A DNA stretch of 64,000 bases from Streptomyces bottropensis ATCC 25435 (GTDB taxonomy: Bacteria; Actinomycetota; Actinomycetes; Streptomycetales; Streptomycetaceae). Numbering within the stretch: position 1 is the first letter of the stretch; the number at the start of each line of letters is the position of its first letter. The notes under the pieces are model-generated. The model saw only the letters and a program-made list of their open reading frames with translations. It was not told the origin of the DNA and did not search any database. Below are positions 1 through 64,000 of this stretch, one piece after another. Location: NCBI RefSeq assembly GCF_000383595.1, contig NZ_KB911581.1, positions 3,292,265-3,356,264 on the forward strand, in the 5' to 3' direction. The translations under genes were made by a program, and so were the position numbers.

Positions 1-205
1 GGGCGGGGGCCGGTGACGGCGAGGTCCTCGCCGACGGGCTCGGCGGCGGGCTCGGCGGCGGACTCGGGGTCGCCGAGGCGGGCGGTGGGTCGTTCGTGGC
101 GGACGCCGAGCCGGCGCGGGTCCCCGTCGTCGCGTTGAGCGACAGCATGAACAGGGCCAGCAACAGCCCGCCGAGAAGGGTGAGAAGTGGTCCGGAGCGC
201 TTCAT
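1..205 (-). CDS. Pro/Ser-rich secreted or membrane-anchored protein (N-terminal part only)
   Basis: Partial gene running off the left edge of the window. Translating leftward from the ATG at 205 gives a basic start (MKRSG), a hydrophobic stretch at residues 6-23 that fits a signal peptide or membrane anchor, and then a low-complexity region rich in Pro, Ser and Ala. A GGGGGAGG ribosome binding site lies just upstream on the minus strand. It is divergent from the aroH operon. No domain is visible in the part present, so no function can be named. Confidence 0.55.
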   Translation of the reverse strand, partial: MKRSGPLLTLLGGLLLALFMLSLNATTGTRAGSASATNDPPPASATPSPPPSPPPSPSARTSPSPAPA

Positions 206-470
206 GGGAGCCTCCCCCGAGGCGTGGCGCGGACGGCCTCCTTCATGGAAGCGGACGCACGGGACGCCGTCCAGGGGCGTACCGGGGTGTTTCGACCCAA
301 GTGGCGGGACAGTGACGTTCGCATGACATTGTCCGGGTCTGCGGCGGTGATCCGTCCTCGTGGTCGCCTTTCGGCCAGGCTTTCGGCAGGCGGGCGACGC
401 GCACCGGCCCCGGCCGGATGACTAGGCTGGTCGTACTAGGCCGGGATGTACAGCAGTGAGGAGCAGAGCC

Positions 471-833
471 GTGGCGGTACGAGCGGTCCGGGGCGCCGTC
501 CAACTCGAACGGGACGAGGCGGGGCACATGGACGAGCAGGTGGGCGAGCTGCTCACCGCGGTCCTGGAGCGCAACGGCCTCACCCCGGACGACCTGATCA
601 GCATCTGGTTCACGGCCACCCCCGACCTGCACAGCGACTTCCCGGCCGCCGCCGCGCGCAAGCTCGGCATCGTCGACGTCCCGCTGATCTGCGCGCAGGA
701 GCTGGACATAGAGGGCGCCCTGCCCCGGGTCGTACGCATCCTCGCGCACATAGAGTCGGACCGGCCGCGCTCGGACATCGCGCACGTGTACCTGGGGGCG
801 GCGGCCGCACTGCGCAAGGACATCGCCCAGTGA
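471..833 (+). CDS. aroH: chorismate mutase, AroH type
   Basis: 120 residues, the usual size of the monofunctional trimeric Bacillus-type chorismate mutase, which rearranges chorismate to prephenate for Tyr/Phe synthesis in the cytoplasm. Visible family features are VRGA near the start, the FTATPDLH motif around residue 50, LICAQELDI around 75 and RVVRILAH around 90; the Arg, Cys and Glu residues in these segments line the active site in AroH. The GTG at 471 is preferred over the in-frame GTG at 456 because GAGGAG lies about 7 nt before it. The stop overlaps the start of tyrA (GTGA), so the two genes of one pathway are probably translationally coupled. Confidence 0.9.
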   Translation: MAVRAVRGAVQLERDEAGHMDEQVGELLTAVLERNGLTPDDLISIWFTATPDLHSDFPAAAARKLGIVDVPLICAQELDIEGALPRVVRILAHIESDRPRSDIAHVYLGAAAALRKDIAQ

Positions 834-1915
834 GAACCGCACTCGTCATCGGCACCGGGCTGATCGGCACCTCCGCCGCCCTCGCCCTCGCCCAGCGCGG
901 TGTCACCGTCCACCTCGCCGACCACGACCCCGAGCAGGCCCGTACGGCCGCCGCGCTGGGCGCCGGCACCGACGAGGCGCCCGGGGGCCCGGTGGACCTC
1001 GCGATCATCGCGGCCCCGCCCGCGCACGTGGCCGCGACCCTCGCCGACGCCATGCGGCGGGGCCTCGCACGCGGCTACCTCGACGTGGCCTCCGTCAAGG
1101 GCGGCCCCCGCCGTGAGCTGGAGGAACTGGGTCTCGACCTCACCTGCTACATCGGCTCGCACCCCATGGCGGGCCGGGAGAAGTCCGGCCCGCTGGCCGC
1201 CACCGGTGACCTGTTCGAGGGCCGGCCCTGGGTGCTCACCCCCACCCGCGACACCGACACCGAGGTCCTGAACCTCGCCCTGGAGCTGGTCTCGCACTGC
1301 CGGGCCGTCCCGGTGGTCATGGACGCGGACACCCACGACCGGGCCGTCGCCCTGGTCTCGCACATGCCGCACCTGGTGTCCAGCCTGGTCGCCGCGCGGC
1401 TGGAGCACGCCGACGAGTCGGCCGTACGGCTGTGCGGGCAGGGCATCCGGGACGTGACCCGGATCGCGGCCTCCGACCCGCGCATGTGGATCGACATCCT
1501 CTCCGCCAACCCCGGCCCGGTCGCCGATCTCCTCACCGACGTCTCCGCCGACCTCGACGAGACCGTCCAGGCCCTGCGCGCCCTCCAGGCCGGCGACGAG
1601 GCCAAGCGCCGCGAGGGCGTCACCGGCATCGAGGACGTCCTGCGCCGCGGCAACGCGGGCCAGGTCCGCGTCCCCGGCAAGCACGGGTCCGCGCCACGGG
1701 TCTACGAGGTGGTGGCGGTACTGATCGACGACCAGCCGGGCCAGCTGGCCCGCATCTTCGCCGACGCGGGCGCCGCCGGAATCAACGTCGAGGACGTCCG
1801 CATCGAGCATGCCACCGGGCAGCAGGCCGGTCTGGTGCAGTTGATGGTGGAGCCGAAGGCGGCGGTGGTGCTGACGGGGGCGTTGCGGGAGCGGGGTTGG
1901 GCGATCCGGCAGTAG
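830..1915 (+). CDS. tyrA: prephenate dehydrogenase with C-terminal ACT domain
   Basis: 361 residues. The N-terminus carries a Rossmann dinucleotide-binding motif GTGLIGTSAA (about residues 7-16). The middle has the prephenate dehydrogenase signature GSHPMAGREKSG (about 108-119). The last ~75 residues, from YEVVAVLIDD on, form an ACT domain, which in this family senses tyrosine. The enzyme oxidatively decarboxylates prephenate to 4-hydroxyphenylpyruvate. The GTG start overlaps the aroH stop by 4 nt. The final codons are duplicated as a 26-nt direct repeat in the gap before cmk (see the repeat entry). Confidence 0.92.
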   Translation: MRTALVIGTGLIGTSAALALAQRGVTVHLADHDPEQARTAAALGAGTDEAPGGPVDLAIIAAPPAHVAATLADAMRRGLARGYLDVASVKGGPRRELEELGLDLTCYIGSHPMAGREKSGPLAATGDLFEGRPWVLTPTRDTDTEVLNLALELVSHCRAVPVVMDADTHDRAVALVSHMPHLVSSLVAARLEHADESAVRLCGQGIRDVTRIAASDPRMWIDILSANPGPVADLLTDVSADLDETVQALRALQAGDEAKRREGVTGIEDVLRRGNAGQVRVPGKHGSAPRVYEVVAVLIDDQPGQLARIFADAGAAGINVEDVRIEHATGQQAGLVQLMVEPKAAVVLTGALRERGWAIRQ

Positions 1916-1998
1916 GGGGTGGTGGGCCGGCGGTCGGAGGCCGGCGCAGGCGACGGCGGCGGTGGTGCCGACCGGGGTTGGGCGATCCGGCAGTAGGG
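1892..1998. repeat. 26-nt direct repeat: tyrA 3' end copied into the tyrA-cmk gap
   Basis: Positions 1892-1917, covering the last codons and stop of tyrA, recur exactly at 1973-1998, 81 nt downstream and outside any gene. The copy still contains the TAG stop. The intervening DNA is G-rich and partly repetitive (GGTGGTG, GGCGG runs). It looks like a local tandem duplication whose second copy has partly decayed. No function is implied. Confidence 0.85.
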
Positions 1999-2122
1999 TC
2001 CGGCGGCCGTGGGGGCCGGGGCGGTGGTGGGCAGGGCCGGACGGGGCATGCGCACCCAGTACCCTTGTCCGGGGCGCTTTCCGTCCCGCCCCACCACCTC
2101 GGACCAGGAAAGGTGCTCCCCA

Positions 2123-2800
2123 GTGGAACGCGCCACAGTGATCGTTGCCATCGACGGCCCCTCCGGCACGGGCAAGTCGAGCACCTCGAAGGCCGTGGCC
2201 GCGCAGCTCGGGCTGAACTACCTGGACACGGGCGCCCAGTACCGGGCGATCACCTGGTGGATGGTCAACAACGGCATCGACATAGAAGACCCCACGGCGA
2301 TCGCGGCCGTGGCCGGCAAGCCGGACATCGTGTCGGGGACGGACCCGTCCGGGCCGACCATCACCGTCGACGGCACGGACGTCGCCGGGCCGATCCGCAC
2401 CCAGGAGGTCACCTCCCGGGTCAGCGCGGTCAGCGCCGTCCCCGAGGTGCGGGCGCGGATCACCGAACTGCAGCGGACCATCGCGGCGGACGCCGCGAAC
2501 GGCATCGTCGTCGAGGGCCGCGACATCGGTACGACCGTACTGCCGGACGCCGACCTCAAGATCTTCCTCACCGCCTCTCCCGAGGCACGTGCCGCCCGCC
2601 GCAGCGGCGAGCTGAAGGGCGCCGACGTCCAGGCGACCCGCGAGGCACTCCTCAAGCGGGACGCGGCCGACTCCAGCCGCAAGACCTCGCCGCTCGCCAA
2701 GGCGGACGACGCGGTCGAGGTGGACACCTCGGACCTCACGCTCCAGCAGGTCATCGAGTGCGTGGTCACCCTCGTCGAGGACAAGCGGGCGGGCGAGTGA
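2123..2800 (+). CDS. cmk: cytidylate kinase
   Basis: 225 residues, typical for bacterial CMP/dCMP kinase, which phosphorylates CMP and dCMP with ATP in pyrimidine nucleotide recycling. A P-loop AIDGPSGTGKSS lies at about residues 9-20, followed by the CMP-binding segment NYLDTGAQYRA and the VVEGRDIGTTVLPDA motif around 130-145. The GTG at 2123 is chosen because AGGAAAGG lies about 9 nt upstream; longer in-frame extensions translate into unrelated low-complexity sequence. Its end overlaps the plsC-like gene by 4 nt (GTGA). Confidence 0.92.
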   Translation: MERATVIVAIDGPSGTGKSSTSKAVAAQLGLNYLDTGAQYRAITWWMVNNGIDIEDPTAIAAVAGKPDIVSGTDPSGPTITVDGTDVAGPIRTQEVTSRVSAVSAVPEVRARITELQRTIAADAANGIVVEGRDIGTTVLPDADLKIFLTASPEARAARRSGELKGADVQATREALLKRDAADSSRKTSPLAKADDAVEVDTSDLTLQQVIECVVTLVEDKRAGE

Positions 2801-3477
2801 GCGAAGCCGCCACGGGCCGGGCCGCGTCGCCCGAGGTTCCCTCGCCGCTCGGCGCCGAGGTGGGCCGGCGTATCGGCGTGGGCCTGATGTACGGGCTCTG
2901 GAAGCCGCGCGTGCTGGGCGCCTGGCGGGTCCCCACGACCGGCCCGGTGATCCTCGCCCCCAACCACTCCCACATCGTCGACGGCCCCATGGTCATCGGC
3001 GTGGCGCCCCGGCCCTCGCACTTCCTGGTCAAGAAGGAGGCGTTCGTCGGTCCGCTCGGCCCGTTCATGCGCGCCGTCGGCCAGGTGGAGGTCGACCGCT
3101 CGACCGCCGACCGCACCGCCATCACCCGCGCTCTCGCCGTCCTGGCGGGCGGTGGTGTGCTGGGCATCTTCCCGGAGGGCACCCGGGGCGAGGGCGACTT
3201 CGCCTCGCTGCGTGCCGGGCTCTCCTACTTCGCCGTGCGCAGCGGAGCGCCGATCGTGCCGGTGGCGGTGCTGGGAAGCACCGAGCGGCGCGGACGGTTG
3301 GTGAAGGGGCTGCCCCCGCTGCGCTCCCGCGTCGACGTGGTCTTCGGTGACCCGTTCGAGGCGGGCGACGGCAGCGGACGGCGTACGCGCAAGGCGCTCG
3401 ACGAGGCGACCGTGCGCATCCAGCAGCAACTCGGCGCGCACCTGGAGCATGCCCGGCGGCTCACCGGCCGCCGGTAA
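2797..3477 (+). CDS. plsC: 1-acyl-sn-glycerol-3-phosphate acyltransferase family protein
   Basis: 226 residues with the two hallmark acyltransferase motifs: NHSHIVDG (NHx4D, catalytic His and Asp, about residues 54-61) and FPEGTRGEG (about 126-134, binds the glycerol-phosphate). PIVPVAVLG further on is the usual fourth block. These enzymes acylate lysophosphatidate to phosphatidate at the membrane; substrate preference cannot be read from the sequence. The GTG start overlaps the cmk stop, so the gene is in the same operon, a cmk-plsC-der order that recurs in actinobacteria. The longer open frame upstream is antisense-free shadow of tyrA and cmk. Confidence 0.88.
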   Translation: MSEAATGRAASPEVPSPLGAEVGRRIGVGLMYGLWKPRVLGAWRVPTTGPVILAPNHSHIVDGPMVIGVAPRPSHFLVKKEAFVGPLGPFMRAVGQVEVDRSTADRTAITRALAVLAGGGVLGIFPEGTRGEGDFASLRAGLSYFAVRSGAPIVPVAVLGSTERRGRLVKGLPPLRSRVDVVFGDPFEAGDGSGRRTRKALDEATVRIQQQLGAHLEHARRLTGRR

Positions 3478-3584
3478 AACGCCGGGCGTCCGATCGGGCG
3501 CTGGGCGACACTGAGTAGTGGACCATCCGACGACGAGCCGGGTGTTCCACCGATCACCACGATGAACTACGAGGTACGGACTTC

Positions 3585-5045
3585 ATGAACGACCAGTTTC
3601 CCTCCGAGCACGAGCACGGAGAGCTTGGCGACGCCGAGTACGCGCAGTTCATGGAGCTCGCCGCGGAAGAGGGCTTCGACATCGAGGACGTCGAGGGCGC
3701 GATCGACGAGGCGGGCCACGGACCGCTGCCCGTCCTCGCCGTCGTCGGCCGTCCGAACGTCGGCAAGTCGACGCTCGTGAACCGCATCATCGGCCGCCGT
3801 GAGGCGGTCGTCGAGGACAAGCCCGGCGTCACCCGCGACCGCGTCACCTACGAGGCGGAGTGGGCGGGCCGCCGCTTCAAGGTCGTCGACACCGGCGGCT
3901 GGGAGCAGGACGTCCTCGGCATCGACGCCTCCGTCGCCGCCCAGGCCGAGTACGCCATCGAGGCCGCCGACGCCGTCGTCTTCGTCGTGGACGCCAAGGT
4001 CGGCGTCACCGACACCGACGAGGCCGTCGTCCGGCTGCTCCGCAAGGCCAACAAGCCCGTGGTGCTCTGCGCCAACAAGGTCGACGGCCCGAGCGGCGAG
4101 GCCGACGCGACCGCTCTGTGGTCCCTCGGCATCGGCGAACCGCACCCGGTCTCCTCGCTGCACGGCCGCGGCACCGGCGACATGCTGGACGCCGTACTGG
4201 AGGCACTTCCCGAGGCCCCCGAGCAGAGCTTCGGCACGGCGGTCGGCGGTCCGCGCCGTATCGCCCTGATCGGCCGCCCGAACGTCGGCAAGTCCTCCCT
4301 CCTGAACAAGGTGGCGAACGAGGAGCGCGTCGTCGTCAACGAGATCGCGGGCACCACCCGTGACCCGGTCGACGAGCTGATCGAACTCGGCGGTGTCGTC
4401 TGGAAGTTCGTCGACACGGCGGGCATCCGCAAGCGCGTCCACCTCCAGCAGGGCGCCGACTACTACGCCTCGCTGCGCACCGCGGCGGCCGTCGAGAAGG
4501 CGGAGGTGGCGGTCATCCTCATCGACGCCTCCGAGACCATCTCGGTCCAGGACCAGCGCATCGTGACGATGGCGGTCGAGGCCGGCCGCGCGATGGTCAT
4601 CGCGTACAACAAGTGGGACACCCTCGACGAGGAGCGCCGCTACTACCTGGAGCGGGAGATCGAGACCGAGTTCGGCCAGGTCGCCTGGGCGCCCCGGGTC
4701 AATGTCTCGGCGCGCACCGGCCGGCACATGGAGAAGCTGGTCCCGGCGATCGAGACGGCGCTGGCCGGCTGGGAGACCCGCGTCCCGACGGGCCGTCTGA
4801 ACGCCTTCCTCGGCGAGCTGGTCGCCGCCCACCCGCACCCGGTCCGGGGCGGCAAGCAGCCCCGCATCCTGTTCGGCACCCAGGCCGGCACCAAGCCCCC
4901 GCGCTTCGTCCTCTTCGCCTCCGGCTTCATCGAGGCGGGCTACCGCCGCTTCATCGAGCGCCGGCTGCGTGAGGAGTTCGGCTTCGATGGCACCCCGATC
5001 CACATCTCGGTGCGGGTGCGCGAGAAGCGCGGCAAGAAGAAGTAG
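3585..5045 (+). CDS. der: ribosome biogenesis GTPase Der (EngA)
   Basis: 486 residues. A ~45-residue acidic N-terminal extension, usual in actinobacteria, precedes two tandem GTPase domains. The P-loops are GRPNVGKST (about residue 53) and GRPNVGKSS (about 227), each followed by a DTGG or DTAG switch II and an NKxD motif (NKVD, NKWD). The C-terminal ~90 residues are the KH-like domain ending in a basic KRGKKK tail. Der assists assembly of the 50S ribosomal subunit. The ATG at 3585 is preceded by GAGG. The gene follows plsC after 107 nt and is last before a strong terminator. Confidence 0.95.
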
Positions 5046-5062
5046 TCCCGCCGTCGTCGGCG

Positions 5063-5128
5063 CACACATGTGAGGAGGGCGGCTGTCCGAAGGTCCGGTG
5101 ACCTCGGGCAGCCGCCCTCCTCATGTGT
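5063..5128 (+). terminator. Rho-independent-type terminator after der
   Basis: A long inverted repeat lies just past the der stop. The arm CACATG(TG)AGGAGGGCGGCTG pairs with CAGCCGCCCTCCTCATGTG, interrupted by a 2-nt bulge, with a loop of about 25 nt. There is no U-tract, as usual in Streptomyces. It also sits downstream of the converging minus-strand gene, so it may stop transcription both ways. Confidence 0.8.
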
Positions 5129-5158
5129 CCCTGCGCGCCGCTTCGCGTATCTACGTGG

Positions 5159-5614
5159 TCAGAGACCTCGGCGCGGGTTCGGGGGCAGGGGCGACGGGAT
5201 GTGGTGCATCCCGGTGTGTCCGGTGGGGATCCGCCCGACCGGCTGCCACACGGCCGCCGTGCCGGACGTGTGGCCGGGCTGGTTCTCGCGCTGGGTGGCG
5301 AGGTGACCCGCCGCGTGCCGGTTGGCGTACGAGGCGGAGGTGTACGACCCGGTGGCGCGCGGCCCGCCCGAGCCGTGCGACAGGTTGCCGAAGCCCGTGA
5401 ACCCCATGTCCTCCTCCCCGTGCCGATCACCCGGCAGGGTGCGGTAGGTCCTGACCCACTCCGCGTAGAGCGTGTCGTAGATGGGTGTGGACGAAGGGTC
5501 CTGAGTCGGCCGCATGGACGGGATCGACTGATAGGACGGGCGGCGGGGAACCTCGTATGCGTGCACGCCTGTGCCAACGACCCCGTCCCGGAAGGGATGC
5601 GCTACCTCAACCAT
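5159..5614 (-). CDS. hypothetical protein
   Basis: 151 residues, not assigned to a known family. The ATG at 5614 follows GGAGG with a short gap. The N-terminal half contains PIYDTLYAEWVRTYRTLPGD (about residues 44-63), which looks like a conserved folded segment. The C-terminal half is rich in Gly, Ser, Thr, His and Pro and looks disordered. It has no signal peptide or membrane segment. It converges on der and shares its terminator. Confidence 0.65.
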   Translation of the reverse strand: MVEVAHPFRDGVVGTGVHAYEVPRRPSYQSIPSMRPTQDPSSTPIYDTLYAEWVRTYRTLPGDRHGEEDMGFTGFGNLSHGSGGPRATGSYTSASYANRHAAGHLATQRENQPGHTSGTAAVWQPVGRIPTGHTGMHHIPSPLPPNPRRGL

Positions 5615-5678
5615 TCAGCCTCCGGGAAGGGATCGCGCCCCGAGGGGGCGGGTCGTCACGGCTTCGGCGGGTGGACGC

Positions 5679-6449
5679 TCAGGTGCCGGCCAGCGGCAGG
5701 GTCGCCGCCACCAGCTTCCCGTTCGCCGCGGCCTTGTCGAGCGCGTCCCGCAGCAGGTCCTCCCGCGGCTGCCGCCCGATCGAGCCCACCGGCGCCGCGA
5801 ACATCAGCACCTGCTGGTGCTTGTTGGCGGCGGCCCGCCACGCGTCGGCCACCTGCAGCGCCTGGTGGGCCTGCCACCACGCGACCGGTGAACCACCGGT
5901 GGTGCCCGGCTGCAGGATGGCGTGCAGCTGACCCATGGCGAGCAGGACCGACCAGCCGTGCAGCACGGGCGGTACGGAGTCGATCTGGGGGAGCGGCATG
6001 AAGCCCTGCTCGATGAGCAGCGGCAGGAAGTCGTCGCCGGCGCCGGTCGTGCCGGGGCGGGCGATGGGGGCGGTCGGCTCGACGACCAGCGCCGGGTGCA
6101 GCTCGCCGCTGAGCAGGATCAGTCCGCTGGTGACGCCGAGCACGGCCTGCTCGGGCGCGGCCTGGGCCGGGCTGTCCCCGGCGATGGAACGGGCGGCGCC
6201 CTGCAACTGCTCCTCGGTGACCTGGACGACCTGGGAGGGCAGACAGGTGGAGTGGGCGAAGGCGAGCACGGCTGTCTCGTCGCCGACGAAGAGGACGGTG
6301 CTGGTGCGCTCCTGCTCGGAGTCGCCGGGGGTGCGGCACGACGTGCAGTCGTAGCCGCCGGGGGCGTTCTCTCCGGCGAGCAGCCGGTCGGCCTCTTCGT
6401 CGCCGATCTCGGCGCGTACCTCGTCGCTGACCTCGAGCATGCGCGGCAC
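5679..6449 (-). CDS. conserved hypothetical actinobacterial protein
   Basis: 256 residues. GTG at 6449 is preferred because GAGGAG lies 7 nt upstream; the open frame continues further but without a site. The N-terminus LEVSDEVRAEIGDEEADRLL is followed by a CTSC pair (about residue 34) preceded by YD, and later hydrophobic beta-like segments (TSTVLFVGDETAVLAFAH). One possibility is a small Cys-containing metal- or redox-sensing protein, but only one CxxC is visible. It is soluble, with no signal peptide. Function unknown. Confidence 0.7.
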   Translation of the reverse strand: MPRMLEVSDEVRAEIGDEEADRLLAGENAPGGYDCTSCRTPGDSEQERTSTVLFVGDETAVLAFAHSTCLPSQVVQVTEEQLQGAARSIAGDSPAQAAPEQAVLGVTSGLILLSGELHPALVVEPTAPIARPGTTGAGDDFLPLLIEQGFMPLPQIDSVPPVLHGWSVLLAMGQLHAILQPGTTGGSPVAWWQAHQALQVADAWRAAANKHQQVLMFAAPVGSIGRQPREDLLRDALDKAAANGKLVAATLPLAGT

Positions 6450-8306
<1,857 letters not shown>

Positions 8307-8310
<4 letters not shown>

Positions 8311-11141
8311 CGGTCCACCGCCGGGTCGAGCGGGTCGAACGTGCCCGGTGTGCGCAGGACATGATCGGCGGGGCCGGAGGTGACGATCCGGCCCGCCGCC
8401 ATGACGTGCACGACGTCCGCGAGGTCCGCGACGAGGTCGAGGTCGTGCTCGACGACCAGCAGTGCCATGCCGTCGTCCGCGAGGGCCCGTAGCACCCGGG
8501 CCAGGGCGGCCACCTCGGCCGTGTCGAGTCCGGCGGCGGGTTCGTCGAGCAGCAGCACACGCGGGCCGCCGGCGAGGGCCCGCGCCAGCTCGACCCGCCG
8601 CAGCGTCCCGGTCGGCAGTCCGGCCGCCGGCGCCGTCCGCACCGCCCCGTCCAGCCCGAACAGCCGCAACACCCGCTCCACGGCCGCCGGATCGGCGCGC
8701 CGCCCCTGCTCGGCGCCCACCCGTACGTTCTCCGCCACGGTCGACGAGGGGAAGACGGCCGGCTGTTGAAACGTCCGGGCGATGCCGAGCCGGGTGCGGG
8801 CGTGCGCCGGCAGCCTCGTGATGTCCCGCCCGCCGAGCCGCACCCGCCCCTGCCCCTGCCGCAGTGTCCCGGCGAGACAGTGGAGGAGAGTGCTCTTCCC
8901 GGCGCCGTTGGGCCCCACCACCGCGCTGACCCGACCCGGCGGCACGTCGAGATCGACACCGTCGAGGGCCGCGAGGCCGCCGTGGACCAGACGGAGGCGG
9001 CGGGCCCGGAGGAAAAGGGGTGCGGGAGGGGTGCCTGAGCGGTCCGCGGGCTGTGCCGCGCGCCCCTCCGCGCCGCGTTCGGCCCCGGCGGGGCGGAGAG
9101 CACCGCCCGAGCGGGGTGGGTGTCCGGCTCCCTGCGCGGGGCGGGGGGTCGCGTACCCGCCCTGGTCCGCCTCCGTCGCGCCCGGTCCGCCCCGGCCCGC
9201 CTCGGCCCGGCCGCCCGTCGAGGCCGCCGAGGCCCCGCTCATGCCCCGACCCTCACTCGCGGCGCTCCCGCCGACCGCCATGCCCGCGCGTACCCGTTCC
9301 CGGGCCCGTGCCCCCGTCGGCGTCAGCTCGTGACGGTGGTCCGGCCCCGGCCGGAGCCGGGCGAGGGCCGCTCGTACCGCCTCCTGGGGGCCGCCGGGGA
9401 AGCGGCCTGCCAGGACGGCCAGGACGCCGATGAGTGCCGCCGCGACGCCGCCCTTCGTGCCCGCGTCCAGACCCACCAGGAGGGCGGCCGCCGCGAGGGC
9501 GCCGAGTGTGCTGTCGGCGCCCAGGACGACGATGGCGGCGAACCAGAGGAGGCCGCGGACAGGGTCGTAGGCGCCGGGGTCGAAGGCGCGGACGCCCATG
9601 GTGAGCATGCCGCCGCCGAGGGCGGCCAGGGCGGCGCCCGTCACGAACGCCGCCAGCTTCAGCGACGGGACGGGCACGCCCGCCGCCGACGCGCCCGACT
9701 CGTGGTCCCGCAGGGCGGCGAGGGCCCGGCCGGTGCGGCCCCGGCGCAGGGCGTGGGTGGCCAGCAGGGCCAGGGACAGCAGCCCCAGCTCCAGGACGTA
9801 GTACGCCCGGTCGCCCTCGAACCCCGGGGGGCGCGTCGGGGTCAGCCCCGAGGTCGCGTACGGCTGGGCGAGGACGAAGCGGCTCACGCCGACGCCCACG
9901 GCGAACGTGGCGAGGGCCAGCGCCAGACCCTGGCGGCGGATGGCGGGCCAACCGGTCAGCAGGCCGAGCGGGGCCACCAGAAGGACGGCGACCAGGAGGG
10001 CGGTCAGTTCGGGGAGCGCGGGGAGCAGGGGGAGGCGGCCGGCCGACAGCAGCGCGGTGAAGAGCGCGCCCAGACCCGCGTACGCCGCCTGGCCCAGGGA
10101 GATCTGGCCGCCCCGGCCCGTCACGACCACCAGGGAGAGCAGGACCACGCCCAGCGCCGGGACCTGGACGGCCGTGTGCAGGTCCTCGCCCGCGAAGCCC
10201 AGCGGGATCAGGAACAGCGCGAGCGCCACGATCCACGCGCCGACGGGGGTGCGGACCCGCGCGGTCGCCGTGCGGGGCAGCGCTTCGCGGGTCCCCACGC
10301 CGGGCAGGACGAGGGCCGCGACCAGCAGGGCGACCACGAAGAGGTTCGCGCCCACGGCCTGGAGCAGCGGTTCCGCCCGGCCCGACGGGTGGAACCGGGT
10401 CAGCTGGCTCTGGGCGACCCCGATCCCCAGCGCGACCGGCACGGCCACCCCGACACGGCGCATCCGGGCGGCGACCGCCACGGCGACCACCTCCATCACC
10501 AGCAGCGGCAGGCCGTACGGGTCGAGGCGGACGTAAGGAGCCAGCAGCACGCCCGTCAGGCCCGCCGTGAAGGAGCCGAACGCCCAGCCCGCGGCGGCCA
10601 CCCGGTCGGCGTCGATACCGCCGAGGACGGCGAGGGACCGGTCGTCGACGACGGCGCGCAGCTCACGGCCGAAGCGCGTCCAGCGGGTGAGCGCGCCGAC
10701 GGCCGCCGCGACGGCCACGGCCACCGCCAGCTGCCCCCAGGGGTCGGCGGACAGCACGGTCGGCACGTCGTCCCGCGCCCCCTGCCCCCACATCAGCACG
10801 GCCCCGCCGACGAGGAGGACGAAGACGCCGATCGAGGCGACCAGCGTCTGCGCCGGGTCGCCGCCGAGCACGGCGAGCGGGCGGAAGACGAGGCGCTCCA
10901 GGGCCAGGCCGAGGGCGGGGGCGACCAGGAACAGGGTCACGAGGGTGCCGAGCCAGAGCGGCCACCCCCACTCCACGGTGAACTGGCGCAGCAGATACGC
11001 GCACACCATGGCGATCGCCCCGTGCGCGAAGTTGAGCACACCCGTGGCCCGGTACGTCACGATCAGGCCGATGCCGGTGAGGGCGGCGGCGCTGCCGACC
11101 GACAGTCCCGCCAGCGTGAGGTCGTACGTCAGCGAGGCCAT
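8307..11141 (-). CDS. fused LivH-LivM-LivG ABC transporter (two permeases plus ATPase)
   Basis: 944 residues combining three proteins that are usually separate. Residues ~1-285 are a LivH-like permease (GIGLIVTYRATGVLNFAHGA near the start). Residues ~295-600 are a LivM-like permease (GQISLGQAAYAGLGA, then RDHESGASAAGVPV). A ~100-residue Gly/Ala/Arg linker follows, then a LivG-like ATPase from ~705 (Walker A GPNGAGKST, signature LPTGTLRRVELARAL, Walker B VLLLDEP). With the adjacent LivF-like ATPase this gives a complete membrane complex for importing branched-chain amino acids or related small organic acids. The start overlaps the upstream membrane gene by 1 nt (TGATG). Confidence 0.9.
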
Positions 11142-11647
11142 CAGCTCTCCGCGGGCCCGGCGGGGTCGCTGCCGGCGGGTGCCTCGCAGATGGGGCAGGG
11201 GCGCAGTTCACCGCCGGCCAGGACGCGCGAGTCCACCGGCACCGCCTCCGCCTTGCCGGCCACCAGCGGGCAGTCCGCGCGGTGCCACAGGGTGCCGCCG
11301 GGCACCATCAGCAGCCTGCCGCTGACGGCGAGCGGGGCGGTGGCCGCCTGCCCGGACGCCTCGGCGCCGGACGGTTCGGCGGCGACCAGGAGGCCGTACA
11401 GCTCCTCCACCCGGGAGGCGGCCAGGGCGCTCTTGCCGTGGGCGAGGAGGATCGCGCCCGCGATGATCAGCGCGGCGCCGGGGGCCGTGCAGGAGGCCAG
11501 GTAGGGGAGCTGGCGTTCGGCGAAGCGTTCGCCGGAGACGCCGTACCAGCCGACGACGCACAGCACCGCCCCGCCGGCGAGCGCGGCCCAGCCGGCCCAG
11601 AGAGCCCACAGAAAGGGCCGCACGCTCCGCGGTCGGGCTGTCCGCAT
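11141..11647 (-). CDS. two-TM membrane protein with C-terminal Cys/His motif
   Basis: 168 residues. The ATG at 11647 is preferred because GGAGG lies 6 nt upstream. Two hydrophobic segments lie at about residues 13-36 and 53-75. The soluble C-terminal part has WHRADCPL, then about 20 residues later RPCPIC, a His-Cys...CxxC arrangement like the zinc-binding segment of Ada proteins. It heads the livHMG-livF operon with a 1-nt overlap, so it may be an accessory or sensor of that transporter; this is inference from position. Confidence 0.7.
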   Translation of the reverse strand: MRTARPRSVRPFLWALWAGWAALAGGAVLCVVGWYGVSGERFAERQLPYLASCTAPGAALIIAGAILLAHGKSALAASRVEELYGLLVAAEPSGAEASGQAATAPLAVSGRLLMVPGGTLWHRADCPLVAGKAEAVPVDSRVLAGGELRPCPICEAPAGSDPAGPAES

Positions 11648-11769
11648 CCGGGCCTCCACACGTCGTGTGTCTGTCCATCTCAGCCGATGGCTTGCACTAT
11701 GCCCCCTGCAACCTGACCCTGAAAGCACCGGGCGTCGACCGCCCGGACCGACACCCGGTGGTGAGCCAG

Positions 11770-12348
11770 ATGGTTCTCGGGAGCGACCTCAGGCGGGCGA
11801 GCGGGCGCGGGCCCGCGGCGGCGGGACGGGGCACGGCCTTGGCGGCCGCCCTGGTCCTCCTCCTCGCCCCGGCCCTCGCGGCGTGCAGCGACGACAGCGG
11901 CGTGGGCGGTGACACGACGCCGCCCACGCCGACCGTGGAACGGACGACCGAGGAGCCCGGCGAAACGACCGTCACCGCGAGCGGGCCCGGGGACACGGCG
12001 GCGGCCGAGAAGCAGATCAAGGAGAACTGGAAGACGTTCTTCGACCCGGCCACCTCCACCAAGCAGAAGCAGGCCGTGCTGGAGAACGGCGACGAGATGG
12101 GCCCGGTCCTCGCGGCCTTCAGCGGGGACGAACGCGGCGGGCAGGTGGAGGCCGAGGTGCGGAAGGTCACGTTCACCTCGGCGACCGGGGCGGACGTGAC
12201 GTACACGCTGCTGCTGGAGGGTGCCACGGCCCTGCCGGACGCGGCGGGCACGGCCGTCGAGCAGGACGGCACCTGGAAGATCTCCGTCAAGACGCTGTGC
12301 GGACTGGTCGCGCTGAGCGGCAATGCGACACCGGGTCCGGGCTGCTGA
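11770..12348 (+). CDS. lipoprotein with Mtb12-like C-terminal domain
   Basis: 192 residues from the ATG at 11770; GTG codons at 11758 and 11761 are alternatives and no ribosome site settles it. A basic N-terminus and hydrophobic stretch end in the lipobox LAAC, so the mature protein is membrane-anchored by lipid. After a Thr/Pro/Glu linker, residues ~85-190 (IKENWKTFFDPATS ... GTWKISVKTLCGLVAL) resemble the mycobacterial low-molecular-weight antigen Mtb12 fold. Role unknown. It overlaps the following solute-binding gene by 26 nt, which suggests a shared operon. Confidence 0.7.
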   Translation: MVLGSDLRRASGRGPAAAGRGTALAAALVLLLAPALAACSDDSGVGGDTTPPTPTVERTTEEPGETTVTASGPGDTAAAEKQIKENWKTFFDPATSTKQKQAVLENGDEMGPVLAAFSGDERGGQVEAEVRKVTFTSATGADVTYTLLLEGATALPDAAGTAVEQDGTWKISVKTLCGLVALSGNATPGPGC

Positions 12349-13615
12349 GACGGCCGCCGCGGGCCTGCTGCTCCTGCTGGTGACGGCATGCGGCAGCCGG
12401 CTCCCGGAGAGCGACTTCGAACGCCGGGACGGCACCACGGCGTCGGCGGGCGCGGAGCCGCTGCGCGTCGGGATCATCACCAGCGTCACCAGCCCGGTGG
12501 GCGGCACCGCGTTCACCGGGCCGCGCGACGGGGCGAAGGCCTACTTCGCCGCGCTCAACGCGCGCGGGGGCATCGACGGCCGCCGGGTCGAGGTGCGGGA
12601 GTGCGACGACGGGGGCAGCGGCGTCGGCAACAACGAGTGCGTGCACCGGCTCGTCGAGGAGGACGGCGTGGTGGCGCTCGTCGCCACCACCGCCCTCGAC
12701 TACGCGGGCGCCTCCCGCGTCGCCCGCGCGCGCGTGCCCGACATCGGCGGCCAGCCCATCGGCCCGGCCTACGACACCTACCCGTACCTCTACAGCGTCT
12801 ACGGCAGCCTCGCGCCCCGGAACGGCACGACGGGCTGGGACGGGAAGCAGTACGGCGGCACCGAGGTCTACCGCTACTTCGCGCGTGAGCAGGGCGCCCG
12901 CACCGCCGCCGTGGTCTCGTACAACCAGCCCGCGTCGGCGGCGTACGCGCGCCTGGTCGTGCGGGGGCTCAGGGCCGAGGGATACGAGGTGATCACCGAG
13001 CAGGTCGACTTCGCGCTGCCAAACTTCCGCGCGGTGGCCGCCGACATCAAGGAGCGGGACGTGGACCTGGTGTTCGACGCCATCGACGGCCACGGCAACG
13101 CCCGGCTCTGCGCGGCGCTGGACGCGGCGGGCGTCGAACTCACCGCCAAGGTCACCCACGTGCAGAACTGGACCTCCACGATCGCCGAGGACTACGCGGA
13201 CGCCCCGCACTGCCGCAACGCCCTGTGGGCCACCGGCTCCAGCCGCAACCACGCGGACGGCCAGGACCGGGCCGTACGGGAGTTCCGCGACGCGACGAAG
13301 GGTCTCAGGACGCACTCCCAGTGGCAGTTGGAGGGCTGGGCCGCCGCGATGTGGTTCACGGACGCGGCGCGCTCGTGCGCCGGGAGCGGGGAAGGCGTCA
13401 CGCGCGCGTGCGTCGACCGCTTCATGAACCGCGACGAGCCCTACAGCGCCGACGGGCTGCTCGTGCCCGTCCGCTTCGAGCGGCTCACCGAGCCGCCGAG
13501 GACCCGCCGGACCTGTGTCTCGGTGGCCCGCTGGCAGGACGGGAAGGGGTGGACGGGCCAGGGGGACATGAACGACACCTGCTTCGACGTTCCGCAACTG
13601 CCCTATAGCCCCTGA
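12323..13615 (+). CDS. ABC transporter substrate-binding lipoprotein, branched-chain amino-acid type
   Basis: 430 residues. Signal peptide with lipobox LVTAC (Cys around residue 23). The body is a type-1 periplasmic binding fold: LRVGIITSVTSPVGG at about 47, FTGPRDGAKAYFAALNARGG, then DGRRVEVRECDDGG. It lies divergently 675 nt from the livHMG/livF operon and probably captures its substrate outside the membrane. Conserved WTSTIAEDYADAPHC and a Cys-containing C-terminus suggest disulfides. The ligand cannot be told from the sequence. Confidence 0.85.
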   Translation: MRHRVRAAETAAAGLLLLLVTACGSRLPESDFERRDGTTASAGAEPLRVGIITSVTSPVGGTAFTGPRDGAKAYFAALNARGGIDGRRVEVRECDDGGSGVGNNECVHRLVEEDGVVALVATTALDYAGASRVARARVPDIGGQPIGPAYDTYPYLYSVYGSLAPRNGTTGWDGKQYGGTEVYRYFAREQGARTAAVVSYNQPASAAYARLVVRGLRAEGYEVITEQVDFALPNFRAVAADIKERDVDLVFDAIDGHGNARLCAALDAAGVELTAKVTHVQNWTSTIAEDYADAPHCRNALWATGSSRNHADGQDRAVREFRDATKGLRTHSQWQLEGWAAAMWFTDAARSCAGSGEGVTRACVDRFMNRDEPYSADGLLVPVRFERLTEPPRTRRTCVSVARWQDGKGWTGQGDMNDTCFDVPQLPYSP

Positions 13616-13750
13616 TGCGTTGAGCGGCGAACAGGTTCCCTCATCCGGCTATCGATCGGGCAACCGTTGCAGCACAAGTTGATGATGCCTTCCAACCATT
13701 CCCAGGGATGCCGGGTCTAAGCGGGTGGTGGTGGACCAGCACCGCCATGA

Positions 13751-13790
13751 ACGGATGACCGGGGAAATCAACGGATGACCAGGGAAATCA
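13751..13790. repeat. imperfect 20-nt tandem repeat before the glycosyltransferase gene
   Basis: ACGGATGACCGGGGAAATCA at 13751-13770 is followed directly by a second copy differing at one base (13771-13790). It ends 16 nt before the glycosyltransferase ATG and abuts its GAGG ribosome site. It may be a local slip duplication or may hold a tandem protein-binding site. Confidence 0.75.
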
Positions 13791-13806
13791 GAGGTTCGGG
13801 GGACGC

Positions 13807-15078
13807 ATGCACATTTCTTTCCTCATACACAACGCGTATGGCATCGGGGGAACGATCCGGACGACGTACAACCTCGCGAACACCCTGGCCGAACAGCACG
13901 ACGTGGAGATCGTCTCCGTCTTCCGCCATCGTGACGAGCCGGTGTTCGACGTCGATCCGAGGGTGCGGCTGCGGGGCCTCGTCGACATCCGGCAGGGCGG
14001 CGCGGACAAGGGGCACCCCGACCTGCGGCGCCCCGCCAAGGTCTTCCCGCGCGCCGAGGGCCGCTACGGCCAGTACAGCGCCATGACCGACCGGCGCATC
14101 GCCGAGCACCTCGCCTCGGTCGACGCCGACGTCCTGGTCGGCACCCGCCCCGGGCTGAACGTGCACATGGCCCGGCAGACCCGACGTGGGCCCGTCCGTG
14201 TCGGCCAGGAGCACCTCACGCTCGACAGCCACTCCCCGGCCCTGCGCGCCACCCTGCGCGGCGCCTACCCGCGGCTCGACGCGTTCACCACGACCACCGA
14301 GGCGGACGCGCGCGCGTACCGCGCGAAGATGCGGCTGCCCGGCGTCCGCCTGGAGGCCGTGCCCAACCCGGTGCCCGCGCCGGGCATCGACCCGGCCGAC
14401 GGCTCCGGCAAGTGGGTCGTCGCCGCCGGGCGGCTCGCGCCCGTCAAACGCTACGACCTGCTCGTCAAGGCCTTCGACAAGGTCCGTCAGGAGCGGCCCG
14501 ACTGGCGCCTGCGGATCTACGGCGGAGGCAAGCAGAAGGACAAACTCCGCTCACTCGTCGACAAGTTGGACCTCTACAACCACGTGTACCTGATGGGGCC
14601 CGCCACCCCCATCGAGCCGGAGTGGGCCAAGGGTTCCATCGCGGCCGTCACCTCCAGCCTGGAGTCGTTCGGCATGACGATCGTGGAGGCCATGCGCTGC
14701 GGACTGCCGGTGGTCTCCACCAACTGCCCGCACGGCCCCGGCGAGATCATCGAGGACGGCGTCGACGGCCGTCTGGTCGAGGTCGGCAGCGTCCCGGCCA
14801 TCGCCGACGGTCTGCTGGAACTCATCAACGACGACGACAAGCGGCGGCAGATGGCGCACGCCGCGCTCCAGGACTCCGAGCGCTTCGACCCGTCCCGCAT
14901 CGCCGAACGCTACGAGACGCTCTTCGGCGACCTCCTCGCCCGGGGCGGTGCCTCGCCATGGGGCCGGGTGCGCGGCTCACTGCACCGCACCCGTGGTGCT
15001 CTGCTCGGCAGTGCGTACACCGTTCGGGGTGCCGGACGCTCCGCCCGCTCCGCGATCAGGAAGGCCCGGACCGCATGA
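13807..15078 (+). CDS. glycosyltransferase family 4
   Basis: 423 residues. N-terminal GT-B donor/acceptor fold with the Gly-rich loop NAYGIGGTIRTTYNLA (about residues 9-24). The C-terminal half has GRLAPVKRYDLLVKAF and the E-x7-E donor site LESFGMTIVEAMRCGLPVVS (about residue 280), followed by NCPHGPGEII. It is cytoplasmic, retaining, and uses a nucleotide-sugar donor; donor and acceptor are unknown. The Arg/Ala-rich C-terminal tail may touch the membrane. Its stop overlaps the start of the next gene (ATGA), so the two probably act together, for instance in surface glycan assembly. Confidence 0.85.
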   Translation: MHISFLIHNAYGIGGTIRTTYNLANTLAEQHDVEIVSVFRHRDEPVFDVDPRVRLRGLVDIRQGGADKGHPDLRRPAKVFPRAEGRYGQYSAMTDRRIAEHLASVDADVLVGTRPGLNVHMARQTRRGPVRVGQEHLTLDSHSPALRATLRGAYPRLDAFTTTTEADARAYRAKMRLPGVRLEAVPNPVPAPGIDPADGSGKWVVAAGRLAPVKRYDLLVKAFDKVRQERPDWRLRIYGGGKQKDKLRSLVDKLDLYNHVYLMGPATPIEPEWAKGSIAAVTSSLESFGMTIVEAMRCGLPVVSTNCPHGPGEIIEDGVDGRLVEVGSVPAIADGLLELINDDDKRRQMAHAALQDSERFDPSRIAERYETLFGDLLARGGASPWGRVRGSLHRTRGALLGSAYTVRGAGRSARSAIRKARTA

Positions 15079-15911
15079 TGACGCTGGCTCCGCGGCGGCC
15101 CACGCACCGCGACGACCAGGAGGACAGGGCCGTGCCCCCGCGCGCCGACTGCGTCGCCGACTTCGCCGGCGGCCTGACCTTCGACCTCGCAGGCAAGGGC
15201 GTGACGGACGCCGCCCACCTCGTCCTCCTCCTGCGCGACAGTGACCGGAAGGTGCGCCTGCCGCTCACCCCGGCCGGGGACGGCCGCCTGCGGGCCGCGT
15301 TGCCCAGCAGCATGGACGTCCCCGAGGGCCGCTGGGACGTCTACCTCCAGGTCGCCGACGACGAACCGCACCGGCTCTTCCCCGGCCTCAACGACCTGCG
15401 CTCCCTCGTCGACCGCGCGCCCGCGGCCACCACCGGCCGGGTCGCGGTCCGCATCCCGTACGGCACCAAGCACGGCAACCTCAGCATCCGCAGCTGGGAG
15501 CGCTCCCCGCACGCCGAGGCGGGCGCCCTCCACGTGGGCGACGACGGGCTGGAGGTGACGGTCCGGGCGTACGGCGCCGAGCCCACGCCCGAGGCGTACG
15601 CCGAGGTCACCGACCGGGCGGGGGCAGCGCCCCCCGTCCGGGCCGACCTCGTCCCGGACGACCGGGGCGGCCTGCGTTTCACCGTGGCCTACGGCGAGCT
15701 GCGGCCGGGCACCTGGGACCTGTGGCTGCGCCTGCGGGGGGAGTCCGGCCCGCGGGCGCGCGTGGCGCGCCTGCTCGACGACATCGTCGAGAAGGCACCC
15801 GTTCTCGTCTACCCCGGGAAGCGGGTCGAGACCGGGCACGGCCCGGTCGAGGCCGTGCCCTGCTACACGGCCGACAACGACCTGTCCGTCACGGTCGTCG
15901 CCGTGAGCTGA
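15075..15911 (+). CDS. hypothetical protein coupled to the glycosyltransferase
   Basis: 278 residues, start ATG at 15075 overlapping the glycosyltransferase stop. It lacks signal or membrane segments. The sequence alternates beta-strand-like segments such as LVLLLRDSDRKVRLPLTP, GRWDVYLQVADDEPHRLF and GTWDLWLRLRGESG; the second and third are similar to each other, suggesting two repeated Ig-like or beta-sandwich modules. A similar protein often follows this glycosyltransferase type in Streptomyces (from memory). A role in glycan decoration is guessed from linkage only. Confidence 0.7.
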   Translation: MMTLAPRRPTHRDDQEDRAVPPRADCVADFAGGLTFDLAGKGVTDAAHLVLLLRDSDRKVRLPLTPAGDGRLRAALPSSMDVPEGRWDVYLQVADDEPHRLFPGLNDLRSLVDRAPAATTGRVAVRIPYGTKHGNLSIRSWERSPHAEAGALHVGDDGLEVTVRAYGAEPTPEAYAEVTDRAGAAPPVRADLVPDDRGGLRFTVAYGELRPGTWDLWLRLRGESGPRARVARLLDDIVEKAPVLVYPGKRVETGHGPVEAVPCYTADNDLSVTVVAVS

Positions 15912-16062
15912 ACCGACCGCATGTCGAGCTGAACGGAGCGGGCCGGTTCAACGGTCTTCAGCGGTCGAGGACACGACCTGTCCTCGACCGCTGACAGACT
16001 CGCCCCATGTCGGAGACATCGGCACGGCTGCTACGACTGCTCTCGCTCCTGCAGGCCCACCG

Positions 16063-16101
16063 CTGGGGGCACCGCCCACGCCCTTCAGGCAGTGGGGGAG
16101 G
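16063..16101. repeat. short palindromic repeat inside the WYL regulator HTH
   Basis: A 39-nt GC-rich element between the codons for LLQAHR and the displaced SDLAGRLG codons. Its core CCCACGCC-CTTCA-GGCAGTGGG folds into a hairpin and the ends carry GGGGG runs (TGGGGGCACC, GTGGGGGAGG). Short elements of this appearance are scattered through many Streptomyces genomes. Its length shifts the reading frame. Confidence 0.7.
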
Positions 16102-16525
16102 TCCGGCTCGGACCTGGCCGGCCGCCTCGGGGTCACCGCGCGCACGGTCCGCCGCGACGTGGACCGGCTGCGCGAGCTGGGCCACCCCGTCAACGCCAGC
16201 CCCGGCACGGGCTGGCTACCAGCTCGGCGCCGGGGCCGAACTGCCGCCGCTGCTCCTCGACGACGAGGAGGCCGTCGCGGTGGCCGTCGGGCTGCGCTCG
16301 GCCGCCGGGCAGGGCATCGACGGCATCGGCGAGTCCTCCGTGCGCGCCCTCGCCAAGCTCGAACAGGTACTGCCGCACCGCCTGCGCCGCCGGGTGGGCG
16401 CCCTGAACGCCTTCACCGTGCCGCTGCTGCGCGGCCCCCGGCTCTCCGCGATCGACCCCGGGGTGCTCACCGGACTCGCCAACGCCTGCCGGGACGCCGA
16501 GCGGCTGCGCTTCGAGTACCGCGAC

Positions 16526-16564
16526 CTCCCCCAGTCCCGAACCTGCTCGACCGGGGGCCCCATC
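16526..16564. repeat. second short palindromic repeat inside the WYL domain
   Basis: 39 nt with a CCCCC...GGGGG hairpin (16528-16557). It adds exactly 13 codons between YRD and GAATRRTVEP, so the frame survives. Residues encoded are LPQSRTCSTGGPI, which I do not recognise from WYL proteins. Confidence 0.65.
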
Positions 16565-16922
16565 GGCGCCGCCACCCGCCGTACCGTCGAGCCGCACCGC
16601 CTGGTGTGCACGGAGCGCCGCTGGTACCTGGTCGCCTGGGACGTCGACCGGGTCGGCTGGCGCACCTTCCGCGTGGACCGGGTCACACCCACGCCGCCGC
16701 ACGGCCCGCGCTTCACCCCGCGCGAGCCACCGGCCGAGGACCTCGCCGCGTACGTCTCCCGAGGGGTCTCCACGACGGTGTACGCCTCGCACGCCGTCGT
16801 ACGGCTGCTGGTGCCGCTGCACGAGGCGGCCGAACTGATCTCGCCCTCGGCGGGCACCCTGGAGGCCTACGACGAGCACAGCTGCCTGCTGCGCACCGGG
16901 GCGCCGAACCTGACCGGCACCA

Positions 16923-18653
16923 TCAGGACTCTCCGGGACCGCCTGTCGGCCGCTCTTGACCGAACCGGGGATGCGGCGTCCGCCCCTGGCCCTTCCGGGT
17001 CTGGGGCGGCGTGATCGCCGCGAACCTCGGATGGTGCAGGTCGAACGCCGGCGCCTCGGAGCGGACCCGGGGCAGCGTCACGAAGTTGTGGCGCGGCGGC
17101 GGGCACGAGGTCGCCCACTCCAGCGACCGGCCGTAGCCCCACGGGTCGTCGGCGTCGACCGGCACGCCGTACCGGGAGGTCCGCCAGACGTTGTAGAGGA
17201 AGGGGAGCGTGGACATGCCCAGCAGGAACGCGCCGATCGTCGAGATCGTGTTCAGCGCCGTGAAGCCGTCGGCCGCCAGATAGTCGGCGTACCGCCGTGG
17301 CATGCCCTCGGCGCCCAGCCAGTGCTGCACCAGGAACGTGGTGTGGAAGCCGACGAAGAGGGTCCAGAACTGGATCTTGCCGAGCCGTTCGTCGAGCATC
17401 TTGCCGGTGAACTTGGGCCACCAGAAGTAGAACCCCGCGAAGGTCGCGAAGACGACCGTGCCGAAGACGACGTAGTGGAAGTGCGCGACCACGAAGTACG
17501 AGTCGGTGACGTGGAAGTCCATCGGCGGGGAGGCCAGGATCACCCCCGTCAGACCACCGAACAGGAACGACACCAGGAAGCCGGTCGCCCACAGCATCGG
17601 TGTCTCGAACGACAGGGAGCCCTTCAGCATCGTCCCCGTCCAGTTGAAGAACTTCACCCCCGTCGGCACGGCGATCAGGAAGCTCATGAACGAGAAGAAC
17701 GGCAGCAGCACCGCGCCCGTGGCGAACATGTGGTGGGCCCACACGACCACCGAGAGTCCGGTGATCGCCATCGTGGCCCCGACCAGCGTCAGATAGCCGA
17801 AGATCGGCTTGCGGCTGAAGACCGGGATGATCTCCGTGATGATCCCGAAGAAGGGGAGGGCGATGATGTAGACCTCGGGGTGCCCGAAGAACCAGAACAG
17901 GTGCTGCCACAGCAGCGCGCCTCCGTTGGCGGCGTCGAAGACCTGCGAGCCGAACCGCCGGTCCGCCTCCAGCACCAGGAGCGCGGCGGCGAGCACCGGG
18001 AACGCCATCAGGATCAGGATCGACGTGAACAGCGTGTTCCAGGTGAAGATCGGCATCCGGAACATGGTCATGCCGGGCGCGCGCATCCCGATGATCGTGG
18101 TCAGGAAGTTCACCGCGCCGAGGATCGTCCCGAAGCCGGCCAGCGCGAGCCCCATGATCCACATGTCGGCCCCGATCCCCGGCGAGCGTTCCGCACTGTT
18201 CAGCGGCGCGTAGGCGAACCACCCGAAGTCGGCGGGCCCCGACGGCACCAGCAGCGAGCCCATCACGATGAGCCCGCCGAACAGGAACAGCCAGTACGAC
18301 AGCATGTTCAGCCGGGGGAAGGCCACGTCGGGCGCGCCGATCTGCAGCGGCATGATCTCGTTGGCGAACCCGGCGAAGGTCGGTGTCGCGAAGAGCAGCA
18401 GCATGATCGTGCCGTGCAGGGTGAACAGCTGGTTGAACTGTTCGTTGTCCACGATCTGTGTGCCCGGCCGGGCCAGTTCGGCCCGCATCACCAGCGCCAT
18501 CAGACCGGCCGCCAGGAAGAACAGGAACGACGTGACCAGGTAGAGATGGCCGATCTTCTTGTGGTCCGTCGTGGTCAGCCAGTCGACCACCACCCGCCCC
18601 GGCGTCCTCGCCCCCATGGGTCGTGCCACCGCCTGTACGGTCTCGGTCCCCAT
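16923..18653 (-). CDS. ctaD: cytochrome c oxidase subunit I
   Basis: 576 residues, the usual subunit I length, with about 12 membrane helices. Haem and copper ligands are visible: [12 protein letters not shown] (low-spin haem His), [15 protein letters not shown] (CuB His cross-linked to Tyr), WAHHMFATG (two CuB His) and HFHYVVFG (haem a and a3 His). It is the catalytic subunit of the aa3-type terminal oxidase. The ATG at 18653 fits the family N-terminus ([17 protein letters not shown] follows). The last ~30 residues are atypical and coded by the hairpin region shared with the WYL gene. No other oxidase subunits are adjacent, so this may be a stand-alone second copy. Confidence 0.93.
16980..17009. 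repeat. third hairpin, at the convergent 3' ends of the WYL gene and ctaD
   Basis: CCGCCCCTGGCCC-TTCC-GGGTCTGGGGCGG folds into a 13-bp stem with a 2-bp mismatch. It is read by both genes, forming the odd C-terminal tails of each. It may serve as a bidirectional terminator or be a third copy of the short-repeat type found at 16063 and 16526. Confidence 0.65.
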
Positions 18654-19030
18654 CGCTCGCCCCTTCGCCGCCGCGTCCTGGGCCCGTGCCGCACGCCATG
18701 ATGCTCGCGCCCCCGTCGCGCCGACAGGGGGCGTACGGGGGAAGTGTGCGGGAACCGTGTATTTCCCATGAGGCGGGAGCTTTTGGCAGCCGTCCGGTAA
18801 TCGGTGGGAAAAGGCTGGACATGCACCGGACACACACGGCCCGGACAGCTTTCCGACGGGCTATTCGCGATGGTGCCGAAGTGCCCGGGAATTCCGTTCG
18901 ACAGCACGAGGAAGGTGTAAGGAACCGCTCGTACGTGTGACTGTGTTGGGCCGAAACGGGTGTCGTGGTTCTGTGACAGAAGCGTGACGGCGGGGGGACA
19001 GCGGAGCTCCGGCCGCCTACCGTGGCGGTC
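18654..19030. other. 377-nt divergent intergenic region between ctaD and the I78 gene
   Basis: No credible gene. It should contain the ctaD promoter (minus) and the promoter of the small I78 gene (plus). Sequence around 18,880-18,985 is slightly less GC-rich (GTGTAAGGAACCGC, TGTGACTGTGTTGGGCCG), a plausible promoter zone, but no clear -35/-10 pair stands out. Confidence 0.4.
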
Positions 19031-19246
19031 ATGGCACCGATTCCCACCCCCTCAGAAGAACCCCGGGACGACCCCGGCGCGTACGTCGGACTCCAGGCGC
19101 CGGACGCCGAGCGCCGAGCCGTGGAACACGGCTGGTCCACCGTCAGAAAGCTGCCGCCAGGAGCGATCATCACCATGGAGTACCGCTTCGGGCGGCTGAA
19201 CCTGGAGGTCGAGGACGGCCGGGTGAGACGCGCCTGGAAGGGCTGA
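19031..19246 (+). CDS. proteinase inhibitor I78 family protein
   Basis: 71 residues, matching the size of small I78-type inhibitors. The C-terminal half shows the family pattern WSTVRKLPPGAIITMEYR then GRLNLEVEDGRVRRAW. These fold like potato-inhibitor-type proteins and block serine proteases. No signal peptide is visible, so the protein is probably cytoplasmic. ATG at 19031 is preferred over GTG at 19022, though the ribosome site is weak. It is monocistronic, with a strong terminator downstream. Confidence 0.75.
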   Translation: MAPIPTPSEEPRDDPGAYVGLQAPDAERRAVEHGWSTVRKLPPGAIITMEYRFGRLNLEVEDGRVRRAWKG

Positions 19247-19310
19247 GGGCCGATGTCGCGGACCCGGGACGAGAGGCCCCCGGTCCAGGTCGCAGGCCCT
19301 GAGGCCCGGG

Positions 19311-19353
19311 ACGGACGAAGGCCCGGCTCGTGGCGAGCCGGGCCTTCGTCCGT
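19311..19353. terminator. perfect 20-bp stem bidirectional terminator
   Basis: The arm at 19311-19330 is exactly complementary to 19334-19353, with a 3-nt loop TGG. It sits between the convergent I78 gene and the PAP2 phosphatase gene and can stop both transcripts. Confidence 0.92.
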
Positions 19354-19394
19354 GCGGGGCATGGGCTGTGCGTACCGGGCCCCGCTGCCTCGTG

Positions 19395-20429
19395 TCAGCC
19401 GCCCGCGACCGGGCGGGCCGGGGTCGCGTTGTGCGCGACGCGGTCGGCGTGTGGCGGCCGGCGGGAGCCGGTCGGGGTGACCGGGGCCCTCTCCGACCTG
19501 GCCAGATGGGGTCCGGTGGACAGGTGCAGCGGCATGATCGGCGAATGGGCGGCGCGGGCCGCGATGCCGGTCTCCCGGACGGTCGCGGGCTCCTCGACGT
19601 GCCCTCGCGCCACGGCCGTTCCCACCGCTGCGGGGGCGGGTGCGGGCGCCGGAGCCGACGCGGGTGCCGTACGACGGTCGCGCAAGCTGTCGCGCAGCGA
19701 GAAGATCCAGACCTCGGCGCGGGCGATCAGCGGCTCGAACCAGGGCAGGGCCAGCATGATCAGCAGACCGGCGGCCCAGCCCAGCAGGACGTCGCTCAGC
19801 CAGTGCGTACCGAGGTACACCGTGGTGAGGCCGACCCCGAGCGAGATCACGGCGGACAGCGCGGACAGCCAGCGCCTGGCCCTCGGCGTCGACGCCAGAT
19901 AGGCCAGGATGCCCCAGGTCACCACGGCGTTGGCGGTGTGTCCCGAAGGAAATATGTCGCCGCCGAGCCACATCTCGTTGGCGCCGATCTCGGTGGCGTA
20001 GTGCGGGCCGAGCCGGCCCATGCCGATCTTGGCGGCGCCGACCGTGATGTTCAGCAGCAGCAGCGAGACACCGAGCGCCAGCATCGGGCGCAGGGTGTGC
20101 TGTCTCCACGAGCGCCAGCCCAGCCAGGCGGCGACCATCACGGCGGTGGGGCCGCGCTGGCCCAGGACGACGTAGTAGTCCAGGAAGGCGTGGATCTGCT
20201 GCCACTGCTGGTACGGCCGGAAGAACATGATCTGCCAGTCGAGCCGGACCAGCCACGAGGTGATCACGACGGCCCACACGATGGCCACGTAGAAGGCCAG
20301 GGTGGAGGCGAAGAGCACCACCCGGTGCCGGGTCATCCCCGGCACATCGATGTGAGCCGGTCGTTCCGGCTCACGGTCCAGCCTGGAGAAGACCCGGTCC
20401 AGACGGGTCGGCTTAGGTTCGGTACGCAC
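19395..20429 (-). CDS. PAP2-superfamily membrane phosphatase
   Basis: 344 residues with about six membrane helices in the first 240. The three phosphatase motifs are present: KIGMGRLGP (Kx6RP variant, about residue 134), PSGH (about 161) and GTHWLSDVLLG (about 207). Such enzymes remove phosphate from lipid phosphates such as phosphatidate or undecaprenyl diphosphate at the outer membrane face. The ~110-residue C-terminal tail is Ala/Pro/Thr-rich and likely disordered. Start GTG at 20429. Confidence 0.87.
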   Translation of the reverse strand: MRTEPKPTRLDRVFSRLDREPERPAHIDVPGMTRHRVVLFASTLAFYVAIVWAVVITSWLVRLDWQIMFFRPYQQWQQIHAFLDYYVVLGQRGPTAVMVAAWLGWRSWRQHTLRPMLALGVSLLLLNITVGAAKIGMGRLGPHYATEIGANEMWLGGDIFPSGHTANAVVTWGILAYLASTPRARRWLSALSAVISLGVGLTTVYLGTHWLSDVLLGWAAGLLIMLALPWFEPLIARAEVWIFSLRDSLRDRRTAPASAPAPAPAPAAVGTAVARGHVEEPATVRETGIAARAAHSPIMPLHLSTGPHLARSERAPVTPTGSRRPPHADRVAHNATPARPVAGG

Positions 20430-20668
20430 TCAATCGACGTTACAGCGAGTGAGCTCCGACGCGGCGTGAATCACCGGCTTTGTGATGACGCCGTGATGTG
20501 GGATTCCTCTCATATTGATGTTTATTTCTGCTGAATGATAAATCGTTGCGCCACTTGGCCTTCAATTCCATGGCCGAATACGGACCGGTCGTTTTGCGAC
20601 CCTTTTGAATTCGTTCACCGAATGCTTGCGTGGAATTACCCGTTCGCTCGCGGTCCGTGGCCGGCCGG

Positions 20669-21862
20669 TCAGGGCGGACCCGAGCCGTTCAGCCAGAACG
20701 CCCCGTAGAGGGCCGACACCACCCCGGCGGCCCCGACGATCGCCGCTGACCTGGCGGTACGCGCTCCGGCGAGGGCCCGGGCGAGGGGCAGCAGCAGGGG
20801 GAAGGCCGGCATCAGCAGCCGGGGCTTGGAACCGAAGTAGCTCGACGCGCACAGCGCCAGCGCGGTGACGACCCCCGCGTAGACCAGCAACGACAGCGGC
20901 TGCCCCTGCCGTACGCACACCGCGTACAGCCAAATGATCAACGCCACTCCGATGATCAGTCCGACACCCGCCAGGGCCGAGGGGAACGACGTGAACTTGT
21001 CGGTGACGAAACGCGCGAAGGCGTAGCCGCCGTCGAAGCCGTTGCGCCACCCCGCTTGAACCTCGAGGTAGCCGAGCGGCCCCTTGCCCGTGTGCCGGCC
21101 GACCCACAGGACGTACCCGACGGCCCCCAGGGGTGCGAGGAGCATCCCGAGGGCGCGTGGCCAGTGCCGAGCGCCGTCCGACGCCTCGGCACTCCGGCTC
21201 CGTTCGGCCGGCGGAACGGGTGCGTGTCGCCGGTCCCGTACGTACGACGCGATCGCCGCCGCCCAGAGTGCCGCGACCACCGCGAGCCCCACCGGGCGGG
21301 TCAGCCCGGCCAGGGCGGCCAGGGCGCCCGCCGTCACCCAGCGGCCGGTCAGGACGGCGTACAGCGACCAGGCGGCCAGCGCGGTGAACAGCGACTCCGT
21401 GTACGCCATCGACTGCACGATCCCGACCGGCAGCACGGCCCACAGCAGGACGGCGCAGACACCGACCCGCCTGCCGTACACATGGCCGGCGACCGCGAAG
21501 ATCCCCCAGGCCGCGGCGAGCGAGGCCAGTGTGCCCACCACCAGGCCGGCGTGGGCGTACGACAGCGGGGTCACCGCCGACACCGCCCGCTCCAGCCAGG
21601 GGAGCAGGGGGAAGAACGCCAGGTTCGAGTGGACGTCGCCGTTCGGCAGGCGCACCTCGTAGCCGTAACCGAGTTCGGCGACGCGCGTGTACCAGAGCGA
21701 GTCCCAGCGGGCGGACAGCAGCGTCCACGCGCTCTTGTCGCGTGCCGCGCTCCACCCGGCGAGGGCGACGAGGCCCAGGGCGCGCACGGCGGCGTACCCG
21801 AGGAGCGCGGGGGCGGCCCGCCTCCAGGAGGGCGGCGCCGGGCGCGTAGCAAGATCGGTCAC
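20669..21862 (-). CDS. integral membrane mannosyltransferase-like protein (PIG-V type)
   Basis: 397 residues with roughly 9-11 hydrophobic helices. The stretch ARWDSLWYTRVAELGYGYE (about residues 51-69) resembles the first loop of PIG-V/GPI-mannosyltransferase-2 proteins, where a WD acidic pair acts with a polyprenyl-phosphate sugar. FFPLLPWLERAVS and SMAYTESLFTALAAWSLY follow the family pattern. It would transfer a sugar from a lipid carrier at the outer membrane side; acceptor unknown. GTG start at 21862. Confidence 0.75.
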   Translation of the reverse strand: MTDLATRPAPPSWRRAAPALLGYAAVRALGLVALAGWSAARDKSAWTLLSARWDSLWYTRVAELGYGYEVRLPNGDVHSNLAFFPLLPWLERAVSAVTPLSYAHAGLVVGTLASLAAAWGIFAVAGHVYGRRVGVCAVLLWAVLPVGIVQSMAYTESLFTALAAWSLYAVLTGRWVTAGALAALAGLTRPVGLAVVAALWAAAIASYVRDRRHAPVPPAERSRSAEASDGARHWPRALGMLLAPLGAVGYVLWVGRHTGKGPLGYLEVQAGWRNGFDGGYAFARFVTDKFTSFPSALAGVGLIIGVALIIWLYAVCVRQGQPLSLLVYAGVVTALALCASSYFGSKPRLLMPAFPLLLPLARALAGARTARSAAIVGAAGVVSALYGAFWLNGSGPP

Positions 21863-22197
21863 GCGCTCGATTATCGGCGGAGCCGGGAACCGGTCGGGAC
21901 GTCACCGCGTGGTGGGCCGGGGTGGACGGCGGCGGCGAGCCGCAGGGGAGCCACGGACGAGTGATGAAGGAGTCGGGGAGGACCGGTGGACGGCTCGGGG
22001 CGTGGCGTATGCCACATGTCACATGAGGGTTCCATGAGACACCCGCCACCCTTCACCGGCCGGGACTCGCGTACGCTGACGGCTCGCTCGCCTTTCGTTG
22101 CGCGGGTCCGGGACGCCGCTCCTTCCGGGCCGTGGCCGCAGGGGAGTCCCCACCCCGTGGTTCCGCCGAACGCGAGAGCATTCTGGGAGGTACGTAC
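21863..22197. other. 335-nt divergent intergenic region before the MFS gene
   Basis: No gene seen. It carries the divergent promoters of the PIG-V-like gene and the MFS exporter. CACATG occurs twice in a row near 22014-22025 (CCACATGTCACATG), which could be an operator-like palindrome, but nothing links it to a regulator here. Confidence 0.4.
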
Positions 22198-23808
22198 ATG
22201 TCCGGGACGCCCACGGCCGCCGCACGACGCCGTCCGGGCACCGGGGCCGATGCCAACCGCTGGGTCGTCCTCGTCGTCCTGTGCGTCAGTCTCCTGCTGG
22301 TCGCCGTCGACGCCACCGTGCTGCACGTGGCGGTCCCCGCCGTCACCGAGGACATCAGGCCGAGCGGCATGGAGCTGCTCTGGATCGTCGACGTCTACCC
22401 GCTGGTCTGCGCCTCGCTGCTGATCCTGTTCGGCACGCTCGGCGACCGGGTCGGCCGCAGACGGATCCTCCTTCTCGGATACACCCTCTTCGGCGTCGCC
22501 TCCGGCCTCGCCGCCTTCGCCGACAACCCCCAGGTCCTGATCGCGGCCCGCGCCCTGCTCGGCGTCGGCGGCGCGATGATCATGCCCGCCACGCTGTCGA
22601 TCCTGCGCCAGGTCTTCCCCGACCGGCGCGAACGGGCGCTCGCCATCGGCGTCTGGAGCGCCGTCGCCGCCGTCGGCGCGGCCGTCGGACCGCTGCTCGG
22701 CGGATTCCTGCTGGAGCACTTCTGGTGGGGCTCGGTCTTCCTGGTCAACATCCCGCTGATGCTCGTGAGCCTGCCCATCGGACGGCTGCTGCTGCCCGAG
22801 TCCACGGGCGACCGCGACGGACCCTGGGACGTGATCGGCGCCCTGATGGCGGCCGTCGGTCTCTTCGGCGTCGTCCTCGCGGTGAAGCGGCTCGGTGGCG
22901 GACACCCGCCGTTCGACCCGGGCACCGCGCTCGCCCTCCTCGGCGGCGCCGGCCTGCTGACCGCGTTCGTACGACGGCAGCGGCGCCGGACGCATCCGCT
23001 GGTCGACCTGCGGATGTTCGCCCGCCCCGCGTTCAGCACCTCGGTCGGCTGCATCGTCCTCGCGATGCTCGCGCTGGTCGGGCTGGAGCTGATCGCCGCG
23101 CAGTATCTGCAACTGGTCCTCGGGCTGTCCCCCCTGGAGACCGGGCTGCGCCTGCTGCCGCTGACCATCGCCGCGATGACCGCCGGGCTCGTCGGCTCCC
23201 ATCTGCTGCACCGCTTCGGGCCGCGCCGCATGGTCTGCGCCGGCTTCTGCCTCACCGCCTTCGCGGTCGTCCTGCTGACGGCCATGGGGCGCCACGACAA
23301 CGCGGGCCTGCTGCTCGCCGGATTCGTGCTGCTGGGCTTCGGCCTGGAGACGACCCTCTTCGGCGCGTACGAGTCGATGCTGAGCGAGGCGCCGGCCTCC
23401 TCGGCGGGCGGAGCGGCGGCGATCGGCGAGACCTCGTACCAGCTGGGCGCCGGTATCGGGATCGCGCTTCTCGGGAGTGTGATGAACGCGGCGTACACAC
23501 CCGGGCTTTCGTCCGTGCCGGGGGTGCCGTCGTCGGCCTCCGCCGCCGCCGGGCACTCGCTCGGCGAGGCGTACGAGGTCGCGGACCGCCTCGGCGGCCC
23601 CTCGGGCGAGGCGCTGCGGCACGCCGCCCGGGACTCCTTCGTCCATGGGCTGCACATGACGCTGCTGGTGAGCGCGGCGCTGCTGGTGCTCGGCGCGGTG
23701 ATGGCCCTCAGGCTGCCCCGGGGGATGGAGTGCGGGGCCGCCGCGGACCTGCCGGGTCCGCGGGAGGCCAAGGCGGCGCCGTCCGTGCGCGCGGAGTCGA
23801 TGCGCTGA
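22198..23808 (+). CDS. MFS drug:H+ antiporter, DHA2 type (14 helices)
   Basis: 536 residues with about 14 hydrophobic helices. Motif A is LGDRVGRRRILLLG between helices 2 and 3, and the motif-C-like segment WSAVAAVGAAVGPLLGG lies in helix 5, both typical of exporters such as QacA and EmrB. It uses the proton gradient to expel small, often aromatic or cationic, molecules. ATG at 22198 follows GGGAGG by 7 nt. It is monocistronic with no adjacent regulator; substrate unknown. Confidence 0.88.
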   Translation: MSGTPTAAARRRPGTGADANRWVVLVVLCVSLLLVAVDATVLHVAVPAVTEDIRPSGMELLWIVDVYPLVCASLLILFGTLGDRVGRRRILLLGYTLFGVASGLAAFADNPQVLIAARALLGVGGAMIMPATLSILRQVFPDRRERALAIGVWSAVAAVGAAVGPLLGGFLLEHFWWGSVFLVNIPLMLVSLPIGRLLLPESTGDRDGPWDVIGALMAAVGLFGVVLAVKRLGGGHPPFDPGTALALLGGAGLLTAFVRRQRRRTHPLVDLRMFARPAFSTSVGCIVLAMLALVGLELIAAQYLQLVLGLSPLETGLRLLPLTIAAMTAGLVGSHLLHRFGPRRMVCAGFCLTAFAVVLLTAMGRHDNAGLLLAGFVLLGFGLETTLFGAYESMLSEAPASSAGGAAAIGETSYQLGAGIGIALLGSVMNAAYTPGLSSVPGVPSSASAAAGHSLGEAYEVADRLGGPSGEALRHAARDSFVHGLHMTLLVSAALLVLGAVMALRLPRGMECGAAADLPGPREAKAAPSVRAESMR

Positions 23809-23909
23809 GCCGCGGCGGCCTCCCGGCGTCGTGGTCCGGTGGAGTCGGGGCGCCCGGTCCATGGGTAATGTGCTGAGCACCGCTAGTTTTACGAGCCGGA
23901 GGTTTCCCC

Positions 23910-25100
23910 ATGGCCGCGCCCGCGAAGTCGCCGTCCTTCGACCCCGCCGATTTCCTCGGCCTCGACGATCTGCTCGACCCCGAGGACCTCGCCGTGCGGG
24001 ACACCGTGCGCAGTTGGGCGGCGGACCGGGTGCTGCCCCGGGTCGCCGAGTGGTACGAGCGGGGGGAGCTGCCCGAGATCCGGGAGCTGGCCCGGGAGTT
24101 GGGCGCGATCGGGGCGCTCGGGATGTCGCTCCGGGGGTACGGGTGCGCCGGGGCCAGTGCCGTGCAGTACGGGCTCGCCTGTCTGGAGCTGGAGGCGGCG
24201 GACTCGGGGATCCGGTCGCTCGTGTCCGTGCAGGGGTCGCTCGCGATGTACGCCGTCCACCGCTTCGGCAGCGAGGAGCAGAAGGGGGCGTGGCTGCCGC
24301 GCATGGCCTCCGGCGAGGTCATCGGATGCTTCGGCCTCACCGAGCCCGACCACGGTTCCGACCCGGCGTCGATGCGGACGTACGCCAAGCGCGACGGCGG
24401 CGACTGGGTCCTGAACGGGCGGAAGATGTGGATCACGAACGGGTCCGTCGCCGGGGTCGCCGTGGTGTGGGCGCAGACCGAGGAGGGCGTGCGGGGGTTC
24501 GTCGTGCCCACGGACACCGCAGGGTTCTCCGCGCCGGAGATCAAGCACAAGTGGTCCCTGCGCGCCTCCGTCACCAGTGAACTCGTCCTGGACGACGTGC
24601 GGTTGCCGCAGGACGCCGTACTGCCGGAGGTCAGGGGACTGAAAGGCCCCTTGAGTTGTCTTTCGCACGCCCGCTACGGAATCGTGTGGGGGTCGATGGG
24701 CGCCGCGCGGTCCTGTTTCGAGTCGGCCGTCGCCTATGCCCGGACCCGGGAGCAGTTCGGGAAACCGATCGGCGGATTCCAGCTCACCCAGGCCAAACTC
24801 GCCGACATGGCGGTCGAGTTGCACAAAGGGATTCTGCTCGCCCACCATCTGGGGCGGCGGATGGACGCGGGACGGCTCCGTCCCGAGCAGATCAGCTTCG
24901 GCAAGCTGAACAACGTACGAGAGGCGATCGAGATCTGCCGTACCGCCCGGACGATTCTCGGCGCGAACGGGATCTCCCTGGAGTACCCGGTGATGCGGCA
25001 CGCGACGAATCTGGAGTCGGTGCTCACCTACGAGGGCACCGTCGAAATGCACCAACTGGTGCTGGGCAAGGCGCTCACCGGTCTCGACGCCTTCCGGTGA
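23910..25100 (+). CDS. acyl-CoA dehydrogenase, glutaryl-CoA dehydrogenase-like
   Basis: 396 residues, complete family length. FAD-binding motifs CFGLTEPDHGSDP (about residues 141-153) and KMWITNG (about 172) are present. The catalytic Glu lies in the C-terminal LTYEGTVEMHQL (about 376). The segment GANGISLEYPVMRHATNLES is close to glutaryl-CoA dehydrogenases, which oxidise and decarboxylate glutaryl-CoA in Lys/Trp degradation. GGAGG lies 8 nt before the ATG. The true substrate is only suggested by similarity. Confidence 0.87.
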   Translation: MAAPAKSPSFDPADFLGLDDLLDPEDLAVRDTVRSWAADRVLPRVAEWYERGELPEIRELARELGAIGALGMSLRGYGCAGASAVQYGLACLELEAADSGIRSLVSVQGSLAMYAVHRFGSEEQKGAWLPRMASGEVIGCFGLTEPDHGSDPASMRTYAKRDGGDWVLNGRKMWITNGSVAGVAVVWAQTEEGVRGFVVPTDTAGFSAPEIKHKWSLRASVTSELVLDDVRLPQDAVLPEVRGLKGPLSCLSHARYGIVWGSMGAARSCFESAVAYARTREQFGKPIGGFQLTQAKLADMAVELHKGILLAHHLGRRMDAGRLRPEQISFGKLNNVREAIEICRTARTILGANGISLEYPVMRHATNLESVLTYEGTVEMHQLVLGKALTGLDAFR

Positions 25101-25151
25101 GCCGCGTCGGACGATCGCGGACCGGGGGGCGCGCCGGCGAGCGGCCCTGCC

Positions 25152-25595
25152 TCAGCTCTGGTTGAAGAAACCGTCGACCGGACGGCTCGCGACCTCGCCG
25201 CTGACGATCTCCGTGTCGGCCGGGGTCAGCAGGAACACGCGGTTGGACACCCGCTCGATCGAGCCGCGCAGACCGAAGATCAGGCCGGCCGCGAAGTCGA
25301 CGACCCGCTTGGCGTCGGCGGCGTCCATGTTCGTGAGGTTCATGATGACCGGGACGCCGTCCCGGAAGAGTTCGCCGATGTGCCGGGCGTCGCGGAAGCT
25401 GTCCGGCGTGACCGTGCCGATCCGGCGGCCGTGGTCCTGCGGGGACTCGGACGCCACCTTGACGCGAGGGTCGGTGACCCAGGCCTCGCCGGAGCCGGAC
25501 TCCCGCTCATCGGCGTAGTCGTCGTCGTAGTAACGCTCGTCATCGTTGTCGTCGACGAGGCCAAGCCAGGCACTCGCCTTGCGCACCGATCCCAT
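25152..25595 (-). CDS. SepF-family cell-division protein (SepF paralogue)
   Basis: 147 residues. The N-terminus ([16 protein letters not shown]) is the amphipathic membrane-binding helix of SepF, followed by an acidic Tyr-rich linker ([13 protein letters not shown]). The C-terminal ~80 residues ([20 protein letters not shown] and [25 protein letters not shown]) form the FtsZ-binding SepF domain. It lies outside the dcw division cluster, so it is one of the extra SepF-like proteins of Streptomyces rather than the main one. It converges on the acyl-CoA dehydrogenase gene. Role in FtsZ-ring control during sporulation is by family. Confidence 0.88.
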
Positions 25596-25898
25596 GGACG
25601 CCTCCTCTCGCAGCGGTCTTTCGTGCTTTCCGCATCCCTATCGTCGTCCATGATGCGGATGTCTCGCCAAGTGGATAGACGCCGCACGGGGGTTTCGTGA
25701 CGGTACTGGTGCAGAACGAATTCGTCGAGAGTCCATGTGCCCCAAGGGCTTCGCTGTACACACCTGCTGACAGTGAGTGAAATAATATTGTTCGCGGCGT
25801 ATGGGTGAGTCGGGGGCCGACCGGGTGAACGTTCCGGCGGCTACGATGCCGCGACGCCGGCGGGCACGCGGCGGCGCGCGAAGACACGGGGGAGTGTC
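25596..25898. other. 303-nt divergent intergenic region between sepF-like and DUF5685 genes
   Basis: No gene seen. The AT-richest patch in the neighbourhood (GTGAAATAATATTGTTCG, near 25,775-25,792) makes a good promoter zone for the DUF5685 gene, with GGGGGAG just before its GTG. Confidence 0.45.
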
Positions 25899-27125
25899 GT
25901 GTTCGGAATAGTCAGGCCCTGCGGTCATCGCCTCGGCGAAGGATTCCGTGCGCAATGGATGGCGCATCTGTGCGGTCTGTGTCTCGCATTGCGCACGGAC
26001 CACGGGCAGTTCGCCCGGGTTGTCACCAATTATGACGGCCTGCTGGTCTCGGTTCTGACGGAAGCTCAGGCCGGGCCCACCACCGGACGGCGGCGCACCG
26101 CCGGGCCCTGCCCGCTGCGCGGGATGCGCACCGCCTCCGTCGCCCAGGGCGAGGGCGCGCGGCTCGCCGCCGCCGTCTCGCTGGTGCTCGCCTCCGCGAA
26201 GGTCCGCGACCACGTCGCCGACGGGGACGGAATGCTCGCGCGCAAGCCGGTGGCGCACGCCGCGCGCCGGATCGCGATGAACTGGGGGCGCGCGGGGGCG
26301 CGTACGGGATCCGACCTCGGGTTCGACACGGTCGTGCTGGTCGACGCCGTGGACCGGCAGCTCGGCATCGAGGCGCTCGCCGGGCCGGGCACCCCGTTGC
26401 TGACGGTCACCGAGCCGACGGAGACGGCCACGGCGGCGGCTTTCGCCCACACCGCGATCCTGGCCGGACGGCCGGGCAACGCCGAACCACTCGCCGAGGC
26501 CGGACGGCTTTTCGGACGGCTCGCCCATCTGCTGGACGCGGTGGAGGACCGTACCGCCGACGCCGCCGCGGGCGCGTGGAACCCGCTGACCGCCACCGGG
26601 ACCTCGCTCACCGAGGCCCGGCGGCTCGCCGACGACGCCCTGCACGGCATCCGACTCGCCCTGCGTGAGGCTGACTTCGTCGACGGCGGACTGGCCCATC
26701 TGTTGCTGGCGCACGAGTTGCGCAGGTCGGTGGACCGGGCCTTCGGCGCGGTGCCGGTGTGTTCGGCGCATCGGGGGAGCGGGGCGCGGGTGCCGGGTGA
26801 TCCGTACGCCGGGGGCGGCGGGAATCCCTACGCGGGCGGCGCCGGTGGACCGTACGCCGGCGGGGGCGGCAATCCGTTCGCCGGTGGTGGGGGCTTCGGG
26901 GCAGGCGGGGGTGGTGGCTTCGGCGGGGTGCCGCAGCCGCAACCGCCGCGGCGACGGGGGTTCTGGGCGGGGTGCGGGATGTTCACCCTGCTGTGCTGCA
27001 CCTGCCGGATGTGCTGTGCCAAGGAGTACGAGGGCCCCTGGTCCCGGAAGAAGCGCGAGGGCTGCTGCCGGGACTGCGACTGTGACTGCTGCGAGGCGTG
27101 CGAGTGCTGTGCTTGCGACTGCTGA
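25899..27125 (+). CDS. DUF5685 family protein with a Cys-rich C-terminal tail
   Basis: 408 residues. The opening MFGIVRPCGHRLGEGF and WMAHLCGLCLALRTDHG with three conserved Cys and several His match DUF5685, an all-helical actinobacterial family of unknown role. After residue ~285 a Gly/Pro repeat region (NPYAGG, GPYAGG, NPFAGG units) leads to a final ~53-residue tail with 17 Cys, many as CC or CxC pairs, and alternating Asp/Glu. That tail could bind metal, an Fe-S cluster or zinc, or be lipidated. GTG start at 25899. It is monocistronic. Confidence 0.8.
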   Translation: MFGIVRPCGHRLGEGFRAQWMAHLCGLCLALRTDHGQFARVVTNYDGLLVSVLTEAQAGPTTGRRRTAGPCPLRGMRTASVAQGEGARLAAAVSLVLASAKVRDHVADGDGMLARKPVAHAARRIAMNWGRAGARTGSDLGFDTVVLVDAVDRQLGIEALAGPGTPLLTVTEPTETATAAAFAHTAILAGRPGNAEPLAEAGRLFGRLAHLLDAVEDRTADAAAGAWNPLTATGTSLTEARRLADDALHGIRLALREADFVDGGLAHLLLAHELRRSVDRAFGAVPVCSAHRGSGARVPGDPYAGGGGNPYAGGAGGPYAGGGGNPFAGGGGFGAGGGGGFGGVPQPQPPRRRGFWAGCGMFTLLCCTCRMCCAKEYEGPWSRKKREGCCRDCDCDCCEACECCACDC

Positions 27126-27215
27126 CACGGCAGCCGGACGGCGGGGAACATCGAGGAACAGGCGTACGCGAGGGGAGGCGTGCGTGTGTGAAGGCCAAGG
27201 ACGAGAACGCGAACG

Positions 27216-27237
27216 GCGCCCCTCGGAATCGGGGCGC
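27216..27237. terminator. hairpin terminator between DUF5685 and the small minus-strand ORF
   Basis: GCGCCCC-TCGGAATC-GGGGCGC: a 7-bp perfect GC stem with an 8-nt loop. It stands downstream of the DUF5685 gene (plus) and of the 23-codon ORF (minus), so it could act on both. If the small ORF is a leader peptide, this hairpin could be its attenuator. Confidence 0.6.
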
Positions 27238-27256
27238 GCGGTGGGGTCGGCTCAGC

Positions 27257-27328
27257 TCAACAGGAGGAGGACCACACTCGACCGAAGTCGATGTGGGAGC
27301 GCTTGACCAGCCACTGCTGCGGATGCAT
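27257..27328 (-). CDS. putative leader peptide, 23 residues
   Basis: The encoded peptide contains VKRSHIDFGRV and ends WSSSC. This resembles the short actinobacterial leader peptides with an RRHVDLGR-like core ending in Ser/Cys, usually found before sulfur-assimilation genes. The ATG is only 6 nt from a possible -10 (TCCACT, 27340-27335), 17 nt from a -35 (TTGACT, 27363-27358), so the transcript would be leaderless; no ribosome site exists. The peptide faces away from the FAD/LLM operon and leads only to a terminator, so its target is unclear. Confidence 0.45.
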   Translation of the reverse strand: MHPQQWLVKRSHIDFGRVWSSSC

Positions 27329-27334
27329 GGAGCA

Positions 27335-27430
27335 AGTGGAACAGGCATCCGAGAGGGAGTCAACCGACGTGAGACGGAGCGCCCACAGTTCGGACACCCT
27401 TGACAGTGAGGGGAAAGGTCGCCGTACTCT
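27335..27430. promoter_or_regulatory. possible divergent promoter pair
   Basis: Minus strand: TTGACT (27363-27358), 17-nt spacer, TCCACT (27340-27335) in front of the leader peptide. Plus strand: TTGACA (27400-27405) and TACTCT (27425-27430) with a 19-nt spacer, pointing to the FAD-binding gene. The hexamers match sigma-70-type (HrdB) consensus fairly well, though the plus-strand spacing is long. Confidence 0.4.
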
Positions 27431-27535
27431 CGGCGCAGACCGCTGCTGAGGGGCTCGGTCCCCCGCGTCCGCCTCCATCGACGCACTCCGTGTGAAGGCA
27501 CCCGTGTTCGACTCGGACATCACGGAGCCTTTCGC

Positions 27536-29410
27536 ATGCCGTCTGCCTCTTCCTTCCCCTCCTCTCCTTCCTCTCCCCACTCTGCTTCCGCCCCTCACCC
27601 TCCTTCCTCCCCTCACGCCACGTTCTCCGCGCGCCCGTCCCTGGTGATCGTCGGAGCCGGGCCGCGTGCCACCGGACTGGTCGAGCGGATCGCCGCCAAC
27701 GCCGGTGAGCTGTACGCGGGCACGGGCTTCGACATCCATCTCGTCGATCCGCACCCGCCGGGGGCCGGGCGCATCTGGCGGGCGGACCAGTCGCCGCTGC
27801 TGTGGATGAACTCGCAGGCCGAGGACGTCACCATGTTCACCGACGAGACGGTGCGGATGGACGGGCCCGTACGGGAAGGGCCCACGCTGCACGAGTGGGC
27901 GGGGCTCGACGGGCGGCTCTTTCCCGACCGGCGCATACAGGGCGAGTATCTGCGCTGGGTGCACGAGAACGCCGTCGCCGATCTTCCCGAAGGGGTCGCG
28001 GTCCACCATCATCCGCGGCGGGCACTCCGGGTGAGCGGACCGGCCGAAGGGCGTCAGCAGGTGTGGCTGGAGGGCCGCTCACGGCCGCTGCCGGCGGATC
28101 TCGTCATCCTCGCGCTCGGTCACCTGGACGCCGAACTCGACGACGAGCAGCGGGAACTGGCGGAGTACGCCCGCGCCCACGGGCTCGTCCACCTGCCGCC
28201 GGACTTCACCGCCGACAGCGACCTGTCGCTGCTGGCCCCCGGGGAACCGGTGCTCGTGCGGGGCTTCGGGCTCGCCTTCGTCGACCTGCTGGTGCTGTTG
28301 ACGGAGGGGCGCGGCGGGCGGTACGAGCGCCACGAGGGGGACGCGGACGAGGAGTTGACGTACCACCCGTCCGGGCAAGAGCCCGTGCTGTACGTCGGGT
28401 CGCGGCGCGGGGTGCCGTACCACTCGAAGATCGGGTACGACCTGGACGGGGAACGGCCGCCCCTGCCCAGGTTCTTCGGACCGGCCGAGGTCGACGCACT
28501 GCTGGCACGGGCGGCCGGGTTCGACTTCCGGGGCGATGTGTGGCCGTTGGTGGAGAAGGAGCTGGGGTTCGCGCACTACCACCGGCTGTTCACGGCGCAT
28601 CCCGAGCGGACGGCCATGGCCTGGGCGGACTTCGAGGAGAAGTACGCGGCGGCGGACGCGGGTGAACGGGCGGTGCTGGTGGCGTCGGCGGTGCCGGACG
28701 TGGCCGACCGGCTGGACCTGGCCGCGCTGGACCGTCCGCTGGAGGGCGTGAGATACGGGTCGCACGAGGAGTTCCAGGACGGGCTGCGCGGTTATGTCGA
28801 GGCCGACCTGGCCCGCCGCCACGATGACTCCTTCAGCGCCGACCTCGGGGTCTTCTTCGGGCTGCTGTCCGTCTACGGGCAGTTGATCCGGCTCGGTGAC
28901 GTCGGGACCTGGTGGCACGGATTCTTCAGCTTCCTCGCCTCCGGGCCGCCGGGTCCCCGGCTGCGGCAGCTGCTCGCCCTGTCGCGGGCCGGCGTCCTGC
29001 ACTTCGTCGGCGCGGACATGGGTGTGGCCGCCGAGGGCGGGGTGTTCCGGGCGTCCAGTCCCACCGTTCCCGGGGGCTCGGTCGAGGCGAGGGCGCTGGT
29101 CGAGGCGCGGTTGCCGGAGCCGACGGTGGCCCGGGTCCGCGACGGGCTGCTGCGCGGGCTGTACGACGAGGGGGGTGTCGTCGAGACGGCGGAGGGGCTG
29201 GTCGCCGTCGACCCCGCGGACGGGCGCGTACTGGACCGGGCCGGACGCCCCCACCCCCGGCGCTTCGCGCTCGGGCCCTACACGAACAGCCGTACACCGG
29301 GGGCCTTCACCCGTCCGCGTACCGGTGGCCCGGCCTTCCGGCAGAACGACGCGACGGCTCGGGCCGTAATCGCGGTCCTGCGCGACCTGGAGTGCCGCGT
29401 GGCCGCGTGA
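27536..29410 (+). CDS. FAD/NAD(P)-binding protein
   Basis: 624 residues. After a Ser/Pro-rich N-terminus of ~35 residues comes the dinucleotide motif VIVGAGPRATGLVERI (about 39-54), then PGAGRIWRADQSPLLWMNS, the pattern of the HI0933/NAD_binding_9-like family. A second nucleotide segment is VILALGHLD. The family includes flavin enzymes of uncertain substrate. The start at 27536 includes an unusual Ser/Pro tract (SSPSSPHS); a later start is possible but none has a better site. The following gene encodes a flavin-dependent monooxygenase-like protein, and such pairs turn up in sulfur and small-thiol metabolism. Confidence 0.75.
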   Translation: MPSASSFPSSPSSPHSASAPHPPSSPHATFSARPSLVIVGAGPRATGLVERIAANAGELYAGTGFDIHLVDPHPPGAGRIWRADQSPLLWMNSQAEDVTMFTDETVRMDGPVREGPTLHEWAGLDGRLFPDRRIQGEYLRWVHENAVADLPEGVAVHHHPRRALRVSGPAEGRQQVWLEGRSRPLPADLVILALGHLDAELDDEQRELAEYARAHGLVHLPPDFTADSDLSLLAPGEPVLVRGFGLAFVDLLVLLTEGRGGRYERHEGDADEELTYHPSGQEPVLYVGSRRGVPYHSKIGYDLDGERPPLPRFFGPAEVDALLARAAGFDFRGDVWPLVEKELGFAHYHRLFTAHPERTAMAWADFEEKYAAADAGERAVLVASAVPDVADRLDLAALDRPLEGVRYGSHEEFQDGLRGYVEADLARRHDDSFSADLGVFFGLLSVYGQLIRLGDVGTWWHGFFSFLASGPPGPRLRQLLALSRAGVLHFVGADMGVAAEGGVFRASSPTVPGGSVEARALVEARLPEPTVARVRDGLLRGLYDEGGVVETAEGLVAVDPADGRVLDRAGRPHPRRFALGPYTNSRTPGAFTRPRTGGPAFRQNDATARAVIAVLRDLECRVAA

Positions 29411-29494
29411 GGGCGCGGTGTCCTCGCGGGAGCGGGTGATCGGGTGGTCGGCCGGAAGTGGGAACGGCGGAGCAACGCAGAGAGGTCGGTCGGT

Positions 29495-30709
29495 ATGGGG
29501 TCGTCGTACGGTCGGGGGCGGTTGCACCTGGCCGCCGCCATCGATCAGCGGGCGGTGGGTGATGTGGGGGCGTTCGTCGAGCTCGCCCGGCTCGCGGAGC
29601 GGGGGGTGCTGGATTTCGTGACGCTCGGCGACGCGGCCGGGCGGCCGGGGCCGGACGCGTCCGCGGTGCTGGCACGGGTGGCGCCGGAGACGGGGCGGGT
29701 CGGGCTGGTGCCGGCCATGGCGGCGGCGCGTGCCGAGCCGTCGAGGGCGCGGGCGGCCGTGGCGACGCTCGACTGGGTCAGCCGGGGGCGGGCCGGATGG
29801 TGGATCGAGGGGCCGGGCCCGCAGGAGCAGGAGCAGGAGCAGGAGCAGGGCGAGGCCCGGCGGTTCGGGCGGTGGCACGTCGCGTCCGGGGATGTGCCGG
29901 GGCGGGACGTCGGTGGGCAGGACGACGCGGCGACCCGCTCGGGCGCAGGCTGCGAGGACGGTGCGGCCGGTGTCCGCGCCGGCGGGAGCGAGTGCTCCGA
30001 CGGCCGGGAGGGGGACGACGGCTGGGAGGAGGACGGCCGGGACAAGGGCGGCTGGGAGGAGGCCGGTCGGGAGGAGGACGGCTGGGAGCGGAGCCACCGC
30101 GTCGAGGGTGCCGAGAGTGCCGGGGGTGCCGGGCTGCGGGGGCCCGCGATCGTGCCCCGGTCGCCGCAGGGTCGTCCCGTGCGGGTCGTCGACGCGACCG
30201 AGGGGGAGAGCCGCGGGGCCGCCGCCCGGTACGCGGACGTGGCCCTCCTGCGGGTCACCGACCCCGCCCATGCCGACGCCGTACGGGAGGAACTGCGGGA
30301 CACGGCGGCCCGCTTCGGGCGGGACCCCGATGAGCTGCGGGTGCTGGCCAGTCTCGGAGTGGATCTCGGCGGTGGGGAGCACGCGGCCGAGCCGGGGCAC
30401 GGCGGGGGAGGTCCACGGCGGACCGCCGACGGCCCGCTGTACCGGGGCGGGCCCGTCGACCTCGCCGAACTGGTCGCCGCCTGGCACCGGGCCGGCGCCG
30501 TGGACGGCTTCCACCTCGTCCCCGTCGAGCCGCGCCGGGACCTGGAACGGCTCGTCAACGCGACGGTGGCGCTGCTCCAGCACCGTGGCCTGTTCCGCAC
30601 CTTCTATCCGGGCAGCACACTCCGCGAGCACCTGGGTCTCGCCCGTCCCGTCGGCGGGTGCGCCGCGACGGCGAGAGCGCGGGGGAAGGCGACGGGGGCG
30701 GCGTCATGA
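29495..30709 (+). CDS. LLM-class flavin monooxygenase-like protein with a large insertion
   Basis: 404 residues from ATG 29495. Parts of a bacterial luciferase-like barrel are recognisable: LHLAAAID, LARLAERGVLDFVTLGD, APETGRVGLVPAM, ATLDWVSRGRAGW (about residue 90-102) and, near the end, VDLAELVAAWHRAGAVDGFHL and YPGSTLREHLGL. Between them lies ~80-100 residues of low complexity: a (QE)4 run and Gly/Glu/Asp/Trp repeats (DGWEED, GWEEAG, DGWERS). This replaces segments that normally complete the barrel, so activity is doubtful. It follows the FAD-binding gene by 84 nt, probably in one operon. Confidence 0.65.
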   Translation: MGSSYGRGRLHLAAAIDQRAVGDVGAFVELARLAERGVLDFVTLGDAAGRPGPDASAVLARVAPETGRVGLVPAMAAARAEPSRARAAVATLDWVSRGRAGWWIEGPGPQEQEQEQEQGEARRFGRWHVASGDVPGRDVGGQDDAATRSGAGCEDGAAGVRAGGSECSDGREGDDGWEEDGRDKGGWEEAGREEDGWERSHRVEGAESAGGAGLRGPAIVPRSPQGRPVRVVDATEGESRGAAARYADVALLRVTDPAHADAVREELRDTAARFGRDPDELRVLASLGVDLGGGEHAAEPGHGGGGPRRTADGPLYRGGPVDLAELVAAWHRAGAVDGFHLVPVEPRRDLERLVNATVALLQHRGLFRTFYPGSTLREHLGLARPVGGCAATARARGKATGAAS

Positions 30710-31197
30710 CCGTGCGGAGGGGCGGCGGGCGGTGCCGTGCTCGCGCGTCGGGCCGTCGAGGGTCCCGGGGGCGGGCCCGAACGGCTGAACGGCCCAACGG
30801 ATGACTTCCGGACACCCCCGGGCGGTGGACCCCCGTACTCCGACCGGGCGCCTCGGAGGGTGCCCCGCGCCCCGGCCGACGATAGTGGTGATCGACGCTC
30901 CCGGGCCCTGCGGCCTGCTCCGACGACCCGTCATCCGGCCCCGCCGGGAGCCGATCAGGATTTACACAGAACCCGCACATATGGCCTGATGGGGTCAACT
31001 GGAGTGGAGGGCGCGCCGGTTGGGTTCCCGAGAGGCTGAAAGGCACCCTTGCGTGGGTCGGCGGTACGGCCGAATACTTCCCCCCAGCGCCTTGTCAGGG
31101 ACACGGCGTGTCCGGAATCCGGACCGCGTCCCTGATCTGCGCCTCACGGGCCCCGACCCCACGCGGGCCCCCGACTTCCCTTTGGAGGGAACGAACA
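30710..31197. other. 488-nt intergenic region before the first streptogrisin gene
   Basis: A 30-codon frame at 30706 overlaps the LLM end but is very Arg/Gly-rich and not convincing. The rest is noncoding. The region GGATTTACACAGAACCCGCA near 30,958-30,977 is less GC-rich and may hold the protease promoter. Nothing else is identifiable. Confidence 0.4.
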
Positions 31198-32100
31198 GTG
31201 AGGATCAAGCGCACCACCCCCCGCAGCGGCATAACGAGACGGACCCGGCTGATCGCCGTGGCCACCGGACTCGTCGCCGCGGCCGCCGTCACGGTCCCCA
31301 CCGCCAACGCGGCAGGTACCCAGACGTTCAGCGCGTCCGAGTTGAAGAGTGCCAGCTCATCGGTGCTCAAGGCTGACATCCCAGGTACCGCCTGGGCGAT
31401 CGACCCGGCCACGGACAAGGTCGTCGTCACTGTCGACAGCACCGTCTCCCAGGGCGAGCTGGCGCAGATCAAGGAGGCGGCGGGCGACAATGCCGGTGCC
31501 CTGACGATCAAGCGGACCCCGGGCAAGTTCAACAAGTTGATCAAGGGCGGCGACGCCATCTATGCGAGTAGCTGGCGCTGCTCCCTAGGCTTCAACGTCC
31601 GCAGCGGGAGCACCTACTACTTCGTGACGGCAGGGCACTGCACCGACGGTGCGGGCACCTGGTACTCCAACTCCGGCCGCACCACGGTCCTCGGTTCGAC
31701 CGCCGGGTCGAGCTTCCCGACCAACGACTACGGTCTGGTGCGCTACAGCAACACGTCCATCGCCAAGGACGGCACCGCGGGCAGCGTCGACATCACCAGC
31801 GCGGCCACCCCGAGCGTGGGCATCAACGTCATCCGTACCGGCTCAACCACCGGTACCCGTACCGGACGGGTGACCGCCCTCAACGCGACCGTGAACTACG
31901 GTGGCGGCGACATCGTCTACGGCATGATCCAGACCACGGTCTGTGCCGAGCCCGGCGACTCCGGTGGCCCGCTCTACGGCAGCAACGGCGTGGCGTACGG
32001 TCTGACCTCCGGCGGCAGCGGCAACTGCAGCTCCGGCGGTACGACCTTCTTCCAGCCGGTCACCGAGGCCCTGAGCGCGTACGGGGTCAGCGTCTACTAG
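31198..32100 (+). CDS. sprB: secreted chymotrypsin-like serine protease, streptogrisin B type
   Basis: 300 residues. A GTG start (GGAGG 10 nt upstream) gives a basic, Tat/Sec-like signal peptide ending TANAAG near residue 40. A ~70-residue propeptide ([20 protein letters not shown] ... [10 protein letters not shown]) folds and inhibits the protease until cleaved. The mature domain has His in [10 protein letters not shown], Asp in TNDYGLVRY and Ser in [11 protein letters not shown], plus the disulfide Cys pairs. [14 protein letters not shown] and [16 protein letters not shown] are near-identical to Streptomyces griseus protease B as I remember it. It degrades extracellular protein. Confidence 0.9.
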
Positions 32101-32180
32101 GCCGAACGGGATCAGGCCGAACAGAACCGGCGCTCTTCCCCCCGGCGCCGGCCCCCCACCCGGCAGCAGCCGGTAACAGG

Positions 32181-32213
32181 CGAGCCCCCGCACACCATGT
32201 GTGCGGGGGCTCG
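32181..32213 (+). terminator. perfect 15-bp stem terminator after sprB
   Basis: CGAGCCCCCGCACAC at 32181-32195 pairs exactly with 32199-32213 across a CAT loop. It lies 80 nt past the protease stop. Confidence 0.9.
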
Positions 32214-32244
32214 TCCTCGTTCGGTGACTCGGCTGCGGGGCGGT

Positions 32245-32361
32245 GGGGCTTCTCGCGCGGTTCCCCGCGCCCCTGAAGAGGCGGGGCCGCGCCCCTGCCT
32301 TTTCCGCGGCCCGCAACAGTCGTTGTTCTCAGGGCTGCGGGGAACCGCGCGAGAAGTCCCC
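32245..32361. repeat. 117-nt palindromic element with 24-25-bp arms
   Basis: The left arm (32245-32268, GGGGCTTCTCGCGCGGTTCC and on) and the right arm (32337-32361) are inverted copies differing by one inserted base. The centre is GC-rich with CAGTCGTTGTTCTCAGGG. The core CGCGCGGTTCCCCGCG is a sequence often seen between Streptomyces genes. It could be a non-autonomous repeat (MITE-like) or a large transcript fold. Confidence 0.75.
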
Positions 32362-32760
32362 ACGGACCTTCAGCCGGCACATCACGTCGCGGTGCACCGC
32401 ACGGACCCTCGGCCGACAACGCACGCCACTGAGTTCGGGCCCACGAGGGGCGAGTTTCAGACAGGACTAGACCTCGCTCATTGCGGAGAGGTTCGTTGCT
32501 TCTTGTGTTTGCAGTGTGAATTCCTGCGAGCGCGAGGCGGGGCGTTACCGGACGGTAATGGCATAGGGGGCGTGCGCCCTCGTTGTGCGCCCGGCCTGAA
32601 GTCGACCTTGTGTGCCCCGTGTGCGCCTAGGAATAGTGGGCGCCGCAGAGTTGGCATGGACGCGGCGTTTTTCTCGTCCGTCGCCTTCCTGCCCGTACGA
32701 ATTGCGGCCGAGCCGGGCCCCCACGCCCCTCTCGGCCAACCCCCCACAGGAGGACGCAAG

Positions 32761-33840
32761 TTGAAGCACCGACGCATACCCAGGCGCCGTGCCGTCGTGA
32801 CGGGTGCGGGCATCGCCGCGCTGGTCGCCGCGGGAGTAACCTTCCAGACTGCGAACGCGAGTGAGAGCGCGTCGGCCCCCGAGCTGAAAGCGCTCACCGT
32901 CATGGCGGCCGGAAAGCTCGCCCGGACCCTCGACGCGGACCTCGGCGCCGACGCCGCGGGAACGTACTACGACGCGAAGAGCAAGCTCCTCGTCGTGAAC
33001 GTGCTCGACGAGTCCGCCGCCGAGACCGTCGAGGCGGCCGGCGCCAAGGCCCGCCTCGTCGAGAACTCCCTCGCCGAGCTGAAGAGCGCCCGGACGACCC
33101 TCACATCGGACGCCACCATCCCCGGCACCGCCTGGGCCACCGACCCGACCACCAACAAGGTCGTCGTCACCGCGGACCGCACCGTCTCCAAGGCCGAACT
33201 GGCGAGACTCACCGAGGTCGTGGACGGCCTCGGCGCCAAGGCCGAACTCAAGCGCACCGAGGGCGAGTACAAGCCCTTCGTCGCGGGCGGCGACGCCATC
33301 ACCGGCGGCACCGGCCGCTGCTCCCTCGGCTTCAACGTGGTCAAGGGCGGCGAGCCGTTCTTCCTGACGGCCGGTCACTGCACCGAGGGCATCTCCACCT
33401 GGTCGGCCGACGGCCAGGTCATCGGCGAGAACGCGGACTCCAGCTTCCCGGGCGACGACTACGGCCTGGTGAAGTACTCCGCCGACGTCGACCACCCGAG
33501 CGAGGTCAACCTCTACAACGGCTCCGCGCAGGCCATCTCCGGGGCCGCCGAGGCGACCGTGGGCATGAAGGTCACCCGCAGCGGCTCGACCACGCAGGTC
33601 CACAGCGGCACGGTCACCGGACTCGACGCCACCGTGAACTACGGCAACGGCGACATCGTCAACGGCCTCGTCCAGACCGACGTCTGCGCCGAGCCCGGTG
33701 ACAGCGGCGGCTCGCTGTTCGCCGGCGACAAGGCCATCGGCCTCACCTCCGGCGGCAGCGGCGACTGCACCTCGGGCGGCGAGACCTTCTTCCAGCCCGT
33801 CACCGAGGCGCTGTCGGCGACGGGCACGCAGATCGGCTGA
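32761..33840 (+). CDS. secreted serine protease, streptogrisin family (long propeptide)
   Basis: 359 residues. The TTG at 32761 is chosen because AGGAGG lies 7 nt upstream and the frame gives a clean signal peptide ([16 protein letters not shown] ... NASES). The propeptide is about 70 residues longer than that of the first protease and contains two related modules ([15 protein letters not shown]-like and [16 protein letters not shown]). The mature part shows [17 protein letters not shown] and [12 protein letters not shown], the catalytic triad. The C-terminus matches the family ([15 protein letters not shown]). It differs from the S. griseus protease B type in specificity loops and is closer to streptogrisin A/D members. 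Confidence 0.88.
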
Positions 33841-33865
33841 CCAACCGGCCGACCCGGTCAACCGG

Positions 33866-33899
33866 CTGATCAGTCGGACGGCCTGATCAGTCGGACGGC
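33866..33899. repeat. 17-nt tandem repeat at the end of the ABC-2-like gene
   Basis: CTGATCAGTCGGACGGC occurs at 33866-33882 and again directly at 33883-33899. The stop codon of the minus-strand gene (33887-33889) lies in the second copy. The unit itself contains the palindrome TGATCA. Confidence 0.8.
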
Positions 33900-34927
33900 C
33901 GCTCCGCCGGTCTCCTCTTCAGGGCCGCCATCACCACGGTGATGGCGGCCCCCGTCGCTGCCCAGGCGGAGAGCACCAGGAGCGGGCCGGTGGTGTCGTT
34001 GCCCTCGAAGTAGGCGATCGAGCGGGCCACCCACACACCCGCGCCCGGGGGGAGTGCCGGGCCGATCGCCGCCCAGAAGGGCGGCAGCAGCGGCGACGGC
34101 AGCGCGCCCCCGGCGCTCGGGTTGCCCGCGATCACCACCAGCAGGACGGCCACGCCGATGCCGGCGATCCCGAAGACGCACTGGAGCGCCAGCGTGGCCG
34201 CGCCCACCGCGAGGACGACCAGTGCCCCCAGTCCCCACAGCGCCGCCACGCTCCCGGGCAGTGCGCCGAGGACCGGCCCGGCGATCACCGCGCCGCCGAG
34301 TCCGCCGACGATCGCGAACAGGGCCAGGACGCCCAGCCGGATGATGCCGCGCCGGATGTTGGTGGGCCGCGCCCCGGCGCTCATCGCCAGCGCCGACGCG
34401 CACAGATAGCCGCCCACGCACCAGCCCACGACCAGATAGAAGGACGTGAGCCCGTTGGCGTCCCCGGTCTCGGCCGGGGCCACGTCCACCGTGCGCAGCG
34501 TGCGGCCCTCTGGCCGCTCCAGCGCGGTGACGAGCGTGGCCAGCGCGGTGGCGAGGGTGCGGCCGCCGCCGGAGGCGACCAGCAGGGTGTCGGTGGTGCC
34601 GGCCGGGTCGATCAGCAGGGCGCCGTCGATCTCCCGGCCCACGATCTGCTCGCGCGCCGCCGCCCGGTCGGCCACCGCGCGCGGGTCCAGCGGCTCTCCC
34701 GGCAGCCGCTCCAGCCGGTCCACCGCCTGCTCCGCCGCCGCCCGCGGCGCGACGACGCCGAACGGCACGTCCCTGAGCCTCGGACTGTGCAGCGCCCCCA
34801 CGTACGAGGCGATGAAGAGCAGCTGCAGGGCGAGCACCCCGACGACGAGCAGGGTGGCCCGCGGTGTGATCCCGTCCCTGAGTTCGCCGGCGAAGGATCG
34901 GGGGGCGGGGCCGGACGTCTGTGTCAT
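33887..34927 (-). CDS. ABC-2/YhgE-like (DUF3533) membrane protein
   Basis: 346 residues from ATG 34927. One N-terminal helix (about 25-47) is followed by a ~130-residue extracytoplasmic domain (RDVPFGVVAPRAAAEQAV to APAETGDANG), then five helices to the C-terminus (FYLVVGWCVGGYLCASALAM and later). That layout (helix, large outside domain, helices) is shared by YhgE/Pip and ABC-2 permease-like proteins. No ATPase is adjacent, so the partner or function is unknown. It ends convergently after the proteases. Confidence 0.72.
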   Translation of the reverse strand: MTQTSGPAPRSFAGELRDGITPRATLLVVGVLALQLLFIASYVGALHSPRLRDVPFGVVAPRAAAEQAVDRLERLPGEPLDPRAVADRAAAREQIVGREIDGALLIDPAGTTDTLLVASGGGRTLATALATLVTALERPEGRTLRTVDVAPAETGDANGLTSFYLVVGWCVGGYLCASALAMSAGARPTNIRRGIIRLGVLALFAIVGGLGGAVIAGPVLGALPGSVAALWGLGALVVLAVGAATLALQCVFGIAGIGVAVLLVVIAGNPSAGGALPSPLLPPFWAAIGPALPPGAGVWVARSIAYFEGNDTTGPLLVLSAWAATGAAITVVMAALKRRPAERPSD

Positions 34928-35347
34928 GTCCCCACGGTCTGGCGCGGACGACGTTTGCGCAGGTGGGATGGGGCCGAATGGCGATCGCACAGAAGTTCGA
35001 AAAGTGGTCTATGGTGGAGGCGAGGAGCCTGCGAACTAATGTTCGAGCCGAGTGGCTGACGAGTGACCGGGCCGGTGGCCGGGTCGCGGCCGGGGCGGTG
35101 GCCCGGCGTCGGCCAAGGTCTTCTTCCTTGGTACGGGGCCGGGTGAGGTAGCAGCCCGGTGACGGGTGCCCTCGACCAGCGGACGCCGACCCGCTTGAGT
35201 CATACGCACCGCGTATCGATAGCCCAAACTTTTGATAATTGCCAGATGGCAGCACCGGGCTCAGTGTTGAGGGACAGCCGGAGCTCCCACCGCTTGGCGC
35301 GCGACATGTATCCACCGGGAGGGCTCCGCAGGAAGGGAGTTCTCGAG
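34928..35347. other. 420-nt region at the left edge of the catabolic island
   Basis: No gene is convincing. It contains a LexA-box-like palindrome (35032), a CCAAGG-7-CCTTGG hairpin (35113-35131) and an AT-rich promoter-like patch TTTTGATAATTG (35230-35241) about 110 nt before the ferredoxin start. Codon and base usage change across this region from typical Streptomyces to the island style. Confidence 0.5.
35032..35045. promoter_or_regulatory. LexA/SOS-box-like palindrome
   Basis: CGAAC-TAAT-GTTCG is a perfect 5-bp palindrome with a 4-nt centre, the form of the Gram-positive and actinobacterial LexA box (CGAACnnnnGTTCG). It lies about 105 nt before the minus-strand membrane gene start and 300 nt before the ferredoxin gene. 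Which promoter it controls, if any, is unknown. Confidence 0.4.
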
Positions 35348-35539
35348 ATGGTCGAAGTCAACGTGGATTTCGCCCGGTGCGACGCCAACGGCACCTGTGC
35401 GGCACTGATGCCGGACGTGTTCCGGATCGGTGAGGACGGTCTGCTGGAGCAGTTGACGACCGTGGTTGGAGACGATCGCGCGGACGAGCTGGAGGAAGTC
35501 ATCCTCTGCTGCCCGCTGGGGGCGATCTCGCGCTCATGA
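35348..35539 (+). CDS. small P450-type ferredoxin
   Basis: 63 residues. The cluster ligands are C-x5-C (CDANGTC, about residues 11-17) and a C-terminal CCP (LCCPLGAI, about 54-60). The second Cys of the usual CxxCxxC is missing (DANGT), which is typical of [3Fe-4S] ferredoxins that feed bacterial P450s. ATG at 35348 has GGAAGGGAG upstream. The stop overlaps the P450 start (ATGA), so the two are co-translated partners, and a ferredoxin reductase gene lies 3.4 kb downstream in the same direction. Confidence 0.88.
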   Translation: MVEVNVDFARCDANGTCAALMPDVFRIGEDGLLEQLTTVVGDDRADELEEVILCCPLGAISRS

Positions 35540-36714
35540 CCACGACACTGCCTCACTTCGACCCGTTTTCCCCCGATGCCCTCGCGCACCCGGGCGGCGC
35601 CCTGGCCGACGGCCCTCTCGCGCTGGGCTCAGTCGGCTACACCGTCCTGAGCTTCGAGCTCGGGACCACCGTGTTGCGGGACAGCCGATTCCAGAACGCT
35701 GCGCTCAAGCTGATGGAGGACTTCGGTATCACCGGCGGCCCGGTGCACGATTTCCGCGCGCAAAGCATGCTCATGGCTGAAGGCCCGCGTCACCTCCGGC
35801 TTCGCACGCCGCTGGCCCGGTTCATGGGACCGGCGACCGTCGAGAACATCCGCGGCGTCCTGCGCGAGATCATCCAGGATCTCGCCGCCGACCTTGACCC
35901 ATCCGTGCCGGTCGACTTCCACGGTGGCATCGACCGGCGTCTCCCCGCGCGGGTGTACTGCTACCTCGCCGGCGCGCCGGCCGAGGACGCCCCCAAGGTC
36001 GCGAGCCTCTCGGAGCGGACGCTGTCGCTGCTGAACCGCGACCCGAGCATGACGCCGGTGATCCTGGGTGCGTACGAGGAGCTGTTCGCTTACCTGAAGG
36101 ACCTCGTCGCGCGCAAGCGCGCGGAGGGTCTGGGCGAGGACATGCTTTCGTTCCTGATCGCGCAGCACGATGCCGGCAAGCTCTCCGAGGACGAGCTCCT
36201 CAACGAAGCGACCGCCATGCTCGAGGCGAGCTCGGTCAACACCACACACCAGACGGGTCTGGTCGTGTGGACGCTACTGCGCAATCGGGAGATCTGGCAG
36301 CGGCTCGTCGAGGACCCGACGCTGATCCCGGCGGCGGTCGTCGAGGTGCTTCGGCTGTACCCCCGGCCCGGGATCGTGAGCAGGATCGCGACCGAGGACA
36401 TCGAGCTCAACGGGACCGTCATTCCCGCCGGTTCGGACGTGCACGTGGCGGTGTGGTCGGCCAATCGTGACCCGGCGCGCTTCGAGAACCCGGCGGACTT
36501 CATGCTCGGGCGAGAGCGCAACCAGCCGCTGACCTTCAGCACGGGCAGCCACAACTGCCTCGGACAGGGTCTTGCGAGGGTCGAGATGGAAGAGGTCGTC
36601 ACCTACCTGGCCGAGCACTTCCCGAACGCAGTCGTGGTCGAGGAGGGCACCGAGATCGGGCAGGCCGGCGGCCGGTGGCTCGTGAAGTCGCTCACCGTGG
36701 ACCTGAAGCCGTAG
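35536..36714 (+). CDS. cytochrome P450
   Basis: 392 residues, soluble class-I P450. The haem-ligand loop is FSTGSHNCLGQGLARVE (Cys about residue 340), EVLRLYP holds the ExxR pair (about 271), and the I-helix reads LEASSVNTTHQTG. In the I-helix the usual acid before the Thr (AGxD/ETT) is replaced by Asn, which may alter proton delivery or signal an unusual reaction. Partnered with the overlapping ferredoxin. Within an aromatic catabolic cluster it could hydroxylate or O-demethylate a phenolic; the substrate is inference. Confidence 0.9.
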   Translation: MTTTLPHFDPFSPDALAHPGGALADGPLALGSVGYTVLSFELGTTVLRDSRFQNAALKLMEDFGITGGPVHDFRAQSMLMAEGPRHLRLRTPLARFMGPATVENIRGVLREIIQDLAADLDPSVPVDFHGGIDRRLPARVYCYLAGAPAEDAPKVASLSERTLSLLNRDPSMTPVILGAYEELFAYLKDLVARKRAEGLGEDMLSFLIAQHDAGKLSEDELLNEATAMLEASSVNTTHQTGLVVWTLLRNREIWQRLVEDPTLIPAAVVEVLRLYPRPGIVSRIATEDIELNGTVIPAGSDVHVAVWSANRDPARFENPADFMLGRERNQPLTFSTGSHNCLGQGLARVEMEEVVTYLAEHFPNAVVVEEGTEIGQAGGRWLVKSLTVDLKP

Positions 36715-36724
36715 GCGGGACGTA

Positions 36725-38113
36725 ATGACCGACACTGAGGGTTCGTTGACGGAACGTCTGGCCTCGCACTGGGCAAACCTGTCGTTCGACCAGATCCCGG
36801 GCGAGGTCGTCGACCGGGTCAAGGACAACATCCTGGACACTTTGGCTGTGGCGCTCGCCGGGGTGAACACCGAGGAGGCGCAGCGGGTCAGGTCCGCCCT
36901 GACGAGCGTGCAGCAGACGGAATCGGGGAGCCTGATCTGGGGTACGCCGTTCCTGCTCCCTCCGTCGCACGCCGCGCTTGCCAACGGAACGTCGGCGCAC
37001 GCCCGCGACTTCGACGACGGAGGCGGACCCGGGCACGCGGGGTCCACCGTCCTGCCGGCTGCCCTCGCCGTCGCCGAGGCGACCGGGGCCGATGGACGGG
37101 CGCTGATCGCGGCGACGATCGCCGGGTACGACATCGGCTACCGCACACTGCAGGCGCTCGGCGGTTTCGCCGCCCACACCGACCGGGGCTGGCACTCCAG
37201 CGGCACCATGGGCAGCTTCGCCGCTGCCGCCGCCGGCGCGAAGGTCCTGGATCTGGACGCCGAGCAGTTCGCCGACGCGCTGGGCATCGCCGGATCCTTC
37301 ACGGGCGGCGTCTGGGCGTTCATCGACGACGGTGCGTGGACCAAGCGGATCCATCCCGGCAAGGCCGGAGAGACCGGTGTCGACGCGGCGCTGCTCGCGC
37401 GCGCCGGGATCACCGGCCCGCGACGGATCTTCGAGGCCGAGTGGGGCGGCCTGTTCTCCCTCTACAACAGCGGACAGGGATTCACGGATAAGGCGCTGCA
37501 AGAACTCGGCGTCGACTTCAACGTCGCGACCGCGTACATCAAGCCCTACGCCTGCTGTCGGGGAAGCCACTCCACGATCGACACGGTGCTCTCACTCATC
37601 CAGGGGCGGAACGTCAAGCCGGAGGATGTCCGTCATATCTCGATCACAGCCGGGGAGACGGCGGTGAACATGCTGTCGGTCGACCCGATCGAGACAGTCT
37701 TCGACGCACAGTTCAGCCTCCCGTACGCCGTGACCGTCGCCCTGAACAACAGGAGTGTCGGGCTGGACCAGTTCGACCCCCCGCGCGTCGACGAGCCCGG
37801 CATCCGGGAGACGTTCCAGAAAATCTCGATGCACGTCGACAGCGGCATCCAGCTGGAGGACGGGCCGCGACTGGACGTGGAGTTCACGGACGGCGAGACG
37901 CTGACCCTTCTCGCCGGCAACCCCACCACCGCCAAAGGGTCGGCGCAGAACCCGCTCTCACACGCGGAGGTCGTGGGCAAGGCGGAGACCCTGCTCGCGC
38001 CCTACGGGGCCAAGGCCACGCAAGAGCTGGTGCACGCAGTGGAGAACCTGGAGGACGCTCCGGACCTGTCGGAGCTGCTGCGCGCCCTGCGCGCAGGAAC
38101 GCAAGGAGAATGA
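36725..38113 (+). CDS. MmgE/PrpD family protein
   Basis: 462 residues, the family's usual length. The motifs ANGTSAHARDFDDGGG (about residues 87-100) and WTKRIHPGKAGETGVDAALLA (about 205) are in place, and KPYACCRGSHSTIDTVL (about 278) matches the substrate-binding stretch. Members include 2-methylcitrate dehydratase and cis-aconitate decarboxylase, acting on tricarboxylates. Here, next to a hydratase and far from prp genes, a dehydratase or isomerase of an unsaturated dicarboxylate is more likely; not proven. It ends 1 nt from the next gene. Confidence 0.82.
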   Translation: MTDTEGSLTERLASHWANLSFDQIPGEVVDRVKDNILDTLAVALAGVNTEEAQRVRSALTSVQQTESGSLIWGTPFLLPPSHAALANGTSAHARDFDDGGGPGHAGSTVLPAALAVAEATGADGRALIAATIAGYDIGYRTLQALGGFAAHTDRGWHSSGTMGSFAAAAAGAKVLDLDAEQFADALGIAGSFTGGVWAFIDDGAWTKRIHPGKAGETGVDAALLARAGITGPRRIFEAEWGGLFSLYNSGQGFTDKALQELGVDFNVATAYIKPYACCRGSHSTIDTVLSLIQGRNVKPEDVRHISITAGETAVNMLSVDPIETVFDAQFSLPYAVTVALNNRSVGLDQFDPPRVDEPGIRETFQKISMHVDSGIQLEDGPRLDVEFTDGETLTLLAGNPTTAKGSAQNPLSHAEVVGKAETLLAPYGAKATQELVHAVENLEDAPDLSELLRALRAGTQGE

Positions 38114-38114
38114 C

Positions 38115-38936
38115 GTGGTCACGAGCGAGGTGACGCAGACCGTCGAGCGAACCGAGGTCATCGCGTCCGAGCCGACGGAGTCCTTGGCGGCGGCGCTGGA
38201 CATCGAGATCCCGCACACAGCGGGAGACCCGGTGCCCCCGCTGTGGCACTGGACATACCTGCTGGAGCGGAGCCCGGAACACGAGCTCGGCGAGGATGGC
38301 CACCCCGTCACGGGAATCCCTGCCCCTCCCGGCCCGGGACGCCGACGGATGTTCGGCGGCGGCCGGGTGACAACGCTGGGCCGCCTCGTGATCGGGGAGC
38401 CCGCGACAAAGGTCACCTCGATCAAGAGTTCCGTCGACAAGGTGGGCCGGACCGGTCCGCTGACGCTGACGACAGTCCTTCAGGAGGTCTTCCAGGGTGG
38501 TGAACTGGTGATCCGGGAGGAGCAGGACATTGTCTATCGTGCGCCCGGTTCCGGGGCGCTGCCGTCCCCGTCCGCGCCGCCGCCAGCACCGGTCGGCCCG
38601 GCTTTGGGCCTTACGGTCGACGAGCGACTGCTGTTCCGGTTCTCGGCGTTGACCTACAACGGGCACCGCATCCACTACGACCTGGACTGGTGCAGGCAGG
38701 AGGGATACGACGGTCTCGTCATCCACGGGCCCCTGCTGGCGCTCATGATGGGCGAGCACCTCCGCCGCCAGGGCATCGACCTGCGGGGCAAAACCTTTGG
38801 CTACCGCTTCGTCTCGCCGCTGACCAAGTCGCAGACCATCACGGTCGTTCCTGGCGCGGACGGGCTGGAGCACGGTGCCGAGGCTCGCGGCGCCGACGGC
38901 ACCATCGCCGCCGTGAGCACCCTCACGGAGGCCTGA
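38115..38936 (+). CDS. mesaconyl/itaconyl-CoA-type hydratase (MaoC-like with FAS1-like N-domain)
   Basis: 273 residues. The N-terminal half (WHWTYLLERSPEHELGEDGH) is like the FAS1-type hydratase domain of HTD2 and mesaconyl-CoA hydratases. The C-terminal half holds the hot-dog catalytic stretch YNGHRIHYDLDWCRQEGY with LVIHGPLLALM. The pair of Asp and His in HYDLDW/IHGP is the expected acid-base set. Substrates in the family are 2-methylfumaryl-CoA and itaconyl-CoA. AAGGAG precedes the GTG at 38115. It is coupled to the PrpD-like gene. Confidence 0.78.
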   Translation: MVTSEVTQTVERTEVIASEPTESLAAALDIEIPHTAGDPVPPLWHWTYLLERSPEHELGEDGHPVTGIPAPPGPGRRRMFGGGRVTTLGRLVIGEPATKVTSIKSSVDKVGRTGPLTLTTVLQEVFQGGELVIREEQDIVYRAPGSGALPSPSAPPPAPVGPALGLTVDERLLFRFSALTYNGHRIHYDLDWCRQEGYDGLVIHGPLLALMMGEHLRRQGIDLRGKTFGYRFVSPLTKSQTITVVPGADGLEHGAEARGADGTIAAVSTLTEA

Positions 38937-38940
38937 GACC

Positions 38941-40167
38941 GTGACCGGATCCACCACCGATGTCGTCATTGTCGGCGGGTCGACCGCCGGCCTTCGGGCC
39001 GCGGAGGCCGTCGCGCGGCACGCCCCCGAGCTCAGCGTCACGGTCATCAGCGACGAGCCTCATCTGCCTTATGAGCTCCCGCCGTTGTCCAAAGTCGCCC
39101 TGGACGACCAACTCGACGTGGGCGCACTCGTGTATCCCTTCGCCGCGGGTCTGCGCGACCAGGGGGTCGACTTCAGACTCAACACCCGTGCCCGGGCACT
39201 CGACACGAAGTCGAACACCGTCTTCCTGTCCGACGGAGAACTGACCTATCGTGCGCTCGTCATCGCGACCGGGTGCGAGGCGTTGATCCCGCCGCTGTTC
39301 GCCGGTCGTCCCGGTGTGCACGCGTTGCGTCGCTTCGAGGACGCGACTGCCCTACGTGCGGCCGTCGCCGATCCGGCACTCTCCGTCGCCATCGTCGGAG
39401 CCGGCTTCATCGGTGGCGAGTTCGCCTCGACGCTCGTGAAGGCGGGGCGCGCCGTCTCGCTCATCGACCTGGCGGCGAAGCCGCTGGGGCGGTTCGGCGA
39501 GCCGGTCGCCGACGCCTACGTGGCCCTCCATCGGAACGCGGGCGTCGGCCTCTTCCTGGGCAGCGGTGTCGTCGACGTCGCCGAGGAGGACGGCCGCCGC
39601 TCGCTGGTGCTCGACGACGGCACGCGGGTTCCCGCCGACGTGATCGTCGTCGGCGTCGGTGTTCGCCCGTCGATCGACTGGCTCCGGGACTCCGGGCTGA
39701 CGTTCGACAACGGGATCCTGGCCGATGCCACCCTCCGGGCGGCGGACAACGTGTTCGTCGCCGGCGACGTCGTCCGCTGGCCCAACGCCCGGTTCGGCAC
39801 GGTGATGCGGACCGAGCACTGGACCAGCGCTGCCGAGCAGGGGCGCGCCGCGGGGATCAACGCCGTGAAACTCATCCGCGGCAGCGAGAGCGAGGACTTC
39901 GCAAACGTGCCGTACTTCTGGTCGGACCAGCACGGCATCCGGATCCAGTTCTCGGGCCATCTGAACGGTGACGAGGAAATCGTGGCGAGTCGCACCACGG
40001 ACGGCTCTCTCTTCCTCTACCGGCGGGGTGAGGTGGTGACCGGCGTGCTGGCCTTCGAGCGGCGCGCTCAGTTCGTCAAGCTGCGGGCGCTGCTGCGACG
40101 GGAACTGAGTTGGCAGGCCGTCGGCGAGCTCATGCCCCAGACAATCCTCAACAAGGAGTACCAGTGA
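38941..40167 (+). CDS. ferredoxin reductase (NAD(P)H, FAD-dependent)
   Basis: 408 residues. FAD motif VVIVGGSTAGLRAAE (about residues 8-22) and NAD motif VAIVGAGFIGGEFAS (about 145-159) frame a two-domain oxidoreductase; VFVAGDVVRWPN (about 270) is the FAD pyrophosphate loop. The C-terminal VPYFWSDQHGIRIQF is the dimer/ferredoxin contact typical of putidaredoxin-reductase-like enzymes. It should transfer electrons from NADH to the ferredoxin at 35348 and hence the P450. GTG at 38941. The paralogue at 62135 is recognisably similar throughout. Confidence 0.88.
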   Translation: MTGSTTDVVIVGGSTAGLRAAEAVARHAPELSVTVISDEPHLPYELPPLSKVALDDQLDVGALVYPFAAGLRDQGVDFRLNTRARALDTKSNTVFLSDGELTYRALVIATGCEALIPPLFAGRPGVHALRRFEDATALRAAVADPALSVAIVGAGFIGGEFASTLVKAGRAVSLIDLAAKPLGRFGEPVADAYVALHRNAGVGLFLGSGVVDVAEEDGRRSLVLDDGTRVPADVIVVGVGVRPSIDWLRDSGLTFDNGILADATLRAADNVFVAGDVVRWPNARFGTVMRTEHWTSAAEQGRAAGINAVKLIRGSESEDFANVPYFWSDQHGIRIQFSGHLNGDEEIVASRTTDGSLFLYRRGEVVTGVLAFERRAQFVKLRALLRRELSWQAVGELMPQTILNKEYQ

Positions 40168-40961
40168 TGGCTGACGTGACGGAACGGCGCAGTGCGGTCA
40201 TTACAGGGGCAGCCCAGGGGCTGGGCGCGGAGATCGCCTTCCGTCTGGCCGCTGAGGGATTCGCGATCGCCCTCCTGGACCTGCAAAAAGAGGGCCTGAA
40301 CCGCACCAAGGGAGAGATCCAAAGCCGCTTCGGCGAGAGCGCGGTCAAGGTGATTCCGGTTGATCTTTCCGGTGAGGAACTCGTCGCCGGCGCGTTCGGG
40401 GAGATCGACGTGGAGTTCGGGCGCATCGACGTTCTCGTGAACACCGCGGGTGGCAGTGGGACAGTACAGGTCCGAGACATCGAAGACCTGTCGTCACAGA
40501 CGTGGCACACCGTGCTGGACAACAACGTCACGAGCACGTTCCTGTGCTGCAAGTACGCCGTGCCGATCATGCGGCGTAACGGCTACGGCCGGATCGTCAA
40601 CTTCTCCTCCGCGGTGTCAAGTGGCCTCGCCGGCCCGTCCGGGACGATCGGCGCGCGGCTTCCCTACGCGGCCTCCAAGGCGGCGATCAACGGCTTGACC
40701 AAACAGCTCGCCAAGGACCTCACCCGCAGCGGAATCACCGTGAACGCGGTCTCCCCCGGGCTCATCCTGCCCGAGGAGGGCCGTGTGAGGACGGTGTTCG
40801 ACTCTCTCTCCGACACGGACCAGGCCGCCATCCGTAAGGCGATTCCTGCCGGGCGAACCGGTACGGCGCTTGAGATCGCGTCTGCCGTCGCATATTTGGT
40901 CTCCGAGGATGCCGGCTTCACTTCCGGCACCATCCTGAGCGTCGACGGCGCCGCTTCCTAG
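40167..40961 (+). CDS. short-chain dehydrogenase/reductase
   Basis: 264 residues. NAD(P)-binding TGAAQGLGAEIA (about residues 12-23), NTAGGSGTV (about 90), catalytic Ser in NFSSAVSSG and Tyr/Lys in YAASKAAINGL (about 171). It overlaps the ferredoxin reductase stop by one base (TGATG) with AGGAG upstream. It would oxidise or reduce an alcohol or carbonyl intermediate of the pathway; a hydroxy-acyl or dihydrodiol substrate is possible but undetermined. Confidence 0.87.
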   Translation: MADVTERRSAVITGAAQGLGAEIAFRLAAEGFAIALLDLQKEGLNRTKGEIQSRFGESAVKVIPVDLSGEELVAGAFGEIDVEFGRIDVLVNTAGGSGTVQVRDIEDLSSQTWHTVLDNNVTSTFLCCKYAVPIMRRNGYGRIVNFSSAVSSGLAGPSGTIGARLPYAASKAAINGLTKQLAKDLTRSGITVNAVSPGLILPEEGRVRTVFDSLSDTDQAAIRKAIPAGRTGTALEIASAVAYLVSEDAGFTSGTILSVDGAAS

Positions 40962-41020
40962 TCCCCGCCCTGCGCCCAATATCTACGGCGCATCAGAGCA
41001 ACAAGAGAGGGAGCCGGCCA

Positions 41021-41740
41021 TTGCTCCAGCATCCATTGGTCCTCGTGCCCGCACTGGGTTCCGATGCCCGGCTGTGGCAGCCGGTCATCGACCGCATCCA
41101 CGACCGCATCGAATCCGAATGCGTGGTCATTCAGGGCACCGGGGACTCGATCGAGTCCATGGCGGACGACATACTCGGCCAGGCACCGGACCGGTTCTAC
41201 CTGGCTGGGATCTCGATGGGCGGCTATGTCTCCCTGGACATCGTGCTCCGAGGGACCGGGCGAGTCGCGGGGCTGGCGTTGCTGAACACGTCCGCGATCG
41301 CCGCACCGCCCGACCGCCGAAAGAGCTCGGTCAGCCTCATCGCGCTGGCCGAGTCCGGTCGCTTCGACGAGGCGGTGGACCGGGTCAGCGGCGCCGTCGC
41401 GCCGACCCGCCCCGATGTGACCGCCCTCGCGGCCTCCATGGCTCGTGACCTGGGCCCCGAAATCTTCAAGGCGCAGCAGACCGCGGTGCTGGACCGTCGT
41501 AATCGCAGGTCCGAGATCGCGAAGATCGCCGTGCCGACGTTGATCGTCGCCGGCGACGCGGACGCGATCACGCCTCTCCAGTTGAGCGAGGAGATGGCAG
41601 ACTCGATACCCGATGCGGAGCTGCACGTCCTCGGAGGGATCGGCCACCTCTCGACCCTCGAAGTGCCCACCGTGGTCGCGTCGCATCTCGTGGACTGGCT
41701 GCTGCGCATCGACGGCCACGGCCGAAAGACAACGCGATGA
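41021..41740 (+). CDS. alpha/beta hydrolase (3-oxoadipate enol-lactonase-like)
   Basis: 239 residues from TTG at 41021 (AGAGGGAG upstream). Nucleophile elbow GISMGGYVSL (Ser about residue 67), acid in VAGDADAITPL and His in GGIGHLSTLE complete the triad. Overall size and pattern match small hydrolases such as enol-lactonases and carboxylesterases. The stop overlaps the maleylacetate reductase start (ATGA), placing it next to the step that forms 3-oxoadipate, but the actual ester or lactone is unknown. Confidence 0.82.
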   Translation: MLQHPLVLVPALGSDARLWQPVIDRIHDRIESECVVIQGTGDSIESMADDILGQAPDRFYLAGISMGGYVSLDIVLRGTGRVAGLALLNTSAIAAPPDRRKSSVSLIALAESGRFDEAVDRVSGAVAPTRPDVTALAASMARDLGPEIFKAQQTAVLDRRNRRSEIAKIAVPTLIVAGDADAITPLQLSEEMADSIPDAELHVLGGIGHLSTLEVPTVVASHLVDWLLRIDGHGRKTTR

Positions 41741-42801
41741 CGATCTCCTTCGATCACACGGCGCACGACCAGAGGGTGCTCTTCGGCACCGGCAAGGCAG
41801 TCGCCAACACGGTCGTGGCGCTCGAAAGCCTCGGCGCGAAGCGGGTGCTGCTCATCGCGGACGCGTTCGCGACAGTGCTCTCCGACGCCGTCGCCGAACT
41901 AAGCCCCGTCGTGGCGCGGGTCCACGAAATCGTCCAGCACGTGCCGATCGAGAACGCCACGAGGACCGTCGCGCTCGCCCGAGAGCAAGGGGCCGACGCG
42001 GTCATCACGATCGGCGGCGGGTCCTCCATCGGCCTGGCGAAGATCGTCGCCCGTGACGCCGGCCTGCCGATCGTCGCGGTGCCGACCACCTTCGCCGGCT
42101 CCGAGGCGACGAACGTGTGGGGCGTCACCGAGGCCGGGCGCAAGACCACCGGCATCGACGACAAGGTGCTGCCGAAAGTCATCGTCTACGACGCATCCCT
42201 CATGGCGAGCCTGCCCGGCCGGCTGGCCGTCTCCAGCGGGCTCAACGCGGTCGCGCACGCCGTCGACGGGTTCTGGTCTCCCCGGACCGACCCGATCAAC
42301 AGGGCGATGGGCACGGAAGGGCTGCGAGCCCTCTTCCCCGGGCTGCGCGCTCTGCACGCCGATCCGGAGGACATCGGCGCCCGCGAGCAGACGCTCTACG
42401 GTGCTTACCTCGCTGCGGTCGCGTTCGCCTCCGCAGGTTCCGGAATGCACCACAAGATCTGCCACGCGCTCGGCGGCACCTACAACATGCCGCATGCGGA
42501 GACGCACTCCGTCGTGATCGGCTACGTCACGGCGTTCAACGCCCCGTACGCCTCTGAGGCCGCCGAGCGCCTCGCCGCGGCGATCGGCGACGGCCGCACT
42601 GCCGCCGCCGGGATCTACGCACTGCGTCAGGGGGTCGAGGCCCCGATGTCGCTGAAGGAGCTCGGCTTCAAGGAGGACCACATCTCCGAGGCGGCCGGCA
42701 TCATCCTCCCGGCCATCCCGCCGTCGAACCCCCGCCCCGTGACCCGAGCCAACCTCGAGGCGCTGCTGCGCGCCGCCTGGGCAGGCGACCTGATCGAGTG
42801 A
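41737..42801 (+). CDS. maleylacetate reductase
   Basis: 354 residues of the iron-type alcohol dehydrogenase superfamily. Nucleotide loop TIGGGSSIGLAK (about residues 90-101), then AVPTTFAGSEAT, VAHAVDGFW (about 182) and HKICHALGG with NMPHAETH (about 235-255), whose His residues hold the metal or substrate. The enzyme reduces maleylacetate to 3-oxoadipate with NAD(P)H, the step after hydroxyquinol ring cleavage. The hydroxyquinol-type dioxygenase at 63457 in the same island supports this. A strong terminator follows 54 nt after the stop. Confidence 0.92.
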   Translation: MTISFDHTAHDQRVLFGTGKAVANTVVALESLGAKRVLLIADAFATVLSDAVAELSPVVARVHEIVQHVPIENATRTVALAREQGADAVITIGGGSSIGLAKIVARDAGLPIVAVPTTFAGSEATNVWGVTEAGRKTTGIDDKVLPKVIVYDASLMASLPGRLAVSSGLNAVAHAVDGFWSPRTDPINRAMGTEGLRALFPGLRALHADPEDIGAREQTLYGAYLAAVAFASAGSGMHHKICHALGGTYNMPHAETHSVVIGYVTAFNAPYASEAAERLAAAIGDGRTAAAGIYALRQGVEAPMSLKELGFKEDHISEAAGIILPAIPPSNPRPVTRANLEALLRAAWAGDLIE

Positions 42802-42855
42802 AGGACGGACCGACCATGACCATCCACACCGTCTCGGTCGCGCAGGCATCCGAGT

Positions 42856-42900
42856 GACTGAGGAGGGGGAATGCCGCAGCGCATTCCACCCTCCTCAGTC
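42856..42900 (+). terminator. terminator at the end of the plus-strand catabolic operon
   Basis: GACTGAGGAGGG and GGAATGC pair with GCATTCC and CCCTCCTCAGTC around a short CGCA loop: an 18-19-bp stem with single bulges. It closes the ferredoxin-to-maleylacetate-reductase operon. Confidence 0.9.
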
Positions 42901-42922
42901 ATGCGAGCTGGTGGCGACCCCG

Positions 42923-43245
42923 TCAGTCCCACGTCACAGGCATGGCGGTGAGTCCACGGAAGCACCAGCCGTACCATGCCTCCTGACGCCGTGGATCGGT
43001 GCGCAGTCCGGGAAGTACCGTGTACGCGAGGCGGCCCTGCCGGTAACAGCAGACCGAGGACCGGCCCGTGCCGGGATCACCGATCACGACGTTGTCGCCG
43101 TCAGGCCGACGTAGCCCCGCGATCTGCAACTTCCACTATCTTGGCGGCTCCAGAACCAGGGCAGGTCCGCGTAGGCATCGGTGACACCGAGAAACGTCAG
43201 GGCGACGTGACGGGCCTGAGCGGTGGATGTCCACGTCGGACGGTG
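42923..43245 (-). pseudogene. ferredoxin reductase C-terminal fragment, frameshifted
   Basis: On the minus strand, one frame reads TSTAQARHVALTFLG and YADLPWFWSRQ, the C-terminal dimer motif of ferredoxin reductases (PYFWSDQ in the intact copy at 38941). The next part, KLQIAGLRRPDGDNVVIGDP and SVCCYRQGRLA, continues the same domain but in another frame: a one-base change lies near 43133. Everything before the C-terminal ~100 residues is absent. It is a decayed remnant, third of its kind in the island. Confidence 0.7.
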
Positions 43246-43289
43246 AACCAGCAGGCTCACGGCAGAGTGGGCGACGTGTGCCTGCCGCG

Positions 43290-43796
43290 CTACGACGCCT
43301 TTGCGGCGTCGAACCTCGCCCGGGATTCGGCGATTTCGCCCGCGTGCCGGTCGATGCAGTCGAGCAGCGTCATAAACCCGCCCGACAACTCCCTGCCGAG
43401 CGGTGTCAGAGAGTACTCCACGTGCCGGCGTCCGTCGTCGAAGACCTCGCGCGCGATGATGCCGTCCCGTTCGAGCAGCCGGAGATTCAGCGTCAGCATC
43501 CGCTGCGAGATCGGGTGTGAGGGGTCCAGCGCCGCGAGCAGCCGCTGGATCGTCGACGGCCGATACGGTCCGGTGCGAACGATCACCAGGAGCCAGTTGC
43601 GCCAATAGTTGCCGATGTGATCCACGACGGCCACGATCGGGTTGTCGCTGCTCTGCTCGAAGCGCGCCAGCTGCCCGGAAACGTACTCGAAGAGTTCCTC
43701 TACGCGGCGCGTTCGGCAGCGTCGCGCCGCCGTACTCGTCGTCGCGCCTGTTGGTCTCGTGCCAGAGGAACGGGTCGAGCAGATAGCCGTGGGCAC
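43290..43796 (-). CDS. HxlR-type winged-helix regulator, start uncertain
   Basis: The minus frame reads IVAVVDHIGNYWRNWLLVIV, then TGPYRPSTIQRLLAAL, ISQRMLTLNLRLLERDGIIA and YSLTPLGREL: the HxlR/MarR-like winged helix with the usual RML motif. No ATG, GTG or TTG with a ribosome site lies where HxlR proteins start (near 43703); the frame instead runs back to an ATG at 43796 through codons belonging to the truncated Old Yellow Enzyme gene. The gene may be N-terminally fused at a rearrangement joint, or start within the domain. It could regulate the neighbouring catabolic genes. Confidence 0.6.
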   Translation of the reverse strand: MPTAICSTRSSGTRPTGATTSTAARRCRTRRVEELFEYVSGQLARFEQSSDNPIVAVVDHIGNYWRNWLLVIVRTGPYRPSTIQRLLAALDPSHPISQRMLTLNLRLLERDGIIAREVFDDGRRHVEYSLTPLGRELSGGFMTLLDCIDRHAGEIAESRARFDAAKAS

Positions 43797-44115
43797 AGTG
43801 CACCTCGATCCCGTGCGCGCCGATCTCCCGGGCGATCAGCGCGCTCTGGACGTACGCCTCCTTGGTGTCCTCAAGATCCCGCCTCGTCATCGCCACGCCG
43901 TTCGGGCGGTCCTCCTGCACAAGTCCTAACGGGCTGAGCGCCGGATGATCCGGGTATGGGTTGGGCACGCCGTCGAGCACCAGGCGCAGCGCACCCGGAT
44001 GCCACAGCTGCATGAGGAACACCACGTCGCCCGTCCCGAGCACGGCGTGGGCGACGCGACGCCAGTCGTCCACCGTCCTGCGGCCGATGATGCCGAAAAC
44101 TGCAGGTTCGGCATG
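43699..44115 (-). pseudogene. Old Yellow Enzyme family (NADH:flavin oxidoreductase) fragment
   Basis: The minus frame encodes VVFLMQLWHPGALR, GIEVHCAHGYLLDPFLWHET and NRRDDEYGGATLPNAPR, the central part of an Old Yellow Enzyme/2,4-dienoyl-CoA-reductase barrel. The N-terminal ~50 residues and the whole second half, including the C-terminal barrel, are missing. The fragment stops at 43699, the point where the HxlR coding sequence begins, so it was cut by a deletion. Confidence 0.75.
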
Positions 44116-44288
44116 AAGGCGGCGAGCGTTGCCGCAGGGCTGTGGGAGGAATTCACTTACGAGGCGCCTTGCTGGGGCCGGGTTGAAGCGTAGAAACTCC
44201 CATCTTTCCAGCTCAGCGGGCACCTCTCTGCGTCAGCCCCGCCAGCGGCCCATCACCCGTCGGTGGAACCAGGCCGGGCGCGGGCAGG

Positions 44289-44708
44289 GACAGCATCGAC
44301 GACGCCGTGCTGCGGCACGGCGCGATGCACGGCGCCTTCACCGGCTTGCGTGCACCGTTCACACTCGGCTCTTTCCTGCGCGTGCTTCCTGGGGGCTCGT
44401 GCGGCAACTGCGGTCCGTCGCCCGCGTGTTCACCTGCACCTGCCGGACCCAGCAACCTGCTACCCAGCTCGGATCAGGCGGTCTGCCTGGATATCGACTC
44501 CAGGCGGAAGCAGGTCTACGGCGCTGCCGACCAGGGCGCCGAGCACAGTTGCACCAAGGTCCGCGGCCTGCACTTCCAGATCGTCACCGGCTCCACCACG
44601 CTCGCCGCTCCCGTTGTGGCCGAGGCGCTACGGAAGAGCTCGGCCGGCTCGGCCAAGGGTGCCGCTCCCTGATCGCCGAGGCCGTCACCTTGACCACCCT
44701 CACTGGGT
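44289..44708 (+). pseudogene. IS1380-family transposase remnant
   Basis: Plus-strand fragments DSIDDAVLRHGAMHGAFTG and APFTLGSFLRVL, then (in a shifted frame) WGLVRQLRSVARVF, then LDIDSRRKQVYG and APVVAEALRKSSAGSAKG, line up in order with the core of IS1380-type transposases, including the catalytic Asp in LDID. Frameshifts and stops break it, and neither end of the element nor terminal inverted repeats can be found. A dead insertion sequence at the scar. Confidence 0.75.
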
Positions 44709-44782
44709 GTCACCCCGCGCTACGCAGGTTGTCCCGGCCGGTCCCACGATTGACGCCAAGCCACTACCGCCAACGAGACCAC

Positions 44783-45658
44783 TCACCGTGACGACAACGG
44801 CTGCAGTGGCGCTACGGAGGCGGCTGCCCGGCGCTGGGCTCCGCGAACGGTCTGCGCGAGGAGGGTCGCGATCGTCATCGGGCCCACTCCGCCGGGGACC
44901 GGGGTGATGAAGGAAGCACGCTCCACGGCCGTATCGAAGTCGACATCGCCTCGATTGTCGGCATACCCCGCGTCGACCACCACCGCGCCCGGCTTGACCC
45001 ATTCGCCGTTGACGAGTCCCGGCACCCCGACCGCCGCCACGACGATGTCGGCTCGCTCGATGTGCTCGCGTAGGTTTGTGGTGCGTGAATGGCAGTACGT
45101 CACGGTCGCGTCGCGGCCCAGCAGGAGCATCCCCATGGGCTTGCCGAGGATGGCGCTGCGACCGATCACCACCGCGTGGCGACCGGCGAGCGGCACATCG
45201 TAGGCGTCCAGCAGCGCCAGGATCCCACCAGGCGTCGCGGACGCGAACCCCTCCTCGGTGAAGGCCATGGCAGCGAACGACGTCCGGGTCACCCCGTCGA
45301 CGTCCTTGTCGGGGTCGATCGCCTCGAACGCGGCGCGCTCGTCGATGTGGCCGGGCACCGGATGCTGAAGCAGGATGCCGTCGACCTCGGGATCGGCCGA
45401 CAGGTCGCCGATGACACGGCACAGTTCCTTGGTGTCGATGCCGACGTCGAGATCGAACCGGCGCGACTGGATCCCGACTCGGCCACAGCGGTTGACCTTC
45501 ATCCGCACATAGGTGTGCGAGGCCGGGTCATCGCCCACGAGCACCGTCGCCAGCACCGGCCGCCGGCCATGTACCCGGCCGAAGTCCACCACTTCCGCCC
45601 TCAGTTCGGCCAGCATCGCCGACGACACCGCACGGCCGTCCAGGAGTTGTGCCGCCAC
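44783..45658 (-). CDS. folD: methylene-THF dehydrogenase/cyclohydrolase
   Basis: 291 residues. Family motifs: TYVRMKVNRCGRVGI (catalytic Lys about residue 55), LLQHPVPGHID (about 96), VVIGRSAILGKPMGMLLL (NADP loop, about 162) and PVPGGVGPMTIATL (about 256). FolD oxidises 5,10-methylene-THF to methenyl-THF and hydrolyses it to 10-formyl-THF. It lies just after purU and ligM in the minus-strand operon, so here it likely serves C1 removal in O-demethylation rather than housekeeping. The general genome copy would be elsewhere. Confidence 0.93.
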   Translation of the reverse strand: MAAQLLDGRAVSSAMLAELRAEVVDFGRVHGRRPVLATVLVGDDPASHTYVRMKVNRCGRVGIQSRRFDLDVGIDTKELCRVIGDLSADPEVDGILLQHPVPGHIDERAAFEAIDPDKDVDGVTRTSFAAMAFTEEGFASATPGGILALLDAYDVPLAGRHAVVIGRSAILGKPMGMLLLGRDATVTYCHSRTTNLREHIERADIVVAAVGVPGLVNGEWVKPGAVVVDAGYADNRGDVDFDTAVERASFITPVPGGVGPMTIATLLAQTVRGAQRRAAASVAPLQPLSSR

Positions 45659-45707
45659 TTCTGCACCTTCATTTCTATCGAGATCAGGGAACCGCGCATG
45701 GCCCCGG

Positions 45708-46580
45708 TCAGAAAACCACTGTCTGGTTGCCGTCGCGGATCACCCGGTCCTCGCAATGCCACGCCACGGCCCGCGACAGGACCTGCCTCTCGACATCGGC
45801 ACCTCGCCGCTGGAGATCCGCCGCCGTCTGGACGTGGGAGACCCGCACGACGTCCTGCTCGATGATCGGGCCCTCGTCCAGGTCCTCGGTCACGTAGTGA
45901 GCGGTCGCCCCGACCAGCTTCACACCACGTTCCTTGGCCTTCAGGTACGGCCCGGCACCGATGAACGCCGGCAGGAACGAGTGATGGATGTTGATCACCG
46001 GCGCACCCACCTCCTCGATGAACTCCCCCGAGAGGATCTGCATGTACCGGGCCAGCACCACCAGGTCGACGTTTCCCTTGAGCAGCTTCAACTGCTCCTT
46101 CTCGGCGACCGCCTTCCCGCCCTTGTCGACGGGAACATGGAAGAACGGGATACCGAAGCCCCGCACGTCATCGCCCAGATCGGGGTGGTTGGAGATGACC
46201 ATGGCCACGTTCATGTGGATCTCACCGCGGCGTTGACGCCACAGCAGGTCCAGCAGACAGTGGTCCGCCTTCGACACCATGATCGCCACACGCTTGGGTC
46301 TGCGCGCCTCCACCAGCCGGTAACCCAGCCCCAGCGCGCCCAACGCCTTGTCCAGCTCGTCCTCGAGCGTGGCCATGCGATCCGGTAGACCGTCCAGGTG
46401 GAACGTCGTGCGCTGGAAGAACCGGCCACCGGCAGGATCGGTCGAGTACTGATCGAGCGAGACGATGTTCGCGCCGACCTGAGAGAGCAGGGACGACACC
46501 GAAGACACGATCCCCGGTCCGTCAGCCCCCTGAACGATCAACCGTCCAAGGTCAGCAGCATCATGAGCGGGTACAGACAT
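45708..46580 (-). CDS. purU: formyltetrahydrofolate deformylase
   Basis: 290 residues. N-terminal ACT domain (RLIVQGADGPGIVSSVSSLL, about residues 13-32) and C-terminal formyltransferase-like domain with VISNHPDLG, NIHHSFLPAFIGAGPYLKA (catalytic Asn-His) and TAHYVTEDLDEGPIIEQD (Asp). It hydrolyses 10-formyl-THF to formate and THF. Placed 49 nt before folD and 113 nt after ligM, it completes a route that clears methyl-derived C1 units and regenerates THF for the demethylase. Confidence 0.93.
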   Translation of the reverse strand: MSVPAHDAADLGRLIVQGADGPGIVSSVSSLLSQVGANIVSLDQYSTDPAGGRFFQRTTFHLDGLPDRMATLEDELDKALGALGLGYRLVEARRPKRVAIMVSKADHCLLDLLWRQRRGEIHMNVAMVISNHPDLGDDVRGFGIPFFHVPVDKGGKAVAEKEQLKLLKGNVDLVVLARYMQILSGEFIEEVGAPVINIHHSFLPAFIGAGPYLKAKERGVKLVGATAHYVTEDLDEGPIIEQDVVRVSHVQTAADLQRRGADVERQVLSRAVAWHCEDRVIRDGNQTVVF

Positions 46581-46693
46581 GAAAGAGATTCCTTTCGAGG
46601 TTGCGGCAGGTCCTGGGCGCCGGCTGCCTGGGCGCTGCTTCGGTGAACCAGGAGACGACCCGCGGAGCCTGAGGCGGCGCCGCGGGTGGATGC

Positions 46694-48079
46694 CTACGCG
46701 GATGCGACTCCGGAGGGGACGGCGCTGAGGTCGAAGTCCTTGTTGCTGGCCAGGTCCAGGTACGGGAATCGTTCGACCGTGGCACGGATCGGCTTGATCC
46801 GTCCGCCGTGATCGCCCCAGTGCACGACGACCTCTGTGCCGATTTCACCGTGCTCCAGGTCGATCGTGGAGTGCGAGATCATCTCGCGGTAGTAGTAGGA
46901 GTACACCGCGACCGAGGAGACTCCGACCGGCTTGTCGTCCTTGGTGACCAGGTCGGCGTGACCGCCGGCGGGCGCCTGCGGCGAGGTGGGGAACTCGAAG
47001 TGCTTGTACTCCTCGCCGGGCTCGAACTGCGAGGCGAACACGTCGAGTACGTCCTCCTTGTTCCACCGCAGTACCACCGTCTTGCGGCGCCGGTTCGCGG
47101 CCTCGGCCTCCAGCGCCTCACGGCCGATGAAGTCGTGGTCGAACTTCGCCATCCAGCCCCAGTTCACCTCGAACGGGGTCCGCAACCGCGCGGTCATGTC
47201 CTTCGGATCGGCGCTGCCCGGCAACGGCCCCTCCACCTGCGACGGCGGCAGCGTGGCCCCGAACACCGGGTGGGTGACGAATCCGGGGTCGGCGAACGCG
47301 GCCGGCAGGAACGTACACCCCTGCTGCGGGAAGCCGCCCTCGGTGTGGTTGACCAAGTAGGTACGCCATCCGAGTCGCTTGAGTCCGAAGTCCTTCCCCG
47401 CCTGGAATACGGCGTCGAACACCGCCGGGCCGTGCTCGAGCGGTCCGCGCAGCTCGTACGCCAGGGTGCCTGCCATGCCGATCCGGGACAGCTCGATCTC
47501 CACCGACGTGTCGATCCCCGGGATGCTGACCTGCTTGACGCCCAGGAACTTCAGCGTGCGCAGCGGCTCATCGATGAGCCGCTCCAGGACCTGCAGGGAG
47601 GTTGGACCTGCGACCTGGAACACGAAGACGTCTCGAAGCCCGATCTCAACGTCCAGCCCCATCGACGGCGCCTTGTACAACGACCACGGCATCGCGGCGA
47701 ATTGGCGGAAGGAGTCCTCGCTGTCACGCACCGTGAGGCCGTGATTGGCGATGTACCCGCGTTCGTCGAGCATCACCAGATGCTTCGAGGTACCCACCGG
47801 CCACTTGTAGACGTTGTTGATGCTCAGCCGCGACAGGAACTCCTGCGCCTGCGGACCACTGAACGTGATCTCGGGCAACCCACTCAGGTTCGACGCCAGA
47901 TAGGCGGTCGTCTTCCACGACATCGACTCCTGCTTCCATCCGTCACCCTCCCAGATGTGCAGGCTGCCCAGGATGTTCAGGTACGTCGGGACATCCGGGT
48001 ACGCCGGAACGTCGTGGATGGCGACCAGCCCGGTCTCGCCCGGACCGCCGGGCCCCACAGCACTGCCGTTACCGCTCAT
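46694..48079 (-). CDS. ligM: LigM-type tetrahydrofolate-dependent O-demethylase (GcvT fold)
   Basis: 461 residues, longer than GcvT (~370) and the size of LigM/DesA-type vanillate, 3-O-methylgallate and syringate O-demethylases. The N-terminus MGWKQ-like GDGWKQESMSWKTTAYLASN, LSRLSINNVYKWPVG and VFQVAGPTSLQVLERLID show the aminomethyltransferase fold; YELRGPLEHGPAVFDAVFQAG and TEGGFPQQGCTFLP are the middle, and a C-terminal beta barrel ends the protein. THF accepts the methyl from a methoxyphenol. purU and folD beside it strongly support this. The exact substrate (vanillate, syringate, methoxyhydroquinone) is unknown. Confidence 0.82.
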   Translation of the reverse strand: MSGNGSAVGPGGPGETGLVAIHDVPAYPDVPTYLNILGSLHIWEGDGWKQESMSWKTTAYLASNLSGLPEITFSGPQAQEFLSRLSINNVYKWPVGTSKHLVMLDERGYIANHGLTVRDSEDSFRQFAAMPWSLYKAPSMGLDVEIGLRDVFVFQVAGPTSLQVLERLIDEPLRTLKFLGVKQVSIPGIDTSVEIELSRIGMAGTLAYELRGPLEHGPAVFDAVFQAGKDFGLKRLGWRTYLVNHTEGGFPQQGCTFLPAAFADPGFVTHPVFGATLPPSQVEGPLPGSADPKDMTARLRTPFEVNWGWMAKFDHDFIGREALEAEAANRRRKTVVLRWNKEDVLDVFASQFEPGEEYKHFEFPTSPQAPAGGHADLVTKDDKPVGVSSVAVYSYYYREMISHSTIDLEHGEIGTEVVVHWGDHGGRIKPIRATVERFPYLDLASNKDFDLSAVPSGVASA

Positions 48080-48160
48080 CGAACTAGCACCTTTCTCACG
48101 AACACGAAAACCTCTGGAACGCCGAGTCCCGGCTCGACGTCGGCGACGAACGGAGCAGTG

Positions 48161-49102
48161 TCACGCCTCGTCCTCGATCTGGTCGTAGCGCACCCCCTTG
48201 ACGCGCTCCATCACGGTCCGCAGCCGCTCGGGCTCACGACCTGTGAGCAGCTTCACGTGGTGGGACAGGAGCGCCTGATAGCCCTCGGCGACCGCCAGAT
48301 CGGCCGTCACCAGCTCGTCGCTGGCCCACATGTGTCCTTCGGAGCTGGGCGGCATGTCGGGGTCGTAGGTACGGGGCAGGCCGACGGAGTCGAAGAACGC
48401 CAGCCGCTCCTCCTCGGTCTGCGGCACGTAGGTGATCGGCGTTCCGTGCACCTCGGAGCCGATGCGCACGATGTCGTGCATGCTCAGCAGTTCGGGACCG
48501 GTGATCTCGTAAACGGCGCCCGCGTGCCGCTCGGATTCGCGCAGCACCGCGGCAGCGCTCCGGGCCACATCTCCCTTGGCCACCGGGGACAGGGAGCCCT
48601 GCCCACACGCCATCTCCAGCCGGCCGTTCTCCACGACGGAAGCGATCCAGATGTTGCTGACGATCTCGGCGTAGAGGTGGTTGCGCAGGAACGTGAACGT
48701 GATCCCGGAGGCCCGCAGGTCCTGCTCGGTTTGGTAGTGGTCCTTCGCCGACATGGCTGGGTTCCGCGGGTGCTGAACACCACCGACCGAGGGGTAGACG
48801 ATGTGGCGGATGCCCGCTCGCTGAGCAGCGGCGATGGCGTTGCGGTGCTCCGACACGCGTCGGCCGAGGTTGAGCCCGCTGATCAGGAAGAGTGTCTCCG
48901 CACCCTTGTACGCCGCATCCAGCGAGTCCGGGTCCGTGTAGTCGCCTTTCAGGACGGGGACGCCTTGGGCCACACGGTCGGCCAGCTTCTCGGGGGTGCG
49001 TGTCACAAGCGTCAGCTCGACGCCCGGGTCCTCGTCCAGCAGCAACCTCGTAACGCGACGCCCGAGGTCTCCTGAGGCACCGCTGATGACGATTCGGCTC
49101 AT
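48161..49102 (-). CDS. NmrA-like NAD(P)H-binding oxidoreductase
   Basis: 313 residues from ATG 49102 (GGAGAG upstream; the longer frame extends into noncoding DNA). Nucleotide motif VISGASGDLGRRVTRLLLD (about residues 4-22), GDYTDPDSLDAAYKGAETLF and FLRNHLYAEIVSN are typical of NmrA/QOR2-type short reductases, which often reduce quinones. In a cluster making hydroquinones this would be a good quinone reductase. It lies between the VOC dioxygenase and ligM genes in the minus-strand operon. Confidence 0.8.
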   Translation of the reverse strand: MSRIVISGASGDLGRRVTRLLLDEDPGVELTLVTRTPEKLADRVAQGVPVLKGDYTDPDSLDAAYKGAETLFLISGLNLGRRVSEHRNAIAAAQRAGIRHIVYPSVGGVQHPRNPAMSAKDHYQTEQDLRASGITFTFLRNHLYAEIVSNIWIASVVENGRLEMACGQGSLSPVAKGDVARSAAAVLRESERHAGAVYEITGPELLSMHDIVRIGSEVHGTPITYVPQTEEERLAFFDSVGLPRTYDPDMPPSSEGHMWASDELVTADLAVAEGYQALLSHHVKLLTGREPERLRTVMERVKGVRYDQIEDEA

Positions 49103-49293
49103 TGCTGTCTCTCCGCTTCCTTGGTTCTTCGATGACCCTGCCGAGGGCGTTTCTTGGCGACTCTGGGCCTTGTGGACGGATGCCGCCGAGATCACCAGTG
49201 CCAGCCACGCCGGTCCGGGCTCATGCAACGGCGCCCCGGCAGACGGGCCTGCGCCGCAGGATGTGACATGAGTGATCAGTGCTGAGGCGGGTG

Positions 49294-50499
49294 TCAGCCG
49301 AGCGGTCCCCAGAAGGTCTCGCCGCCGTAGGTGTCGGAGAGTGGTGTCAACGTCTCGGGCCACACACCGGCCTGGACCTTGCGACGTTCGTCCTTGTGCC
49401 GCACGCGGCCGTCCCAGCCGACCTGTTCCATGTAGTAGTACAGCTGCATCACGTGACCGTCGGGGGAAACCGCGTGGATCACGTAATCGACCCCCTGGTG
49501 GATCTCCTGCGGCAGGTCGATGAGCTTGACGCCCTTCTCCTCCAGGAACGTCTTCGCCGCACGGAGTTGCTCGTAGGAACCCACCTGCACACCGAAGGCG
49601 AGCAGTGTGCTCCCCTCCCGCGCCCCGAGCACACTGCGCAGTTCCAGAGGAAGGAGCGTCAGGCTGTGATGCTCGGTGTTCGCTCGCAGGAAGAGGACAC
49701 GGTGGCCGGCGACCGTGGACTCCTCGCTCTTTCGCAGGCCGAGTCGGTCGGTGTAGAAGCGCTCCGCGGCGTCGATGTCCTCGACGAAGATGCTCACCGG
49801 TCCGATGCGCACCGGTTTGAACGGCTGGGCGAGCAGGACGCCTCCGACGTCGTACGTCTTCGGCAGCTCGTCGACCCAGCGGTGCCCCGACGTCAGATCA
49901 ATGCCCGCGGCGCGGGCTTCGGCGAGCTCGGTCGACTCCGACTTGTACGGCAGTTCGGGGTGCTCGTTGAGCCACGGCCACGTCACCTCCGGCTTGCTCA
50001 GGCCGTCCCAGCCGACCTGCTCGATGCCGTACTCCAGTTCGTTGACGTGGCCGGTCGGGTCGGGGAAGTAGGTGTGCCAGTTGGAGCCGGGGTCGCGGCC
50101 GTAGCGTTCGATCTTCTGCCCGAGCTCGGCGAGCCAGATCCGCGCCTCGACGACCTCCCGGAGGCTGCCGACCTGCCAGGTGATTTGGTTGACCGTGATG
50201 TCGGCACGCGCCGGCGGTTCCATGTGCTCGATCCACGGGCGCGGCATGATCACGAGGGTGTGGTGGTCGCTGTTGTGCCGGAGAAAGAAGATGCGCGTGT
50301 CGGGGACGCCGTCGAGCCAGGGGCCCGGGTCGGTCTTCTGGACATCCAGCGTGTCGGCCACCGCGAAGCCGAGCAGGTCGCGGTAGAACGCGGCGGCCTC
50401 GCCGGTGTTGTCGACGCTGATGCCGAAGTGGTTGAGCCGCCGGATCTTGAAGGGACGCTCGTACAGGACGCCGCCGACGTTGAACTTCTTCGTGGTCAT
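49294..50499 (-). CDS. two-domain VOC-family extradiol dioxygenase
   Basis: 401 residues. Two related halves, each starting with the same pattern (NVGGVLYERPFK... and DVGGVLLAQPFK...). In the N-half the metal triad is complete: His24 (RLNHFGI), His79/80 (SDHHTLV) and Glu154/156 (GHVNELEYG). In the C-half the first His (RIGPVSI) and the Glu (HVMQLYYY) are lost. Catechol dioxygenases of this superfamily usually keep the active site in the C-half, so the arrangement is reversed. Fe(II) or Mn(II) ring-cleavage of a catechol or hydroquinone is likely. GAGG precedes the ATG. Confidence 0.82.
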   Translation of the reverse strand: MTTKKFNVGGVLYERPFKIRRLNHFGISVDNTGEAAAFYRDLLGFAVADTLDVQKTDPGPWLDGVPDTRIFFLRHNSDHHTLVIMPRPWIEHMEPPARADITVNQITWQVGSLREVVEARIWLAELGQKIERYGRDPGSNWHTYFPDPTGHVNELEYGIEQVGWDGLSKPEVTWPWLNEHPELPYKSESTELAEARAAGIDLTSGHRWVDELPKTYDVGGVLLAQPFKPVRIGPVSIFVEDIDAAERFYTDRLGLRKSEESTVAGHRVLFLRANTEHHSLTLLPLELRSVLGAREGSTLLAFGVQVGSYEQLRAAKTFLEEKGVKLIDLPQEIHQGVDYVIHAVSPDGHVMQLYYYMEQVGWDGRVRHKDERRKVQAGVWPETLTPLSDTYGGETFWGPLG

Positions 50500-50510
50500 G
50501 TGCTCTTTCC

Positions 50511-51521
50511 TCAGTCGGTCGGCTTGACGACTTCGTTGCGGATGGTGCCGATCAGGGCGGAGGAGACCTCCACGACGTCGCCGGGCTTGAGGAACAGCGT
50601 GTCCGGGGTGGAACCGTCCGCTTCCTGCTTGGTCGAGTCGACAGCTGTGCCCTTGGGCGTGCCGCTGGCGATCAGGTCGCCGGGCCACAGGGTCGTGTCC
50701 CTGGACAGGTGTTCGCCGAGCGCGGCGAAGGTGTGCACCATCGAGCTCGTGTTGCCGCTCTGGCGCACTTCACCGTTGACGCGGCACTCAACGGGAATGT
50801 CCTGCAGATCGGTTCCCTCGTTCACGACGATCCAGGGGCCGACCGTCGCAGAGGAGTCGAAGTTCTTCGAGTACGCGAAATCGGGACCGAAAGACCCGTG
50901 GTCCCTGACCGACCAGTCGTTGAACAACGTGAAGCCCCACACGTGTGAAGCGAAATCGTCGCCCTTGATGTCGCGACCGGCCTTGCCGATGACGACGGCG
51001 ATCTCCGCCTCATAGTCCAACCGCTCGGTACGTACCGGATAGCGCAGGGGATCGCCGCTCGCGGACACGGCACGGTGATCCTTGATGAAGAATTTCGGCC
51101 CGCCGGCCATGAGACGCCTGAGGGTGGCCTCGGTGTCCGCGCCAGAAGAGTTGTCAGCCGCGCTCTGCATGTGGTCGGCGAAGTTGGCGAGGGCGCAGAG
51201 GATCCTGGACTGGCCTTCGATCGGGGCGTGCAGCTTGACCTCGTCGAGTCCGAACCGGAGCTGCTCGCCTGCCACGCCACGAACGTCCTGCGCCTTGTCC
51301 GTCAGGTATTCCAGCGCAGCCCGGGCGCCGTCGAGGGCGCGCGCCCCCTCTTCGATGAACGCGTTGAGCTGGGCGGGCACGGCTGCGGCTGCCTCGACGA
51401 GCGGCCGGGCGGCATCCGTTGTTTCGGCCACGTATTTCGCGTACGCGCCGTTGATGTCGACGACGGTGTTCTCGTGCACCACACCGACCCGCCGGTCCGG
51501 ACCGAATACTGCGACCTTCAT
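50511..51521 (-). CDS. fumarylacetoacetate hydrolase-family protein
   Basis: 336 residues. The FAH metal site is visible: EAEIAVVIGKAGRDI (Glu residues about 195) and FTLFNDWSVRD (Asp about 225), with WPGDLIASGTPKG (about 295) shaping the substrate pocket. Family members split acylpyruvates, oxaloacetate or fumarylpyruvate after ring cleavage. It ends 11 nt before the dioxygenase start, so it probably hydrolyses that enzyme's ring-fission product. AAGGAG lies 5 nt before the ATG at 51521. Confidence 0.88.
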   Translation of the reverse strand: MKVAVFGPDRRVGVVHENTVVDINGAYAKYVAETTDAARPLVEAAAAVPAQLNAFIEEGARALDGARAALEYLTDKAQDVRGVAGEQLRFGLDEVKLHAPIEGQSRILCALANFADHMQSAADNSSGADTEATLRRLMAGGPKFFIKDHRAVSASGDPLRYPVRTERLDYEAEIAVVIGKAGRDIKGDDFASHVWGFTLFNDWSVRDHGSFGPDFAYSKNFDSSATVGPWIVVNEGTDLQDIPVECRVNGEVRQSGNTSSMVHTFAALGEHLSRDTTLWPGDLIASGTPKGTAVDSTKQEADGSTPDTLFLKPGDVVEVSSALIGTIRNEVVKPTD

Positions 51522-51576
51522 TTTTCTCCTTGTGTACTGGTGGAAAGCAGTGGGATTGACATGACGGATCGCCGGA

Positions 51577-51954
51577 TCACTTCGATTCGGGGTCGACACC
51601 GATCTTGTCGAAAAGGCGTCCGTCCGTGGGGGTGAGGCTGTAAATCGCGAGGCGCTCGATCTTTCCGTCGCGGACCGTGAAGAAGTCAGCGAGTGTCATG
51701 GTGTTCCCGTTGGCGATCAGATCGATCTCCACCGCGACGTTCTCGCCGTCCACGACGAACCGTTTGGGCGTCGGCTTCATCGCACCGGGCGCAAGGCCGT
51801 TCTCGTACATCCGTGTGATCGCCTCGGCCCCGGTCAATGTGCCCGCGGCGTTCTGGAGTACCGCGTCCGGCGCGAACAGGCCGCCCACGGCTTGCGGATC
51901 GGCCGCGGTGACGCCGTCGAAGTAGGCTTCGACGACATCGGCAGGACTCGTCAT
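51577..51954 (-). CDS. NTF2-like (SnoaL/ketosteroid isomerase fold) protein
   Basis: 125 residues, the size of one NTF2-fold domain: ADVVEAYFDGVTAADPQAVGG, LFAPDAVLQNAAGTLTGAEAI and later DFFTVRDGKIERLAIY. Such domains form a cone-shaped pocket in isomerases, dehydratases and lactonases, without fixed catalytic residues. The ATG at 51954 has GAAGGGACG before it. Lying between the ALDH and FAH genes, it may isomerise a pathway intermediate (for example maleyl to fumaryl type), but this is a guess. Confidence 0.78.
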   Translation of the reverse strand: MTSPADVVEAYFDGVTAADPQAVGGLFAPDAVLQNAAGTLTGAEAITRMYENGLAPGAMKPTPKRFVVDGENVAVEIDLIANGNTMTLADFFTVRDGKIERLAIYSLTPTDGRLFDKIGVDPESK

Positions 51955-51991
51955 GTCCCTTCGTCCCTTCTCGTTGTTCCTCTTGGTCGGA

Positions 51992-53470
51992 TCACGCCGG
52001 GAGGTACTTCGTCGAGGCGTAGACCGACTTGTACTCGAGGTAGGCGTTGATTCCCTCCGGCCCGAGTTCGCGGCCGATTCCCGAGTCCTTGTATCCGCCG
52101 AACGGCGCGCCGAGATCGAGGGTGTAGTAGTTGAGCCCGATGGTGCCGGTGCGTACGCGGCGTGCCACAGCCAGCGCCCGGTCCTCATCGGCGCTCCATA
52201 CGGAGCCGGCGAGACCGTAGTTGCTGTCGTTGGCGATCCGGACCGCGTCATCGTCGTCGTCGAACGGGATGAGCGCCATGACGGGGCCGAACACCTCCTC
52301 ACGGGCGAGCCGATCGGCGTTGTCGACATCGGCGAAGACGGTGGGTTGCACGAACCATCCCCGGTCCAGGTGATCGGGACGGCCACCGCCTGTGACGAGT
52401 CGAGCGTCCGAGTTCTTGGCGATCTCGATGTAGTTGAGAACGCGCTTCAGGTGCCCTTGGGTGGCCATCGGGCCCATCGTCACGGAGGGATCGAGAGGGT
52501 CTCCGAGCTGGTACGCGTCCGCGAAGCCCGCGACGGCGTCGACGACCTCGTCGTAGCGGGAGCGTGCGATGAGGATCCGTGACTGGGTCGTGCAGGTCTG
52601 GCTGTTGTTCAGGAAGGACGCGTTGTCCAGGCCGGCGAGCAGGGTCTCGACATCCCCGTCCTCGAGGAAGATCGCAGCCGACTTGCCGCCCAGTTCGAGG
52701 GTGACGCGGCGAATCAGCCGACCGCACTCCTGGCCGATGGCCCTACCGGCGTCGGTGGACCCGGTGAAGGCAATCTTGTCGACCAACGGGTGCGAAACGA
52801 GCGCGGCGCCGGCGTCGCGGCCACCGAGCACGATGTTCAGCACACCCTCGGGCAGCCCAGCCTCCTGGGCCGCATCGGCGAAGACGTACGAGTCGAGCGC
52901 GGTCTCCGGCGAGGGCTTCAGCACCACCGTGCAGCCGGCGGCGAGCGCCGGTGCGATCTTGAACATGGCGAGCACCTGCGGGAAGTTCCACGGCGTGATC
53001 GCGCCGACTACGCCGACCGGTTCGCGGCGGACGATCGTCGAACCGGCCTGGCTCGGGCGCACCTCCTCCAGCGGGAGGTTCTCGATGACATCGGCGTAGA
53101 TCCGCAGGAGCACGGCGGGCGCCCCGCCGTTCAGCATCTGCGAGAGCCCGATCGGCATTCCGTTCTCGCGACTGACCAGAGTCGAGGTGTCCCCGGCGCG
53201 CTTTTCGAGTGCGTCCGCGAACCTGCGCAGCACCGCGGCACGTTCGGCCGCCGTGGTACGTCCCCAGGGGCCCTCGTCCAGCGCACGTCGGGCGGCGCGG
53301 ACAGCGGCGTCGATGTCCGCTTCTGTGCCGAGCGCGGCGACGCCGATGCGCTCTCCCGTGGCGGCCTCGATCTGGTCCTGCAAGCGGTCGCCGCTTGGGT
53401 CGACCCATCCTCCATCGATGAAGAAGCGCTTACGGTCGAGGTCACTGGGCCGCTCGGCGGTGAGGGACAT
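51992..53470 (-). CDS. aldehyde dehydrogenase
   Basis: 492 residues, standard length. NAD-site GSTDAGRAIGQECGR, catalytic Glu in TLELGGKSAAIFLED (about residue 258) and catalytic Cys in NNSQTCTTQSRI (about 292). The C-terminus GAPFGGYKDSGIGRELG is typical. In this setting it could oxidise a semialdehyde or an aromatic aldehyde such as vanillin. The start has AAGGAG 7 nt upstream. Confidence 0.9.
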   Translation of the reverse strand: MSLTAERPSDLDRKRFFIDGGWVDPSGDRLQDQIEAATGERIGVAALGTEADIDAAVRAARRALDEGPWGRTTAAERAAVLRRFADALEKRAGDTSTLVSRENGMPIGLSQMLNGGAPAVLLRIYADVIENLPLEEVRPSQAGSTIVRREPVGVVGAITPWNFPQVLAMFKIAPALAAGCTVVLKPSPETALDSYVFADAAQEAGLPEGVLNIVLGGRDAGAALVSHPLVDKIAFTGSTDAGRAIGQECGRLIRRVTLELGGKSAAIFLEDGDVETLLAGLDNASFLNNSQTCTTQSRILIARSRYDEVVDAVAGFADAYQLGDPLDPSVTMGPMATQGHLKRVLNYIEIAKNSDARLVTGGGRPDHLDRGWFVQPTVFADVDNADRLAREEVFGPVMALIPFDDDDDAVRIANDSNYGLAGSVWSADEDRALAVARRVRTGTIGLNYYTLDLGAPFGGYKDSGIGRELGPEGINAYLEYKSVYASTKYLPA

Positions 53471-53695
53471 GTTTTCTCCTTGCGGTTACGTCGCTGACAT
53501 CACCCGTAAATAAAGGATGTTCCTTCGAAGCGGAGTTGACGATGCCGGGAAATTTCGCCCAGCGATTCACGTGATGCATGAAGGCGGGAAAGGCGAGTAG
53601 CGGACCCTCCGGCGGCATGGGTCGGCCGTTGCGGGCGGATCCATTCCATGGCGGATGAGGGCAGATCGCGCGCTGCCGGGGTACCGACCGGAGGG

Positions 53696-54514
53696 TCAGT
53701 CCGCGTTCCGCAAAATCGCCTGTGCCCGCGCAAGAACCGGCGCGTCGATCATGTGTCCGTCCACACGGACGGCTTCGCCGCCGGTGACGGATTCCGCAAC
53801 GCGGCGGGCCCAAAGGACCGCCTCCTCGTCGGGCCGGAACGCGGCGTGGGTGACCGGCACCTGCTTGGGATGTACGAGGAGTTTCGCCGTGAAGCCGATC
53901 TCACTCGCCCGTCTCAGGTCCCGGTCAAGGACCTCAGCGTCGTCCAACGCCGTAGTGACACCGTCGACGGGGCCTGGCAATCCGGCCGCCCTCGATGCGA
54001 GCACCAGTGACGAGCGGGCATGGAGCATCGTGCTCCAGCCGGTGCCGGCGCCCAGGTCGAGTGCGTAGTCGAGGTGCCCGAAGGCCAGACGGGCGACCCC
54101 CGGAGTGGAGGCGATGTCATGGACCCGCACCATGCCGGCCGCCGACTCGATCAAGGCGATCACTGGCGCGTCGGCAAGCTGGGCGGCGGCCGTCAAGGAC
54201 TCGGGCGAGTCGGCCTTCGGAAGCATCACTGCGACCAGCCCGGGGACGTCGGCCAGGGCTTCCAGGTCTGTGCTGAACAGTGCGCTCGACGGGTCGTTGA
54301 TCCGGACGCATGCACGCCCCCCACGCGACAGCCACGCGACCGCTGATGCGCGTGCACTGTCCTTCCGGTTTGCCGCGACCGCGTCCTCAAGGTCGATCAC
54401 CACCAGATCAGTGCCGGATTCGGCCGCCTTGTCGAAGCGGCCCGGGTGATCGCCAGGCACGAAAAGAAGCGACCTCGCCGTCTGTACGGCACCCTCCGGA
54501 TCCCCGTGCGTCAT
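53696..54514 (-). CDS. CitE/HpcH-family lyase (citramalyl/malyl-CoA lyase-like)
   Basis: 272 residues. Conserved segments: RSLLFVPGDHPGRFDKA (about residues 14-30), DLEDAVAANRKDSA (acid pair about 41), APVIALIESAAGMV (metal-binding Glu about 124) and FGHLDYALDLGAG (Asp about 150). KLLVHPKQVPVTHAAF ends the barrel. Family members split citramalyl-CoA or malyl-CoA to acetyl-CoA plus pyruvate or glyoxylate. Its start overlaps the CoA-transferase stop (ATGA), supporting a CoA-ester cleavage route. Confidence 0.85.
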   Translation of the reverse strand: MTHGDPEGAVQTARSLLFVPGDHPGRFDKAAESGTDLVVIDLEDAVAANRKDSARASAVAWLSRGGRACVRINDPSSALFSTDLEALADVPGLVAVMLPKADSPESLTAAAQLADAPVIALIESAAGMVRVHDIASTPGVARLAFGHLDYALDLGAGTGWSTMLHARSSLVLASRAAGLPGPVDGVTTALDDAEVLDRDLRRASEIGFTAKLLVHPKQVPVTHAAFRPDEEAVLWARRVAESVTGGEAVRVDGHMIDAPVLARAQAILRNAD

Positions 54515-55698
54515 ACGGATCGCCCACCCCGACCATGGCTGTCGGTGAACTCTGCCGTCGGCAGGACTCCGAACTCGGCAAGCACGGCATCGGTATGCTC
54601 GCCCACTTCAGGAATGCGGCCCATAACCGGATCGGCGCCCACAAAAGTCGCCGGCGGAATGAGTGCTCGTAGCGTCCCGGCCGGAGATTCGTATTCCCTC
54701 CAGCGTCCTCGTGCCCATAGTTGCGGATGATTCGCCAGACCGGCCATGTCTCGCAGCAGGGCGTTGGCGATGCCCGCGGCCTCAAGGCGTTCCGCGACCT
54801 CCTCGGCCGTGCTTTCACGAAATGCCCGCTCGATCTCGACCTGTAGCTGCGCGCTGTGCTCCACCCGCGACGAGTTCCGTATGAACCTCGGGTCGGAGGC
54901 GAGTGCCGGCTCACCGAGGATCCGCTCGCAGAATGTGGCCCACTCGCGCTCGTTCTGGATTCCGAGGAAGACCTGCTCGCCGTCACCGCAGCGGAACGGT
55001 CCGTATGGAGCGATCGCCGCGTGCCGTGCACCTGTGCGCGCCGGCGGCGTTCCTCCGTACATCGCGTAGTTGAGTGGAAAGCCCATCCATTCGGCGAGCG
55101 CCTCCAGCATCGAGATCTCGATCGTGACGCCCTCGCCTGTCCGGTCTCGCTGGATGAGTGCGGAGAGGATGCCGGAGTAGGCGTACATGCCCGAGGCGAT
55201 GTCCGCGATGGAGATGCCGACCTTGGAAGGTATGTCCTCGGTGCCGGTGATGGAGACCAGACCGGCCTCGCACTGTACGAGCAGGTCGTATGCCTTCTTA
55301 TCGGCATACGGTCCGTCGCCGCCGTAGCCGGAGATCGAGACGTGGATGAGGCGAGGGTTCATCTCTCGCAATGCTTCGGCGCCGAGCCCGAGCCGCTCAG
55401 CCGCGCCAGGGGCGAGATTCTGGACGAAGACATCGGCGCGGCCCACCAGAGCCGCAACGGCCGACCTGCCGTGGTCGCTCTTCAGATCGAGCGCAACCGA
55501 CTCCTTCGTTCTGTTGAGCCAGACGAAGTGGCTCGCAAGCCCGCGGACGGTTTCGTCGTAACCGCGGGCGAAATCACCGACGCCGGGACGCTCGATCTTG
55601 ATCACTCGCGCTCCGAGATCAGCCAGCTGGCGCGTCGCGAATGGCGCGGCGACGGCCTGCTCGAGGGAGACGACGACGAGTCCGTCGAGGGGGTTCAT
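54511..55698 (-). CDS. CaiB/BaiF-type (family III) CoA-transferase
   Basis: 395 residues. PLDGLVVVSLEQAVAAPFAT (about residues 3-22), ADLGARVIKIERPGVGD (about 27), LDLKSDHGR and the catalytic Asp in ADKKAYDLLVQCEAG (about 155) are all family landmarks. It moves CoA between carboxylic acids. Candidates in this setting are mesaconate, itaconate or an aromatic acid with succinyl-CoA or acetyl-CoA as donor. ATG at 55698 follows AGAAGGA. Translationally coupled to the CitE-like gene. Confidence 0.88.
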   Translation of the reverse strand: MNPLDGLVVVSLEQAVAAPFATRQLADLGARVIKIERPGVGDFARGYDETVRGLASHFVWLNRTKESVALDLKSDHGRSAVAALVGRADVFVQNLAPGAAERLGLGAEALREMNPRLIHVSISGYGGDGPYADKKAYDLLVQCEAGLVSITGTEDIPSKVGISIADIASGMYAYSGILSALIQRDRTGEGVTIEISMLEALAEWMGFPLNYAMYGGTPPARTGARHAAIAPYGPFRCGDGEQVFLGIQNEREWATFCERILGEPALASDPRFIRNSSRVEHSAQLQVEIERAFRESTAEEVAERLEAAGIANALLRDMAGLANHPQLWARGRWREYESPAGTLRALIPPATFVGADPVMGRIPEVGEHTDAVLAEFGVLPTAEFTDSHGRGGRSV

Positions 55699-55797
55699 GC
55701 CGAATTCCTTCTCTAGTCGCGAGATCGCGTCCCGCGTCGAGCGCTCCACTGGAGGTTGCGCGGCCGCAGCGGTCGAAAATTGCCGACGCGGACGCCT

Positions 55798-57003
55798 CTA
55801 GGTCGCGAGCAGGGACGGGGTCTCCAACGTCTTGGTGAAGTAGAGGCGTTCCGCGGCGAACTCGCGGTCGCGGGACATCCGCCGGAAGACTTCGAGGTCC
55901 TGGTCGAGCTTGACCGGATCCGAGGAATGGAAGAGCAGCTGCTTGTTCCCGGAGGCCCGCGGGCTCGCTTTTTCCAGGAAGGCGCGACGACGCAGGTCGG
56001 CGTAGACGTCGAGGATGTCCGCATCGACGCGTCCCTGAATAACGGCGCCGAGTGCCTCGTTCAGGACATACGAGTCGAACAGTCCCATCGTCAGTCCGAG
56101 GCCGCCCGTCGGATTGGTGGCGTGCGCCGCGTCGCCGGCGAGCAGCACCCTGCCCGCACGGTAGGCGGACGCACTGCGCTGATGCATTCGGTAGGGCGAG
56201 ATCGCGACGAGCTCCGTGCCTTGGGCGACGTCCTCTCCGAAGACGTTGACGAGGAATTCCGGCAGGCGCTCGGCCGCGGACTCCGCGGGCAGCGCGTCGT
56301 CCTCCATGTAGGTGTAGCGCCAGAGCCCGTGTGCACCCGACTCATCGATCTTGGCGATGATCGCACCGTAGACGTCGTCGACGTAGAACGTCGACTGTGC
56401 CCATCCGGGGCGGTCGTCAGGGAAGCGCACGTTCGTCGCGACGAACCGCTCGGGCCACGTCATGCCGTCAAAACCAAGCCCGGCCTCGCCGCGGACCTTG
56501 GAGCCGGCGCCGTCGGCGCCGATGAGCCATGGGGCGCGCAGAACCTTGTCGCCGCTCTTGTCGCGAACCGTGACCTCGACGCCTTCGCGGTCCTGGGTGA
56601 GCTCGGTGACCTCGTGGTCCCAGAGCACACGAGCGTTCTCGAATGTCTCCAGGTGCCGCAGCATCACTTGCGCCAGCGCCCCCTGGCCCAAGTGCAAGTT
56701 GAAGGGGTGCTGCACCTTCCCTTCGAGCGCGCTCAGTCCGTACTCGATGATCTCGCCGGTCCGACGCACCCGGTAGGCGTAGTCCTGCTTCCGGAAGCCG
56801 GCCCGGACCGCGTCGTCGAGGACACCCAGACGAGCCAGGCCGTCGAGTGTTGCCCAGTGGTAGACCATCGCCCGCGGGGAGTCCTGCAGTGCCGACGCTC
56901 GCTCGACGACGGTGACTACGACGCCCTGCTGCGCCAGGCCGAGTGCGTTCAAGAGCCCGGTCGGCCCGGCCCCTGCGACGATCACCTGTTGTTCTTCTGC
57001 CAC
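55798..57003 (-). CDS. FAD-dependent aromatic-ring monooxygenase (class A)
   Basis: 401 residues from GTG 57003 (GGAGG just upstream; an in-frame GTG at 57027 is possible). FAD motif VIVAGAGPTGLLNALGLAQQ (about residues 7-26), the DG motif LIGADGAGSKVRG (about 160) and the GD motif VLLAGDAAHATNPTGGLGLT (about 285) define the flavoprotein hydroxylase family (PHBH, phenol and salicylate hydroxylases). It should add OH to a phenol, perhaps with loss of a carboxyl group. It is the first gene of the minus-strand operon, divergent from the LysR gene 117 nt away. Confidence 0.88.
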   Translation of the reverse strand: MAEEQQVIVAGAGPTGLLNALGLAQQGVVVTVVERASALQDSPRAMVYHWATLDGLARLGVLDDAVRAGFRKQDYAYRVRRTGEIIEYGLSALEGKVQHPFNLHLGQGALAQVMLRHLETFENARVLWDHEVTELTQDREGVEVTVRDKSGDKVLRAPWLIGADGAGSKVRGEAGLGFDGMTWPERFVATNVRFPDDRPGWAQSTFYVDDVYGAIIAKIDESGAHGLWRYTYMEDDALPAESAAERLPEFLVNVFGEDVAQGTELVAISPYRMHQRSASAYRAGRVLLAGDAAHATNPTGGLGLTMGLFDSYVLNEALGAVIQGRVDADILDVYADLRRRAFLEKASPRASGNKQLLFHSSDPVKLDQDLEVFRRMSRDREFAAERLYFTKTLETPSLLAT

Positions 57004-57082
57004 CTGTCCTCCAGCTCTGGAAGCCACCGGCCAATGCAGACCGCGAGCCTCAAGTCACCTTGCTGGAGAGCGAGCCATAGGT

Positions 57083-57092
57083 CCAATGTTGG
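57083..57092. promoter_or_regulatory. LysR-operator-like palindrome in the divergent promoter
   Basis: CCAATGTTGG is a perfect 10-bp palindrome midway between the two divergent starts (57003 and 57121), flanked by TAGGT...TTAGGT. LysR-type proteins bind such interrupted T-N11-A-like sites near their own promoter. It lies about 29 nt before the lysR ATG, so it could mediate autoregulation and activation of the operon. Confidence 0.45.
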
Positions 57093-57120
57093 TGATTAGG
57101 TACTCCGATACACTCAGCGC

Positions 57121-58041
57121 ATGGATCTCCGGAGCATCAGGTACTTCCTCGCCGTGGCGGAGGCCGGATCCATCACCGAGGCGGCAAGGGCACTGCACCT
57201 TTCCCAGCCGCCGCTCAGCACGGCTATGGCTAAGCTCGAGTCGGAACTCGGCGTGACCTTGCTGGACCGGCTGCCACGCGGTGTCACACTGACACCGGCG
57301 GGTCGCTATCTGGAGGCTGCCGGCCGACGCCTCATCGCCGAAGAGCAGCGGTTGTCCGCCACCTTGCGGGCGATGGGCGAAGGGCTTGAAGGGGAGCTGA
57401 GGGTCGGAGCCGAGCCCATGGGACTGTGGCGGGTCGTGAGCACACGCGTTGCATCGTTCCTGTCCGCGCATCCTCGGGTGTCGCTCGAACTGATGGACGC
57501 ACCGCCGCGCGTTCAGCTCGAGAATCTCGCCAACGGCTACTTGGACCTCGCCGTGATTCCCGTTCTGCCTCAGGAGCCGTTGCCGCCCATCAGCGATGTC
57601 GCTTTCACGGTCGAATTCGTCGCCACGCTGCCCTTGACGCTGATCGTGCCGCAGAGTTGGAATCTCAGCGTCTCGGATCCCCTGCCCCTTGCCTCCCTGA
57701 GGGGCAAGACGTGGATTCTGCCCAGAAGGCTGCCGGGTGCACGAAGCCTCTCGAGGCTCATCGACGACCGCTTCGCCTCCGCGGGCGGGAGCCCCACGAA
57801 GATCATCCCCGTCCCGACGGTGCAGACCGCGGCGACTCTGGTCGCAGCCGGTCTCGGCGTATCGGTGATGAGCGACGAGATGGCTGCGCACCATCCCGAC
57901 GTTGACCGGGTTCCCGTCGCTGGGGGCTGGCCTGAACTGCCCCTGGGCCTTGTGCGGAGGAAGCACGGGATCGTGACCCCCATCGCCGAACGGTTTGCCG
58001 GGCTCTTCGCAACGGATGGGCACGGCGGGCCGGCTGACTGA
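57121..58041 (+). CDS. LysR-family transcriptional regulator
   Basis: 306 residues. N-terminal HTH MDLRSIRYFLAVAEAGSITE with AARALHLSQPPLSTAMAKLE (residues 1-58) and a C-terminal effector domain with two Rossmann-like lobes (GELRVGAEPM, LDLAVIPVLP). Divergent from the FAD hydroxylase, so it most likely controls the ring-degradation operon in response to an aromatic or its product. A decayed copy of part of its effector domain lies at 61839 in front of the second ferredoxin reductase. Confidence 0.9.
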   Translation: MDLRSIRYFLAVAEAGSITEAARALHLSQPPLSTAMAKLESELGVTLLDRLPRGVTLTPAGRYLEAAGRRLIAEEQRLSATLRAMGEGLEGELRVGAEPMGLWRVVSTRVASFLSAHPRVSLELMDAPPRVQLENLANGYLDLAVIPVLPQEPLPPISDVAFTVEFVATLPLTLIVPQSWNLSVSDPLPLASLRGKTWILPRRLPGARSLSRLIDDRFASAGGSPTKIIPVPTVQTAATLVAAGLGVSVMSDEMAAHHPDVDRVPVAGGWPELPLGLVRRKHGIVTPIAERFAGLFATDGHGGPAD

Positions 58042-58352
58042 GCCGCGCGTGCCGCTTCGAGGCGCTACGCCGACGACGGTTGGCCGCCATCAGCGCGGAG
58101 ATCTGCCCTGTGCACCACGTTTCCTTCCCCTTACCATCCGCCACGAGCGTCGGACCACCGCCGTTGACGCCCTCGTCGACGCCATGACGCTACTCTGCGC
58201 CGAGTGCGGAGCGTGGGATCGCTTCTCAGCGCGAGCCTGGAGTAAGTGGCGATTCTGGAGCCGCCCGTGAAGGCCTCCTGAACTGGGGCTCATCGAGCAG
58301 TAGGCCACCGACAACCGAGACGGAGCCCGAACCGCCGACCCTGACCACACGC
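58042..58352. other. 311-nt intergenic region, nothing recognised
   Basis: Convergent gap between the lysR gene and the hydrolase at 58353. Neither strand shows a frame with gene-like codon bias that I trust. A frame reading TTAVDALVDAMTLLCAECGAW is short and not recognised. No terminator hairpin of note. Confidence 0.4.
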
Positions 58353-59159
58353 CTATCCGGGCAGCCTCTCGCTTACCTGAGATTTCTTTCCTCCAGGCCG
58401 TGCCTCCTGGATGTAATGGCCGGCCCAGGCGCTGATGATGTGGGCGGCTCGCTGCGCTTGCCCTCGTGCGGTCAGTAGATGATCTGCTCCTTCGAGCGCG
58501 ACGAAGCTGCGTGGGTGTCGTGCCTCACCGAAGATCTCCCCGGCGTTGTCGACGTCGACGGTGTTGTCGGTGGGCGAGTGCAGGACGAGTAGCGGCAGGC
58601 GCAATTCGCGTATCCGGTCACGCAGGCGAGCATGGTGGACGTCGTCGACGAAGGCGCGCTTGAGGACCAGGGTCCTCCCGCCGACGAACCATTCGTGCGA
58701 CCCGTCAGTGAGAACGCGATCCATGACCGCGTCGTACTGTCTCTCGACGTGGCTGGGGTCGACAGGCGCCCCGATCGTGGCGACCGCGCGGACGCCGGTT
58801 GCCTCGGCCGCCGCGGCGATGGCGGCGGCGCCTCCCCACGAGTGTCCCACCAGCAGGTCTGCCGGAGTCCCTCGCTCCGCCATCAGAGTCGCTGCACGGA
58901 CGGTGTCCTGGACCTTGATGGTGAAGGAACCGTCCCCCCAGTCGCCGTCGGAGTCTCCGATCCCGAGGTTGTCGTAGCGCAGCATTCCGATCCCCTCGCG
59001 TGCCAATTGCTTGCTGACGCGCGAAGCGGCCGGCGAGTTCTTGCCGAGGGTGAATCCGTGGACAAAGATCCCCCAACCTCGGATCTCACCGTCCGGCAGG
59101 TCGATCACTCCGGCCAGTTCGGGGCCTACGACGCTCTTGAATCTCACTTCTTCAGTCAT
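58353..59159 (-). CDS. alpha/beta hydrolase
   Basis: 268 residues from ATG 59159 with GAGG upstream. HG loop FVHGFTLGKNS (about residue 32), nucleophile in LVGHSWGGAAAIAA (Ser about 108), acid in LHSPTDNTVDVD and His in EGADHLLTARG. It belongs to the esterase/acyl-hydrolase group with HGF rather than HGG oxyanion loop. The role in the island is not clear; hydrolysis of an ester substrate or carboxylate derivative is possible. Confidence 0.82.
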   Translation of the reverse strand: MTEEVRFKSVVGPELAGVIDLPDGEIRGWGIFVHGFTLGKNSPAASRVSKQLAREGIGMLRYDNLGIGDSDGDWGDGSFTIKVQDTVRAATLMAERGTPADLLVGHSWGGAAAIAAAAEATGVRAVATIGAPVDPSHVERQYDAVMDRVLTDGSHEWFVGGRTLVLKRAFVDDVHHARLRDRIRELRLPLLVLHSPTDNTVDVDNAGEIFGEARHPRSFVALEGADHLLTARGQAQRAAHIISAWAGHYIQEARPGGKKSQVSERLPG

Positions 59160-59644
59160 GTGGTGATCACCTCGGCATGGGCTACTCGTGGGCAAGGGAC
59201 GTGAGAGGGCGACACCAGCTGGTGCCCGCGCGTGCTCCGAGCAGGAGAGCGGTGAGGGCGGTGCCTGCCGCTGTCGGCGTGTCAGACGGCGGGCTTTGGG
59301 ACGGAGGTCTGCTTGTGCCAAGCAGTGCAGTGAAGGCATCGGCGAGGTGGGGGCCGAGCTCGCCCCAGCCGTCCTCGTAGCCGCAGACACCGACCAGCCT
59401 GGGGGCATCGCAGTCGCCGTTCGGAATCTCGATGTCGGTGGCTGTGATCAGTACCGGGTGAGCGACGCCGATGGCCGCCAACACACCTTCATCAGTTTCC
59501 TGCGCAGTGTGCGCAGGTAGGCAGCGGCCAAGATTCCCGGATTCTCGAAGGCGTACGCGCGTCAATACGAGGCAACACCACCCAGGAGGGGCCGAAGCCC
59601 CTCGGATTCACGGGTGATCAGCGGGCGTCAGCGGTCGTTTGGGA
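59160..59644. other. 485-nt region with one weak minus-strand frame
   Basis: Between the hydrolase and the solute-binding protein genes. The minus-strand frame described separately (59182-59565) is the only part with gene-like codon bias. The remainder holds no identifiable feature. Confidence 0.35.
59182..59565 (-). CDS. possible small protein or gene fragment, unknown
   Basis: 127-codon frame. The middle part, AAIGVAHPVLITATDIEIP then CGYEDGWGELGPHLADAFTALLG, has GC-rich third positions like real genes, whereas the ends look like noncoding translation. No ribosome site fits the ATG. It could be a fragment of a larger protein, since the region is at the edge of the island with other decayed genes. 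Not assigned. Confidence 0.3.
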   Translation of the reverse strand: MTRVRLRESGNLGRCLPAHTAQETDEGVLAAIGVAHPVLITATDIEIPNGDCDAPRLVGVCGYEDGWGELGPHLADAFTALLGTSRPPSQSPPSDTPTAAGTALTALLLGARAGTSWCRPLTSLAHE

Positions 59645-60802
59645 CTACTGGCCGGGGTGCAGCCCGAGTGAGCCCGGCGTGGGGGCGCCATGCACCTCGC
59701 CGAAGTAAAGGGCGAAGGTCTGCTTCCAGCGTTCGACCTCGGCGCGGTCCGCCATGAAACGTGGGAAGCCGTCGAGATGGGCGTTGGGGTACTTCCAGAT
59801 CGGCTTGAGCCCGCCTGCCGGAGTGACGTCGGTGCGCACGGACCAACCGTCGAAGGACTGCTCCTGCACGGCGCGGGAGAGCTGCCAGTTGAGGTAGAGC
59901 TTGGCCGCGGCGGGGTGCTTGGCGCGGGCGAGGATCGCCGCCCGCTGCCCCCACGCCATGAAGGGGTGGCCGTCGGGCGCAGCCCACTTCACACCCGGCG
60001 CGATGGGCCCGGTCAGCGAGCCGACGCCACCGATTCCGACCCGCTTCTGCCCGCTTGCGACGGAGACGATCGGGGTGAAGCTGCCGCGGCCGAACTCGAC
60101 GTTCTGCGCGGCGAGTCGGCGTATCCAGTCCCAGCCGTACGCCTCCGTGTAGAGCTTGTACAGGTACAGGACCGCGTCGTCGTCGTGCGGGTAGGTGGAG
60201 GAGATGGCCCCCTTCCACCGCGGGTCGGCCAGGTCCCGCGGTGTGGCGGGGCCATCGCTGCCGAGGGTTTGGTCGTACATGTAGCTGAAGGCGAAGACCG
60301 CGATGCTCACCCATGCGCCGTCCGGGTCCCTGAACTGGGGGTACAGCGCGGAGAAGCCGGCTGGCTTGTACCGCTGGAGCACGCCCATGGCCTTCCACCG
60401 GGCGAAGTCCTGCACGGTCTGCAGTTGCACCACGTCGGGGACGAGCGTGTCCGTGGCGAGTTGGTTGTCGATGCGTACGTCCTGGTACTTGCTGTAGTCG
60501 ACGACCATGGTGAGCTTGATGTCCGGGAACTGCGACACGAACGCCTGCTTTGTCGCGTCCTGCTGGTCAGGGAGGTCGCCGCCGGCGTAGATGACGAGTT
60601 CGCCGCCCTCACGTCTGGCGTCCGCGTACAGCTCGTCGAGCGACTTCTTCTCCTCCCGCATGTGCCTGCCGGCACGGAACGCCGAGGACGTGGTGTCCCT
60701 GGTTGCCGCAGCGGCGCTGCTGGTGATCGACGTGCCCAGCGCCGTCGCACCGAGTGCGGCGCCCGCCCCGCCGAGTATCCGCCGCCTGCTGAATGACGTC
60801 AT
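59645..60802 (-). CDS. Tat-exported ABC solute-binding protein (iron/spermidine-like type)
   Basis: 385 residues. The N-terminus SFSRRRILGGAGAALGATAL is a twin-arginine signal peptide with cleavage near SSAAAATRD. The body (GELVIYAGGDLPDQQDATKQ, VVDYSKYQDVRIDNQLATD) follows type-2 binding proteins of the Fbp/PotD/2-aminoethylphosphonate kind. GGGAGG lies 9 nt before the ATG. No permease or ATPase is near, so its transporter must be elsewhere or it acts as a receptor. It is divergent from the MarR gene 150 nt away. Confidence 0.85.
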   Translation of the reverse strand: MTSFSRRRILGGAGAALGATALGTSITSSAAAATRDTTSSAFRAGRHMREEKKSLDELYADARREGGELVIYAGGDLPDQQDATKQAFVSQFPDIKLTMVVDYSKYQDVRIDNQLATDTLVPDVVQLQTVQDFARWKAMGVLQRYKPAGFSALYPQFRDPDGAWVSIAVFAFSYMYDQTLGSDGPATPRDLADPRWKGAISSTYPHDDDAVLYLYKLYTEAYGWDWIRRLAAQNVEFGRGSFTPIVSVASGQKRVGIGGVGSLTGPIAPGVKWAAPDGHPFMAWGQRAAILARAKHPAAAKLYLNWQLSRAVQEQSFDGWSVRTDVTPAGGLKPIWKYPNAHLDGFPRFMADRAEVERWKQTFALYFGEVHGAPTPGSLGLHPGQ

Positions 60803-60849
60803 GGGACCGAACCTCCCGAAGTGACTGATGCTTCAAGTAACTGGCGACG

Positions 60850-60878
60850 ACGCTACGACCCAATGATTGAGACGTCAA
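60850..60878 (-). promoter_or_regulatory. promoter of the solute-binding gene with overlapping inverted repeat
   Basis: On the minus strand: -35 TTGACG (60878-60873), 17-nt spacer, -10 TAGCGT (60855-60850). The inverted repeat TTGA-GACG-TCAA (60867-60878) overlaps the -35, so a repressor such as the divergent MarR-type protein could block it. Confidence 0.5.
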
Positions 60879-60952
60879 ATATTTCGGGTACCGCACCGGT
60901 CTCTCGAACACCGCTCGCTCGGGCTGGGCGGGACTCTCGTATCGTCGGTGTG

Positions 60953-61747
60953 ATGGAACAGGTGCCGTGGTTGACTGCGCGTGAAGAGCGGGTGTGGCGG
61001 CTCTTCGCGTCCGTGCTGGTTTCGCTGCCCGACGAGGTGGAGGCGCAGCTGCAGCGTGACGCCGGCCTGACGCAGTTCGGGTACGGCGTCCTCTCTGCAC
61101 TGTCGGAGGCACCGGGGCGGGCCATGCGGATGACCGACCTGGCCATGAGGGCTCACGGCTCTGCCTCGCGCCTGTCCCATCAGGTGGCGAGCCTGGAGCG
61201 TCGGGGATGGGTCCGCCGCGAGCGTGCCGCCGAGGACGGACGGGGCAACGTCGCCGTGCTGACCGACGCGGGATACGCCAAGGTGGCGGCCATCGCCCCG
61301 GGTCATGTGGCGGCGGTGCGGTCGGCGGTCTTCGACGTGCTCAGCCCCCGGCAGGTGGATGAGCTCGAAGGGATCTGCACGGCGCTGCTGCAGCCCGAGA
61401 TCCGTAAGAGACCCGGCGATGCCCCTGTCTCGAGCAGGCAGACTCCGGACTGTCATCAAAATGATGACATCGTCCCGGCTCGTCGTCAGAATGATGACGC
61501 AAGGGCATCTGTCGACGCTCTGGCCTGCGAGGACCTCACAGCCGCCTTGGCCCGGATCTCCGACGCCCGCACCCATGTCGACTTCACCGAGCTCCAGCTC
61601 ATCGACCGTGCCCGCGCTCAGGGACAGACCTGGGAGCAGATTGCCTCCGCGCTCCGTATGCCCGACCGCCGTCAGGCTCAGACCCGCTTCCGTCGCCTGC
61701 GCGAGCGGTGGCCCGAGTACGAACCGACATCTGCCGCATCTGGATAG
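60953..61747 (+). CDS. MarR-family regulator with a second C-terminal HTH-like domain
   Basis: 264 residues from ATG 60953. Residues ~8-150 are a MarR winged helix (AREERVWRLFASVLVSLPDE, SRLSHQVASLERRGWVRRER). After a short linker (RRQNDDARASV) comes a second ~60-residue helical module ending LRMPDRRQAQTRFRRLRERW, which looks like another HTH. Single-domain MarR proteins are ~150 residues, so this is nearly double. Two 19-nt inverted repeats lie in the linker-coding DNA (61451-61499). It is divergent from the solute-binding gene. Confidence 0.75.
   Translation: MEQVPWLTAREERVWRLFASVLVSLPDEVEAQLQRDAGLTQFGYGVLSALSEAPGRAMRMTDLAMRAHGSASRLSHQVASLERRGWVRRERAAEDGRGNVAVLTDAGYAKVAAIAPGHVAAVRSAVFDVLSPRQVDELEGICTALLQPEIRKRPGDAPVSSRQTPDCHQNDDIVPARRQNDDARASVDALACEDLTAALARISDARTHVDFTELQLIDRARAQGQTWEQIASALRMPDRRQAQTRFRRLRERWPEYEPTSAASG
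61451..61499. repeat. two 19-nt inverted repeats inside the MarR gene
   Basis: TGTCATC-AAAAT-GATGACA (61451-61469) is perfect; CGTCGTC-AGAAT-GATGACG (61481-61499) has one mismatch. Their centres are 30 nt apart, about three helical turns. They encode the QNDD motifs of the linker. Operator-like sites within a coding region could serve as autoregulatory sites, or simply reflect repeat coding. Confidence 0.6.
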
Positions 61748-62134
61748 ATCAAGCGACCAACTCACCCGTTGCACAGCCGCTGGGAAACCCTGGACTGCCC
61801 AAAAACGCGTCTGAGGCGAACCGGGGCGTCGGTTAGACGGTCTCGGATTCTCGGCGATGAGCGACGAGATGGCTGGGCACCATCCCGACGTGGACCACCG
61901 ACTGCCGAGGCAAGCGTCCCCATCACCGTCCATGAGCGCGCGTCTGTCTGCGTGACCTCATACGCCTGCTGCATAGAGCTCCTGAAGAATCCGCCCGTTC
62001 ACATCGCGCAGCCAACGCCGCAGTATGAACGCACTGGGTTCACCGACTGGAGGAGACCTCGTGCTCAACTCTTGCACCACGGAGCCGGCGGGCGGCGAAC
62101 GCCACCGGGCGGCCAAGGCGGAGACATCGCCGAA
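61748..62134. other. 387-nt gap with a lysR remnant
   Basis: Apart from the lysR fragment at 61839 there is no identifiable gene. The end of the region provides a GGAG about 12 nt before the reductase GTG. Confidence 0.45.
61839..61897 (+). pseudogene. remnant of a LysR regulator gene
   Basis: 59 nt that match 57850-57908 inside the lysR gene at 57121 with only a few differences, e.g. GATGAGCGACGAGATGGCTG is shared. It covers the end of the effector domain (MSDEMAxHHPDVD). The rest of the gene is absent. It suggests a second, related LysR-reductase cluster once stood here. Confidence 0.75.
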
Positions 62135-63355
62135 GTGAGCGGCACGCTGTCCCGGGACGTCGTCATCGTCGGCGCCTCAGTGGCCGGGCTGCGCGCGGCT
62201 GAAGCCGTCGCAAGGGTCGCACGAGAACTCACGGTCACGGTGATCGGCGAGGAGGCGCATCCACCATACGACCGGCGGTCGTTGTCGAAGGCGGCGCTCA
62301 CCCAGCCGGGGGGCCTCGACGCCGTGAGCATGCGCTCGGTCGCCCGGCTGCGAGACGAAGGTGTGGACTTCCGGCTGGGCACCCGAGCAGTCGGTCTTGA
62401 CGCCACTCGTCGGGAGCTTCACCTGGAACAGGGCACCATTTCGTTCGGAGCGCTGGTTCTCGCCTGCGGCTGCGACCCCGCCGTTCCTGCGCTGCTGGCC
62501 AGCCGTCCGAGGGTTGTCGCACTCAGGCGATGGGAAAACCTTCTCTCGCTTCGTGCCGCGCTGGCCGGCACGTCGGTGTCCGTCGCCGTCGTAGGAGCGG
62601 GCTTCATCGGTGGTGAGGTGACGTCGGCCCTCAAGGGAAGCGGCCGCGCCGTCTCACTGATCGATGTCTCTCCTCAGCCGTTGGGTCGTTTCGGTGCGTT
62701 CGTGGCGGAGTCGTACGCCGCCCTGCACGAGGAGGCAGGGACGGCGCAGTACTTCGGCGACGGGGTTGTCGACGTACTGGAGGAACGGCGTGGCCGGTTC
62801 CTGCGGCTGAGCAGCGGGGCGCAGGTGCCGGCCGACGTGATCGTCGTCAGTGGCGCAGTGCGGCCCTCGACCGGATGGCTGGAGTCGTCCGGGCTCGTCC
62901 TCCGCGACGGCATCGTCTGCGACGCAGCGCTGAGGGCGCATGAAGGCGTCTTCGCGGCCGGAGACGTCGCCCGCTGGTTCAACCCTCGCTACGGCACCCG
63001 GATGAGGGTGGAGCACTGGACGAACGCCGCCGAACATGGCCGCATAGCGGGGTTGAACGCGGTGAGATCGATCGTCGGCGGCAGCGCCGAGGCCTGCGCC
63101 ACCGTGCCCTACTTCTGGTCCGATCAACACAATGTGCGGATACAGTTCGCCGGTTTCCTCAGCGGAGACGAGAGGACTCTCGTCCAACGGACCGCCGATG
63201 GCTCGATCGTCCTTTACGGCCGCGATGACCAACTGGTGGGCGTCCTCGCATTCGAACACCGCTCCCTCTTCGTCGAGCTGCGCACGATGCTGGGGGGCAA
63301 GGGGCCCTGGGACAGGGCGATGGAGCTTGTCGGCGCGACGATCAGCGCCAGCTAG
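62135..63355 (+). CDS. ferredoxin reductase paralogue (FAD-dependent)
   Basis: 406 residues from GTG 62135; the long upstream frame includes the lysR remnant and is not gene-like. FAD motif VVIVGASVAGLRAAEAVARV (about residues 9-28), NAD motif VAVVGAGFIGGEVTSALKG (about 148), FAAGDVARWFNP (about 272) and VPYFWSDQHNVRIQFAGF (about 330). It aligns with the copy at 38941 from end to end. No ferredoxin gene is beside it. It precedes the ring-cleavage dioxygenase by 101 nt, so the two may be co-expressed. Confidence 0.85.
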   Translation: MSGTLSRDVVIVGASVAGLRAAEAVARVARELTVTVIGEEAHPPYDRRSLSKAALTQPGGLDAVSMRSVARLRDEGVDFRLGTRAVGLDATRRELHLEQGTISFGALVLACGCDPAVPALLASRPRVVALRRWENLLSLRAALAGTSVSVAVVGAGFIGGEVTSALKGSGRAVSLIDVSPQPLGRFGAFVAESYAALHEEAGTAQYFGDGVVDVLEERRGRFLRLSSGAQVPADVIVVSGAVRPSTGWLESSGLVLRDGIVCDAALRAHEGVFAAGDVARWFNPRYGTRMRVEHWTNAAEHGRIAGLNAVRSIVGGSAEACATVPYFWSDQHNVRIQFAGFLSGDERTLVQRTADGSIVLYGRDDQLVGVLAFEHRSLFVELRTMLGGKGPWDRAMELVGATISAS

Positions 63356-63456
63356 GTGGTCGCGCGGTGTGGCGAGGCACTGCAGCGCCGCCGTTTCCAA
63401 ACCAGGCGAGGGATGTGCCGTCATAAACACACATGGATCCAGGGAAGCGAGTCCCA

Positions 63457-64000
63457 ATGACGTCTACCCATGAGCTCTCCGCCGAGCAGACTGCCCGCGA
63501 GGACGACCTCGTCCAGCGTGTGCTGCGCTCCTTCGACAACTGCGAGAGCCCCAGACTCGACCAGATTCTGCGCTCGCTCGTGCGGCACCTGCACGGCTTT
63601 CTGCGTGAGGTGCGGCTCACCGAGGCGGAGTGGAACACGGGCATCGAGTTCCTCACGGCGGTGGGCCACATCACCGACGACACGCGTCAGGAGTTCATCC
63701 TGCTCTCCGACGTGCTGGGCGCCTCGATGCAGACCATCGCCATCAATAACGAGGCGTACGGCGATGCCACGGAGGCCACCGTCTTCGGGCCCTTCTTCGT
63801 CGAGGGCTCGCCGTGCATCGACAACGGCGGCGACATCGCATTCGGCGCCAAGGGGCAGCCATGCTGGGTCGAGGGAACCGTCACCGACACCGACGGCAAC
63901 CCCGTGCCCGGCGCGCGCATCGAAGTGTGGGAGGCCGACAACGACGGCTTCTACGACGTCCAATACGTCGACGACCGCGTGGCCGCGCGGGCCCATCTCT
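63457..64000 (+). CDS. intradiol dioxygenase, hydroxyquinol 1,2-dioxygenase-like (partial)
   Basis: At least 181 codons present; the gene runs off the right edge. The N-terminal helical dimerisation domain (about residues 1-100) is followed by [13 protein letters not shown] (about 110), [18 protein letters not shown] and [20 protein letters not shown], close to hydroxyquinol 1,2-dioxygenases. The first Fe(III) ligand Tyr lies in FYDVQY; the other ligands are beyond the edge. It cleaves hydroxyquinol (1,2,4-trihydroxybenzene) to maleylacetate, which the reductase at 41737 would use. Catechol dioxygenase is the alternative. Confidence 0.85.

Follow-up and report, generated by a model that had tools for sequence, protein, structure and literature searches.

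A LigM look-alike beside its own FolD and PurU in Streptomyces bottropensis is a probable tetrahydrofolate-dependent methylenetransferase

Which one-carbon group does a LigM-like enzyme remove when its gene neighbours are FolD and PurU? Such a trio lies in the DNA analysed here (the window, 64,000 nucleotides from Streptomyces bottropensis ATCC 25435), where the original prediction read it as a tetrahydrofolate (THF)-linked O-demethylation module of the sphingomonad kind, surprising in a streptomycete. That surprise is smaller than claimed, because the available text of PMC9296663 already predicts LigM/DesA-like THF enzymes in actinobacteria. At issue is the chemistry: an O-demethylase would pass on a methyl group, whereas a methylenetransferase (demethylenase) would pass on the methylene of a methylenedioxy ring.

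Results

The folate module

The three genes run in one direction with small gaps, as predicted; their ORFs lie on the minus strand, separated by 49 bp and 113 bp.

46694–48079, minus strand, 461 aa: GcvT-fold enzyme of the SesA/BrdA-like (His-type) branch, a probable THF-dependent methylenetransferase and LigM look-alike (profiles, trees, residues, AlphaFold2 model)
45708–46580, minus strand, 290 aa: PurU, formyl-THF deformylase, the genome's second copy (profile scores)
44783–45658, minus strand, 291 aa: FolD, methylene-THF dehydrogenase/cyclohydrolase, the genome's second copy (profile scores)

PurU scored 370.6 bits against an equivalog cut-off of 285.95 (TIGR00655). FolD was assigned from a full-length match (residues 1–277 of 291) whose best score, 356.9 bits, is below the best-matching model's own cut-off of 475 and under the strict cut-offs of all 25 models listed. 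These identities support the predicted THF-linked one-carbon reading, with dedicated FolD and PurU, in an actinomycete. Whole-genome counts gave two FolD and two PurU proteins above cut-off and, by Pfam MTHFR search, one MetF; this single match is 3.3 Mb away, in keeping with the earlier remark that no metF was visible. We count the duplication of FolD and PurU alongside a single MetF in favour of the demethylenase reading.

A GcvT-fold enzyme outside the LigM/DesA family

Structures of LigM (5x1i and 5tl4) match residues 45–436 of the enzyme (E 1.6e-43), identity with LigM is 31%, and the AlphaFold2 model (pLDDT 88.9) matches both LigM and T-protein structures. Family scores fell far short of the thresholds: 186 bits against a curated cut-off of 580 for the LigM equivalog model NF047885, and 200.7 bits against 800 for the DesA equivalog model NF047633, which by comparison gives 833.3 bits with a Sphingobium GV_Bin_3 gene. 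Two further families were ruled out by score, the glycine-cleavage T proteins (TIGR00528, 31.9 bits against 235.85) and the sarcosine oxidase alpha subunits (TIGR01372, 66.1 bits against 1164, with 461 aa set against a family protein of about 1000 aa). A GCV_T family search of the whole genome found three proteins: the T protein, the window enzyme and one of 321 aa that we take from its motif to be YgfZ. The search for further ligM and metF copies proposed with the original prediction thus returned no second LigM-like gene and one MetF.

Dimethylglycine and DMSP reactions are served by the same fold, so the one-carbon unit might come from an N-methyl or S-methyl compound or a formaldehyde adduct. 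We consider this improbable: the enzyme has no flavin domain of the kind found in dimethylglycine or sarcosine oxidases, its scores with the soxA, TMAO demethylase and DMSP demethylase models are well under their cut-offs, and its neighbours (below) form an aromatic-type catabolic set. In favour of such a substrate, some other window-type genes come from anaerobes, and those of Psychrobacter and Deinococcus adjoin SMR efflux genes; these relatives possibly act on non-aryl substrates.

Phylogeny separates two types. Of 173 confirmed relatives, 80 were kept, giving 79 distinct loci; 199 complete copies yielded 135 rows once duplicates were removed. By the key site these are 29 Gln-type rows (LigM-type) and 105 His-type rows (window-type), one row with neither H nor Q being excluded from counts. 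In a careful tree of 56 rows, 21 LigM/DesA-type and 35 window-type sequences (hand-picked from 81) fell on opposite sides of one branch, with 100/100 support and in 100% of 200 bootstrap trees. A quick tree of 104 rows, from an input of which 33 of 136 rows were removed as near copies, gave the same split with support of 99. The genome's own GcvT was the outgroup there, and the clustering with glycine-cleavage T proteins named in the original prediction as counter-evidence was not seen. In both trees the window enzyme lies outside the LigM/DesA clade. Because neither tree holds the assayed SesA (LC101493), BrdA (LC214741–LC214747, a set that includes CDS4435) or PipA sequences, the link to those enzymes comes from residues quoted in the accessible part of PMC5547118 and not from the tree.

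With 105 of the 135 rows, the window-type branch is a wide one and may contain demethylases too. When the window's own genome is counted, the tally was 7 of 100 at E 1e-30 and 9 of 396 at E 1e-45; without it, 6 of 99 and 8 of 395 remain, all at 42% identity or below. Two window-type rows (L046 and L059) had LigM as the better query; their signature is nonetheless window-type.

Signature residues of the demethylenases

The available text of PMC5547118 reports that every BrdA demethylenase conserves SesA H82, R100, R179, H225 and E189. In the alignment, the window enzyme carries this pattern in full (H100, R118, R199, H245 and E209, respectively). LigM has Q, Y, R, T and E at these places and so keeps two of the five, its Q, Y and T replacing the window's H, R and H. 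Y241 of the window enzyme aligns with the LigM tyrosine that we take to be catalytic. At the SesA D95 place the window enzyme has His instead of Asp; the accessible text of PMC5547118 likewise does not list this Asp as retained in the BrdA1 of BD3100 or in the CJ1 enzymes. The same text gives R81 (SesA numbering) as the sole non-conserved residue among the proposed proton donors, and the window enzyme has K there.

These results divide the original LigM-type claim. A GcvT-fold enzyme that is, by homology, THF-dependent and one-carbon-removing stands; membership in LigM/DesA is ruled out by score, tree and residues. With the enzyme outside that clade at 100/100, an O-demethylase of the sphingomonad kind is not supported, and O-demethylation is not the best-supported reading. 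An aryl O-demethylase could still come from a divergent branch, moving the methyl of a methoxyarene to 5-methyl-THF, which a housekeeping MetF would convert to methylene-THF for FolD and PurU. Fold kinship with LigM and the tyrosine at the catalytic place fit this alternative. We hold it to be unlikely, though less so than the N- or S-methyl reading, since it must account for the 100/100 split and for the three of five demethylenase-conserved residues (as quoted in the available text of PMC5547118) that are kept here and missing in LigM.

MetF accompanies LigM-type genes and not window-type genes

A methyl donor requires MetF to reach the methylene level, and a methylene donor does not. Neighbours within 3 kb were counted for genes whose flanks reached that length, namely 20 of the 29 Gln-type rows and 71 of the 105 His-type rows. 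MetF lay near 10 of 20 LigM-type and 0 of 71 window-type genes, and a broad MetF profile returned the same counts. Since one branch alone separates the types, this contrast is not a series of independent events, and its weight is overstated by the Fisher p of 2.9e-8. PurU (8 of 20 against 15 of 71, p 0.14) and FolD (3 of 20 against 11 of 71, p 1) did not separate the types in this way. Among loci with FolD or PurU nearby, MetF was present in 8 of 9 LigM-type and 0 of 17 window-type cases; 54 of the 71 testable window-type genes had neither FolD nor PurU.

The MetF query sets favour detection beside LigM-type genes, because they were partly drawn from MetF genes there. A search with Pfam MTHFR, free of that bias, was run on 27 whole genomes and placed MetF within 3 kb of 8 of 17 LigM-type and 0 of 24 window-type genes (gene places matched in 16 of the genomes, some contigs being short). 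It also detected divergent MetF genes adjoining LigM-type enzymes that a Streptomyces housekeeping MetF, as sole query, had missed.

Absence of MetF separates the window-type genes from the LigM/DesA branch. For one locus such absence proves nothing, as 10 of 20 LigM-type genes also have no MetF nearby; the window lacks the clustered MetF of LigM/DesA-type systems, a weak criterion for the same reason. Those ten genes, and a housekeeping MetF that exists and could serve the module, are what the aryl O-demethylase reading can draw on here. Against it, MetF is near none of the 71 window-type enzymes, yet PurU or FolD is near 17.

A recurrent catabolic cluster

The module is part of a catabolic cluster of about 19 genes with a patchy distribution; two further actinomycetes and a Rhodococcus plasmid carry it whole or in part. 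The further genes in the window are as follows.

57121–58041, plus strand: divergent LysR regulator (synteny)
55798–57027, minus strand: FAD monooxygenase, nearest solved relatives HspB and PnpA (profile, synteny)
54511–55749, minus strand: CaiB-type (formyl-CoA transferase family) CoA transferase (profile, synteny)
53696–54514, minus strand: CitE/RipC-like C–C lyase (under the RipC cut-off; synteny)
51992–53470, minus strand: aldehyde dehydrogenase (profile, synteny)
51577–52017, minus strand: NTF2/SnoaL-like small protein, approximate start (weak match, 22 bits against a cut-off of 33.95; synteny)
50511–51599, minus strand: fumarylacetoacetate-hydrolase-family protein (profile, synteny)
49294–50688, minus strand: two-domain VOC/extradiol-dioxygenase-like protein, start probably near 50499 (profile, synteny)
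48161–49120, minus strand: NmrA-like NAD(P)-binding reductase, nearest solved relatives YtfG and triphenylmethane reductase (profile, synteny)
41737–42801, plus strand: maleylacetate-reductase-like Fe-ADH (profile, synteny)
41021–41740, plus strand: alpha/beta hydrolase (read from sequence; synteny)
40110–40961, plus strand: short-chain dehydrogenase, approximate start (read from sequence; synteny)
38941–40167, plus strand: ferredoxin-reductase-like FAD protein (read from sequence; synteny)
38115–38936, plus strand: MaoC/FAS1-DH-like dehydratase (Pfam match under cut-off; synteny)
36725–38113, plus strand: MmgE/PrpD-family protein (profile, synteny)
35536–36714, plus strand: cytochrome P450 (profile, synteny)

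Most same-strand catabolic genes lie upstream of the enzyme gene (57027 down to 48161), where the original prediction had spoken of downstream enzymes. The NmrA-like gene is directly upstream of the enzyme gene here and in three syntenic clusters, and a LysR counterpart (65–66%) adjoins the FAD monooxygenase gene in the Rhodococcus koreensis and Rhodococcoides trifolii clusters. Comparison of three proteins with solved structures led us to no substrate claim: of the 14 solved relatives that the NmrA protein has at E 1e-6, YtfG and triphenylmethane reductase were nearest, the VOC protein had no solved relative at E 1e-6, and no clear favourite for the P450 emerged from the best 60 of 211 solved matches at E 1e-20.

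Together with the genes around it, the enzyme–PurU–FolD order recurs in Streptomyces sp. NBC_01446, Rhodococcoides trifolii and a Rhodococcus koreensis R85 plasmid; in S. griseorubiginosus it recurs without them. One cluster copy is carried by a mobilizable plasmid. FolD and PurU are common genes and could in principle stand beside the enzyme with no common function. Such a chance neighbourhood is highly improbable, however, given one order in five loci (the window included) across two actinobacterial families and given that both folate genes are second copies; the recurrent order and neighbours make the module more than chance. In the open literature searched, including the available text of PMC5547118, PMC12753220, PMC9404685, PMC7731202, PMC9296663 and PMC7797058 and with most subscription papers outside its scope, no comparable cluster is described.

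Discussion

What the genes are, where the enzyme falls in the trees, which residues it carries, how the genes adjoin and how the cluster is conserved are results of this analysis; the CH2 chemistry and the direction of one-carbon flow are inferred. The reading that we favour, with some confidence, is that the enzyme is a THF-dependent methylenetransferase of the SesA/BrdA branch that opens a methylenedioxy ring, FolD and PurU taking the one-carbon unit to formate. Acting on an aromatic plant compound, the enzyme would turn the ring into a catechol and pass its CH2 to THF, forming 5,10-methylene-THF. By oxidation, the neighbouring FolD would then produce 10-formyl-THF, from which the neighbouring PurU would release formate and free THF by hydrolysis. 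As FolD and PurU reach formate and free THF, THF would be recycled without MetF. More speculatively, the HspB/PnpA-like FAD enzyme might hydroxylate the ring of the catechol product or displace its side chain, followed perhaps by VOC ring cleavage, aldehyde dehydrogenase and maleylacetate reductase, while the CaiB, MaoC and CitE gene products might process the side-chain fragment. Maleylacetate reductase and the HspB/PnpA-like hydroxylase would also suit an aryl O-demethylase feeding a 4-methoxyphenyl-to-hydroquinone route.

If the methylenetransferase reading is right, FolD and PurU with no MetF nearby hint at methylene chemistry, and the cluster is a conserved, testable catabolic unit for a putative plant compound. 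Window-type members with about 44–55% identity occur in the anaerobes Treponema, Lachnospiraceae and Blautia; an MFS transporter adjoins the gene in all three anaerobe loci scanned. A tentative extrapolation, which we regard as rather doubtful, is that the window-type enzymes form a wide methylenedioxy-opening sub-branch from soil actinomycetes, where the gene would sit within a complete cluster for aromatic degradation, to anaerobes, that gut members open dietary rings (for example, of sesamin) without oxygen and that an adjoining MetF distinguishes demethylases from demethylenases. We know of no assayed member of this sub-branch. Were the idea true, gut members would supply the missing genes for anaerobic opening of dietary methylenedioxy rings, and genome reading alone could tell the two activities apart by the adjoining MetF. 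If the methylenetransferase reading holds, database labels would need correction. Genes of this sort tend to carry the name vanillate/3-O-methylgallate O-demethylase, as BrdA did (PMC5547118, available text), or aminomethyltransferase, as in plasmid records; both would be chemically wrong if methylene is removed and not methyl.

Comparison with known systems

LigM and DesA, the O-demethylases of vanillate, 3-O-methylgallate and syringate, resemble the window enzyme in fold, in their presumed dependence on THF, in being coupled to C1-THF genes and in the catalytic-Tyr place. They differ in the sub-cut-off scores, the opposite side of the 100/100 split, Q/Y/T for the window's H/R/H, and MetF near 10 of 20 such genes. 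Further instances of MetF in the accessible texts are Atu1418 beside Atu1420 (PMC7797058) and the MB2.64 genome (PMC9296663).

Among the demethylenases, SesA, the sesamin methylenetransferase of Sinomonas sp. no. 22, shares with the window enzyme six of the eight residues quoted in the available text of PMC5547118; the window enzyme has K for R81 and H for D95, and its R100–R179 spacing is 81, against 79 in SesA. The BrdA berberine demethylenases of Rhodococcus BD7100, Sphingobium BD3100, Arthrobacter GBD-1 and Burkholderia CJ1 are, according to the same text, THF-dependent GcvT-like enzymes of 429–463 aa (461 aa here), annotated as LigM and 26.7% identical to it (31% here), and all five of their conserved places are kept in the window enzyme. 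PipA, the piperonylate methylenetransferase of Rhodococcus ruber No. 14, offers the parallel in gene context: in the accessible part of PMC12753220 it is an actinobacterial methylenedioxy-ring enzyme inside a large induced catabolic cluster, with 42 of 48 genes induced.

Gene organization of the folate module

The window encodes FolD, PurU and a 461-aa GcvT-fold protein (hereafter the window enzyme) at the 3′ end of a minus-strand gene run that starts at 57027. The original prediction of three genes running in one direction with small gaps was borne out, with intergenic distances of 49 and 113 bp; that observation is confirmed, and its interpretation as a ligM-purU-folD O-demethylation module is half right. 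The trio was assigned by ORF reading and family match, and the putative identities of the plus-strand ferredoxin reductase, SDR and hydrolase were read from the sequence.

44783-45658, minus strand: FolD
45708-46580, minus strand: PurU
46694-48079, minus strand: GcvT-fold window enzyme, 461 aa
From 57027, minus strand, in order: FAD monooxygenase, CaiB-type CoA transferase, CitE-like lyase, aldehyde dehydrogenase, NTF2-like protein, FAA-hydrolase-family protein, two-domain VOC protein, NmrA-like reductase, window enzyme, PurU, FolD
35536-42801, plus strand: P450, PrpD, MaoC-like protein, ferredoxin-reductase-like protein, SDR, alpha/beta hydrolase, maleylacetate reductase
43290-44223, minus strand: old-yellow-enzyme gene fragment running straight into an N-terminally truncated HxlR regulator
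59645-60802, minus strand: solute-binding protein
61769-63355, plus strand: second ferredoxin-reductase-like protein

The last two, found past the LysR gene, could be part of this island as well. G+C content is 0.70-0.77 over about the first 36 kb and 0.66-0.69 from 36000 to the end of the window (64000), past which the low-G+C stretch may extend. Because old-yellow-enzyme and HxlR are distinct genes in Rhodococcus koreensis, set apart by a further flavoprotein gene, the remnants in the window seem to have been fused by deletion.

The window enzyme separates from LigM

Homologs were collected from relatives, the phylum, plasmids, the GTDB species set and ten chosen genomes, yielding 135 complete copies after duplicate removal, to which LigM from the PDB was added. 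At the place of H82 in SesA (sesamin methylenetransferase, whose numbering is used for the compared places), 105 copies carried His, 29 Gln and one neither. In the alignment, the Gln rows, LigM included, have K-Q or F-Q at R81/H82 and, at the H225 place, one of T, S, A, N, P and Q; the His rows have K-H or R-H (C-H once), and H at the H225 place in all. An all-column tree that comprised 104 rows and took GcvT of the source genome as the outgroup separated the two sets on one branch (support 99), and the same split appeared in a 56-row tree (100/100). We refer to the sets as window-type (His) and LigM-type (Gln). In the 56-row tree the window enzyme paired with its Rhodococcoides trifolii counterpart (99/95), inside a group of 7 rows from Streptomyces, Rhodococcus and Microbacterium (100/100) and a wider one of 11 rows that includes anaerobes (100/100), the membership of both groups being read from the 104-row tree.

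The LigM label of the original prediction did not hold, as the enzyme lies across the 100/100 split and scored far under the cut-offs of the LigM model (186 bits versus 580) and the DesA model (200.7 versus 800). These scores, the tree split and the residues rule out a LigM identity; identity to LigM was 31% over aligned columns. With an AlphaFold2 model (mean pLDDT 88.9, 27 sequences), LigM chains were the best Foldseek matches, and VIA-align gave Z values of up to 39.1 for T proteins and 35.7 for LigM. As the fold is common to the whole superfamily, structure matches cannot settle the LigM question.

Within 3 kb, MetF accompanies half of the LigM-type genes counted and no window-type gene

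A methyl donor yields 5-methyl-THF, for which MetF is required; a methylene donor yields 5,10-methylene-THF, for which it is not. MetF lay within 3 kb of 10 of 20 LigM-type genes, the other half having none nearby, versus none of the 71 window-type genes whose flanks were long enough, a contrast in which loci are not independent because the type changes on one branch only. Within the same distance, PurU accompanied 8/20 LigM-type and 15/71 window-type genes, and FolD 3/20 and 11/71; neither was present for 54 of the 71. When only genes with a FolD or PurU neighbour inside 3 kb were considered, MetF was present for 8 of 9 LigM-type versus 0 of 17 window-type genes. The MetF counts stayed the same when six-frame translations were searched with a profile of 34 MetF sequences, in which at least one gene occurs twice. 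A Pfam MTHFR search, independent of our choice of MetF queries, placed MetF within 3 kb of 8/17 LigM-type versus 0/24 window-type genes (27 genomes searched, gene places matched in 16, some genes on short contigs).

The nearest exception was a window-type gene of Microbacterium sp. Leaf288, 4.3 kb from a MetF gene that adjoins a LigM-type gene in the same cluster. That cluster (locus L146, 3481-11174) holds both enzyme types with PurU, FolD and MetF, making it a natural place for a side-by-side comparison of the two chemistries. Published LigM-type systems agree with the MetF contrast: LigM-type Atu1420 of Agrobacterium fabrum occurs together with MetF-like Atu1418 (PMC7797058), and the MB2.64 genome with a LigM-type system contains MetF (PMC9296663).

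The search for further ligM and metF copies that the original prediction proposed covered the whole source genome (one contig of 8.96 Mb, on which the window spans 3292265-3356264). It returned a single MTHFR (MetF) gene, two FolD genes and two PurU genes above the cut-off, and no second enzyme of this kind by GCV_T family, the matches being the T protein, the window enzyme and a 321-aa protein. Over its aligned part, the housekeeping MetF shows no difference from the MetF of Streptomyces stelliscabiei DSM 41803.

Proposed pathway

In our model, the window enzyme would open a methylenedioxyaryl ring to give a catechol and 5,10-methylene-THF, which FolD would convert to 10-formyl-THF with a reduced cofactor, and PurU would release formate and THF. 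The nearest solved structures to the FAD monooxygenase are HspB (E = 6e-101) and then PnpA (5e-77), enzymes that displace the para substituent of a phenol or hydroxypyridine. More speculatively, the monooxygenase might convert a side-chain catechol to hydroxyquinol, whose ring-cleavage product is the substrate of maleylacetate reductase, and the side-chain acid could be taken by the CaiB, MaoC and CitE gene products. For these downstream steps, a version leading from a 4-methoxyphenyl compound to hydroquinone fits nearly as well.

Spread of the cluster

Counterparts of the 19 window cluster genes occur together in Streptomyces sp. NBC_01446 (18/19; enzyme 89% identical) and R. trifolii (19/19; 75%), and 12 are found on a 1.24-Mb mobilizable plasmid of R. 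koreensis R85 (80%), where the compared stretch ends inside CitE. All three clusters share P450, PrpD, MaoC, ferredoxin reductase, FAD monooxygenase, CaiB, CitE and the NmrA-enzyme-PurU-FolD block. NBC_01446 and R. trifolii also have VOC, FAA hydrolase, NTF2, ALDH, SDR, hydrolase and maleylacetate reductase; LysR has a counterpart (65-66%) in R. trifolii and in R. koreensis. Enzyme, PurU and FolD also occur together amid mostly other genes, in S. griseorubiginosus, R. erythropolis R138 and Microbacterium Leaf288, and the folate set therefore acts as a cassette. Besides these, no copy above 58% identity was found among 99 relatives, among 395 other genomes of the phylum, at the best place per matching plasmid record or among the 79 GTDB loci listed (of 173 confirmed relatives). 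That the cluster was acquired horizontally is suggested by its patchy distribution, its presence on a plasmid and its reduced G+C. Plasmid pLRE138 of R. erythropolis R138 carries two enzyme copies, with folP (dihydropteroate synthase) between purU and an enzyme gene (locus L029, 18705-19511). Our literature search returned no description of such a cluster; folate genes beside sesA or pipA (piperonylate methylenetransferase) may already be described.

Relatives in anaerobes and on plasmids

Relatives of the window enzyme with 45-55% identity occur in anaerobes (Blautia glucerasea, Lachnospiraceae, Treponema; coordinates within each locus):

One copy listed: L043 2204-3520; L052 9938-11275; L038 673-2016
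Two copies listed: L044 9965-11281 and 15346-16695; L040 2246-3562 and 7627-8976; L058 9962-11302 and 12523-13875

An MFS transporter directly follows the enzyme gene in all three loci scanned (L044, L052, L058), and the nearby second copy in L040, L044 and L058 has the SesA-like residues RHDRREYH. As human faecal fermentation converts sesamin to enterolactone, according to PMC7731202, these are candidate genes for anaerobic methylenedioxy-ring opening.

In Psychrobacter (plasmids and contigs) and on a Deinococcus plasmid, a window-type enzyme has an SMR (qac-like) efflux gene and a TetR gene as neighbours (L031 1219-3482; L071 3239-5502; L072; L076 8537-10800; L030 7965-10365); such a cassette might serve to detoxify a quaternary or methylenedioxy compound.

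Comparison with known demethylenases

PMC5547118 places SesA and the berberine demethylenase BrdA in one clan and LigM, DesA and DmdA in another, and reports that purified BrdA required THF to open berberine's methylenedioxy ring. By the same text, the proposed SesA proton donors R81, H82, R100, R179 and H225 are kept in all BrdA proteins except R81, E189 is kept in every BrdA protein, and D95 and Y221 are kept in part of them. By alignment, the five shared places (H82, R100, R179, H225 and E189) correspond to H100, R118, R199, H245 and E209 of the window enzyme, respectively, and the places of R81, D95 and Y221 are occupied by K, H and Y. Its pattern matches that of BrdA1 from strain BD3100, for which that text gives Y221 as kept and does not list D95. 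LigM, by contrast, has Q, Y and T at the H82, R100 and H225 places, where the window enzyme has H, R and H. This link goes through the quoted residues rather than through the SesA, BrdA or PipA sequences themselves. Overall, we file the window enzyme, with moderate confidence, as a predicted SesA/BrdA-like demethylenase and not as LigM: a further member of an already known enzyme kind.
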